From: a virus | Length of the DNA stretch: 31,348 nucleotides | IMG/VR virus record: IMGVR_UViG_3300037882_003902 | Span: 1 to 31,348 of that record | Direction: 5' to 3' (one strand) | Shown: in pieces, positions 1 to 31,348 of the stretch | How the letters are laid out: each line of letters starts with the position of its first letter | How positions within the stretch are numbered: the stretch's first letter is position 1 | Position numbers and translations under genes: made by a program | The notes under the pieces: model-generated | The model's database searches: none | The model's input: the letters and a program-made list of their open reading frames with translations, nothing else | Told to the model about the DNA's origin: nothing

Positions 1-835
1 GACCAGTTTTCTTCCAATATCCCGAAGTAGCAGTAGAAGTATGCTTTTTACCATAAACCAATTGTGCTTCAATAGAAGTGTACAGTTCATTCCACATCTT
101 AGCTTCAGCCATTGGCAGGAAGCGATTGGTTACAGTGGATTTACCGTTTTGGTCAGAGTACATGAAAGACATACCAAGGCGACCTTCTTGTCTCCAAGCT
201 TTGTCAGTAACAGTGTACTTTTGTGCAAACGCACCAAGCTGAGATTCCAGTTTGAATGCAGTTGGGTATTGTTGAGTACCAAACTCGCTATTACCTTCAG
301 AACCAACACTTGTCCATACTTTAGAGAATTCTTTACCAACTTCAAACATAGAAGGTGGGCAGAACAAAGCAGGATTGTCAGTTTGTAATTGAAGAGTGTA
401 GATAGTGCCTGTACCATCAGGAAGTTTGTCTACAACTGCAAGTGGGTATTCATTATCTTCTCCCATTAATACATCAGGACTAGCATAGTAGTCAAGATCA
501 AGTTTAACACGAACAAGAGTTTTGTTGATACCTGGAGTGAGGTTAGATGCTTCTAAGTTAGAAACTACACGAGCAGTTTTTTCTTCAGCTCCTTGCATCA
601 CCCAACGATAGATCTCGTCATCAATTTCAATTGTACGGCTAGCTTTGCCAGCAGTAAGGTTAGTCAAAAGTTTTCCAGTGTACAGATTAGTCTGTGAAGA
701 AAAGATTTGAGTAATTGCGTTTTCAAATACGTGTGGGCGAATATCGTAAGTTGCACCAAGGTATTGAGAATCTACAAAGTTTCCGCCGAAACCATCGTAG
801 CGTTTAATAATAAAACTATTTTGTGGATAAGCCAT
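1..835 (-). CDS. Major capsid protein, crAss-like (partial, C-terminus outside window)
   Basis: Forms the phage head shell. The frame is open from an ATG at 835 to the window edge, giving about 278 residues with no stop. The N-terminus reads MAYPQNSFIIKRYDGFGG and continues through a YDIRPHVFEN segment, the style of crAss-like capsid proteins. The gene lies 6 nt after the scaffold-like gene, downstream of terminase and portal, which is the expected head-gene order. The C-terminal part is missing because the window ends, not because the gene is broken. The family call rests on recognised N-terminal sequence plus gene order. Confidence 0.85.
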   Translation of the reverse strand, partial: MAYPQNSFIIKRYDGFGGNFVDSQYLGATYDIRPHVFENAITQIFSSQTNLYTGKLLTNLTAGKASRTIEIDDEIYRWVMQGAEEKTARVVSNLEASNLTPGINKTLVRVKLDLDYYASPDVLMGEDNEYPLAVVDKLPDGTGTIYTLQLQTDNPALFCPPSMFEVGKEFSKVWTSVGSEGNSEFGTQQYPTAFKLESQLGAFAQKYTVTDKAWRQEGRLGMSFMYSDQNGKSTVTNRFLPMAEAKMWNELYTSIEAQLVYGKKHTSTATSGYWKKTG

Positions 836-841
836 ATATCA

Positions 842-1876
842 TTATTCTTGAATCCATTTTCCCCAATCAAAGTCGTCATTGCCTGAAGGCTTAGTACTTT
901 TTTGGGAAGTAGGATTACGTAGTTTTGAGTCGAACATATCTCGGAAAGATTTTGCCGTCTCGCTTTTGAATTGTTTTTTTAATCTTTCAAAATTAAATCC
1001 ATTACTCTTATCATAGTCAGTCAATATATCTGCTAACTGTATTAAATGTTTTGGATTGTCCATGATACTGTCTAGAGCTAGATTAAACTCTGAAGTATAT
1101 TCATTATTCTGCTTTACAGGAGCCAGCATGAATGCTTTAACGCGATTCTTTCTTGTTGAGTCTTGAAAAGTAGTTTCTATTTCTTGTTCTAGTTGACGGC
1201 GTTCTGCTTCTGCTGCCTGCTTGTTAGCAGTAGTTTGTGCTTCAGCTTCTTGTAGAAGTCTAATTTGTTTATTCCTTTGGTCTTCAGCAATCTCAGTAAT
1301 TGCTTCTTCGGCAGACTCCTTTAAAGCTCCTGTTTTCTCAAGTTTGTCAATTAACCGATCAATCTTTTCATCAGAATAGTTTGAAGTTAATTTCCATTGT
1401 TGTTTAACAATCATTCTTTGAGAAATAGGGTCTTCCAAGTCTACATTTTCAAAATCAATTTCTTGATGTGCTTGTAAGAAATCCTCTAAGCTTTGACCGC
1501 CTTTAAGACCGTAATCAAGAAGTGGTCTAAATCTTTCAGGAAGTGCTTCCCAAAGTTTAGTTTGTGCTTCTTTTATTAAGTTATTTTTAGTCTGATTTAA
1601 TGCTGTTTCAATATCTTCTGGATTACCCGAAAACTCAAAATCCTCATTAGTAGACAATACATTATTTTCCTTTAAGAAGTTGAAGTATCGTACAGCTTCT
1701 TCATCAATTACTATCTCCGGGTCATCTGGAATTGTATCAGGAATAACATCATCTGTTGGAGACTTTGGTGCTGGATCATTAATCGGATCATCCAAGTCAT
1801 CTCCATCAGTATCTACTTTAATATTATTCTGAATATCCTCTTCACTAAACGCGGTAACTAAGTCATCTAAATTCAT
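842..1876 (-). CDS. Putative capsid scaffolding protein
   Basis: 344 residues lying between portal and major capsid genes, where tailed phages usually carry the scaffold or protease. The first 60 residues are very acidic and rich in D, P and I, with a TDGDDLDDP stretch. Residues about 150-235 are charged and Q/E/A-rich, typical of a coiled coil. The protein ends in a short FDWGKWIQE tail, which could be a capsid-docking segment. No protease motif is visible. Function is inferred from position, acidity and coiled-coil content; I do not recognise the family directly. Confidence 0.65.
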   Translation of the reverse strand: MNLDDLVTAFSEEDIQNNIKVDTDGDDLDDPINDPAPKSPTDDVIPDTIPDDPEIVIDEEAVRYFNFLKENNVLSTNEDFEFSGNPEDIETALNQTKNNLIKEAQTKLWEALPERFRPLLDYGLKGGQSLEDFLQAHQEIDFENVDLEDPISQRMIVKQQWKLTSNYSDEKIDRLIDKLEKTGALKESAEEAITEIAEDQRNKQIRLLQEAEAQTTANKQAAEAERRQLEQEIETTFQDSTRKNRVKAFMLAPVKQNNEYTSEFNLALDSIMDNPKHLIQLADILTDYDKSNGFNFERLKKQFKSETAKSFRDMFDSKLRNPTSQKSTKPSGNDDFDWGKWIQE

Positions 1877-1921
1877 ACAAATTTATGTATTTATGTTTTA
1901 AAATGTGAAATTTTTTTGCAT

Positions 1922-4279
1922 TTATTTTTTCGTTTTAATAGCCTTATTTTTTACATCTTTCTCTTTGATGTCTAATTCTCGGTCTTTTAAACGAATTTCT
2001 TCCCTAAATCTTTCTACTTCAAGTTGGTCAGGGAAACCATCTTTATCAATGTCTTGATCTTCTTTAAACTTAAATGAATCAATTTGCGCAATAAGAATCT
2101 TACCTTCAAGCTCCTTATCAAGTTTCTCAAGTTCAAAGTCTTGTTGCTGCTTTTGCATTTCTGCTTGAGCTTGCATCTGAGCTTGTTGGCTACTAGCTGC
2201 AGCTTCTTCTGCACGTTTTTCAGAATCAATAATCTGCTCCTGTAACTCAGTAAGAGAAGTAGTTTTTAACATCCTAATAATATCAGAAAACTTAGCTTTG
2301 TCATTCTGAATAAGAGCTTGAGTCAAGCCTCTTAGTTCTTCAAATGCAAGTGAATCTCTAGTAGATGAAGATACAAAAATACCAAAATCAGAAAAGACAA
2401 AATCATCTTCTGCTAATTCTAATGTTTGTATAGACATATCATCTAATACCATTTGCATAGAAGTTTTCTTTCCTTTAAGAGCATCTACAGCAATCTTTAA
2501 AAATGAATCAAGTATCCTTTCCCACAATCTATCATGTGGTGCTAAGTAAACCTCTGTAATCATAGAACTCATTGCTATAGAGTTTTGAGTATTAGTTACA
2601 GCTTGGTTTGGCATAATCTGTCCTTCCCTCTCTTTAGGAATACCAGCTATATCAGAAATTTGCTGATCTATTGCTTCTAATAAACCAATGTAGTTCATAA
2701 TGTTAGAGGCTGTCGACATGTCAATTCTTCCTCCAACTTTACCTGATCTTTGCCCTGCTCCCGGTTCTTGTGCATTCTGAAGTGAAGAATAGAAATCTAA
2801 ATTCATCTCAGTAAGATAATAAAGAGTTTTTTCTAATCCAATTTTAGGATCTACCATAGATGTATCAAAAGGAAATATTGGTCCTTTATCTTGCGCAATC
2901 ATCTTTTTCATCTTGTGCATGATAGCCATGTACATATGAGCAAATGGACGCATTCTATCCATCAATGAAATAGCAGGAGCATTAGTAGCTGAATACACTA
3001 TACCATGATAACCTAATCTAGTAGAGTATGGATCATCAATAGACCTAAACTGATGTTTCTTTGGTCCTAATCTAACATATACTTTTTCTCCTATCTTAGT
3101 TCCTTCCCATACTTCTTCTACCCATGTCCATCGCAATGAAAATGATATTCCTTCTTGTTCCCAAACATAGTTTTTAAACTTCTTATTGTATCCCATATCC
3201 ACTACTGACACAGTAGCTTCTTTAGGAGTTTTAAAATCTTCAGAAACCATCTCAACAGTCTCATCACCATTCTCATCTATAAAGGTCAAGAATCCAATCT
3301 TCTTTAATGACTTCCATTCTATCCGTTGAATAAGAATAGAGTCAGTAGTATTCTGTTGAAAGTACTGTCCATCTACAGGAGTATTATAGTAACTACTAAA
3401 GTCTACGTGGTCATACTCCATATAACGTTTAGGACCTGATCCTTGAAATATGTTCTTTACTTCAAGAGAAGCAATTTGATCCTCAGTTAAATCTTCATAG
3501 TACTCATCAATCACAGCAGCAATAGGCATATAAAACTTTTCACCAGCTACAATTCCATCTTCTACATACTTAGTATCAGAAGACTTAATATGAAAAAATC
3601 CTAGTGGATTAACCGGTTTAATTTTAGGAATGCCATTATCCTCATAAACGTACGCTATCTCATATGCTGATAATAGTGCATGTTTAAATGTTTCATTCAT
3701 AGTAGTGCTTATATCAAGCAATCTCCTGTAATGTTCAAGTAGCTTGTTCGCAAGAATCTCCTTCCTATGTAAATACTTAGTAGACATATACCTACTGACA
3801 TCCGCAGGATCAATAATCGGATTCATAGAATCTACTAGCTCTTTATCGAATGACTCATTTACATTTGTAATAGCATTCTGAATCTCAGACATTACAAATT
3901 GTTTAATCAAACTATCTTTAAAGGCCAGTTTAGATTTGATTCCATCTCCATTAACTAGCAGTGCCTTGTGTTCAAATGGACGTCTAGATTCTGCAGTTAA
4001 TAGAACATTAATCTTATTAGGAGTTTTGTTGTAAGCCTTTACCTCATCTGCTGCCGCAACATCTAATCCTAATGGATTACATTCTGCTTCAAAGTCTTTC
4101 TGGTTTATAATATTATTGTAGAACATGTAGTTCGATAGCATTCTATTATATTCTGAAGACTTCTGATCTGGTTGTGCTTTTGAAGTAAGGATTACAGAGT
4201 CAATGACGTTTTTAGCCCAACGATAATCGTCTTTGATCTTCTCGTTGTAACTTAGTCTTTGTCTTAAATAATCTTTCAT
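1922..4279 (-). CDS. Portal protein, crAss-like
   Basis: Dodecameric portals form the DNA entry and exit channel at one capsid vertex. This 785-residue protein sits directly after the large terminase and before the scaffold and capsid genes. Its size fits crAss-like portals. The last ~110 residues are a Q/E/K-rich coiled coil. Inside it, residues 743-754 form a perfect EF-hand-type loop (D-x-D-x-D-G-x-x-D-x-x-E). The start at 4279 overlaps the terminase 3' end by 68 bp; the leader just before it is A/T-rich (TATAACAAATA). No internal Met gives a better start, so the overlap looks real. Confidence 0.85.
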   Translation of the reverse strand: MKDYLRQRLSYNEKIKDDYRWAKNVIDSVILTSKAQPDQKSSEYNRMLSNYMFYNNIINQKDFEAECNPLGLDVAAADEVKAYNKTPNKINVLLTAESRRPFEHKALLVNGDGIKSKLAFKDSLIKQFVMSEIQNAITNVNESFDKELVDSMNPIIDPADVSRYMSTKYLHRKEILANKLLEHYRRLLDISTTMNETFKHALLSAYEIAYVYEDNGIPKIKPVNPLGFFHIKSSDTKYVEDGIVAGEKFYMPIAAVIDEYYEDLTEDQIASLEVKNIFQGSGPKRYMEYDHVDFSSYYNTPVDGQYFQQNTTDSILIQRIEWKSLKKIGFLTFIDENGDETVEMVSEDFKTPKEATVSVVDMGYNKKFKNYVWEQEGISFSLRWTWVEEVWEGTKIGEKVYVRLGPKKHQFRSIDDPYSTRLGYHGIVYSATNAPAISLMDRMRPFAHMYMAIMHKMKKMIAQDKGPIFPFDTSMVDPKIGLEKTLYYLTEMNLDFYSSLQNAQEPGAGQRSGKVGGRIDMSTASNIMNYIGLLEAIDQQISDIAGIPKEREGQIMPNQAVTNTQNSIAMSSMITEVYLAPHDRLWERILDSFLKIAVDALKGKKTSMQMVLDDMSIQTLELAEDDFVFSDFGIFVSSSTRDSLAFEELRGLTQALIQNDKAKFSDIIRMLKTTSLTELQEQIIDSEKRAEEAAASSQQAQMQAQAEMQKQQQDFELEKLDKELEGKILIAQIDSFKFKEDQDIDKDGFPDQLEVERFREEIRLKDRELDIKEKDVKNKAIKTKK

Positions 4280-6458
4280 TATTTGTTATAAATTTTTGTA
4301 TATCACTTTCGAGTTGTGACAACCTAGTTATCTCAACTTCACTTTTTGTATTAAATGACAATTCATTAAGACCTATAATACATCCTACCAAAGCCATTAC
4401 ACCATCAAAGTTACCTTTCATATTAAAGGATTTAAGCTGCTGTAATATATATCTGTCAGGTATGAAGTCAAGATTTCTTTTTATAGAGGTTTCTGTAATT
4501 TCTCTTTCTTCCAGTAACCAAGATTTTAAGTACTTAATTGCTTCCCATTTCACCTTATCATTAGACATCGGATAACCATACACAAGTGATTGTGCAGTAT
4601 TGTACGATGCTTTTTTATTCAAAACATAAGTTGGCTGAAGAGCCAACAAATCTAATCTTTTAATTCTCTCAAAATAGTCTTTAGTATTACCTGCTGTATT
4701 CTCGAAGAATATCTTAGCATTACCATAAAATAAAGAAAGCTTATACAATATTTCATTTACTTCATCTATTCCGTAATATGGTCTTCCAACAAAAGAAGCT
4801 ACTATTTCAGAATAACCAATTTGAGAAAAATACTTATTTGTCTTTACTACATATATTGCTGCTAAAGATTCACCAGTATTTGAGTTAGCTTTAAAGGCAT
4901 CATACCCTATAACATATGAATCTTTCTGAATCTTATTATTTATATACTGAGGCATTTCATAGATCACAGTAGCTCCTTCTAATGTATCATTGTTCCAAGG
5001 AAACTTATCAATTGCAATCAATGAATTATCTATCTTATATGAAACTCCTGTATCAGATTCTGGATCAAAATATAGATTAACTTTTTTCTGTCTAGTTTCT
5101 AATATCTTATAATTCTGAATTTCAGTTAACCTATTCTGAATTTCTGCTTGTGGGAAAATTGAAGCTCCCTTAGTGAGGAACATTTCAGAAGGTACTAATG
5201 GACGATACTGAATATGTTTAGAAAGCGCATCTGGATTCTTAGATAAGTTAACACGAAGAGTCATTAAATAGTTTCTAGCTTCTTCAACTTTAGTTATAAA
5301 GTTTGGATCCTTAAAGTTATTAAGTGATTCAAATGCCGGAATAAAAAATGCTATCTTACCAGAATGTTCAAATATATCATCATAATAAAATATATCATAT
5401 TCTTCAGGAGAATAGAACATATCTTGAGAATCTAATGTACCTCCTTCCATATCGCCACCTGTACCCATCATCCATAACATACCAGTCTTCTCGTCACCGT
5501 GCATTAAGTTATCTTTAGTATTGTGATAAACTTGTTTTAATAAGTTAAACAAACCTACTTCTTCTAATACAATAATTAAGTTACGAGCACCTTGGTCAGC
5601 AAATGGATTATCTTTAAAGGATCTATGCTTTATCATAGACTTAGAACCAAATGTTTTCCAACCACCATCAAGCTTCTTTTCATATTCTGCTATAATGTGT
5701 TTACCAACAACAAACGAACCTGAGTATTGTTTAGCAAATGGAGATGGATAATATTTATTCTGCACTATAGTATCCCCCGGTAACAGATCAATCATGTCTT
5801 TTACCTTAGATAGAAGTAGCATGCTCTTTTGAGAGTCTTCAGCTCCTACAGTAATGTCAACAGGGCTGGGAAGTTCATCTTTGTTGTACTCCGCAGCCCC
5901 ATCAAATAAAAATTCTTTAGCAATTAATCCTGCTGCTATATATGATTTACCAGTATCACGAGATCCCATTACAAGACCATTCCACATATTATTAGTGTAT
6001 AGTGCTCTTCCTAATGGGATTTCTGAAAACCTAGATAAATTAGTAATTGGATGCATAAATTGTTTTCGTGCACCCGTCTCATCTAATGTATCTGGAAAAC
6101 GTTCAAATAGAATGTCATCAGTAATAAGCTCATCTAACAATACGTAATTAGATGAATATGTATCATCTAAAGCAAATCCTGAAAAGCCTCTACACGCATT
6201 ATAGTAATGGTGTATCTTCCATTCGAGATCTCGTAAGTTAGGTCTACCGAACTTCTTTATCTTTGAACCTTTTTCATTCTTCCTGATATTGAGTAAATTA
6301 ACATACGCATGTAAAGACGGCATTATATATCTTCCATTTATCCACTTTCCTTCTATTGAAGCTCTAAGCTGGGTCTGCCAGAATTTAACATATTCTAGTG
6401 ACGCAGGGTGGTAATTAGGAATCTCTGTTATAAAGTCTTTATGGTCAGGAAATATCAT
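4212..6458 (-). CDS. Large terminase subunit (TerL)
   Basis: The ATP-driven DNA packaging motor and nuclease. It is 748 residues. The Walker A motif is GSRDTGKS at 165-172 and the Walker B is LIIVLEE at 294-300. The C-terminal RNase-H-like nuclease shows a first acidic residue in VIGYD (D520), a second in KIFFENTAG (E586) and a late D in NFDGVMAL near 695. This is the crAss-like TerL arrangement, longer than T4 gp17 owing to N-terminal sequence. Its start codon touches the GroEL stop at 6458, so the two are probably translationally coupled. Confidence 0.93.
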   Translation of the reverse strand: MIFPDHKDFITEIPNYHPASLEYVKFWQTQLRASIEGKWINGRYIMPSLHAYVNLLNIRKNEKGSKIKKFGRPNLRDLEWKIHHYYNACRGFSGFALDDTYSSNYVLLDELITDDILFERFPDTLDETGARKQFMHPITNLSRFSEIPLGRALYTNNMWNGLVMGSRDTGKSYIAAGLIAKEFLFDGAAEYNKDELPSPVDITVGAEDSQKSMLLLSKVKDMIDLLPGDTIVQNKYYPSPFAKQYSGSFVVGKHIIAEYEKKLDGGWKTFGSKSMIKHRSFKDNPFADQGARNLIIVLEEVGLFNLLKQVYHNTKDNLMHGDEKTGMLWMMGTGGDMEGGTLDSQDMFYSPEEYDIFYYDDIFEHSGKIAFFIPAFESLNNFKDPNFITKVEEARNYLMTLRVNLSKNPDALSKHIQYRPLVPSEMFLTKGASIFPQAEIQNRLTEIQNYKILETRQKKVNLYFDPESDTGVSYKIDNSLIAIDKFPWNNDTLEGATVIYEMPQYINNKIQKDSYVIGYDAFKANSNTGESLAAIYVVKTNKYFSQIGYSEIVASFVGRPYYGIDEVNEILYKLSLFYGNAKIFFENTAGNTKDYFERIKRLDLLALQPTYVLNKKASYNTAQSLVYGYPMSNDKVKWEAIKYLKSWLLEEREITETSIKRNLDFIPDRYILQQLKSFNMKGNFDGVMALVGCIIGLNELSFNTKSEVEITRLSQLESDIQKFITNNERLFKTKTKLQREDQRRLSLG

Positions 6459-8029
6459 TACTGAAACTCTTCAGGATTAGGTGGTGTGTATTTACCATTG
6501 CTATCATATATAGTAACTTCAGATAAGGTCAACATATTAGCAACAGATACAGCGTTTGTAATTGCTTGTTCTACGACAAGAGTTGGATCAATAATACCTG
6601 ACTTAATCAGATCTACATTATACTCGCCTGTAAGAGAGTTAACTGTAATATCAAGATCCTCAGATACACCTGCATTCTTACGTATAAGAAGAGCGGGTGC
6701 TTTAATGGCTTCCAAATATGCATGGTCGATAGGAGAGAAATCTTCTTTAATAGAAGTTGCTAAGATATTGGAAATAGTAACAAGTGCGTGACCTGCTCCT
6801 TCTACATATCCTTTAACAACAGAAGATCGTACTGCACGAATGGCATCATCAATCCTATCTTTTATTTCTTTTGCCTCTGTTTCAGTTGCTGCACCTACAT
6901 AGATCACAGCTACTTTTGAAGCTAGTTTAGCAAGTCTTTCTTGTAACTTCTCGATAATATATGAATGAGTTTCAGTTTCAAGTTTGCCTTTAAGTTCTAG
7001 CATACGTTCTTCAATCTCTGTAGTATCTCCAGCAGGATTAAAGATAGTAGTTTCATTTTGACTTACTACTACTTTAGAACATTTACCAAAACTAGCTGAT
7101 GTTACTGTATTGAGCAAATCACCTGTATTATCAGAAATGTATTTAGCTCCAGTTACTGTTGCTATATCTTGCAACATTTCGTAACGACGTTCGCCATAAG
7201 CAGGAGCTTTAACTACTACTAATGGGAGATTAAACTTAAGTTTATTTACAATTACTACTGAAAGAGCTTGTGCTTCAATCTCATCACATATTACAATAAG
7301 ACCTTTCTGTTCTTTATGTGCAGCTTCCATTGCAGGAATAATCTCATCAGTACCGCGAATCTTTTTATCAGTTACAAGTACATATGGATTTTCTAGTACT
7401 ACAATGTTCTTCTCACGATTGTTTACAAAATAAGGAGATAAAAATCCAGTATTAAAGTTATATCCCTCAATAATCTTTGTATAAGTAGATCCAGTACGGG
7501 AATCCTCTACAGTAATTACTCCATCTTTACCTACTTGGATAAATGCTTCTGAGATAATCTTTCCTAACGCTGGATCATTATTTGCAGATATGGTAGCAAT
7601 TGAAAGAAGCTTATCTTCAGTGAGTGGAGTAGAGAGTTTACTAAGTTCATTGATTGTTAGTGTTAAGTAATTATCAAATGCACGTTTAATATCAATTGGT
7701 GAATATCCAGCATCAATAAGACGCTGAGAAGAATTGATAAGTGCTTGAGCAAGTACGGTAGCTGACGTAGTACCATCACCTGCAATATCTGATGTTTTTG
7801 ATGCTGCCTGTTTTAAAACTTGCGCACCAATATTTTCTATAGGATTAGGCAAAGTAATATACTTTGCTACAGTTACTCCATCTTTAGTGGTAGAGGGTAC
7901 ACCATAAGTATCTATGATTACATTACGACCTTTAGGACCGAGTGTTACTCCAACTGCATTTCCCAAAGTGTTAATTCCTTTAATTAATTCTTCCCTTGCT
8001 TCAGGGTTAAAAGTTACTATTTTAGACAT
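6458..8029 (-). CDS. groEL: Phage-encoded chaperonin GroEL (Hsp60)
   Basis: An ATP-dependent folding chamber. At 523 residues it is almost full length (E. coli GroEL has 548). Motifs are in order: TLGPKGRNV near 29-37, KDGVTVAK with D50 (E. coli D52), GDGTT at 84-88, the apical YGERRYEMLQDIA segment at 279-290, and RIDDAIRAV with D395 (E. coli D398, the hydrolysis residue). The C-terminus lacks the GGM tail and ends NPEEFQ. The catalytic set looks intact, so this should be active. It lies in the head operon five genes from the capsid gene, which suggests capsid or packaging proteins as clients. A GroES-like gene is nearby. Confidence 0.96.
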   Translation of the reverse strand: MSKIVTFNPEAREELIKGINTLGNAVGVTLGPKGRNVIIDTYGVPSTTKDGVTVAKYITLPNPIENIGAQVLKQAASKTSDIAGDGTTSATVLAQALINSSQRLIDAGYSPIDIKRAFDNYLTLTINELSKLSTPLTEDKLLSIATISANNDPALGKIISEAFIQVGKDGVITVEDSRTGSTYTKIIEGYNFNTGFLSPYFVNNREKNIVVLENPYVLVTDKKIRGTDEIIPAMEAAHKEQKGLIVICDEIEAQALSVVIVNKLKFNLPLVVVKAPAYGERRYEMLQDIATVTGAKYISDNTGDLLNTVTSASFGKCSKVVVSQNETTIFNPAGDTTEIEERMLELKGKLETETHSYIIEKLQERLAKLASKVAVIYVGAATETEAKEIKDRIDDAIRAVRSSVVKGYVEGAGHALVTISNILATSIKEDFSPIDHAYLEAIKAPALLIRKNAGVSEDLDITVNSLTGEYNVDLIKSGIIDPTLVVEQAITNAVSVANMLTLSEVTIYDSNGKYTPPNPEEFQ

Positions 8030-8039
8030 ATTATTATTT

Positions 8040-8528
8040 TTAAATTATTCCTCTTTCTACTAATGATTCTTGTACATCACCCATTGTTTTCTGTTCTTGT
8101 TCTTTTAAGAACATAGTTTCAATTTCTTTAAACTGTTTCATCATTGGGTAATTATCTTTCATAATTTTACTGATAGACTCTACTGTATCGCTACGATACT
8201 TTAGTCCATCTAAGTATTCATTCAATTCTAAGAGCTTTGTGTACCAAGTTGATATTAACCTTTCAGCAGGTGTCATAAGACGTTTAATCTTATTAGCAAT
8301 TGTTTTATAATTATCAAAATCAAAGTTCTCATCCTTTAGGTAATCTAGTTTGATAATCTCTTGTTTAGAAATTAAATCTAGATTGAAGAATTGTGAAGTT
8401 GGATAGTGACATAGAAACAAAGCCCACATAATCTCAGAACTAATACCTTGGTCTTTCTCTTCTTTAAATAAGAGTTCTCTTTCTTTATCTATATAAAAAT
8501 CCTCATTAGGATTTAGTGTTATTCTCAT
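8040..8528 (-). CDS. Hypothetical protein of the morphogenesis operon, 162 aa
   Basis: Not recognised. It begins MRITLNPNEDFYIDKE and is acidic and mostly helical in composition, with hydrophobic residues spaced as in a globular protein. No membrane segment or signal peptide is visible. It overlaps the upstream 77-residue gene by 23 bp and ends 10 bp before GroEL, so it is co-transcribed with chaperonin and packaging genes. A structural or head-assembly role is likely from position only. Confidence 0.8.
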   Translation of the reverse strand: MRITLNPNEDFYIDKERELLFKEEKDQGISSEIMWALFLCHYPTSQFFNLDLISKQEIIKLDYLKDENFDFDNYKTIANKIKRLMTPAERLISTWYTKLLELNEYLDGLKYRSDTVESISKIMKDNYPMMKQFKEIETMFLKEQEQKTMGDVQESLVERGII

Positions 8529-8739
8529 TTGATTTCTTAAGTCTTGCGATAGTCTCCAATATAAATGTAAACACCTCTATAAGTAATGCGCGATTCTTAA
8601 TAATCCATACTATAGATGGTTTAATAGGAAGTGTTTTTACTTTAGCGTCAATTGAATCTAATGCTGTTGCGAGAGTTAATGAAGTATTACGATAATACAA
8701 CAACTCTTGTTCTACGATAATGTTTTTCTTACTTTTCAT
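8506..8739 (-). CDS. Hypothetical protein, 77 aa
   Basis: Not recognised. The basic N-terminus (MKSKKN) is followed by a helical region, and residues about 44-66 (IVWIIKNRALLIEVFTFILETIA) are quite hydrophobic, though interrupted by charges. It could be a membrane-associated helix or a packed helical protein. It overlaps the GroES-like gene by 11 bp and the next gene by 23 bp, so it belongs to the head operon. Confidence 0.7.
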   Translation of the reverse strand: MKSKKNIIVEQELLYYRNTSLTLATALDSIDAKVKTLPIKPSIVWIIKNRALLIEVFTFILETIARLKKSNENNTKS

Positions 8740-9103
8740 CTGTTACTACTGCTTCTATAAGGTGATACGGAATTGATACGTGTCCGTCAAATGTTTGAAC
8801 TAATTTTTGGCGATCAAAGTAGAAGTGAAATGCTTTAGAGGATAATACATTATCCGATACATACACCCTAGCTCCTATTTCTAAGTTAAGTCTTTCTTTT
8901 GCTAAATCAGACATAAGAACAATAACACCTTCAAATACATGTTTCTGTGCTGAAGTTCTAGCTTTTACTCTACCTGAGTCTGTCTCATATATAGTTGAGA
9001 GTGGCACTATAAGTCCTGATTCTGTTGTAGTATGTTCTTCTAATTCATCTAATTTAACGACTACTCTATCTCCGAGTAGTTTAATCTTCTTTTGCTGTTC
9101 CAT
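8729..9103 (-). CDS. groES: GroES-like co-chaperonin
   Basis: Caps the GroEL ring. The N-terminal signature KLLGDRVVVKLDELEE (near 8-23) is the GroES start motif. It is followed by a flexible segment with T24-S29 and G30-LIV-P34, which matches the mobile loop carrying the hydrophobic tripeptide that docks onto GroEL. At 124 residues it is larger than bacterial GroES (~97). Extra sequence in the second half (near 78-115) recalls the enlarged T4 gp31 co-chaperonin, which widens the chamber for capsid protein. It overlaps the IHF-like gene by 23 bp. Confidence 0.88.
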   Translation of the reverse strand: MEQQKKIKLLGDRVVVKLDELEEHTTTESGLIVPLSTIYETDSGRVKARTSAQKHVFEGVIVLMSDLAKERLNLEIGARVYVSDNVLSSKAFHFYFDRQKLVQTFDGHVSIPYHLIEAVVTDEK

Positions 9104-9401
9104 ATTTTGTTTTAAATCTACGTTTTAAATCTGCCAATACTAGTATCCTAGTTGGCCATATTTTTCTAAATTGTTCAAATCTTTCTTGTTGTAACAATCT
9201 TTTATAATGCCTGTAAAGGCCAATTCTAGATACCCTAAATACCCCTAAGTAAGTTAATCTTAATCCAGCAGCAGTAGGCGTTGTTAAGAAACTCCTCATA
9301 AACTGGAATATATATTTAACTACATCTTGAATTACTTCTGGCGGGTAGTCTAACTTAGTATTAACCTCTGCTAGTATAGCATCTATTCTTTTATCTGCCA
9401 T
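9081..9401 (-). CDS. IHF/HU-like DNA-binding protein
   Basis: A small basic DNA-bending protein of the HU/IHF fold. An IHF-like subunit is a recurring gene near crAss-like head genes. The 106 residues show the N-terminal helical dimerisation pattern (YPPEVIQDVVKYIFQFMRSFL, about 18-40) followed by GLRLTYLGVFRVSR (near 46-60), the beta-strand signature of the family. The C-terminus is basic (DLKRRFKTKYG). The usual long arm is short or diverged. Possible roles are packaging-site recognition or nucleoid and genome architecture. Confidence 0.78.
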   Translation of the reverse strand: MADKRIDAILAEVNTKLDYPPEVIQDVVKYIFQFMRSFLTTPTAAGLRLTYLGVFRVSRIGLYRHYKRLLQQERFEQFRKIWPTRILVLADLKRRFKTKYGTAKED

Positions 9402-9769
9402 GTAATATCTAAGTTAAATTCTTTTGTTTTTCTAAATCTCTCTAATGCAATAGATAAAGTCTTTGGTAAATAGATAACTCTATCTTCATCTCTTCTTAAG
9501 AAACCTTTCTTAACTAGTGCATGAATCCTATTATTCAGATTAAAGATAGTCATCTTTCTATTTAATTCTGCAAATCCTTCTATTACTTTTTTCTTAGCAA
9601 GAGGAGAGAATCTTTGATAGTCAAACTTAGGTGGGAGTAATGCAAATGCTGCTATCACTTCCATCTCAACTTCTACAAGTCTAGACGTAACTGGCAGTAA
9701 TAAGTTACTCATTTTTAAGTATGACATTATAAACTCTTTTTCTGAGTTAATTTTAATATTAATTTTCAT
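9383..9769 (-). CDS. Hypothetical protein, first gene of the morphogenesis operon, 128 aa
   Basis: Not firmly recognised. After an optional N-terminal extension there is a second Met at residue 15, so the start could be 9727. The body is helical and basic. The segment LNNRIHALVKKGFLRRDEDRVIYLP (about 79-103) has the helix-turn-strand look of a winged-helix DNA-binding domain. It follows the Bacteroidota-type promoter at 9793-9825 with a leader of roughly 17 nt, so this is the operon's first product. A regulatory role for the late genes would fit but is inference. Confidence 0.75.
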   Translation of the reverse strand: MKINIKINSEKEFIMSYLKMSNLLLPVTSRLVEVEMEVIAAFALLPPKFDYQRFSPLAKKKVIEGFAELNRKMTIFNLNNRIHALVKKGFLRRDEDRVIYLPKTLSIALERFRKTKEFNLDITWQIKE

Positions 9770-9792
9770 GATTCGTTATTTGTAAAGGTCTG

Positions 9793-9825
9793 CAAATATA
9801 TTTTAATCTCTTATGCAATTCCAAA
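9793..9825 (-). promoter_or_regulatory. Bacteroidota-type promoter of the head/packaging operon
   Basis: On the minus strand there is TTTG (9822-9825), a 21-nt spacer, then TATATTTG (9793-9800). This fits the Bacteroidota -33/-7 consensus TTTG-N19-21-TAnnTTTG. Predicted transcription begins near 9786, just before the gene at 9769. The -33 box lies in the loop of a short inverted repeat (AATTCC 9817-9822, GGAATT 9834-9839) that also covers the stop of the upstream gene. Confidence 0.75.
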
Positions 9826-9829
9826 TTTT

Positions 9830-10174
9830 TTATGGAATTTCTTCTTCTTTCAATAGCGCAAAGATCTCAGGATGACATATTACATTGTTCGGAGCAAACA
9901 ATAATGACAATGCAACAGGCTTAATTTTACAACTTGCTACTATAAACATAGTATTAGTATATTTAGTGGCTAATGTTAAAAACTCTCTGATATGCATTCT
10001 AATATTAGATTCTGGCATTGGAGATTGCTGTGAATTATATACAGGTATTCCATATGATCTTGCTTCCCAATGAGTCTGTCCTTGCTTTGCTCCATACTTA
10101 TTTAATGCATGTTGTCCACTTATTGAATAATGTTTACCTAAAGTATCTGTCCAATAAACATAAACGAATTCCAT
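9830..10174 (-). CDS. A1S_2505-like phage non-structural protein
   Basis: 114 residues. The pattern GQHALNKYGAKQGQ, then SYGIPVYNSQQSPMPESNI, then a helix (VYxREFLTLAT-like), then MFIVASCKI and NNVICHPEIFALL matches the layout of the small phage family often labelled A1S_2505-like (SGKHGxGAAxxAxxxYGA / SYAIPT / lPLxxI / FxVTxIGCG / PxxF). Its biochemical role is not established. Here the usual GCG turn is replaced by SCK. It is the last gene of the nucleotide-metabolism operon, one base after the secreted-protein gene. Confidence 0.6.
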   Translation of the reverse strand: MEFVYVYWTDTLGKHYSISGQHALNKYGAKQGQTHWEARSYGIPVYNSQQSPMPESNIRMHIREFLTLATKYTNTMFIVASCKIKPVALSLLFAPNNVICHPEIFALLKEEEIP

Positions 10175-10175
10175 A

Positions 10176-10643
10176 CTATCTATAGAAAAATATTAGAGTG
10201 TCTTCATCATCTGATTCAAACTTTAAATACTCATCATTGTATTCTACAAAAGAATTAGGGTTTACCATATAAACAGATCTTCCTTCTCTTCGTCCAAATA
10301 GATTAGCATGAAAGTTTAAATAAGGTTTTCCATCTACATCTACTGTAAACAAATCTTTTTTTACATCATGAGTAAAGAAAAAAGTTCCTTCTTCATATGA
10401 ATATTCTCTATCATTTACTTTACCAGTAACTTTAAGATACTTAGTATAAACTGTAAAATAAGATTCTACCTTAAATGAGTCTGCAAAAATGTGGACGCTC
10501 ATTGGAACTGGATCGCCTATTCCAAATTTAATAGAGTCGTTATCCATTACTTTGAAAGTAGTGCTAACCTTATTAGTATCAATTGTTATCTGGCTGTGGA
10601 GTGATTGTGTTAGCAGCATCATTAATATGATTAACTTGTACAT
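10176..10643 (-). CDS. Putative secreted/periplasmic protein, 155 aa
   Basis: The start is a clear signal peptide: MYK, then hydrophobic LIILMMLLTQSL, then HSQ with likely cleavage before Q18 or I19. The mature part alternates beta-prone segments and charged residues and ends DEDTLIFFYR. No family recognised. The start lies 65 bp inside the 3' end of the dCMP deaminase gene in another frame. The strong signal peptide and full-length frame argue the overlap is genuine. Export could serve superinfection exclusion or envelope change, which is inference. Confidence 0.75.
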   Translation of the reverse strand: MYKLIILMMLLTQSLHSQITIDTNKVSTTFKVMDNDSIKFGIGDPVPMSVHIFADSFKVESYFTVYTKYLKVTGKVNDREYSYEEGTFFFTHDVKKDLFTVDVDGKPYLNFHANLFGRREGRSVYMVNPNSFVEYNDEYLKFESDDEDTLIFFYR

Positions 10644-11025
10644 TGTATTTTTCTAATTCTTTAATTCCAGTATCATCTCTGTACTGGGTTATGTAATAAA
10701 CTTGTGTAATACCTGCTTGAGCAATTAGAGCTGCGCAGTGTCTACACGGTGAATGCGTAATAACTAATGTAGTATCTTTAGTAGATATACCGTGATAAGC
10801 TGCATTTAGAATGCAATTTAACTCAGCATGAATTACATTAGGTAATGTAATATTATTTTCGTCTTCTAATGAGTCAGGAGTAAAGCCTCTTGGTAAACCA
10901 TTATATCCAGACGCTATAATTCTATTATCAGATAGAAGAACTGCTCCTACTTTTAACCTTTTTCCTTTAGACAATTCAGAAGTTAGTGTTGCTACATTAG
11001 CCGCAAAAGTAATATATTTATTCAT
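10579..11025 (-). CDS. Deoxycytidylate (dCMP) deaminase
   Basis: Converts dCMP to dUMP, feeding dTMP synthesis. 148 residues with the cytidine-deaminase zinc site: H66-A-E68 (proton shuttle Glu) and P93-C94-R-H-C97. The segment ASGYNGLPRG (38-47) is the substrate-binding signature of the dCMP deaminase/ComEB branch. Just upstream in the operon is ThyX, which uses dUMP, so the two steps are coupled. The start overlaps ThyX by 8 bp. Confidence 0.92.
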   Translation of the reverse strand: MNKYITFAANVATLTSELSKGKRLKVGAVLLSDNRIIASGYNGLPRGFTPDSLEDENNITLPNVIHAELNCILNAAYHGISTKDTTLVITHSPCRHCAALIAQAGITQVYYITQYRDDTGIKELEKYNVQVNHINDAANTITPQPDNN

Positions 11026-11725
11026 CTATTTTAAAAGCCTTTAAAGTGTGTTCAAATGGATTACCTTCTATATTCTTAACTAGATCTAACATTTGCTGAG
11101 CCAGCTCTCTTACTTCTTTCTGAGCTTCAGGTTTATTACGAAGAGATAAGAAATGATAAAAAGATCTAAAGTTAAACGACACATCATAAGTAATTTGAGA
11201 AGCATAAGTCTTAAAGAATCTGGCTGACTCTTTAGCTCGCTTACGGCCTAGTTCAGGTGTAATGTCCTTTAATGCTTGATGGTAAAGTAGGTCGCCTAAG
11301 TTAATATAACTTTCTAGTACTTGTTTCCAGTCACTATTTTTCTGATCTGTGAGATGTAGATACCAATGCAAATCCCTATTGTTTTCAAATATATCATTTC
11401 TGTTTACATATAGATATTCCCAATCTTCAGGTAAATAAGTTTTGTCTTCTTTAAGCTCTTTATATCTAGCCGATTCACCATTAATAGAAACTCCTATTCT
11501 ATGCTTTAGAAAGTGTATATGAGTAGCTATATCTGAAGTCACTAAGAAGTGAAGAGTTGATTTCTCAAATGGAGTATGATGCCCTTCAGTTGCTAACATC
11601 TCAAGCAACTTAGGTATTCTATCTTTCTTTTCTTCTGTCAATTCTCTATTTGTAGATGTCCATGCAGACTGTGCATGAGTTTCATCTGATCCGTAATAAC
11701 CAAGTAATTCTACTCTATTGTCCAT
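11018..11725 (-). CDS. thyX: Flavin-dependent thymidylate synthase ThyX
   Basis: Methylates dUMP to dTMP using methylene-tetrahydrofolate, FAD and NADPH. 235 residues, a normal length. The signature is at 74-88: KHRIGVSINGESARY, corresponding to RHR-x(7-8)-S. The first Arg is Lys here (K74), while H75, R76, S85 and R87 remain. FEKSTLHF (53-60) is the usual FAD/dUMP-side segment, and FRSFYHFLSLR near the C-terminus is the typical helix carrying the active-site Arg. It overlaps its neighbours at both ends, consistent with translational coupling to dCMP deaminase. Confidence 0.93.
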   Translation of the reverse strand: MDNRVELLGYYGSDETHAQSAWTSTNRELTEEKKDRIPKLLEMLATEGHHTPFEKSTLHFLVTSDIATHIHFLKHRIGVSINGESARYKELKEDKTYLPEDWEYLYVNRNDIFENNRDLHWYLHLTDQKNSDWKQVLESYINLGDLLYHQALKDITPELGRKRAKESARFFKTYASQITYDVSFNFRSFYHFLSLRNKPEAQKEVRELAQQMLDLVKNIEGNPFEHTLKAFKIDE

Positions 11726-11994
11726 CTTCCTTTACCATTCATTTTTAATTTAATCACTTTATACCCTATCTTCATAGAGAAGTGTCTAATCCAATTTTCT
11801 AATTTTAGAATTCTTCTTTGAAGAAGTAACCCTTTGTACGTAGCATAGATTACATCTGGATGTAGGTCTGTAACTTCTGCATTGAGTTGTTTCTTGTAGC
11901 TTCTAATTACTTTTTTATATATTCTCATAGACTTTTCTTCAAGTCTATTTCTTTTATATATTACTACTGGTCTAATAGTTATTTTATTATCCAT
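11710..11994 (-). CDS. Hypothetical basic protein, 94 aa
   Basis: Not recognised. Strongly basic throughout (KRNR, RIYKKVIRSYKKQ, LLLQRRILKLENWIR), with helical periodicity; it could bind nucleic acid. I chose the ATG at 11994 (MDNKITIRP), which overlaps the upstream gene by only 8 bp; an ATG at 12033 would add 13 residues. It ends 16 bp inside ThyX. Confidence 0.65.
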   Translation of the reverse strand: MDNKITIRPVVIYKRNRLEEKSMRIYKKVIRSYKKQLNAEVTDLHPDVIYATYKGLLLQRRILKLENWIRHFSMKIGYKVIKLKMNGKGRWTIE

Positions 11995-12520
11995 AAATTT
12001 TAACAATCTTTTTAGGTAATGATGTTCCCCCAAACCATGTAGTGATTACTCTATATTTATTGCTTGGAATAAGTTGAAGTAGTGGCCAAAGTTGCAATCT
12101 AACAGTCTTGTTATCAAGACCACGGTAAGCTGCATACATATTAACAAAATTAGGTGCAGGATGTTTTGGCATTGTAGTGATAATATGAACTACAAATAAG
12201 GTATTGATTGGAATAATAAGAATCTCTTCTTCTGAAGGCAGTATCTTGTCTCCACTAGCATTGTGTGAATAAGGAGCAATTTCAAAGTTACCTTTATAAT
12301 ATCTCCATGCCCACATATGAGAAGACTTCTGAGAATTAAATCTATAAGAAGCTAAACCAGTTAACTTATTCCAATCTGATTGATCTTTAGGATTCTTAGT
12401 CTCATACTTAGACTCCTCAGTAAACATGAAGTATCTAATTAGATTTGTTTCATAACCCATCTGAAGAGGAGCTAAGAGATTGATACCATTATACGGTGTG
12501 TGTAGTACTTTCAGTTTCAT
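11987..12520 (-). CDS. Hypothetical protein, 177 aa
   Basis: Not recognised. Begins MKLKVLHTPYNG and is rich in aromatic residues and predicted strands, for example MWAWRYYKGNFEIAPYSHNASGDKI (about 68-92). The composition suggests a beta-rich soluble fold. No signal peptide or membrane helix. It overlaps the upstream small gene by 32 bp. Confidence 0.75.
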   Translation of the reverse strand: MKLKVLHTPYNGINLLAPLQMGYETNLIRYFMFTEESKYETKNPKDQSDWNKLTGLASYRFNSQKSSHMWAWRYYKGNFEIAPYSHNASGDKILPSEEEILIIPINTLFVVHIITTMPKHPAPNFVNMYAAYRGLDNKTVRLQLWPLLQLIPSNKYRVITTWFGGTSLPKKIVKIYG

Positions 12521-12770
12521 TTATAATAAATTTAAGTAATTCTTCATCAGTAGTTGGTACGAATTTACCATCTTCTGTTCGTTCTTGAATAAAAAGAAAC
12601 TTGTTTCCCTCTAATATAATTGGAAATAAGTCTCTAGTAAGAGTTATCATGAATGTAGAGTAATCAACAGTTTTCCACTTTCCTTCAACTCTTACTGCAT
12701 ATCCAATTTTTGATTCTTTTAGATCTATAGCTTCTATGTTAAGCCCTACACTATAAGTTATTTCTTTCAT
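12489..12770 (-). CDS. Hypothetical protein, 93 aa
   Basis: Not recognised. From MKEITYSVG it encodes a beta-rich N-terminal half and an acidic C-terminus (TDEELLKFIINETES). An ATG at 12794 would add eight residues (MTAKQQTT). I prefer 12770 because it reduces the overlap with the preceding gene from 44 to 20 bp. It belongs to the tightly overlapping leftward operon. Confidence 0.65.
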   Translation of the reverse strand: MKEITYSVGLNIEAIDLKESKIGYAVRVEGKWKTVDYSTFMITLTRDLFPIILEGNKFLFIQERTEDGKFVPTTDEELLKFIINETESTTHTV

Positions 12771-13227
12771 CGTCGTCTGTTGTTTTGCCGTCAAATCCGG
12801 CGTTTACTATATATCCAAATAATCTCTCTCTTTTAGAATCGAAAGCCTGTAGTAAGACATTATCTTTTTTTTGTTCAGTTACTGCTGACTTAATATGGCT
12901 AAGCATTTTATCTAAATCCTGAAGTGCTGGACCGTGGTAACAATAGTATTTCTCATCAAATGATTTAGATGAATGTACTTCCAATCTATCATCAATTACT
13001 ACAAGAATATCACCTTCTCTAATAGTTATGTTTTCCTCATAAGATATAGTAAGCTGCCCATCACCTTCATAAAAATCTTCATTGGCTGAAATGCTTTTTT
13101 CACTCATATCTGGGTAAACAAGTTTTAAAATATCTCTGATTCTATCTTTCTTTACTTCTATTGCAAATCCTTTCTGTGGGCGAGATTCTATTTCCCAAAG
13201 GTAGGATGGTGGGTATGTGTTATTCAT
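12751..13227 (-). CDS. Hypothetical protein with C-terminal PPAYGYV-like module, 158 aa
   Basis: The N-terminal ~100 residues are unrecognised (WEIESRPQKGFAIEV; EGDGQLTISYEENITIREGDILVVIDD). The last ~55 residues (from ALQDLDKMLSHIKSAV to RLFGYIVNAG) have the layout of the two separate small genes at 13220 and 13686: a short LQ-x-L-x-K helix, a strand, a turn, then a GY-V/I-V/I strand. It therefore looks like a fusion of that module to another domain. The ATG lies 8 bp inside the upstream small gene. Confidence 0.7.
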   Translation of the reverse strand: MNNTYPPSYLWEIESRPQKGFAIEVKKDRIRDILKLVYPDMSEKSISANEDFYEGDGQLTISYEENITIREGDILVVIDDRLEVHSSKSFDEKYYCYHGPALQDLDKMLSHIKSAVTEQKKDNVLLQAFDSKRERLFGYIVNAGFDGKTTDDDERNNL

Positions 13228-13378
13228 TATCTAATGGTTTTGGAAATACTTTTGTAGTATTAATAACATATCCGTAGGCAGGTGGATCTCCATCTATCTT
13301 AACGATATGAAGATTAACAGTAGTGGAGAGGCTAAGCACCTCTTCTAATTCTTTTAAGAGTTCTTGTAGTGTTTGCAT
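13220..13378 (-). CDS. Small PPAYGYV-module protein, 52 aa
   Basis: MQTLQELLKELEEVL leads to a helix, a beta segment (VNLHIVKIDG), then DPPAYGYVINTTKVF. It is a paralogue of the 58-residue gene at 13686-13862, which has GTPPAYGYVVRSK, and resembles the C-terminus of the next gene. The start at 13378 overlaps the upstream gene by 25 bp and the stop overlaps the downstream ATG by 8 bp. Conservation between copies supports it as a real gene despite its size. Function unknown. Confidence 0.7.
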   Translation of the reverse strand: MQTLQELLKELEEVLSLSTTVNLHIVKIDGDPPAYGYVINTTKVFPKPLDNE

Positions 13379-13602
13379 CTTTCTTTTATTGCTTGATTAT
13401 ATAATTCCCATCCGCCTCTTCCTGTAAGAGCACCTCCGGGAACACGATAAACTTCAGATTCATCATCTTTAAATACTAATCCAACTGGTCCAATAAACCA
13501 GTTACTGTTATCTTTCTCATTAAAGATCTGCTGTAACCGTTTCTCTAAATACTCCATAGTAAGCACTGGTTTCTTTTTATTCTTTAGATGTTTCTTTTTC
13601 AT
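13354..13602 (-). CDS. Hypothetical protein, 82 aa
   Basis: Not recognised. A Lys-rich start (MKKKHLKNKKK) precedes a helical YLEKRLQQIFNEKD segment and a beta/Gly-rich part (VFKDDESEVYRVPGGALTGRGGWELY). An internal Met at residue 16 would remove the basic tail. It overlaps its neighbours by 25-26 bp, like most genes of this operon. Confidence 0.65.
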   Translation of the reverse strand: MKKKHLKNKKKPVLTMEYLEKRLQQIFNEKDNSNWFIGPVGLVFKDDESEVYRVPGGALTGRGGWELYNQAIKERCKHYKNS

Positions 13603-13720
13603 ACTTAGCTAATTTGGCCTTACGTCGCTTATCAAACTCTAGATAAAATCTAATCTGAGCTTCCTTTAAAATTGCTTCATAGTCTTTATTTATCTGGTGT
13701 CCAATGAGTATATGTTCCAT
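13577..13720 (-). CDS. Small hypothetical protein, 47 aa
   Basis: Begins MEHILIGHQINKDYEA and is one charged helix (ILKEAQIRFYLEFDKRRKAKLAKYEKE). It fills the only gap between two small genes, overlapping by 35 bp upstream and 26 bp downstream. The size makes it tentative, but overlaps of this kind are normal in this operon and the composition is protein-like. Confidence 0.5.
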   Translation of the reverse strand: MEHILIGHQINKDYEAILKEAQIRFYLEFDKRRKAKLAKYEKETSKE

Positions 13721-13862
13721 CTTCATTCTTAATAAGTTTTGATCTTACTACATATCCATATGCTGGCGGTGTTCCATGAAATTTGTGAACAGTTAAATCA
13801 GCATCTTCTACAGAGTTAAATAGATCCTCAATTTCCTTTAAAAATTCTTGTAAGTTTTCCAT
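13686..13862 (-). CDS. Small PPAYGYV-module protein, 58 aa
   Basis: MENLQEFLKEIEDLF helix, then LTVHKFHG, then TPPAYGYVVRSKLI, ending TYTHWTPDK. Clearly related to the 52-residue product at 13220-13378 by shared LQE-x-LKE and PPAYGYV motifs. Its ATG overlaps the stop of the HAD gene (TAATG), so translation is probably coupled. Function unknown. Confidence 0.72.
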   Translation of the reverse strand: MENLQEFLKEIEDLFNSVEDADLTVHKFHGTPPAYGYVVRSKLIKNEDGTYTHWTPDK

Positions 13863-14467
13863 TATTTAGTTTGTGATTTAAGAAGAGTGAGAACAGTATG
13901 AGGGGTAATGAATGGGTAATCTTCTTTGAAAGTAGAACCGGGAACAAGCAACTTAGTATAACCTTTAGCCTTATCTGCTATGGCTTTTTTCTCTAACATA
14001 TCATATTCGTAATCAGAGATGACTGATTGGTCCATTACATAATAAAGATACCTATGTGCTAGAACAATTCCTACTTGCTGTCCTAATCCATGATCTACGA
14101 TATTCATAGATTCTAAGTATTCATTTACTTTAGTCCAGTCTACATAAGGTCGATTATTAGTATGGATAAGTGGGCAGCCTAGAGCAGCATCATCAATATA
14201 TAACTGTGCATACTGCTTATTAGATGTAGACCATTTAGTAGCTTGTTGCTCTAAATTCTCATTAACCGAATCTAATTTAATCCCATTGTCCTCACAATAC
14301 TTAACAGCGTCCTCAAGTTCCTTACCTGAACGCATTGTCCACAGCATAATCTGATGCCCGTTTAGGATGAGACGTTTTATTATTTCTATTGCTCCCTCTA
14401 CTGGAGCGCCTATGCTTGGGTACTCGTGCTTCACGATAGTACCATCAAAATCTATTGCTATAATCAT
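13862..14467 (-). CDS. HAD-family phosphatase fused to a DNA-ligase-type helical domain
   Basis: 201 residues in two parts. Residues 1-~115 are a small HAD phosphohydrolase: D6-F-D8-G-T10 (nucleophile and acid/base Asp), LWTMRSG at 42-48 (motif II Thr44), and YIDDAALG with D92/D93 (motif IV), resembling small phage 5'-nucleotidase/phosphatase-like proteins. Residues ~135-165 read YLYYVMDQSVISDYEYDMLEKK, matching the N-terminal (Ia) helical segment of NAD-dependent DNA ligases (YYVLD-x-x-x-SDAEYD). No ligase catalytic domain follows. Substrate unknown; nucleotide processing fits the operon. Confidence 0.8.
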   Translation of the reverse strand: MIIAIDFDGTIVKHEYPSIGAPVEGAIEIIKRLILNGHQIMLWTMRSGKELEDAVKYCEDNGIKLDSVNENLEQQATKWSTSNKQYAQLYIDDAALGCPLIHTNNRPYVDWTKVNEYLESMNIVDHGLGQQVGIVLAHRYLYYVMDQSVISDYEYDMLEKKAIADKAKGYTKLLVPGSTFKEDYPFITPHTVLTLLKSQTK

Positions 14468-14528
14468 TGTAATATTGAATACTTTGGGCTAACTCAATAG
14501 CCTCTAATAATTGTTCTTTTGTGTACAT
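14445..14528 (-). CDS. Possible micro-protein, 27 aa
   Basis: MYTKEQLLEAIELAQSIQYY and seven more residues. The ATG overlaps the stop of the Dps-like gene (TAATG) and the stop lies 23 bp inside the HAD gene. The arrangement mimics the coupled genes around it, but at 27 codons this could be chance. Confidence 0.35.
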   Translation of the reverse strand: MYTKEQLLEAIELAQSIQYYNDYSNRF

Positions 14529-14878
14529 TAGGAAAGTCGGTAAAAGTATTTTAATCTAGAACCTATGGCAGAAACTTCATCAGATAGGTTAACTAGATCT
14601 GGATACTTATCTTGTGAATACTTTTTAAGTGTTGTAGCAATTGAAAGAATATCTTCTGGTAAATCCTTTACAGAACAAGACTTAGTAGTAATAGAGAATG
14701 GGTTTAGAATTCCTTCATGAGCAACTAGTGTTTCAGCAATAGTATCAGTCATACTACTTATAGTAGAGTAAGCTTCACCTAATGCTTGATGTTCAGCTAA
14801 CATAGTAGAGTTCCAGTGATAATGACGAAGATCTAATGAAAGCTGAGTAAATTCTTGAATAATATCTGTATGTGTCAT
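14528..14878 (-). CDS. Dps/ferritin-like protein
   Basis: 116 residues, shorter than bacterial Dps (~160). The first half carries LRHYHWN (18-23), H30, E35 and MTDTIAE with D45 and E49. This follows the Dps spacing HW-N ... H ... D-x-x-A-E of the ferroxidase site. The second half is helical and ends near RLKYFYRLS. This fits the small ferritin-like proteins (DUF5856-type) found in phages. Iron binding or oxidant protection is possible but unproven. The start shares ATGA with the upstream 37-residue gene. Confidence 0.65.
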   Translation of the reverse strand: MTHTDIIQEFTQLSLDLRHYHWNSTMLAEHQALGEAYSTISSMTDTIAETLVAHEGILNPFSITTKSCSVKDLPEDILSIATTLKKYSQDKYPDLVNLSDEVSAIGSRLKYFYRLS

Positions 14879-14988
14879 GCTTTAATATTTCCTGAGTAAG
14901 AATACCTAATGAGTGGTTTAATCTGTTCAATTGCTCTGTTTACAGACAATCTAAGATTCAGGTAAGGCAGATTGTTTTGAGTTATCAT
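14875..14988 (-). CDS. Small hypothetical protein, 37 aa
   Basis: Begins MITQNNLPYLNLRLSV and ends GNIKA. Its stop and the ATG of the Dps-like gene share ATGA, the typical coupling junction, and it starts 38 bp inside the upstream gene. It bridges what would otherwise be a 72-bp gap. Not recognised. Confidence 0.5.
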   Translation of the reverse strand: MITQNNLPYLNLRLSVNRAIEQIKPLIRYSYSGNIKA

Positions 14989-15277
14989 AATTTAATGCAT
15001 AAAGTAAAAATGAATAATTAGAAAGATCTAGAATAGAATCCTGTAATGACTCATTATTTGGAATTGTATTTGAGTTTAGTAAATTAGAAATTCTAGATAC
15101 CTTAGTAGCAATTAAGGTAAGAGCTGCTAATTGAGGAGATATATTTAGAATATTAGCAGTATTCTTAAAATTAGAAAGTCTATCAGTATTTGAGTAATCA
15201 TCTCCTTTAGATAAGAGAATCTTTTCCTGTAATTCAGTGTAGTCCTTGAAGAGACTATGTAGTGCTTCTTTATTCAT
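14951..15277 (-). CDS. DUF1599/MazG-like nucleotide-associated protein
   Basis: 108 residues, first gene of the leftward nucleotide operon. The pattern KGDDYSNTDRLSNFK (about 24-38), then LIATKVSRISNLLN (about 55-68), then ESLQDSILDLSNYSFLLYAL (about 75-94) matches the DUF1599 / nucleotide-modification-associated family, related to all-alpha NTP pyrophosphatases (E-x-x-x-D-x-x-x-Y metal pattern). It probably hydrolyses or senses a nucleotide. It starts 5 bp after the promoter -7 box, so the leader is very short or absent. Confidence 0.7.
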   Translation of the reverse strand: MNKEALHSLFKDYTELQEKILLSKGDDYSNTDRLSNFKNTANILNISPQLAALTLIATKVSRISNLLNSNTIPNNESLQDSILDLSNYSFLLYALNYDNSKQSALPES

Positions 15278-15281
15278 AGAT

Positions 15282-15314
15282 CAAAGATACAAAATAAGTA
15301 ATTATAATTACAAG
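15282..15314 (-). promoter_or_regulatory. Leftward Bacteroidota-type promoter P1
   Basis: On the minus strand there is CTTG (15311-15314), a 21-nt spacer, then TATCTTTG (15282-15289), an exact TAnnTTTG -7 element. It reads into the gene starting at 15277, so the mRNA would be almost leaderless. The surrounding sequence is nearly the same as promoter P2 at 15663-15694. Confidence 0.82.
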
Positions 15315-15339
15315 TTTTTCAGTGCTTATTTTTAAAATA

Positions 15340-15657
15340 TTTTTAGTTAAGTTCGTTTTAGGGATGGGAGGACCCTTGCAGATCCTGTTTCAAAATCCAC
15401 TTCCAGCTTAAACAAATAACTTATACTAGTACAGTGCGCAAGACCTTATTACCTCGATTGCCAAACTCGTAGTTTGTTAGCTGTTCCTTCCATACCGGTA
15501 ATTTCATACTAGATTTCGTTTATTTATAATTTTTGACTTATCGGAGAAAATTCATGAATGCTGCTGGAGCTTTGGTAAAATTCACTATAATCCGACGTCT
15601 GGGCAGCTAATGCAGTTTCCCTCTTCGCAGCCGTACAACACCTTCGGTTGTGTGAGT
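15340..15657 (-). ncRNA. Candidate short RNA or leader from promoter P2
   Basis: About 310 bp with no good gene lies between two leftward promoters. On the minus strand it can fold: ATTACC/GGTAAT closes an element holding CAAACT-acg-AGTTTG, and CCG/CGG closes a GAA-capped hairpin near the 5' end. The only frame with an ATG is 28 codons (15507 to 15421, MKLPVWKEQL...). It could be a stable RNA, a long leader, or carry that micro-gene. I see no clear terminator before P1. Confidence 0.35.
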
Positions 15658-15662
15658 CGGTA

Positions 15663-15694
15663 CAAAGATACAAAATGTTGAAATAAATTACAAG
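15663..15694 (-). promoter_or_regulatory. Leftward Bacteroidota-type promoter P2
   Basis: On the minus strand: CTTG (15691-15694), 20-nt spacer, TATCTTTG (15663-15670). The shared context with P1 (a T-run, then CTTGTAATT, and TTTTGTATCTTTG) makes the two look duplicated. It would start transcription near 15656, some 380 bp before the first leftward gene. Confidence 0.78.
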
Positions 15695-15738
15695 TTTTTT
15701 GTCAATTATTTTTAATTATTTTTCCGTTTCAATAGCGG

Positions 15739-15746
15739 TAGTTTTG
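15739..15746 (+). promoter_or_regulatory. Weak rightward -7 element (TAGTTTTG)
   Basis: TAGTTTTG fits TAnnTTTG on the plus strand, 217 bp before the first rightward gene. No TTG lies at the right distance upstream, so this is a weak candidate. The rightward genes may depend on another sigma factor or a phage RNA polymerase. Confidence 0.3.
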
Positions 15747-15817
15747 CAAATAAGCAGTATATAGCATATATTTCATATAAAATTTTTAAATTTTTTTAAG
15801 GATATGAAGACTTATGG

Positions 15818-15900
15818 CTCCCATAAATAACCCCCCAGAGGGTTTGCGTCGCTAAAACGTCCCCGATGGGTTTGCTGTCTGTCAATTTGACAAACTGTAA
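15818..15900 (+). other. Hairpin-rich leader before the first rightward gene
   Basis: Short G/C-rich inverted repeats occur in a row inside an A/T-rich control region: AACCC/GGGTT around CCCAGA, CCCC/GGGG-like pairing around CGATGGG, and GTTTG/CAAAC enclosing GTCAATTTGAC. They could act as a structured 5' leader or an attenuator. The rest of 15695-15963 shows nothing else I can name. Confidence 0.4.
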
Positions 15901-15963
15901 ACTAAACGGAATGTTTTAAGTTTCGCGTTCACCTTTTTCCATCACATTCTTAATACCTTTATT

Positions 15964-16482
15964 ATGTTTGATTTACTTTTGAAAGACGGAACTACTAAAA
16001 CCGTATCCACTAAAGCAGAAGCCGACACCCTTGTCTCTTTGGGAATGGGCACACTTGTTGTTCCTACAAATGGCGCAACAACAAAACCCACATTCGATAA
16101 GGTGATGCCGATTGATGCAGCCGCAAAGGAAACGTACCGTAAGATCCGAACTGCGCAAGCAGAACGGGCAATCGGTGGCGTACCTGCTGCGATTGTCGCT
16201 AAACACGCTCCGACCTTGCAAAATGTTACCGAAGAAAACAACGGTGATGTACTTGAAAATGGGTCTGCTGTTGTTGTTGGTTGTATTACCCGAAAAAGTC
16301 GTGCTAATGGTACTCCTTACATGGCAATACGCGTAAAGTACGCAATTGATGGTAATGAGTATCAGGTAAACACATTGCCAAACGGATTGGACGAATTACC
16401 CGATGAGGGCACAATTGTAAATTGGGCAATCGTGGTACGGACTGAATCGCAGTCTAAAACCAGCTTTAATTTGGTAGCCTAA
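15964..16482 (+). CDS. Hypothetical protein, possible OB-fold, 172 aa
   Basis: First gene of the rightward region. Residues 1-~90 are A/T-rich and helical (AETYRKIRTAQAERAIGG-like). Residues ~98-172 (SAVVVGCITRKSRANGTPYMAI ... EYQVNTLP ... GTIVNWAIVV) look like beta strands with a Lys/Arg-rich turn, as in OB-fold single-strand DNA-binding proteins. No acidic SSB tail is present, so the role is uncertain. It has its own strong terminator 8 bp after the stop and a long structured leader, so it is probably a separate, abundant transcript. Confidence 0.78.
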   Translation: MFDLLLKDGTTKTVSTKAEADTLVSLGMGTLVVPTNGATTKPTFDKVMPIDAAAKETYRKIRTAQAERAIGGVPAAIVAKHAPTLQNVTEENNGDVLENGSAVVVGCITRKSRANGTPYMAIRVKYAIDGNEYQVNTLPNGLDELPDEGTIVNWAIVVRTESQSKTSFNLVA

Positions 16483-16489
16483 CCTAATT

Positions 16490-16527
16490 GGTACACTATA
16501 TCCTCACAGATATAGTGTACCTCTTTT
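16490..16527 (+). terminator. Strong intrinsic terminator
   Basis: A perfect 13-bp stem (GGTACACTATATC 16490-16502 with its complement 16509-16521), 6-nt loop CTCACA, then TCTTTTCTC. It follows the first rightward gene. Confidence 0.85.
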
Positions 16528-16538
16528 CTCATACTCTC

Positions 16539-16587
16539 ACTTCAGAGTAGGTCATCATTTTAAATCATCCTACTTCAGAGTAGGTCA
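16539..16587 (+). repeat. Two copies of a 16-bp direct repeat
   Basis: ACTTCAGAGTAGGTCA occurs at 16539-16554 and again at 16572-16587, starts 33 bp apart (about three helical turns). It lies between a terminator and the next gene, where operators or an activator site would be expected. Confidence 0.7.
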
Positions 16588-16606
16588 ATAATATTAAAAC
16601 ACCATT

Positions 16607-16714
16607 CTAGTTTCCAAAGGACTAGCATCGTAAGATGAGTGTTGATGGGTATGCTCTTATATAGTTTCTATGCTGAAGAAACTATCTAGCATTCTATCCT
16701 AGAACTGATAGAAT
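16607..16714 (+). other. Array of four hairpins in the leader of the next gene
   Basis: In order: CTAGT/ACTAG (16607-16625); CATC-GTAA-GATG (16626-16637), a GNRA tetraloop; ATAGTTTC/GAAACTAT (16661-16685); ATTCTATC/GATAGAAT (16691-16714). The last two stems are perfect 8-bp. The array ends 15 bp before the ATG at 16730. Confidence 0.6.
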
Positions 16715-16729
16715 AACCTTTAGATAATC

Positions 16730-17149
16730 ATGGTCATGAAAATCGAAAAGACAACAGTAGTATTAGTAGCCGAAACCAATTTCAAACGCACATTGTACTG
16801 CCACTTAATCCGCCCACAACAGACTGAAGATGGGAAATGGATTTGGCGTAAAGGAGCAATGAGTATGTATTCTCCTGATCCTACAAAGCCTGCTGCACGA
16901 TATTTCGTGTGGACAGAAGATGCACAAGGAAAACTCAGAGGATACTGGCAGCCAATTGAATCAAGACAAGAAGCTCTTGAATTATACAACAGGGCTTTAA
17001 TTCATCTTGAATCTGTACAGCACAGAGAGGCACATGGTAATAATATCCCTAAAGAGCAGGAAACTACTTTAGAATTATTAGGCTACATTAAGTACAATTG
17101 GCACATCAATCGGTGGGAATGGATTACAAGTCCTCTCACGCTGCGTTAA
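16730..17149 (+). CDS. Hypothetical protein, 139 aa
   Basis: Not recognised. Soluble, rich in Trp and Arg, with beta-like N-terminal half (KTTVVLVAETNFKRTLYCHLIRP) and a helical ESRQEALELYNRALIHLESV segment near 77-96. It ends NRWEWITSPLTLR. The start may be 16730 or the ATG at 16736 (MKIEKTTVV). It is preceded by a hairpin array. Confidence 0.75.
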   Translation: MVMKIEKTTVVLVAETNFKRTLYCHLIRPQQTEDGKWIWRKGAMSMYSPDPTKPAARYFVWTEDAQGKLRGYWQPIESRQEALELYNRALIHLESVQHREAHGNNIPKEQETTLELLGYIKYNWHINRWEWITSPLTLR

Positions 17150-17227
17150 GAACAATGTGAAACCCAAGCTCTCTATATGAGATCTGTTATAGCCAGACCA
17201 TACTTCACAAACAACAACCATCTAGTT

Positions 17228-17404
17228 ATGAAATACGGACTATTTTACGAAGGAAAACTACTGTCAGGGCAACATACCTACGACAGTATTAAAAATGCTA
17301 TCGAAGCGTCTATTCAAATTGTTGGGTACAAGCGTCGTGTACAAGGATATAGTCTTTATAGATTGCGAGTAAAACCCTTGAAACGTGTTGTTCTGCAAAA
17401 GTAA
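17228..17404 (+). CDS. Small hypothetical protein, 58 aa
   Basis: MKYGLFYEGKLLSGQHTYD then a basic C-terminal half (GYKRRVQGYSLYRLRVKPLKR). An ATG at 17177 would add 17 residues; 17228 fits better because the product begins with a beta strand and the MKYG style is seen elsewhere here. The stop overlaps the next ATG by one base (TAATG). Not recognised. Confidence 0.65.
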   Translation: MKYGLFYEGKLLSGQHTYDSIKNAIEASIQIVGYKRRVQGYSLYRLRVKPLKRVVLQK

Positions 17405-17634
17405 TGTCATATCCACTAACAGATAAGGATAAAGGAGTCTCCGTTAAGTACTCCTCATTCTTGTGGTTCTTTCCAGAAACACATTCTCAGTACGATTATT
17501 ATAAAGATCGTGGAACAGAATGTACATATGAAGAGCATAGAATACAAGTTAAACTGTTCAAAGAAGAACAGGAAAAGCTTGTAGACAAACGTTCTGATTA
17601 TGAAAGATTTTGGTTAGAACACAGGAAATCATAA
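17404..17634 (+). CDS. Hypothetical protein, 76 aa
   Basis: Not recognised. N-terminal MSYPLTDKDKGVSVKYSSFLWFFPETHSQYDYY, followed by a charged helix ending EHRKS. Translationally coupled to the preceding gene by a one-base overlap. Soluble and aromatic-rich. Confidence 0.7.
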   Translation: MSYPLTDKDKGVSVKYSSFLWFFPETHSQYDYYKDRGTECTYEEHRIQVKLFKEEQEKLVDKRSDYERFWLEHRKS

Positions 17635-17640
17635 CCCGCT

Positions 17641-17870
17641 CGTTAGGGCAACAGGTCCTAGAAACGCCTGTAATTAACTCAGCTAAGTAAAGGATAGGCT
17701 GAGTCTATGGACTCTCTCTACACCGTGTCCCATCACGGTAGATAAGCAACAGCTTATTAAGCTCTTTATGAGGAGTTAAAACGGAAAACCTTCATGTGAA
17801 GGAGAGTAGGTGTGAGCTATCACCCTAAGTCGAAAGACTCAAACCACTCATTATAGTGGAGTAAATAGCA
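17641..17870 (+). other. Non-coding array of about nine hairpins upstream of a tRNA-like gene
   Basis: No gene. Consecutive perfect or near-perfect stems: ACAGG/CCTGT (17651-17671), ACTCAGC/GCTGAGT (17677-17704), CCGTG/CACGG (17723-17738), AGCTT/AAGCT (17751-17763), CCTTC/GAAGG (17789-17802), GGTG/CACC (17809-17824), AGTC-GAAA-GACT (17828-17839, GNRA loop) and CCACT/AGTGG (17844-17859). This density over 230 bp, ending at the tRNA-like gene, suggests a folded transcript. It also holds CCCTAAGTCG (17823-17832), which recurs at 19981-19990. Confidence 0.55.
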
Positions 17871-17872
17871 TG

Positions 17873-17973
17873 GCCTCTTTAGCTCAATGGTAGAGCACCT
17901 GAATATGTTGTTAACGAGTCTTAGGATCTACACAGCATTAGAGGAGATACTGGTTCGAGTCCAGTAGGAGTCA
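17873..17973 (+). tRNA. Atypical tRNA-like gene, 101 nt, expanded anticodon domain
   Basis: Acceptor GCCTCTT pairs with AGGAGTC (one mismatch), followed by T-A, D arm GCTC/GAGC with loop AATGGTA, and T arm ACTGG-TTCGAGT-CCAGT with discriminator A. These parts are canonical. Between D and T arms there are 51 nt instead of 21-40. CCTGA/TTAGG can close an 18-nt loop, then ATCT/AGAT a second arm. No normal 7-nt anticodon loop can be assigned, so no isotype is given. It may be a tRNA with an insertion or a tRNA mimic. Confidence 0.6.
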
Positions 17974-17994
17974 CTCATTATTCAATCAAACAAT

Positions 17995-18255
17995 ATGAAA
18001 CTTAATCTAGCATTTCCTGTTTATAAAGAGCCTCTAATATTTGAAGAGGATGCAAATAAAGACATTTACTCAGGTCAGTATGATCTAGTGGATGCGAACA
18101 GCAATACTTTGTACACAAAAGGTGTTTCATCTGGGCCATACAGTATGGTCAGCGCGGCTTGTTCTGGGTACTATAAATCTTGGGAAGAACTTCCTAATGA
18201 TGTAAAAGAAGCTCTGGAAGAAGAATACGATGAGCATATTGCTTCAACTCTTTAA
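17995..18255 (+). CDS. Hypothetical acidic protein, 86 aa
   Basis: Not recognised. MKLNLAFPVYKEPLIFEED, then YDLVDANSNTLYTKGVSSGPYS (small beta fold) and an acidic helical end (LPNDVKEALEEEYDEH). Predicted cytoplasmic. Flanked by the tRNA-like gene and a three-way-junction RNA element. Confidence 0.7.
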   Translation: MKLNLAFPVYKEPLIFEEDANKDIYSGQYDLVDANSNTLYTKGVSSGPYSMVSAACSGYYKSWEELPNDVKEALEEEYDEHIASTL

Positions 18256-18266
18256 ATCATTTAATT

Positions 18267-18312
18267 CTCATGCTCGTAAGAGGTAAGGCAAGTAGTTAGC
18301 CACTACCATGAG
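18267..18312 (+). other. Three-way-junction RNA element
   Basis: P1 CTCATG/CATGAG (18267-18272 with 18307-18312); P2 CTC-GTAA-GAG (18273-18282, GNRA loop); P3 GTA-a-GGC ... GCC-ac-TAC (18283-18306). The three helices abut with no unpaired junction base. It starts 11 bp after a stop and ends 18 bp before the next ATG, so it could regulate translation or mRNA ends. Confidence 0.55.
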
Positions 18313-18330
18313 ATAAACTATTCCCGTATT

Positions 18331-18783
18331 ATGAAAAAGATTCTTTTTAATTCCGCACGTTTCATCATATTCCTCACATTGTGGGCAATATGGGCTTTAT
18401 GCGTAGTATTCGTTATATCTCTGGTAGAGCACACTACTATGGAGATGGCATGCGTTTACCCAAGTACATCATTATTAGCGTTTGCGCTAGGATGGATTGG
18501 ACCAATGTGTATCATTGTGGACTGGACAGAAAAGGAAGACCCAATTAGAGAAGTCACAGTTCAAGATCAGAAAGAACATCCTAATCTGCTTCATATAAGG
18601 TGGATGGGTGAAAACTTTCTCATAGAGTTTATAGGAAACAGGTTCATTTGTGTTCCTATCACAACAGAGTTTGCATTTAATACTACGGTACGATTCCTTG
18701 ATTACAGGGGAAATGGAGATGTAAAGTTCGATGAGCTTGTAATGAAATATAAAGATGAGGTAGAACACAAAATAGTAGAATAG
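18331..18783 (+). CDS. Membrane protein with cytosolic C-terminal domain, 150 aa
   Basis: Two membrane helices: about 9-32 (IIFLTLWAIWALCVVFVISLV) and about 47-66 (SLLAFALGWIGPMCIIV). A ~85-residue soluble C-terminal domain (from DWTEKEDPIREVTV) with beta/alpha composition follows. The positive N-terminus suggests both ends lie in the cytoplasm. No family recognised. Membrane-anchored early phage proteins are often superinfection-exclusion factors, but nothing here proves that. Confidence 0.72.
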   Translation: MKKILFNSARFIIFLTLWAIWALCVVFVISLVEHTTMEMACVYPSTSLLAFALGWIGPMCIIVDWTEKEDPIREVTVQDQKEHPNLLHIRWMGENFLIEFIGNRFICVPITTEFAFNTTVRFLDYRGNGDVKFDELVMKYKDEVEHKIVE

Positions 18784-18800
18784 ATTCATGCCTTTTTAAA

Positions 18801-18826
18801 GGTGAACGGACGTAAGTTAGTTCACC
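18801..18826 (+). repeat. GUAA-hairpin repeat, copy A
   Basis: Stem GGTGAAC/GTTCACC (7 bp), then G·A, then GAC-GTAA-GTT apex. It lies 17 nt after the stop at 18783 and is followed by TATTCT. The apex is shared with four other sites (22900, 24551, 25192, 25647). Confidence 0.85.
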
Positions 18827-18839
18827 TATTCTCTAATCA

Positions 18840-18921
18840 TTAAAGAAATATCCGTCCCCAGCTAACAAGGAAGTCGGCACCGTAATCACGGGCATTGTTA
18901 GTTTGGGGGCGCATTCTTTAA
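18840..18921 (+). other. Long interrupted hairpin RNA
   Basis: Nested pairing: TTAAAGAA/TTCTTTAA (18840-18847 with 18914-18921), CCCC/GGGG, CTAACAA/TTGTTAG, and inner CCGT-aatc-ACGG. Next come ACTCC/GGAGT (from 18921) and CTTGCAG/CTGCAAG, which overlap and so cannot form together. No gene in 18784-18993. A regulated leader or stable RNA is possible. Confidence 0.55.
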
Positions 18922-18993
18922 CTCCTTGCAGGGAGTATAAACCGTGTTAGGCTGCAAGCGTTGTCAATAGACAGGTCACAATTCAACTTTACT

Positions 18994-19176
18994 ATGAAAA
19001 AATACTTATCAACAAGTTCATTAGTAGGACTTGCAGGAATCATTATTCCATATGCAGTATTCATACATTATGGAGGACTGTTAACAGCAACCTTATCTTT
19101 AGTATTTGCAGTATTATCTGCTGTAATATTAGCTTTAATAGAATATTTAGTGCAAAAGTATTTATCGAATAAGTAA
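18994..19176 (+). CDS. Small two-helix membrane protein, 60 aa
   Basis: MKKYLSTSSLVGLAGIIIPYAVFIH forms helix one (about 8-25) and GLLTATLSLVFAVLSAVILALIEYLV helix two (about 28-52), with a basic tail (QKYLSNK). A TTG at 18961 is in frame, but the ATG at 18994 sits right after the repeated leader AATTCAACTTT and is preferred. Function unknown; a holin-like protein is possible, but it lies far from the endolysin. Confidence 0.72.
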   Translation: MKKYLSTSSLVGLAGIIIPYAVFIHYGGLLTATLSLVFAVLSAVILALIEYLVQKYLSNK

Positions 19177-19195
19177 AAATCAATTCAACTTTATC

Positions 19196-19501
19196 ATGAA
19201 CAAAATAGAAATTACTAAAACTAACTTAGAAAGTCGGTTTCAAGCCATTAGAACTGCATTTGCAACTGGTGATAGAGAATCAGTTTCTGATTATATTAGC
19301 GTAAATGCAATGTTTGATCCTGAAACGTATAAAGTTTACGAAAAATACAACAGCTTTGAAGAAGTGTTAAACGAAGTTAAAAAACTTGCTGTACATAATA
19401 AGTTGGAAGCAGTAAAGTTAATCAAACGAACTCAGTTACTAGGAGGACTCAAAGATTCAAAAGATTTTGTAGATTTCCAAATGCACGAATTACAAGAATA
19501 A
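19196..19501 (+). CDS. Protein with L7/L12 C-terminal-like motif, paralogue 1, 101 aa
   Basis: A helical N-terminal part (ESRFQAIRTAFATGDRESVSDYI) is followed by HNKLEAVKLIKRTQLLGGLKDSKDFVDF (about 72-94). The latter follows the ribosomal L7/L12 C-terminal signature K-x-x-x-I-K-x-x-R-x-x-x-x-x-GLKEAKDLVE. The whole protein aligns with the product at 20308-20595 (both have I-R-x-A-x-x-x-GD near the start). In ribosomes this domain recruits translation factors; a phage mimic contacting EF-Tu/EF-G or the stalk is a hypothesis. Confidence 0.72.
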   Translation: MNKIEITKTNLESRFQAIRTAFATGDRESVSDYISVNAMFDPETYKVYEKYNSFEEVLNEVKKLAVHNKLEAVKLIKRTQLLGGLKDSKDFVDFQMHELQE

Positions 19502-19527
19502 AAATCACAATTCAACTTTGTTAAATC

Positions 19528-19782
19528 ATGAGTAAGACATTTCAAGTACCAGCAATACCTCTTGTCATATATCTATTTATGACAATTCCACTCATTATAT
19601 GTGGTGCACGCACTGCTGTACTATTGTACTTTGGAGAAGAAATAATAGCAGAGGTTGTATTAGAATCACTTAAACTAAGTTATATGGTAACTGTACCATT
19701 AACTATCCTTGTAGCAGTAAATTTAATTGATCCAATAATTGCTCCAGGAACTCACAAGGATATTATTGACGTAGAAGAATAA
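19528..19782 (+). CDS. Membrane protein, 84 aa
   Basis: Two hydrophobic helices: about 10-33 (PLVIYLFMTIPLIICGARTAVLLYF) and about 48-67 (LSYMVTVPLTILVAVNLI), then an acidic tail (KDIIDVEE). Preceded by the third copy of the AATTCAACTTT leader, so probably expressed with the two genes before it. Function unknown. Confidence 0.72.
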   Translation: MSKTFQVPAIPLVIYLFMTIPLIICGARTAVLLYFGEEIIAEVVLESLKLSYMVTVPLTILVAVNLIDPIIAPGTHKDIIDVEE

Positions 19783-19783
19783 A

Positions 19784-19918
19784 ACCTAAGAAGTCGTCAG
19801 TGCGGAGACAATCCGTTATTGCATCAAGATAGCTTAGGTCACCTCACCCTGCCACTAGAAGAGAACCGAATGCTGGAGAAATCTGGTTAAGGGCGTGGTT
19901 GGGGTGAGTTTTAAGAAG
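19784..19918 (+). other. Two large hairpin domains (non-coding)
   Basis: ACCTAAG/CTTAGGT (19784-19790 with 19833-19839) encloses a GCGGA/TCCGT arm. Next, CTCACCC/GGGTGAG (19843-19849 with 19912-19918) encloses GCCAC/GTGGT and AACC/GGTT, followed by TTTTAAGAAGTTTTTTT. No coding frame. It may be a stable RNA ending in a terminator. Confidence 0.55.
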
Positions 19919-19942
19919 TTTTTTTCCAGACTGCCTTTTAAT

Positions 19943-19980
19943 GAGTAGCCCGACTGTAAAGTGGTGGCTACTCTCTTTTA
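19943..19980 (+). terminator. Intrinsic terminator-like hairpin
   Basis: GAGTAGCC (19943-19950) pairs perfectly with GGCTACTC (19966-19973) and TCTTTTA follows. Downstream to 20072 there are further small stems, including CTATC-GAAA-GATAG (20014-20027), and the repeat word CCCTAAGTCG. Confidence 0.7.
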
Positions 19981-20072
19981 CCCTAAGTCGTTAGATAAGG
20001 GATGCTCACAAGACTATCGAAAGATAGAGCAAGCCTAGCAGGGCAAGCAATTCTGCAATTAAATTAACTTCT

Positions 20073-20270
20073 ATGAGATATTTCTTAATTTTCTTTCGTG
20101 TTAACAGTAAGCACGGGGAAATGACTCTGTTTTCTGATAAGTATCCTAATAGGCAGGCTTTAGGGGAACGGATTGCTGCAAAATCAACACAGTGGGTTAC
20201 ACCTGTTGATGTTACTATCACAAATATTGTAGAAATCTCTAAAGAAGACTTTATGCAATATACATCTTAG
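20073..20270 (+). CDS. Hypothetical protein, 65 aa
   Basis: Not recognised. Starts MRYFLIFFRVNSKHGEMTLFSDKYPNR, a strand-turn-strand pattern, followed by LGERIAAKS and VTITNIVEISKEDFMQY. Such short beta-alpha-beta proteins recur in phage early regions. Its stop at 20270 is 37 bp before the next ATG used here. Confidence 0.7.
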   Translation: MRYFLIFFRVNSKHGEMTLFSDKYPNRQALGERIAAKSTQWVTPVDVTITNIVEISKEDFMQYTS

Positions 20271-20307
20271 TATGCTACTATTTTATCACTCTTTAAAATA
20301 CTTCGTC

Positions 20308-20595
20308 ATGGAAGACGTAAAAAAGAAATTCATTGAAATCCGAGACGCACTCGTAATGGGCGACAAGCCTTTAAAATATGTGATCTCGAACTACACTCCA
20401 GAGAAAGTAAGTTTAGCTTTGCAAGCATATCGTAAAACCCATTCATGGACAGCATATATACATTTTATGGAGGAGTGCGCAAATAATAATGAGAAGTTAT
20501 TAGCAATTGCACACACAACTAAGTTATGTATTACAGGAGGAATGAAAGAAGCAAAAGATTTTTTTGAAACATATTTCAACAACAAGCCCGCATAA
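20308..20595 (+). CDS. Protein with L7/L12 C-terminal-like motif, paralogue 2, 95 aa
   Basis: From MEDVKKKFIEIRDALVMGD it aligns end to end with the product at 19196. The C-terminal motif EKLLAIAHTTKLCITGGMKEAKDFFE (about 64-89) keeps GG-x-KEAKDF of the L7/L12 signature. An in-frame ATG at 20272 would add 12 residues, but 20308 matches the paralogue's start. The stop shares one base with the next start (TAATGG). Confidence 0.72.
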   Translation: MEDVKKKFIEIRDALVMGDKPLKYVISNYTPEKVSLALQAYRKTHSWTAYIHFMEECANNNEKLLAIAHTTKLCITGGMKEAKDFFETYFNNKPA

Positions 20596-21065
20596 TGGAA
20601 GAACTACTAGATAAAGTATTCGGAAATCCTAAATGGAATGTATGTTTTAACGATCTAGACGCTAATCAAGTGTTGAAACTTAAAAAGTTTCTAAGAAGAA
20701 AAAGCATACCTTCTAAGAGAGTAACTCAGCTAAAGGCCGGTTCAGTTTTATTGTGGAAAGCCATTAATTACGGAATGTATGATAAAACCAATTGGTTCGG
20801 TACTAGAAAAGATGTTACAGAAGAGTTCTTCAAAGAACTTGAAGAAAAACTACCAACTATATTTGTTGAAGGAAAACATGTTAAAGAATACGTTGTATCA
20901 ATACTATGGCAGCATAAAAATGATTTGACTGTCATTAGATTAACTGCTTCTCTAGTTAAAAATGCATCATCAGAACATGAAGCATTAGGCATAGCTATCA
21001 GTGAAAATGCAGAAACAGCAGGGAAATACGCAATGAACATGTATTTAGTTACTGAAGTAGAATGA
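20595..21065 (+). CDS. Hypothetical protein, 156 aa
   Basis: Not recognised. The N-terminal ~45 residues are basic (LKLKKFLRRKSIPSKR). The C-terminal ~55 residues (VIRLTASLVKNASSEHEALGIAISENAETAGKYAM) look like a compact alpha/beta domain. Overlaps its neighbours by one base upstream and by ATGA downstream, so it is coupled to both. Predicted soluble. Confidence 0.75.
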   Translation: MEELLDKVFGNPKWNVCFNDLDANQVLKLKKFLRRKSIPSKRVTQLKAGSVLLWKAINYGMYDKTNWFGTRKDVTEEFFKELEEKLPTIFVEGKHVKEYVVSILWQHKNDLTVIRLTASLVKNASSEHEALGIAISENAETAGKYAMNMYLVTEVE

Positions 21066-21226
21066 GTACGTATAAGAAACAGAGTAGCCACGAATCTACA
21101 TGGTACAACTCTATACGGACTTCTACAGTATCATGGCGTAAGAAGTCAAGTTACAAGAAAAAGTTAAAGAGAGAAATCTCTAAGAAGATCAGACGTGAAG
21201 GTAAAAAAGAATTAAAAGAATACTAA
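21062..21226 (+). CDS. Very basic small protein, 54 aa
   Basis: MSTYKKQSSHESTWYNSIRTSTVSW and then a Lys/Arg helix (KKKLKREISKKIRREGKKELKEY). The ATG overlaps the stop of the preceding gene (ATGA), a strong coupling signal. About one third of residues are K or R, so nucleic-acid binding is likely; a partner for the structured RNAs around it is only a guess. Not recognised. Confidence 0.65.
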   Translation: MSTYKKQSSHESTWYNSIRTSTVSWRKKSSYKKKLKREISKKIRREGKKELKEY

Positions 21227-21284
21227 GAATAATTTTCATGAGATAGAACCTAATCGTTACAAAAGAGTAGTGGTTAGGTTTAAT

Positions 21285-21356
21285 GCCTTCGTAGCTCAGC
21301 GGAAGAGCAACTGCCTTCTAAGCGGTAGGTCACAAGTTCGAATCTTGTCGGGGGTA
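21285..21356 (+). tRNA. tRNA-Arg (anticodon UCU)
   Basis: All four arms pair: GCCTTCG/CGGGGGT (with G·U pairs), GCTC/GAGC, ACTGC-CTTCTAA-GCGGT, and ACAAG-TTCGAAT-CTTGT. The anticodon is TCT, reading AGA/AGG. The discriminator A at 21356 is followed by an encoded CCA (21357-21359). A terminator follows 25 bp later. Confidence 0.93.
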
Positions 21357-21383
21357 CCAGCTTCATATAGGAATAGTTTAATT

Positions 21384-21416
21384 AGATGATTAGTTATTAC
21401 AACTAATCATCTTTTA
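21384..21416 (+). terminator. Intrinsic terminator after tRNA-Arg
   Basis: An 11-bp perfect stem (AGATGATTAGT 21384-21394 with 21402-21412), 7-nt loop TATTACA, then TTTATCTTG. Confidence 0.8.
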
Positions 21417-21447
21417 TCTTGTCATTCATATTTAAAACATATACGTT

Positions 21448-22170
21448 ATGAAAGTTTCAAACGAGTTAAAAACAAAAATAGCAACATCCATTTCTACTGG
21501 CAATACAGTAGAAGGATTTGATCTGCTAATCCAATTAGGATTCAGAGATGCAATATTGCTAAAAGCAAATTATTTGGCAGCTAAAAAAGAGTACAATGGC
21601 GGAAGAGCTAGTTTTGATGAATATTCCCGCAAAGTCGCAATGACTCATCAAGGAATGCTAGCATTGTGCAACGCAGAAGCAGCTCCAGATATGGATGCAG
21701 TAGTTGTGTACAAAAATGCTGAGAAAGCCAAGCCCCAGAAGAAAGAGGATATCCTGCGTAATGGTGCTCTCCACAATCCAGCATTTATGTTGGCTCATTA
21801 CGGTAAGGCGCTAAGATTGACGCATGCTGATCTGGCAGTTAAGCTTCATGAAAAGTACATGGAACTTATGGAAGAAAGTGCCCAAGTAGCATTCGGCTTC
21901 AAAGTGCCAACTGAGCCTGTACTGGATGAAGAACTGCTTGAACTTGTTAAAACGGCTGACGATGAACTTCGTGCATTGAAAAATGACTGGAAAGAAAACG
22001 TAAGGCAGCTAGTTTCTACTAAGTCTTTCCCATCTCCTGCAAACATTGCCAAAGCGTTGGAAACTTGCCAAGCCAATGGGCTGTTGACTGACTTGAAATT
22101 CCATGTTGAATTGTCTGGATGGGCAATTCAAGCCCAAATCTTACAACAGATCACAACAGCAATCCAGTAA
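21448..22170 (+). CDS. EAD11-like domain protein, 240 aa
   Basis: Residues ~6-76 (KTKIATSISTGNTVEGFDLL, then AILLKANYLAAKKEYNGG, then ASFDEYSRKVAMTHQGMLALCN) follow the Effector-Associated Domain 11 layout: I-x-x-G-x-x-x-A-x-x-L-L, a helix with L-x-x-x-Y/W-x-x-L-x-x-E-x-x-x-G, then S-x-x-E-x-x-R-x-x-x-R-x-x-x-x-L-L. EAD11 is a small adaptor in bacterial NTPase-based conflict systems, where it joins sensor and effector proteins by homotypic contact. The remaining ~160 residues are helical and unrecognised (HADLAVKLHEKYMELMEES). No effector domain is visible, so a decoy or inhibitor role is possible. Confidence 0.68.
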   Translation: MKVSNELKTKIATSISTGNTVEGFDLLIQLGFRDAILLKANYLAAKKEYNGGRASFDEYSRKVAMTHQGMLALCNAEAAPDMDAVVVYKNAEKAKPQKKEDILRNGALHNPAFMLAHYGKALRLTHADLAVKLHEKYMELMEESAQVAFGFKVPTEPVLDEELLELVKTADDELRALKNDWKENVRQLVSTKSFPSPANIAKALETCQANGLLTDLKFHVELSGWAIQAQILQQITTAIQ

Positions 22171-22174
22171 AGCT

Positions 22175-22306
22175 ATGAGATTTATATTAGACGAATCTAC
22201 AGGAAAAATCATCGACCTGTGGGCTTCTTCAGCAGAATCAGAAGAAGAGCAAGATGATACTACCAATAAAACAAAGAAAGACGATGATAACACTGTACAG
22301 GGATAA
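22175..22306 (+). CDS. Small acidic protein, 43 aa
   Basis: MRFILDESTGKIIDLWASS then a very acidic tail (AESEEEQDDTTNKTKKDDD). It begins 4 bp after the EAD11-like gene, so it is probably co-expressed with it. The acidic tail could mimic nucleic acid or act as an interaction tail. A longer frame from 22103 runs inside the previous gene and is less likely. Confidence 0.6.
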   Translation: MRFILDESTGKIIDLWASSAESEEEQDDTTNKTKKDDDNTVQG

Positions 22307-22640
22307 ATGTCACTTAATTGTAGTAACCGAAAAGAATGGATTGTACATAATCTGGGTAAGAGTTGGTAATCCTGTGTCTCGCAATAAAAAGTTTGCAAGC
22401 TGGGAAATCGCAATTAAGTTTGCAAAAACTCCATTCGGATTATATGAAGACGCTTACAAAGGCAGCTTGATGAAAGTTACAAAAGGTAAAGTATTCAAAT
22501 CTGTAAAAAGTCTTGTGAAGACACACAGAGAAATTGAAAAAATATCTTTGCCGATGCCTGATTTGTCTGAAGTAAGTGACTACATCAAAGACATTTTAGC
22601 ACGAACAAACCTCATTACGGAGGGTGCAAAACATACGTAA
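22284..22640 (+). CDS. Hypothetical protein, 118 aa
   Basis: Not recognised. MITLYRDKCHLIVVTEKNGLYIIWVRVGNPVSRNKKFASWEIAIKFAKT is a beta sheet followed by a helix. A C-terminal helical part ends VSDYIKDILARTNLITEGAKHT. I chose the ATG at 22284, overlapping the previous gene by 23 bp; an ATG at 22254 would add ten polar residues. Confidence 0.7.
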   Translation: MITLYRDKCHLIVVTEKNGLYIIWVRVGNPVSRNKKFASWEIAIKFAKTPFGLYEDAYKGSLMKVTKGKVFKSVKSLVKTHREIEKISLPMPDLSEVSDYIKDILARTNLITEGAKHT

Positions 22641-22665
22641 TAACCAGCTCATAATGAGTAAATCT

Positions 22666-22748
22666 AATCTATGAAAATGTCCAGCTCATAGATTTTAAAA
22701 GGACAGAGGAAAAGTGATATAGTAACTTCGGTGAACAAGCTTTTCCTC
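22666..22748 (+). other. Two 9-bp hairpins just before tRNA-Met
   Basis: AATCTATGA/TCATAGATT (22666-22674 with 22686-22694) and GAGGAAAAG/CTTTTCCTC (22706-22714 with 22740-22748), both perfect. The second ends 6 bp before the tRNA, suggesting a processing or leader structure. Confidence 0.6.
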
Positions 22749-22754
22749 AAACAC

Positions 22755-22828
22755 GGACTATTAGCTCAGCGGTTAGTAGCAGCGCTCTCATAAAGCGAAG
22801 GTCGGGGGTTCAAATCCCTCATGGTCCA
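22755..22828 (+). tRNA. tRNA with CAU anticodon (Met or Ile2)
   Basis: Acceptor GGACTAT/ATGGTCC, D stem GCT/AGC with one further mismatch, anticodon arm GCGCT-CTCATAA-AGCGA (top pair mismatched), T arm GGGGG-TTCAAAT-CCCTC, discriminator A. The anticodon CAT could be elongator Met or, if lysidine-modified, Ile for AUA; the sequence alone does not decide. Confidence 0.85.
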
Positions 22829-22899
22829 CTGTAGTTTTTAGTTACCCTTGCAAAAGAGCAAGGCTCTGACGATTCATTTTGAATAAAGTGTTAATAAGC

Positions 22900-22925
22900 A
22901 TTTCTACAGACGTAAGTTAGGAGAT
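22900..22925 (+). repeat. GUAA-hairpin repeat, copy B
   Basis: Stem ATTTCT/GGAGAT (with G·U pairs), bulged AC, then A-GAC-GTAA-GTT-A apex. It is followed by TTTTAATTG and lies 32 bp before the next ATG. This is the weakest stem of the five, but the apex is identical. Confidence 0.7.
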
Positions 22926-22957
22926 TTTTAATTGTCATTAATTAACTGCACTATAAG

Positions 22958-23221
22958 ATGAGGAAACAGCGTAGTAAATGGACGTTGAGCAAAGTTGCTC
23001 CGTTCAAATCAAAGTACCAACACCTAAAAGCTTCCTTAAAGGCTTTTCAGGCTGGGCTAGCCAATCATAATTCTGCTAAACCCAAGGAGGAAGCAGAAGA
23101 AATGGAAAAGATCAAATGGTTAGGAGTCTTCAATGATTTCCATGCCAGTATTGATAAGGCTCAGATTGCACTCACTACCTTCTTAAACTCTCTCAAATTC
23201 CCTGTCTCTAAATTAGATTAG
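22958..23221 (+). CDS. Hypothetical protein, basic N-terminus and helical C-terminus, 87 aa
   Basis: MRKQRSKWTLSKVAPFKSKYQHLKASLKAF is basic. It is followed by an acidic linker (PKEEAEEMEK) and a helix (FNDFHASIDKAQIALTTFLNSL). Not recognised; possibly nucleic-acid binding with a helical dimer segment. It ends 26 bp before an intrinsic terminator, so it is the last gene of its transcript. Confidence 0.7.
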   Translation: MRKQRSKWTLSKVAPFKSKYQHLKASLKAFQAGLANHNSAKPKEEAEEMEKIKWLGVFNDFHASIDKAQIALTTFLNSLKFPVSKLD

Positions 23222-23247
23222 GAATAATGAGATGTGTTTAGAAGGAT

Positions 23248-23278
23248 CTAGCTCTGCCGTAAGGTGGGGCTAGTTTTT
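23248..23278 (+). terminator. Intrinsic terminator with GUAA tetraloop
   Basis: An 11-bp stem with G·U pairs (CTAGCTCTGCC 23248-23258, GGTGGGGCTAG 23263-23273), GTAA loop, then TTTTT. It shares the GUAA loop with the repeat family but not the GAC/GTT closing pairs. Confidence 0.85.
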
Positions 23279-23305
23279 ATGTCATTCTTAAATCACATAC
23301 ATACA

Positions 23306-23722
23306 ATGAAAAAAATTATTTTCACTGTAGCATTAGCCATAGCATTTGTGCTAATCTACGCAGTAGGGGTCGTTGGTATTAAAATGTACTTCGGCCAAAA
23401 AGAATTACCACAAATTTCAATCACAAACGATGAAACTCCTCTGGTCTACGATCAGGGAGTTATTGAGGCTTCTGGGTATTGCAAATTGAAAAATCAGGTT
23501 ATTCCAATCAAATCTGCAGACATCTTCTTAAATGAAGAATTTGTACAGATTGTGATGGATCCTGAGGATCCAGATATGCAACCGCTCATGTTTACGACCC
23601 AAAGTTCAAAATGGGCCAGTAATATCTTTAGAGACTCGTTTACCACTGTGGTCGTCACAGACAAGACGGTGGTACTGAAATCTGAACTAAACGAGGGAAC
23701 GTTAATCTCTTTAAAACGATAA
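23306..23722 (+). CDS. Membrane-anchored protein, 138 aa
   Basis: One N-terminal membrane helix (about 3-25: KIIFTVALAIAFVLIYAVGVVGI) followed by a ~110-residue beta-rich domain (YCKLKNQVIPIKSADIFLNEEFVQIVMDP, SFTTVVVTDKTVVLKSE). I use the ATG at 23306; an upstream in-frame ATG at 23264 lies inside the terminator. The domain may face the periplasm. Family unknown. Confidence 0.72.
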   Translation: MKKIIFTVALAIAFVLIYAVGVVGIKMYFGQKELPQISITNDETPLVYDQGVIEASGYCKLKNQVIPIKSADIFLNEEFVQIVMDPEDPDMQPLMFTTQSSKWASNIFRDSFTTVVVTDKTVVLKSELNEGTLISLKR

Positions 23723-23724
23723 CT

Positions 23725-23994
23725 ATGGCACTATACGTTAGATTCCGCAAAATAGGACCGGTTGAAGTAACTTCTTTATCTATTAAAAACGATGAAGGCT
23801 ATCAGCCCGTAAAAAAGGTAATCATACTTAGCGACTTAAAAACCATTCTGCTAAACCTAGAAGAAGGTAATCGTTGGGTAGAAGTAGATTGTGATTCAGA
23901 TAGTATCGAGGCTCTCAAAAATAGCAAAGTCCTGTCAGGAGTAAACGCGCTCCAAGAAGTACCTCTACACGAGGGTGTTACCAACGATCAGTAA
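23725..23994 (+). CDS. Hypothetical protein, 89 aa
   Basis: Not recognised. MALYVRFRKIGPVEVTSLSIKNDEG and KKVIILSDLKTILLNLEEG suggest a small beta/alpha fold; acidic overall. It begins 2 bp after the stop of the membrane-anchored gene, so the two form a pair. Confidence 0.72.
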   Translation: MALYVRFRKIGPVEVTSLSIKNDEGYQPVKKVIILSDLKTILLNLEEGNRWVEVDCDSDSIEALKNSKVLSGVNALQEVPLHEGVTNDQ

Positions 23995-24017
23995 GGTAAC
24001 AATTGACGTCAATCCCT

Positions 24018-24102
24018 GAATCCCAGTAGTATCCGCCCTGACCGCATACACGCTTGGCTCTCTATCCATTGAATAGACGCCGTAATAAGCATACTGGGAT
24101 TC
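24018..24102 (+). other. Closed multi-branch RNA element
   Basis: A perfect 11-bp stem (GAATCCCAGTA 24018-24028 with 24092-24102) closes about 63 nt. These hold GTAT/ATAC around a C-rich loop and GGC-tc-TCTAT / ATAGA-c-GCC. TTCCTTTTC follows. It resembles a three-way junction ending in a terminator-like U-rich run, between two genes. Confidence 0.6.
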
Positions 24103-24131
24103 TTCCTTTTCAAAATATAACAGTATATAAA

Positions 24132-24434
24132 ATGTTAAAAGCTATCAGTACAGCAATACACTACTGGCCATATTTTATCGGTGGCGGAGTAGTAGTTTAT
24201 CTATTCACAATCTCAAAAGCTTACCTCAAAGCAGGATTAGATCCTATTCTCAAAATTGAAGAGAGTGGAGTTTATAAAAGCCAAAATGAAGCTTGGGTCA
24301 AAACGAACGAGATCATTAACAATGATTATATGCTTCGTGATGACTGTAAAAGCGAAAAAGACGAAAACGGATTTGATATTACATTAGGGTACGGTACAAA
24401 GGAATACCGCTTTATATCTGATAAAGAAGAATAA
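24132..24434 (+). CDS. Single-pass membrane protein, 100 aa
   Basis: MLKAISTAIHYWPYFIGGGVVVYLFTIS gives one membrane helix (about 12-29), followed by a charged soluble domain (NEIINNDYMLRDDCKSEKDENGFDITLGYGTKEYRF). An in-frame ATG at 24054 lies inside the structured RNA and is unlikely. Not recognised. Confidence 0.68.
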   Translation: MLKAISTAIHYWPYFIGGGVVVYLFTISKAYLKAGLDPILKIEESGVYKSQNEAWVKTNEIINNDYMLRDDCKSEKDENGFDITLGYGTKEYRFISDKEE

Positions 24435-24462
24435 ATTTGGCTACATAAAGTGAGTTGGTTTT

Positions 24463-24520
24463 GAACTGTGCGTAGGAATACGTGCAGTTCTACCTCTGCT
24501 CGACTTGCCTTGGGCAGAGG
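24463..24520 (+). other. Two strong hairpins in tandem
   Basis: GAACTG-t-GCGTA-ggaa-TACGT-g-CAGTTC (24463-24490) and CCTCTGC/GCAGAGG (24493-24499 with 24514-24520). They precede the GUAA repeat copy C in the same non-coding gap (24435-24609). Confidence 0.6.
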
Positions 24521-24550
24521 ATCTTGTCATTATCAAGCATTAGTTAGGTT

Positions 24551-24578
24551 AGGAGATCAGACGTAAGTTGGATCTTCT
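24551..24578 (+). repeat. GUAA-hairpin repeat, copy C
   Basis: Stem AGGAGATC/GATCTTCT (8 bp, one G·U), A·G, then the GAC-GTAA-GTT apex, running into TTT. It ends 31 bp before the next ATG. Confidence 0.82.
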
Positions 24579-24609
24579 TTTAAAATGTCACCAAACTTTT
24601 AATATAGAT

Positions 24610-25167
24610 ATGATGAATGATGCATCAGTTTTTCCGTTAAACAAAGTAGAAATGGAACGTATCCGTAAACACTACGTGTCATTGAACCTTGGAATGTCCT
24701 TCGAGAAATCGAATTGGCAAATTATTGACAACAGGATAGCATGTAAATGTTATTTTGTTGACAGGGTTTCAACAGTGTTCGCAATTTTGCTTCATCTTGA
24801 TCCTGACCGTTATCGAAACGAATTAGGAGAGGAAGTTGCAAATGATTACTACTACCAGATCAAAAAAGTACAGTTGAGAAGACTGGAAGATCAGATGGAA
24901 GTACTTCGTGGCGAAATTGCGAACTTGGAAGATTCAATGCCAGATCGAGTACATCTTATGGAGCATAAAAAAATCCATATTAAAGTAATTGGATTATCTT
25001 ATTGTAGTAAGCATATGGCACTTACAGAACTGTATAAGATTTTACATCCTAAATTGGGACTTGAAGAAACCTTCAATGAAGGAGTAAAAAGGCTAGGGTA
25101 CACTCATTTTACATGGGATACCAAGAATGACAGTAGAAAGTTTGGAATTGGCGACTTTCCTGAATAA
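24610..25167 (+). CDS. Hypothetical protein with central coiled coil, 185 aa
   Basis: Not recognised. The N-terminal ~75 residues form a mixed fold (NWQIIDNRIACKCYFVDRVSTVFAILLHLDPD). A coiled coil follows (VQLRRLEDQMEVLRGEIANLEDSM, about 86-110), then a C-terminal domain ending KFGIGDFPE. I use ATG 24610 (MMNDASVF; 24613 equally possible). A TTG at 24568 lies inside the GUAA hairpin and is rejected. Confidence 0.72.
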   Translation: MMNDASVFPLNKVEMERIRKHYVSLNLGMSFEKSNWQIIDNRIACKCYFVDRVSTVFAILLHLDPDRYRNELGEEVANDYYYQIKKVQLRRLEDQMEVLRGEIANLEDSMPDRVHLMEHKKIHIKVIGLSYCSKHMALTELYKILHPKLGLEETFNEGVKRLGYTHFTWDTKNDSRKFGIGDFPE

Positions 25168-25191
25168 AAAACACGATCAAGGTTAATGCTT

Positions 25192-25215
25192 GTGAGCAGA
25201 CGTAAGTTAGCTCAC
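25192..25215 (+). repeat. GUAA-hairpin repeat, copy D
   Basis: Stem GTGAGC/GCTCAC (6 bp), A·A, then GAC-GTAA-GTT, followed by TTTTT. It lies 24 bp after a stop and 16 bp before the 69-nt tRNA-like gene. By form it could terminate transcription. Confidence 0.85.
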
Positions 25216-25231
25216 TTTTTACAAAATACAA

Positions 25232-25300
25232 GCCCATATCGTCCAACGGTAGGACAGTGCTATGAGTGTTAGAATTCGGGTTCGATTCCCGATGTGGGCA
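25232..25300 (+). tRNA. Short tRNA-like gene, 69 nt, irregular anticodon arm
   Basis: Acceptor GCCCATA/TGTGGGC, D arm GTCC-AACGGTA-GGAC, T arm TCGGG-TTCGATT-CCCGA and discriminator A are all canonical. Only 19 nt separate D and T arms where at least 21 are needed. CTA/TAG (25260-25262 with 25270-25272) can close a 7-nt loop TGAGTGT, but there is no U33 and the stem is poor. No anticodon can be assigned. Either degenerate or deliberately modified. Confidence 0.65.
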
Positions 25301-25329
25301 CCCTCTATAACAATTTAAATATTATAACT

Positions 25330-25590
25330 ATGAAGTATGGACTTATACTTTTGCTTCTATTACTGGCATACGCTGAGGTGTATGGCCAGAACACACAAGA
25401 AACGGAACTTACTGAAATAGAGTACAAGGGTGAAGACCTATTGGCTCTGAAAGTAACGTACAAAGAAAGAAACGGTGAGTTTTATCAATATTACGATCCG
25501 TCATCTCTTGCTCTTATTGCCTATAACATGTGGGATGAGTGGTACTTTGTTGTACCAAATATCCGCAGTTGCGTAAGCTGCAGAAAGTAA
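25330..25590 (+). CDS. Small secreted protein, 86 aa
   Basis: Signal peptide MKYGLILLLLLLAYAEVYG, with likely cleavage before Q20. The mature ~67 residues are acidic, then aromatic (YQYYDPSSLALIAYNMWDEWYFVV), and end with two Cys (SCVSCRK). The in-frame ATG at 25294 lies inside the tRNA-like gene and is rejected. Family unknown; periplasmic action is expected. Confidence 0.72.
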   Translation: MKYGLILLLLLLAYAEVYGQNTQETELTEIEYKGEDLLALKVTYKERNGEFYQYYDPSSLALIAYNMWDEWYFVVPNIRSCVSCRK

Positions 25591-25596
25591 GAAAAA

Positions 25597-25628
25597 CATG
25601 CACCTGTAGTAGTTTACGAAGGTACATG
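25597..25628 (+). other. Hairpin downstream of the secreted-protein gene
   Basis: CATGCACC (25597-25604) with GGTACATG (25621-25628), one mismatch, then CCTGTTTTGT. It could be a weak terminator. Confidence 0.5.
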
Positions 25629-25646
25629 CCTGTTTTGTAGGAACTT

Positions 25647-25676
25647 GAGGTATTCGGACGTAAGTTAGAATACCTC
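25647..25676 (+). repeat. GUAA-hairpin repeat, copy E
   Basis: The longest stem of the family, GAGGTATTC/GAATACCTC (9 bp perfect), G·A, GAC-GTAA-GTT apex, followed by TATTT. It lies 38 bp before the ATG at 25715. Confidence 0.87.
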
Positions 25677-25714
25677 TATTTAGCTCACAATTGACTCTAG
25701 TTGAATTATATATT

Positions 25715-25951
25715 ATGAACAATATCAATACTCCACCTAAGAAAAAAAGTGCCGTTAAAGTACATATCTGTTCGTCAAGACTAGACATGTATAATAAGAT
25801 GGCTAAAGAATTAGATATAATCATAGACTGGGGTCAAACTTACGGCGTCGGTTTCTTTTATATTACAAAATCAGATTACGGGAACCGAACTGAAGTCTCT
25901 CCAAAAGAGGAGGGGCTTCAGCCTTTTAAAAACACTTTAAAAACAAAGTAA
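25715..25951 (+). CDS. Hypothetical protein, 78 aa
   Basis: MNNINTPPKKKSAVKVHICSSRLDMYNKMAKELDIIIDWG: basic start, then a small alpha/beta fold. It continues YGVGFFYITKSDYG and ends with a Lys-rich tail. The ATG at 25715 is preferred over 25691, which sits closer to the hairpin and adds only eight residues. Not recognised. Confidence 0.66.
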   Translation: MNNINTPPKKKSAVKVHICSSRLDMYNKMAKELDIIIDWGQTYGVGFFYITKSDYGNRTEVSPKEEGLQPFKNTLKTK

Positions 25952-25955
25952 TTTT

Positions 25956-26300
25956 ATGAAAAAGATTCTACTTTTTATTATGTTGCTTATCTCAGCAACA
26001 ACATTTGCTCAAACCATTGAAGTCTCCATGCAAGAGTCTATCGAGGGAAAAACTCGAAATGGAGAAAAGCTGGTCTATAATCCTGAGACAGGGATTCTTA
26101 CTGCAACAACAAATTCCGATACAATGGAAATCGTTGTACACAGGGTACAGTTGTTGTATGAACGTAAAAAGCTGTCCTACGAGTTTTACGGGATGCAAAA
26201 TGGTAATGCCTATCTGGTAGCAACCATTTCTCCAATAACTAGGCTGTTTCCTAAGTTCTCAGTGATTAAGAATGACTGGCTATGGAAAATCTGGGGCTAG
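25956..26300 (+). CDS. Secreted protein, 114 aa
   Basis: Signal peptide MKKILLFIMLLISATTFAQ with the A-x-A-like site before Q19 or T20, typical of Bacteroidota exports. The mature ~95 residues are beta-rich (KLVYNPETGILTATTNSDTMEIVVHRVQLLYERKKLSYEFYG). It starts the run of envelope-related genes before the endolysin and overlaps the next gene by 19 bp. Family unknown. Confidence 0.75.
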   Translation: MKKILLFIMLLISATTFAQTIEVSMQESIEGKTRNGEKLVYNPETGILTATTNSDTMEIVVHRVQLLYERKKLSYEFYGMQNGNAYLVATISPITRLFPKFSVIKNDWLWKIWG

Positions 26301-26539
26301 CAACCTTAGGGTTATGTATCGGCATATTTCTAGCATACGTATTTAATATCCAATTTTATCATGAGCGCAAGCAGCGTAAAAGAGATAGGCTATTAAAGGA
26401 GTTACTAGTAACAGAAATACGGTTAAAAACTCCTAAATACATGGAGTTGGACCAAAAGAAAATATACGCGAAAAATATTATTGCCATTCTAGTTGGCTTT
26501 ATATTAATTTTATTTACCATCATAATATGGCATTACTAG
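26282..26539 (+). CDS. Two-helix membrane protein, 85 aa (lysis region)
   Basis: Helix one about 4-23 (LGLATLGLCIGIFLAYVFNI), a basic/charged loop (HERKQRKRDRLLKELLVTEI), helix two about 65-84 (IIAILVGFILILFTIIIW). With the charged loop inside the cell, both ends face the periplasm. The position two genes before the endolysin makes a holin or antiholin role possible. It is coupled to the upstream secreted-protein gene by overlap. Confidence 0.68.
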   Translation: MENLGLATLGLCIGIFLAYVFNIQFYHERKQRKRDRLLKELLVTEIRLKTPKYMELDQKKIYAKNIIAILVGFILILFTIIIWHY

Positions 26540-26566
26540 AATGCATTTAAACACTTTTTAAAAAGT

Positions 26567-27034
26567 ATGAAAAACTTTATTATCTTGTTTGCGCTGATGC
26601 TCCTCGGAGCCTGTGCGCGTAATGCCCCAACCAATGTCGGAACAGAATATCAAAACTTGTCAGACGTTATGGTTATTTTTGAAACAAACACAGTGTTGGC
26701 GTTTGAAATCAAAGAGGTTCAGCCTGATTCAGTTAAGAACTTGTTCTATTCTGATAGCTGTAGCCTTTCAAAAGAAACCGTGCCGTACATTGAAGTTGGT
26801 GAAGGCATTTCTTCAAGAAACGTAACTACCAATGCAAAGTATTGCAAAGAGCTAAGCTGCATTACCGGATACGTCACACTTGTTTACGACAACGGGTTGA
26901 TTTATTTACCTGTCCTTTTAACCAATAAAAACTCTAAGAAGCATGAAACAGGCTTTTTTAAAAAAGTTCGCATCTCTTCAGACCCTAGGTACCAAGGTAT
27001 CTGGTGCCTTGTCCAAGTTCAGGAAGTGGACTAA
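26567..27034 (+). CDS. Lipoprotein, 155 aa (lysis region)
   Basis: Lipobox LLGAC at 12-16 after a short hydrophobic n/h region (MKNFIILFALM), so Cys16 should be lipidated. The mature part is beta-rich and contains several Cys (near 65, 92 and 96). A small membrane-protein gene begins 92 bp before its end in another frame. A lipoprotein overlapping a single-pass protein next to an endolysin recalls spanin pairs, but here the lipoprotein is large and comes first. Outer-membrane role likely; spanin identity is a guess. Confidence 0.75.
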   Translation: MKNFIILFALMLLGACARNAPTNVGTEYQNLSDVMVIFETNTVLAFEIKEVQPDSVKNLFYSDSCSLSKETVPYIEVGEGISSRNVTTNAKYCKELSCITGYVTLVYDNGLIYLPVLLTNKNSKKHETGFFKKVRISSDPRYQGIWCLVQVQEVD

Positions 27035-27164
27035 CCTTCCAAGATTCAGTTCTGTCGAAGGAATCGTAATCCTTGTTATAGTACTATCCACTATTGCCGG
27101 ACTTGATATGTGCCATAAAAAGCCTACGCCAAGACGCGACATCAGGATCCAGCAGCCGTTCTAA
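26943..27164 (+). CDS. Single-pass membrane protein, 73 aa, overlapping the lipoprotein gene
   Basis: A basic N-terminal region (MKQAFLKKFASLQTLGTKVSGALSKFRKW), one membrane helix about 38-55 (VEGIVILVIVLSTIAGL), then a short basic tail (CHKKPTPRRDIRIQQPF). The first 92 bp overlap the lipoprotein gene out of frame. Candidate inner-membrane partner of that lipoprotein or a holin regulator. Not recognised. Confidence 0.6.
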   Translation: MKQAFLKKFASLQTLGTKVSGALSKFRKWTNLPRFSSVEGIVILVIVLSTIAGLDMCHKKPTPRRDIRIQQPF

Positions 27165-27209
27165 AATAAAACCTCCCATCATTTTTAATTTCTAACCCAT
27201 ATATGCAAT

Positions 27210-28127
27210 ATGCAAAAGGAAGAAGTAAAACTAATCTCAATTCCAGTTAAAGTTGCTAATGAGCCTTTCTGGAAGAACACTCAAGAACTGATGTTCAACT
27301 GGCTGAACAAAGCTGGCAATATCAAGTTCATCGCACTATTACTGGCCATTCTGGCTGTATTAGTTGCAATTTTCACACTCATTCCTGAATCCGGCTTCAA
27401 GGTCGAGATCTGGGTGGGAAAGCATGGCGCTGAGATCACTCCAGAATCACAAGTAGCATCAGTACCAGTAGCGCAAGTACCAGAAGAAAAAGAGGACTGG
27501 GAAAAACCTCTTCAAGTAACGTATATCCCACCTGCTAAGTCTGGTGTAGCGCCATCAGTAAAAGTAGCACACAAAACGTATGAGACTGCTATAGATTCAT
27601 CGTGGAGTTATTGCATGTGGTACTTGAAGGCTCGTGAGGGCTTCATGAAGGAAACTTATGTCTGTCCAGCAGGTAAGAAGACAAAAGGCTATGGACATAA
27701 TATTGATGCGCATAAAGACATCGACGAAGAAGGTGTGATAACATATAAGGAAGCCTCTAATTTGCTTAAAGAAGACTTTATAAAGCAATACGAAGTGATT
27801 CGTGCAGAGTTTCCAAATATGGCTCCGTACAAGTTAAGGGCCGTAACCTGTTTAGCAATGAACACAGGACTGGCCAAAATTAAGTATGTACGAGGCAAAT
27901 CAAAAAAGGGATTGTCAGACTTTTGGAAGAAACTGAAGTCTGGGCAAGTGCCTAACTTTGAAACGTATTGTAAATATAGAACTCCCGAAGGCAAAGTGAT
28001 GAAATCCAAACACCTCATTAATGCTAGAAGGTTTGAACGAATTATGTTTGAACAAGGGCCAGATGCTGTAAAAAGCATAGCCCACCAATACAGACAAGTG
28101 GTAGTTAATATCCACATGAAGAAGTAA
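27210..28127 (+). CDS. Membrane-anchored GH24 lysozyme (endolysin)
   Basis: Cleaves the peptidoglycan glycan strand. 305 residues: cytoplasmic stretch 1-37, membrane helix about 38-58 (IKFIALLLAILAVLVAIFTLI), Pro/Val-rich linker to ~125, then a T4-type lysozyme domain. The triad is E143 (AREGF), C152 and T158, spaced exactly as T4 E11-D20-T26 with Cys in place of Asp, as in P1 Lyz-type enzymes; GYGHN follows at 160-164. The N-terminal anchor suggests export without a holin pore or a signal-arrest-release mechanism, but the long cytosolic N-terminus is unusual for that. Holin-like genes flank it. Confidence 0.88.
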   Translation: MQKEEVKLISIPVKVANEPFWKNTQELMFNWLNKAGNIKFIALLLAILAVLVAIFTLIPESGFKVEIWVGKHGAEITPESQVASVPVAQVPEEKEDWEKPLQVTYIPPAKSGVAPSVKVAHKTYETAIDSSWSYCMWYLKAREGFMKETYVCPAGKKTKGYGHNIDAHKDIDEEGVITYKEASNLLKEDFIKQYEVIRAEFPNMAPYKLRAVTCLAMNTGLAKIKYVRGKSKKGLSDFWKKLKSGQVPNFETYCKYRTPEGKVMKSKHLINARRFERIMFEQGPDAVKSIAHQYRQVVVNIHMKK

Positions 28128-28154
28128 GCTTTTGAGATTTAATCCTTTTTAATA

Positions 28155-28191
28155 GACGGGGCATCGTGGCAAAGGTCATGGTGACCCCGTT
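28155..28191 (+). other. 16-bp near-perfect hairpin before the holin-like gene
   Basis: GACGGGG-CATC-GTGGC, loop AAAG, GTCAT-GGTG-(A)-CCCCGTT: sixteen pairs including G·U and one bulged A. No U-run follows, so it is probably not a terminator. It ends 14 bp before the ATG at 28206 and could delay or tune translation of that gene. Confidence 0.65.
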
Positions 28192-28205
28192 AATCTTAAT
28201 CAATT

Positions 28206-28415
28206 ATGAAACACGTAAATTTTATCGTCGGTAGTTGTATTATACTGCTGACCATTGGTTTGATTTCAATAGGGCTGGAAGCCTTTAAAGTAATAAGCAG
28301 CAATACCGCTGCAATGATCTACTTCGCATCTATTATTGGGGAATTTATCCTAGTTGTAGGTGCGTTAATCCACTCTGTGCTGAATACTCCCTTACACGAA
28401 GGGGAGGAAAGGTAG
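28206..28415 (+). CDS. Holin-like two-helix membrane protein, 69 aa
   Basis: Helices about 5-27 (NFIVGSCIILLTIGLISIGLEAF) and about 36-60 (AAMIYFASIIGEFILVVGALIHSVL), ending with a charged tail (HEGEER). Size, topology and position directly after the endolysin fit a class II holin. No holin family is certain from sequence. A strong hairpin sits just before its start. Confidence 0.62.
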   Translation: MKHVNFIVGSCIILLTIGLISIGLEAFKVISSNTAAMIYFASIIGEFILVVGALIHSVLNTPLHEGEER

Positions 28416-28447
28416 CTTTTATTTATTTTTTACTATATAACTTTATT

Positions 28448-29275
28448 ATGAAAAAGCAAAATGCAACCGCCCTTACCGCAATCATCAGCTCAGTTTTCTT
28501 TGTTGAAACTGAAAAAGACGGAAACCTGTTTTGTGCAGGTCTGAATCCACAGCTTGTTGCTGAAGACGACGGTGCTCGTTCTGAAGCATGGGCAGAACTC
28601 GCCACATCCAATCCCGGATTTTTAGCATCATTGAGCGGTACACTGGCAGAACATTTCGTTGTAGAGGGAAAACCTTCTATGTCTGAAATTATTGGTTGGC
28701 ACCAGCCGCCCGGATTCTTTGAAGCTGCTGATGAGACTCGCCTCAAGTTGTGGGCTACCGGGCTTTTCAAAGCTATCTCTGCAGAATTTGAGCTGCCAGA
28801 AGATTTCGCTATCACTGAAGGAGCAACTGATGAAGATGTACAGGTAATTGCTCAGTGCTACTTCGAGCACTTGCTCCAGTCTGCCAAAACCATTGCGCCA
28901 GATGCTGTTGAAGTAGTAGGGGATGAATCATCTACTGAAGATGTGCAAGCAATTTCTGAATCAGCGGTTGAAGAAGCAGTTGCAAAAGTTGCAGACGCTG
29001 CTGTAACAGAAGATGCTGCTGTTGCGGTTGATGTGGTTGAATCTGCACAAGCAATCATCGAAGGCGCGAACTTGCCTGCTGCAATTGAGGAACAAGCAAC
29101 CGGTTTGGTAACTTCAGGCCAGTTTGGCGTATTTGTGAGCTTCATGCAGAAGCAAGCTGCTACCAATGCCAAACAATTGGGCCTACTGAGCCAATTGTTG
29201 AACGGAATGAGCGAACAGCAAGAACAACTTGCTCAGATGCTTGCATCCATTCAGGCACCGGTTACTGCTGAGTAA
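28448..29275 (+). CDS. Hypothetical Ala-rich acidic protein, 275 aa
   Basis: Not recognised. The N-terminal ~150 residues look globular (WAELATSNPGFLASLSG; GWHQPPGFFEAADETRLKLWATGLFKAI). Residues ~155-210 are low-complexity Ala/Val/Glu/Asp, a probable linker. The C-terminus is helical and Q-rich (MQKQAATNAKQLGLLSQLLNGMSEQQEQL), suggesting oligomerisation. G/C content is higher than in the flanking genes, like the next gene. A structural or abundant accessory protein is possible. Confidence 0.75.
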   Translation: MKKQNATALTAIISSVFFVETEKDGNLFCAGLNPQLVAEDDGARSEAWAELATSNPGFLASLSGTLAEHFVVEGKPSMSEIIGWHQPPGFFEAADETRLKLWATGLFKAISAEFELPEDFAITEGATDEDVQVIAQCYFEHLLQSAKTIAPDAVEVVGDESSTEDVQAISESAVEEAVAKVADAAVTEDAAVAVDVVESAQAIIEGANLPAAIEEQATGLVTSGQFGVFVSFMQKQAATNAKQLGLLSQLLNGMSEQQEQLAQMLASIQAPVTAE

Positions 29276-29338
29276 TGAACAAAGCCAATAGAAAACAATC
29301 TCCTATTATTATCTCACATAGTTAAATAACTTGCAAGT

Positions 29339-30052
29339 ATGCAACAGTACAGTAATATCTTTTCAATCATCGTTGGAGATGATAGCAAACCACAGACGTT
29401 TGCAATGGATCAGCGCGTATCAACAGCAAATAAGGCCGTCTTGCAAAAGATGTGGCCAGATCACATCGTATTCCAAGCACTGAAACAGCTTGCGTCATCG
29501 TACACCAATTTTGCAATCAAAATGCAATACGTGGTAGAGCCGCATGCACATAATCCAATCTTGAAAGTAGCACCGGGTGCAGGGATTGTAGTAATTGAAA
29601 ACGCGTACACTTGGGAAGTAAAAGCTCCACAGTCACTGAATATCACAGGAAAAGATGGCCTGCCGATAATCCTTAATGCGGAAGCTCTTCCGGGAGCATA
29701 CCGTACCCTCCAGTTCAACAATCCTTGGAATAGCAAATATGCGTTCCAAGATGTGGCGCAAGAAGGTGTAATCAGTGTTCGTGCAGGCAAGGAACGCATT
29801 GAGCTTCCAAGCATCCAGTCATATGCCGCAGAATTGCAACCTCATGCACTTGGTATTCCAAATGCATCGGGTTATGAAAACGAGCGTCGCGCCCGTGCAT
29901 CGCAACTTCTTCGATTTCTTAAGGAACTCAGTGAGTTCCGTAAAGAGAAGTTTGATGCTGAAAAAGCACTGGAGCAGATTGGCAGATGGCGCGAACGGCC
30001 TGAAAAACAAAAAGGACAAGAAATAGTAAAAGACTTAGGTTTTAGCATCTAA
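29339..30052 (+). CDS. Hypothetical protein, 237 aa
   Basis: Not recognised. Residues ~50-150 are beta-rich (FAIKMQYVVEPHAHNPILKVAPGAGIVVIENAYTWEV; GVISVRAGKERIELP). The C-terminal ~60 residues are helical and basic (ERRARASQLLRFLKELSEFRKEKFDAEKALEQIGRW). Predicted soluble. Its stop directly abuts the next ATG (TAA-ATG), indicating one transcript. Confidence 0.75.
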   Translation: MQQYSNIFSIIVGDDSKPQTFAMDQRVSTANKAVLQKMWPDHIVFQALKQLASSYTNFAIKMQYVVEPHAHNPILKVAPGAGIVVIENAYTWEVKAPQSLNITGKDGLPIILNAEALPGAYRTLQFNNPWNSKYAFQDVAQEGVISVRAGKERIELPSIQSYAAELQPHALGIPNASGYENERRARASQLLRFLKELSEFRKEKFDAEKALEQIGRWRERPEKQKGQEIVKDLGFSI

Positions 30053-30589
30053 ATGGGGAAAAAAGATAGTGGGAGGGTATTCGTACTCTCCCACAAATCT
30101 CGTGCTCAATACATAAAAGAAGAAGATAATATCAAACTCTTTAGAATACAAACTACATATACATACGAAACAAACTGTTTCCCTAAGTATATGTGGGAGG
30201 TGTTAAAAGATCCTAAATTCTTCGGAATTAAACAAAAAGAACTAGATGAGATATTTGATGAATTCAAGTCAAATGGTACATTCAAGATGTCCTCAGGTGA
30301 GGAATTTAAGGTAGTAGTTACAGCTAATTATGTTATCAGGATTACGATGACAGTTGATAACGAGTTATACTCTCCTCATAGAAGGAGACAGTGTGCTAGT
30401 CAGGCATACAAATTTTACAGAGCTTTGCGAAACGAAATCAGAGAAGTTTACAAGCAAAGTTATAAAGCACTGAATATATCCAGTATAGAAGATGCGAGAG
30501 AACAGACTAAGAGAGGGGGTAGATTCAGTTCTATTTCTTTTCTTAACGCATATCCAAAAAATAGAAATCCCGCTGCTGTTGCCGCATAG
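30053..30589 (+). CDS. Hypothetical basic protein, 178 aa
   Basis: Not recognised. Begins MGKKDSGRVFVLSHKSRAQYIKEEDN. Mixed alpha/beta body with a long basic helix near 120-150 (RRRQCASQAYKFYRALRNEIREVYKQSYKAL), ending RNPAAVAA. It abuts the preceding gene without a gap and is followed by an intrinsic terminator at 30661, so the two probably form one unit. Confidence 0.74.
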   Translation: MGKKDSGRVFVLSHKSRAQYIKEEDNIKLFRIQTTYTYETNCFPKYMWEVLKDPKFFGIKQKELDEIFDEFKSNGTFKMSSGEEFKVVVTANYVIRITMTVDNELYSPHRRRQCASQAYKFYRALRNEIREVYKQSYKALNISSIEDAREQTKRGGRFSSISFLNAYPKNRNPAAVAA

Positions 30590-30660
30590 GCTTCACCGGG
30601 TTACTTCACTTTGTATGTGGAGTAGTATTGTCCCTTTTTTAATAAAAACGTTTGTACGTT

Positions 30661-30697
30661 CCTCCTGTGTCCTTCCACAAGATACAGGAGGTTTTTA
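30661..30697 (+). terminator. Intrinsic terminator
   Basis: CCTCCTGT (30661-30668) pairs with ACAGGAGG (30684-30691), extended by GTC/GAT, then TTTTT. It closes the transcript ending at 30589. Confidence 0.82.
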
Positions 30698-30712
30698 ACC
30701 TCTAAACATAAT

Positions 30713-31126
30713 ATGCTGCAAGTAAAGCTTGTTATTAGTGCTCCTCTACATTATAAGGCATTCTGTGATGATAAAGGAGTAAACTTCTTCGTAGGTACTA
30801 CACCAGTAAAAGTAATTGAAGTAGGTAAATTAGAAGCGAAAGTGCGAGTAGGAAAAGATACTAAACACATCAGTACGACGCAATTCTCAGTATTATCAGC
30901 ATACATTGTGGATGAACAATGGACAGATGATGACGCCCGCTTTATGAGAGTGGCAGACAGTTCTATTCCTTATATATTGCACACACTAAGCATGGTCAAC
31001 AAAAGCTTAAGCAAAGATTTAACCAAAGGAGTTCCATTTAGACTGGAATACAACGAAAACATCCAGAAGTTACAGATACCAGACGAAGTATATTATGCTA
31101 TTCAACATCTATTTCGAGAAGGTTGA
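30713..31126 (+). CDS. Hypothetical protein, 137 aa
   Basis: Not recognised. MLQVKLVISAPLHYKAFCDDKGVNFFVGTTPVKVIEVGKLEAKVRVG begins as a small beta barrel-like strand series (KVIEVGKLEAKVRV recalls SH3/Tudor-type folds). A helical second half follows (YILHTLSMVNKSLSKDL). Overlaps the next frame by 32 bp. Confidence 0.72.
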   Translation: MLQVKLVISAPLHYKAFCDDKGVNFFVGTTPVKVIEVGKLEAKVRVGKDTKHISTTQFSVLSAYIVDEQWTDDDARFMRVADSSIPYILHTLSMVNKSLSKDLTKGVPFRLEYNENIQKLQIPDEVYYAIQHLFREG

Positions 31127-31313
31127 GTATAGAAATCTAGGTGGAAACATCTGGATCAAGTTACCAAAAGGTTATCTAGTTCTGATTATAGAAAATGATA
31201 GTATTGTATCAATACTATTAGCAGAAAATTTAATAAGGCAAAGGCCAGTTATGTTAGAGGAGCATTCTAAAGAGTTAATTCTTGAACAATGGCCTCATTT
31301 AGAATTTATATAA
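31095..31313 (+). CDS. Hypothetical protein, 72 aa
   Basis: Not recognised. MLFNIYFEKVEYRNLGGNIWIKLPKGYLVLIIENDSIVSILLAENLI is a beta-hairpin-rich start; the end is acidic and helical (MLEEHSKELILEQWPHLEFI). The start overlaps the preceding gene by 32 bp and the stop lies 25 bp inside the next frame. Confidence 0.65.
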   Translation: MLFNIYFEKVEYRNLGGNIWIKLPKGYLVLIIENDSIVSILLAENLIRQRPVMLEEHSKELILEQWPHLEFI

Positions 31314-31348
31314 TTACAATACTCATCGCTGTAATAGGCTACTGGGTA
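31289..31348 (+). CDS. Partial membrane protein (runs off the window)
   Basis: Twenty codons from an ATG at 31289: MASFRIYIITILIAVIGYWV, an N-terminal membrane or signal helix. The frame is open at the window end. It overlaps the preceding gene by 25 bp. Identity cannot be told. Confidence 0.5.
   Translation, partial: MASFRIYIITILIAVIGYWV

Follow-up and report, generated by a model that had tools for sequence, protein, structure and literature searches.

The 31-kb phage fragment analysed here (the window, i.e., the whole stretch of 31,348 nt) carries, at 17873-17973 on the plus strand, a 101-nt tRNA-like RNA gene with an intact tRNA body, no restorable anticodon arm, and a site between co-directional genes. 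We tentatively read this element as a non-decoding tRNA-like RNA, most likely a processing mark in a one-directional phage transcript. Judged from the sequence, this reading stands at somewhat less than an even chance and ranks first, followed in order by a decaying pseudogene, a functional tRNA matured by an unusual route, and a decoy for a host defence enzyme.

A tRNA body with an expanded middle

The Rfam tRNA model RF00005 matches 17873-17973 (+) at 45.6 bits (cut-off 29; E = 7.8e-07 over the window, and 1.9e-10 in a separate genome model search), which confirms the coordinates and the length that the initial annotation had given for a tRNA-like gene. The 5′ part (17873-17896, +), delimited by sequence, cmscan alignment, and a pair check, comprises the 5′ acceptor strand (17873-17879), U8-A9, and a 4-bp D arm (17882-17896, GCTC-AATGGTA-GAGC). 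The 3′ part (17949-17973, +), delimited by sequence and cmscan alignment, comprises a 5-bp T arm (17949-17965, ACTGG-TTCGAGT-CCAGT), the 3′ acceptor strand (17966-17972), and a discriminator A (17973). The bases for tertiary contacts can be read directly from the sequence (U8, A14, G18, G19, A21, T54 T55 C56, A58, and G53-C61), and an A15-U48 pair is possible. CCA is not encoded, A73 being followed by CTC. The arms had been called canonical, which holds for the D and T arms; the acceptor (GCCTCTT/AGGAGTC), however, forms 6 of 7 pairs, with a C2.U71 mismatch. The acceptor, D, and T arms that a functional elongator tRNA requires are thus all present, at a model score above the cut-off.

The D and T stems are separated by 52 nt (17897-17948, +), where class I tRNAs have a gap of about 22-23 nt. 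The expansion reported previously is therefore real, although its length had been counted as 51 nt. By excision tests, a fold test, and the scoring of candidate structures, these 52 nt are an expanded domain in place of both the anticodon arm and the variable loop. ARAGORN, a check proposed in the initial annotation, lists only three other tRNAs in the window and calls none at 17873-17973.

The state of the body bears on whether the element is a decaying pseudogene, that is, a former Asn-like tRNA that has lost its function after at least two insertions or rearrangements disrupted its anticodon domain. No part of the D arm, the T arm, or the set of tertiary-contact bases is missing, which is more than long random decay would be expected to leave, and the body scores well above the RF00005 cut-off, whereas the acceptor mismatch, a 52-nt domain with neither a recoverable arm nor a significant fold, and a second defective-arm tRNA-like gene on the same contig all speak for decay. 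We consider decay rather improbable, but the best of the alternatives to a processing mark.

Tests for a hidden anticodon arm

The initial annotation had suggested an unusual intron or insertion. If a single contiguous insertion interrupted a normal arm, its removal should recreate the 5-bp stem with its 7-nt loop. Every contiguous excision was scored for a restored anticodon arm (5-bp stem, 7-nt loop with U33) and compared with shuffles under three rules. No excision restored the arm above chance (P = 0.38 at class I spacing; P = 0.55 and 0.60 under freer rules), and neither directly nor after one excision does the element show the arm of an elongator tRNA beyond what shuffles give. In the positive controls, four interrupted tRNAs (L109, L116, L016, and L296), excision yields perfect arms, with P values of about 0-0.007 under the two stricter rules and 0.03-0.06 under the freest. 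The fold of the 52-nt domain is insignificant against shuffles (P = 0.26). Its best local fold joins CCU/AGG to AUGUUGU/ACAGCAU (17905-17911 with 17932-17938), giving CCU/AGG, a 4x3 internal loop, and 7 bp, and differs from the canonical archaeal bulge-helix-bulge tRNA intron, in which 3-nt bulges at the two exon borders flank a 4-bp helix. Because no excision beats chance and the domain has no significant fold, the reading as a simple intron is unsupported, and a normal tRNA with one intron was rejected given that the controls succeed. R1, a search model made from the hairpin+ACAGCAA insert family described below, likewise found no match at 17873-17973 (filters off, E up to 10), and the suggested intron or insertion, in its simple form, is unsupported on both counts.

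An over-long, interrupted stem (CCUGA..UUAGG) would allow a loop like that of tRNA-Asn(GUU), UUGUUAA at 17908-17914, to be drawn, yet 13-16% of shuffles give comparable drawings (P = 0.13-0.16; hairpin energy: P = 0.43). We rejected an Asn(GUU) loop on an extended stem on this ground, and the earlier statement that the element offers no drawable standard anticodon loop is right in essence, with this one drawable arrangement as its exception. The same loop enters into a further reading, in which the element is a functional tRNA, perhaps tRNA-Asn(GUU), whose precursor would be matured through two insertions, a non-contiguous excision, or toleration of a long stem that carries the UUGUUAA loop, along with an extended variable region. 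The loop has U33 and A37/A38, and the 5′ half of the element resembles phage SPO1 tRNA-Asn (93% over 29 nt); phage tRNAs do commonly contain small intron-like inserts, and introns have been reported in the tRNAs of Lak phages (PMC6784885). Since the loop arrangement lies within chance, no single excision works, and R1 finds no match, we regard such a tRNA as unlikely.

Other candidates for the expanded domain were rejected as well. In a class II tRNA, a stable variable stem would come after an anticodon arm of the normal kind; with variable regions of up to 24 nt allowed, the excision test gave P = 0.60, and the 3′ part alone folds at -0.8 kcal/mol. A group I intron was judged by a catalytic core of about 200 nt or more and by the Rfam intron models: the domain has only 52 nt and matches no group I model at E up to 10. 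Neither YrlA (RF02553) nor tmRNA has an Rfam match in 17620-17995 at E up to 10, and ARAGORN calls no tmRNA.

A second tRNA-like gene and the surrounding transcript

ORFs of the contig look from their sequences to encode a terminase, a portal protein, GroEL/GroES-like proteins, and ThyX. The terminase and ThyX have database relatives: the nearest terminase in the phage collection is that of Cellulophaga phage phi14:2 (33%), IMG/VR holds terminase relatives of 81-85% identity on short contigs, where no tRNA match was found, and the ThyX relatives reach 69% identity at most. The ORFs near the element (15964 rightwards) had no match in the loci compared at the stage of the ThyX search, and no relatives were found for the proteins of 15964-16482 and 16730-17149. 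DNA patterns built on the element retrieved unrelated tRNAs only; a match in Lak-A1 was set aside as a tRNA of normal length. The searches turned up no relative that spans the locus, so that the body with its 52-nt domain is known from a single copy, which is the main weakness of all readings.

From 15964 to the right end of the window, the tiling ORFs all lie on the plus strand, and four hits to the tRNA model stand singly between them: the 17873 element, 21285 (Arg UCU), 22755 (Met CAU), and 25232. Directly 5′ of the 17873 element, the ORF-free segment 17635-17872 (+) is strongly structured (MFE -76.8 kcal/mol, z = -4.6, matched by 0 of 200 shuffles), with no credible Rfam match and no homologue in the loci compared; it is possibly on one transcript with the tRNA-like gene. 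An 86-aa ORF without a family match (17995-18255, +) starts about 21-22 nt 3′ of the element. Other gaps in the window are unusually structured, e.g., 18784-18960, 21066-21447, and 28128-28205.

The hit at 25232-25300 (+; RF00005, 43.5 bits) is a second tRNA-like gene with an intact body and a defective anticodon arm. Read from the sequence, its acceptor has 7 of 7 pairs and its D and T arms are good; the best anticodon arm in the excision test has 4 of 5 pairs, a G at position 33, and a variable loop of 1 nt. ARAGORN labels this gene tRNA-His (atg), a label that is doubtful and that we do not trust. An ATG at 25331 follows about 30 nt downstream. Of the four tRNA-model hits in the contig, two (17873 and 25232) thus retain the body but have no anticodon arm that could be used.

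The acceptor/T-arm body is the part of a tRNA that RNase P and RNase Z recognise, and in mitochondrial transcripts tRNA bodies between co-directional genes punctuate the RNA as cleavage marks. Retention of the body despite the loss of the anticodon suggests enzymes whose recognition is confined to the body, of which RNase P and RNase Z are the simplest. As a processing mark, the element would have kept its acceptor/D/T body as the target of cellular enzymes for which the tRNA body alone matters, while its anticodon domain would have been free to diverge and would have been replaced by the 52-nt sequence. RNase P would cut at 17872/17873 and RNase Z after 17973, and these cuts would release the upstream structured RNA and leave the downstream mRNA (ORF 17995) with a new 5′ end. 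We infer both this processing and its purpose. The reading is favoured because the 25232 gene shows the same combination of body and arm, and because 17635-17872 is strongly structured and the ORFs are co-directional, with single tRNA hits between them. Against it are the acceptor mismatch together with the predicted preference of the RNA alone for a non-cloverleaf fold, and the consideration that ordinary tRNAs, such as those for Arg and Met, could mark sites without any loss of the anticodon. Among the options raised in the initial annotation, a tRNA mimic fits best, given the intact body and the lack of a restorable arm, although the function as a mimic would be our inference.

A Pistol ribozyme match lies at 18921-18980 (+; 36.0 bits, Rfam cut-off 34.5), with an ATG shortly 3′, in the 18993/19015 region. 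The motif GACGTAAGTTAG is repeated on the plus strand at 18809, 22909, 24560, 25199, and 25657 (5 matches against 0.12 expected); most copies form a hairpin loop on a stem whose sequence varies among copies, and one lies just 5′ of the 25232 gene. From their sequences, the Pistol match and the repeated hairpins suggest RNA processing in the same region. A ATTCAACTTTA-like repeat ending in ATG occurs at 18981, 19183, 26348, and 28435 (+), several times at ORF starts, and may be a promoter or initiation signal that these sites have in common.

The initial annotation had also raised a resistant variant or decoy, in which a recognised body without a cleavable anticodon loop would tie up a tRNA-targeting defence enzyme of the host. 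This reading is weakened by the general dependence of anticodon nucleases on the anticodon stem-loop, which the 17873 element lacks. An intact body with an abnormal anticodon domain occurs twice in this one phage. Defences that cut tRNAs have been documented, as have phage tRNAs acting against them (PMC11555353), and changes in the anticodon loop are predicted to confer nuclease resistance (PMC10264068). The documented phage tRNAs, however, restore or replace the host tRNA pool and retain their anticodons, and nothing in the window indicates a nuclease target or a decoy function. We hold a decoy to be the least probable of the four readings, and quite unlikely.

Expanded tRNA-like genes elsewhere and known systems

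A search pattern with D and T arms far apart retrieved at least 120 stretches in IMG/VR, so expanded-middle tRNA-like genes are not rare. Among the matches listed, those with a good acceptor fall into three groups. The first has a normal anticodon arm followed by a long variable arm (e.g., the Ile-like UAU set L014, L017, L019, and L033); the second, with many members, has an insert whose removal restores the arm; the remainder resemble the 17873 element in that an arm is not clearly restorable (e.g., L008, L052, L067, L108, and L115). Four expanded phage tRNA-like genes (L006, L042, L065, and L114) have a CTCATGGTGAAGGACC-type core in the anticodon domain and no ordinary arm. Two His-like (GUG) tRNAs, L016 and L084, carry an anticodon-loop insert after CTGTG that starts with GGA and ends with GATTA, possibly, by its sequence, a separate insert type.

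The hairpin+ACAGCAA family consists of inserts in which a hairpin of about 5-9 bp, in many cases capped by a G-initial tetraloop, is separated, usually by 2 nt, from (A/U)CAGCAA; this motif is followed by a 3′ junction that restores the anticodon arm. Viral members are L011, L028, L046, L061, L092, L102, L109, L116, L118, L120, L124, L126, L127, L128, L132, and L134; members on bacterial contigs are L239, L251, L283, L296, L297, L316, and L329. The same arrangement occurs in many contigs of Clostridia and other bacteria, any prophage stretches included; carriers include Sarcina sp. DSM 11001 contigs, L267, L273, and L284. Among 107 distinct members, 60 allow a clean excision; in these the inserts are 34-54 nt long, with a median of 43. 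The inserts lie mostly after nt 27-29 in the 5′ anticodon strand, in some genes after the anticodon loop. All seven hairpin pairs covary (103 double-change cells vs. 32 in shuffles), and 90% of hairpin cells are paired, compared with no more than 48% after a shift of one to three columns, evidence that is somewhat overstated by a family selection that required the hairpin. Excision restores the anticodon arms of many isotypes, with an apparent UCA (opal) anticodon in L329, and the carriers often hold ordinary tRNAs too. ARAGORN often misses these tRNAs, and three carrier loci have no tRNA call at all; in the two insert loci searched, no Rfam family other than tRNA scored above cut-off. If spliced without protein, the inserts would be far smaller than the self-splicing introns known to us. 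No description of the family was found in the literature searched; it is more interesting than the 17873 element and merits its own study. The 17873 element lies outside it: its ACACAGCAUU near 17930-17939 is too near the T arm and has no qualifying hairpin before it.

It is conceivable, if doubtful, that tRNA bodies without an anticodon form a class of RNA tools in phages, serving as processing marks or enzyme decoys; this class would include the two in the window and some of the arm-less expanded tRNA-like genes elsewhere. If real, this would mean that phages reuse the tRNA body for non-decoding ends and that such genes are overlooked or wrongly labelled in standard annotation.

The bacterial Y RNA YrlA and tmRNA mimic the tRNA body without an ordinary decoding arm; their models do not match the 17873 element, which has its acceptor, D, and T arms in ordinary tRNA order. 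Mitochondrial punctuation shares with it the placement of tRNA bodies between co-directional genes, but the element is in a phage and would be processed by bacterial enzymes. Introns of unclassified type were described in the tRNAs of Prevotella Lak megaphages (Devoto et al. 2019, PMC6784885), which, like the element, are oversized phage tRNA genes missed or left unclassified by standard tools. Excision gives classifiable tRNAs in the Lak phages, where intron-less alleles exist, whereas no excision restores an arm here; Lak-A1 has no R1 match, so these data do not link the Lak introns to the ACAGCAA family. Phage tRNAs rescue phages from tRNA-cutting defences (PMC11555353), and for phage tRNAs whose anticodon loop is changed, resistance to anticodon nucleases has been proposed or predicted (van den Berg et al. 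2023, PMC10264068). The latter share an altered anticodon region with the 17873 element, but they are ordinary tRNAs with loop mutations, whereas in the element the whole anticodon domain is abnormal.

Follow-up and report, generated by a model that had tools for sequence, protein, structure and literature searches.

Five intergenic hairpins with a common GUAA-capped tip and differing stems in a crAss-like phage: candidate transcript-boundary elements

Why would a phage carry the same hairpin tip on five mostly different stems within one part of its genome? We addressed this question in the IMG/VR virus record IMGVR_UViG_3300037882_003902, of which positions 1 to 31,348, here called the window, were analyzed as one stretch of 31,348 nucleotides. 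All five apices reported in the initial annotation were recovered at their positions on the + strand, and all five lie, as it had proposed, between called ORFs. The record has no apex match on the - strand and none to a reversed control. The hairpins are listed below with their RNA folding energies, the number of 200 shuffles that fold as well, their scores in a model built from these same copies, and their neighbors.

Hairpin 1, 18800..18827, + strand: 8-bp stem, G.A mismatch, GAC-GUAA-GUU cap; -13.7 kcal/mol, 0/200 shuffles as good; 47.8 bits; 16 nt past the stop of ORF 18331-18783, with a Pistol ribozyme match 93 nt downstream.
Hairpin 2, 22900..22925, + strand: weak stem, A.A mismatch, GAC-GUAA-GUU cap; -4.1 kcal/mol, 12/200 shuffles as good; 43.6 bits; tRNA-Met (22755-22829) 70 nt upstream, ORF 22958 starting 32 nt downstream.
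Hairpin 3, 24551..24578, + strand: 8-bp stem with one G.U, A.G mismatch, GAC-GUAA-GUU cap; -11.9 kcal/mol, 0/200 shuffles as good; 44.8 bits; a structured stretch upstream, the ATG at 24610 31 nt downstream.
Hairpin 4, 25192..25215, + strand: 6-bp stem, A.A mismatch, GAC-GUAA-GUU cap, TTTTTACA next; -11.4 kcal/mol, 0/200 shuffles as good; 47.2 bits; 24 nt past the stop of ORF 24610-25167, tRNA-His (25232) 16 nt downstream.
Hairpin 5, 25647..25676, + strand: 9-bp stem, G.A mismatch, GAC-GUAA-GUU cap; -14.7 kcal/mol, 0/200 shuffles as good; 46.4 bits; the ATG at 25715 38 nt downstream.

The 12-nt apex first described does recur five times, but the true shared core is 14 nt long, C-R-GAC-GUAA-GUU-R-G, since a C-G pair lies beneath the mismatch in every copy. 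The tip thus consists of a GNRA-type GUAA loop closed by a C-G pair (5/5), three pairs including a G.U, a purine-purine mismatch in which both positions vary between A and G, and then the C-G pair. A chance origin of this family was ruled out by three controls. The core gave a single match in 200 dinucleotide shuffles of the window searched on both strands; paired cells made up 90.9% of the five-copy alignment versus 31-38% in slid controls; and a de novo search for repeated 8-10-mers with differing flanking stems returned the GUAA-core family alone in the window, its - strand hits being the complement of the family and five Markov shuffles giving nothing. Core-like matches with at most two mismatches, 11 including the five against a shuffle mean of 7.9, are not in excess.

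The proposal that the stems covary is borne out by the pairing itself, as 30 of 35 cells in the seven lower pair columns are paired (binomial 5.7e-9), but the count of four lower-stem columns changing on both sides is not distinctive alone, being reached by 9/500 shuffles and by a slide of -2. Self-complementarity holds for four copies (-11.4 to -14.7 kcal/mol), whereas the stem of copy 2 is imperfect, with a 2-nt bulge or an A.G mismatch. Most of the stems, first described as unrelated, do differ; copies 1 and 4, however, are alike (83% over a 29-nt stretch that includes the core), which may point to recent common descent of some copies. Selection for an RNA structure is supported, and the RNA folding energy is better on the + than on the - strand in all five copies; by z-score, the - strand is the more unusual in copy 4 (-4.66 vs -4.16) and copy 5 (-6.34 vs -5.23). 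A partner RNA pairing with the tip was also considered and rejected, the record holding no complement of the 12-nt apex at 0 or 1 mismatch.

What lies behind the stems bears on function. The next 8 nt contain 4, 6, 4, 5, and 4 T in copies 1 to 5, and this total of 23/40 was reached by 66 of 100,000 random intergenic draws. The U-rich runs noted earlier are therefore real as a set but modest: copies 1, 3, and 5 have 4/8 T, and only in copies 2 and 4 does the tail open with a run of four or more T. With T-rich sequence past the stems, the hairpins look like transcript-end hairpins. Similar to intrinsic terminators, they are intergenic, T-rich sequence comes after the stem, copies 1 and 4 closely follow a stop codon, and the stable stem-loop of a terminator is present in four of the five beyond any of 200 shuffles (copy 2, 12/200). 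An intrinsic-terminator scan did not list them, because the mismatch pushes the unpaired part over its loop limit.

It is rather unlikely, however, that these are plain intrinsic terminators in a phage with an incidental preference for GUAA tips, with the core an effect of stability or descent and no reader involved. The similar stems of copies 1 and 4 would suit this explanation, as would hairpins found elsewhere. Among 395 Bacteroidota genomes, the hairpin model passed a nominal E cutoff of 0.001 at 13 places, spread over 12 genomes (top score 34 bits), with only 17 first-look candidates scored per genome under strict filters; in ten alignments inspected, from 12 of the 13 places, 8/10 had a GNRA loop and most were terminator-like. 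One match, L155, has the 10-nt core with an A-U pair where the mismatch would be. In Flavobacterium phage FpV4-1.1, a GAAA-type 8-nt tip caps three hairpins, of which two are clearly terminator-like. The 14-nt core occurs in none of the ten Bacteroidota alignments. Unlike ordinary terminators, the five hairpins carry this fixed core and a conserved purine mismatch, and their T tracts are weak in 3/5. The mismatch and the G.U, both destabilizing, and the exact GUAA are kept in 5/5, which stability does not explain, in line with the initial view that the loop bases go beyond what a terminator needs. As the mismatch weakens a terminator, its conservation would argue for recognition. Copying by descent would also have brought the stems along, yet most stems differ. 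The intercistronic C(UUCG)G hairpins of T4 are likewise repeated stable tetraloop tips between phage genes, but their core is about 6 nt, against 14 nt here with destabilizing features kept.

No further exact copies of the core are present in the record, but four more GUAA-capped hairpins occur in the same half.

23248..23273, + strand: related hairpin with an 11-bp fully paired stem and the same C-GUAA-G tip, then TTTTTATG; intrinsic-terminator-like.
19943..19973, + strand: possible looser relative with a GUAA tetraloop, three pairs of other sequence, a G.G mismatch, and a C-G pair.
18273..18282, + strand: GUAA tip, CUC-GUAA-GAG, with G on both flanks and without an adjoining lower stem.
16626..16637, + strand: GUAA tip, CAUC-GUAA-GAUG, within the gap 16483-16729.

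The first of these has C-G for A-U as the middle tip pair and a U.G pair in place of the mismatch, and ORF 23306 starts 32 nt downstream; its model score is 22.7 bits (E 4e-4), a level that the reverse complement of copy 1 also reaches (23.2). The second has a bulged stem followed by UCUUUU (z -5.5 for 19936-19978), and its 12.2 bits (E 0.73) are not significant by themselves. On the + strand of the right-half intergenic space, GUAA outnumbers every other tetraloop (9/219; shuffle mean 1.05, 0/1000 reaching 9), and the four that are left without the five were reached in 15/1000 shuffles. Likewise, 8 of 14 + strand copies of CGTAAG but 0 of 4 - strand copies fall in right-half intergenic space.

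The explanation we prefer, tentatively and at somewhat less than an even chance, is that the five sites are terminator-like RNA hairpins at transcript boundaries with a fixed cap that is read by a putative factor. We infer both that RNA would end or be trimmed at these hairpins and that a factor would read their tip. The stem and T-rich tail would make or protect an RNA 3' end in the space that separates a gene or tRNA from the unit that follows, and the stem sequence would be free to vary as long as pairing is kept. What keeps the tip constant would be a single factor acting in trans, a phage protein or a component of the transcribing polymerase being the likeliest candidates; it would recognize the loop, three pairs, mismatch, and C-G, and would decide between RNA end and continuation at all five places together. 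The boundary role is supported by the short distance, 16 to 38 nt, from four of the five copies to the start codon or tRNA that follows, and by the nearby 11-bp terminator-like hairpin at 23248..23273, which shares the C-GUAA-G tip and whose middle pair is compensated. On the other hand, copy 2 barely folds and the tails of copies 1, 3, and 5 are only half T. No tip-binding protein was identified.

With tRNAs adjoining copies 2 (upstream) and 4 (downstream) and a match to the self-cleaving Pistol ribozyme after copy 1, RNA cutting in this region is plausible. It is possible, although we consider it unlikely, that the tip is recognized by an endoribonuclease, of phage or host origin, or by a protein that binds RNA ends; polycistronic RNA would then be cut or shielded between units, which would free tRNA and mRNA pieces. 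Indeed, the 31-38 nt from copies 2, 3, and 5 to the next ATG would leave short leaders of similar length. However, the T-rich tails suit release better than cutting. Pfam recognized no ribonuclease in the 30/34 right-half ORFs scanned, which says little, as most of these proteins match nothing.

The fixed tip could also serve antitermination or pausing, in a boxB/nut-like or LoaP/UpxY-like manner, with a small basic phage peptide or a NusG-like protein loading on the tip and modifying the polymerase, but we regard this as improbable. Lambda-type operons have one nut site each, whereas five sites fall within 6.9 kb here. The boxB elements read by the N peptides of lambda, P22, and phi21 do resemble the five hairpins in their short stem, GNRA-type tip, and place in a phage operon; unlike them, the present hairpins have a true tetraloop, a mismatch three pairs below it, five sites in one block, and no known peptide. 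A 54-aa Lys/Arg-rich ORF lies at 21062-21226, but it has no Pfam match. PMC12550061 describes phage N peptides reading GNRA-like tips, and PMC12691694 describes LoaP reading a UNCG hairpin ahead of terminators. The dfn hairpin of this NusG-paralogue system is likewise a conserved tetraloop hairpin near terminators; here, in contrast, the loop is GUAA rather than UNCG in 5/5, and the hairpin and T-rich tail form one element. Pfam recognized no NusG paralogue or other NusG-like protein in the 30/34 right-half ORFs scanned, most of which match nothing.

In 4/5 copies, the next start codon or tRNA lies 16 to 38 nt downstream, an arrangement that would also fit promoters. In phage N4, according to PMC4496689, early promoters need their conserved bases, whereas the other bases only keep the hairpin. 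The same kind of anatomy, a constant tip on a stem that need merely pair, raises the disfavored and very improbable alternative that the five sites are hairpins formed in DNA that act as promoters for a packaged crAss-like virion polymerase. The phage group has such an enzyme, and in phi14:2 the virion polymerase transcribes the early genes, as stated in the review PMC10136315; a GNRA-like fold has been described for a GTAA tetraloop in DNA; and no TTG-N18-23-TAnnTTTG host-type promoter was found between right-half genes on the + strand. However, N4 uses the template strand, the - strand here, on which the DNA folding energy is worse (copies 1, 3, and 5) or equal (copies 2 and 4). On that strand, A.C replaces both the invariant G.U and one stem G.U; copies 1, 4, and 5 still form a hairpin there, whereas in copies 2 and 3 both DNA strands fold poorly. 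The 4-nt loop with a mismatch and the equal or better pairing on the non-template strand set the five hairpins apart from N4 sites. Moreover, phi14:2 shows no such family, and, according to PMC10770324, the motifs used by the P23-45 polymerases, which share the two-barrel type, are AT-rich or GC-rich.

How widespread is the element? Within limited searches, the full core and a full stem were not found together elsewhere. Exact queries of IMG/VR, which left out the copy 3 version (G after GUU), matched CAGACGTAAGTTAG in 50 stretches and CGGACGTAAGTTAG in 49. At these 99 core sites, none had all six pairs below the C-G and three had five of six (2.8 expected), with a longest run of five at one site; 50 of the 99 records, searched whole, held exactly one core copy each. 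A 16-mer with one more G-C pair gave 8 hits in GTDB contigs; the largest number of further pairs was three, reached at a single site. The hairpin model found nothing in phi14:2 and cr116_1 at E 0.001, a best E of 0.27 over 11 sources, and, with E allowed to reach 10, a match in 4 of the 24 records that carry terminase relatives, the best (0.01) inside a terminase gene. A de novo scan for constant tips with a core of at least 8 nt found none in phi14:2, cr116_1, FPSV-D24, 160 loci (1.65 Mb), and six environmental records, and only the GAAA-type tip in FpV4-1.1. At 5-7 nt some families appear: FpV4-1.1 is somewhat above its shuffles, the L029 and L060 families are probably tRNA T-arms, and the L130 family is probably chance. 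Separately, a TGTCAYTC-like promoter motif between hairpin and ATG scored above its 10 shuffles but was set aside because the procedure, run on phi14:2, likewise scored above all 8 shuffles at that width and because the shuffles had fewer seeds.

The phi14:2-like layout supports the initial assignment of the record to a crAss-like phage, of which it is a 31-kb piece; the five hairpins lie in its rightward half, which by synteny would hold the early genes. The close relatives found are left-half pieces only and do not cover the hairpin-bearing half. The family is known from this single record. Right-half proteins had no IMG/VR relatives (4/4 tried) and no phage matches (5/6), the lysozyme having only distant Microviridae as phage relatives; ten right-half proteins gave one weak PHROGs match (E 0.0068), and the terminase had no match in GTDB contigs. 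In the mechanical ORF list, a TTG start (24568) for ORF 24610 falls inside hairpin 3, and an opposite-strand ORF (25501-25824) spans hairpin 5. Rfam 15 at gathering score returned only tRNAs and Pistol, with nothing at the five sites, even up to E 10 in region 15200-28500, in agreement with the earlier statement that no named family has this signature.

From a biological perspective, one can speculate, although we consider it unlikely, that this crAss-like phage marks early-transcript boundaries with common-tip hairpins, the reader being either a single phage factor or the virion RNA polymerase itself. Such "barcoded" terminators might be switched as a set from early to later expression. No comparable cis-acting code is known to us for the phi14:2-type polymerase family. 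Five hairpins in the presumed early half whose stems are free to differ while the tip stays fixed would offer a ready test object for distinguishing a terminator code from a processing site or a promoter.

The IMG/VR virus record comprises 31,348 bases, all covered by the window. Its left half carries leftward genes, including portal, large terminase, and GroEL, which share 28%, 33%, and 36% identity, respectively, with those of Cellulophaga phage phi14:2; ThyX, deaminase, and GroES in this half are putative names given from translations. In phi14:2, leftward portal, terminase, and GroEL genes with small genes between them are followed by small genes that diverge from them, running rightward in a block. 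Judged by this shared gene content and layout, the window is a piece of a crAss-like phage, as the initial annotation had proposed, and 15,964 onward would, by synteny, be the place of the early genes. Five close IMG/VR relatives (72-85% in portal and terminase) have records that span the left half only, and relatives of the right-half proteins tested were not found, except for lysozyme and one weak PHROG match. The divergent gap (15278-15963) contains two host-type promoter-like sites on the - strand (15313 and 15693) directed toward the leftward genes, their pattern, TTG-N18-23-TAnnTTTG, having ten matches in the entire record.

The right half contains five hairpins (RNA fold energies in kcal/mol, + / - strand):
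18800-18827, + strand, hairpin copy 1 (-13.7/-11.1)
22900-22925, + strand, hairpin copy 2 (-4.1/-0.9)
24551-24578, + strand, hairpin copy 3 (-11.9/-5.8)
25192-25215, + strand, hairpin copy 4 (-11.4/-11.0)
25647-25676, + strand, hairpin copy 5 (-14.7/-13.8)

As had been claimed, all five copies have the same apex, within a common core of 14 nt that is absent from the - strand, and all lie between called genes. The core was matched once in 200 shuffles. Four hairpins folded better than 200/200 of their own shuffles, and copy 2 better than 188/200. Standard pairs fill 90.9% of the stem cells versus 31-38% with partners slid. The lower stems differ yet pair, but their claimed covariation is not distinctive as a count: four pair columns vary on both sides, a number reached in 9/500 shuffles and one of six slides. 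The five-hairpin pattern is certain; its function is not.

Outside the window, the core occurs at 99 IMG/VR sites, none with six of six pairs below the C-G pair and three with five (2.8 expected), and eight GTDB matches have at most three further pairs. These matches look like chance. Each of 50 whole IMG/VR records searched held one core copy. The covariance model found 13 places in 395 Bacteroidota genomes (best 34 bits); the five hairpins score 44-48 bits, but the model was made from them. A scan of a further 160 loci, 1.65 Mb in all, together with six environmental records found no such family of at least 8 nt except in Flavobacterium phage FpV4-1.1, where three hairpins with differing stems, two clearly terminator-like, share the GAAA-type tip TAGAAATA. 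No description of the hairpin family was found by title or abstract opening among the matches listed, mostly from outside the subscription literature.

Other RNA features of the right half are as follows:
18921-18980, Pistol self-cleaving ribozyme match (Rfam 36.0 bits; gathering score 34.5), 3' of hairpin 1 and directly upstream of an ORF
17873-17973, tRNA-like sequence scoring 45.6 bits with Rfam, its anticodon region longer by ~30 bases
17635-17872, strong predicted intergenic fold (z -4.7)
18845-18912, strong predicted intergenic fold (z -3.5)
24435-24547, strong predicted intergenic fold (z -3.5)

ARAGORN gives no tRNA call at the tRNA-like stretch, possibly an intron-bearing or decayed tRNA. 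The three folds have no Rfam match and may represent new structured RNAs. CCTAAG followed by TCG or AAGTCG occurs in three structured gaps (17824, 19785, and 19982), repeats that we take to resemble half a GNRA receptor. Two adjacent 33-nt stretches (16522-16587) have ACTTCAGAGTAGGTCA in common, and each can form a small hairpin. A TGTCAYTC-like motif lies 24-28 nt upstream of six start codons (17995, 20308, 21448, 22958, 23306, and 24610), in 4/6 cases directly 3' of a hairpin and T run, its statistics being unreliable. ORF 21062-21226 encodes 54 Lys/Arg-rich residues with no Pfam match, possibly an RNA-binding peptide, and ORF 21448-22170 gives, in its N-terminal part, a sub-threshold match to effector-associated domain 11 (E 8.4e-5, 22.9 bits; cut-off 26).

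The U-rich runs reported behind the hairpins appear as a modest T enrichment, with 23 T among the 40 bases formed by the eight after each stem; at least 23 was reached by 66/100,000 random draws of five intergenic places (mean, about 2.5 T per 8 bases). One further hairpin is related:
23248-23273, + strand, 11-bp terminator with TTTTT and the family's C-GUAA-G tip

Its middle tip pair is C-G where the core has A-U. The model gives it 22.7 bits, which does not exceed the 23.2 bits of reverse-complemented copy 1 in the same search, so that kinship is supported by the tip and not by the score. GUAA is the commonest + strand tetraloop between right-half genes (9/219 with at least three pairs). Without the five, four remain (shuffle mean 1.05; four reached in 15/1000 shuffles), and since this excess persists, this phage seems to have a wider preference for GUAA tips, of which five have a longer core in common. 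In phi14:2, hairpins seen by eye precede several start codons (4602, 9636, and 20971), with no common tip.

Ordinary terminators are an unlikely explanation of the five. A purine-purine mismatch and a G.U pair are destabilising for a terminator, and both, the mismatch three pairs under the loop, are kept in 5/5 copies on an otherwise free stem, which argues for more than termination. From this build, a constant tip on an arbitrary handle, we infer a recognition site. The + strand RNA is the more stable in 5/5 copies, one cause being the invariant tip G.U and a stem G.U of copy 3; as DNA, the + strand folds better for copies 1, 3, and 5 and equally for copies 2 and 4. By z-score, in contrast, copies 4 and 5 are more unusual on the - strand. 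With moderate weight, this points to RNA, or the non-template DNA strand, as the acting molecule.

The most tempting comparison is with phage N4, whose hairpins require conserved bases while the remaining bases need only preserve the hairpin (PMC4496689); constant bases on a free stem are likewise found here, and crAss-like phages possess a virion polymerase. However, the template strand, which N4 uses, here folds equally or worse by energy, and no such hairpin family was seen in phi14:2; DNA-hairpin promoters are the least likely reading. Loading sites for antitermination are scarcely better candidates, and RNA processing or protection sites, placed slightly ahead of ordinary terminators, would be somewhat less surprising, if still doubtful. 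Our preferred, tentative reading is that the hairpins are transcript-boundary elements of this phage, whose tip would be read by a putative factor.
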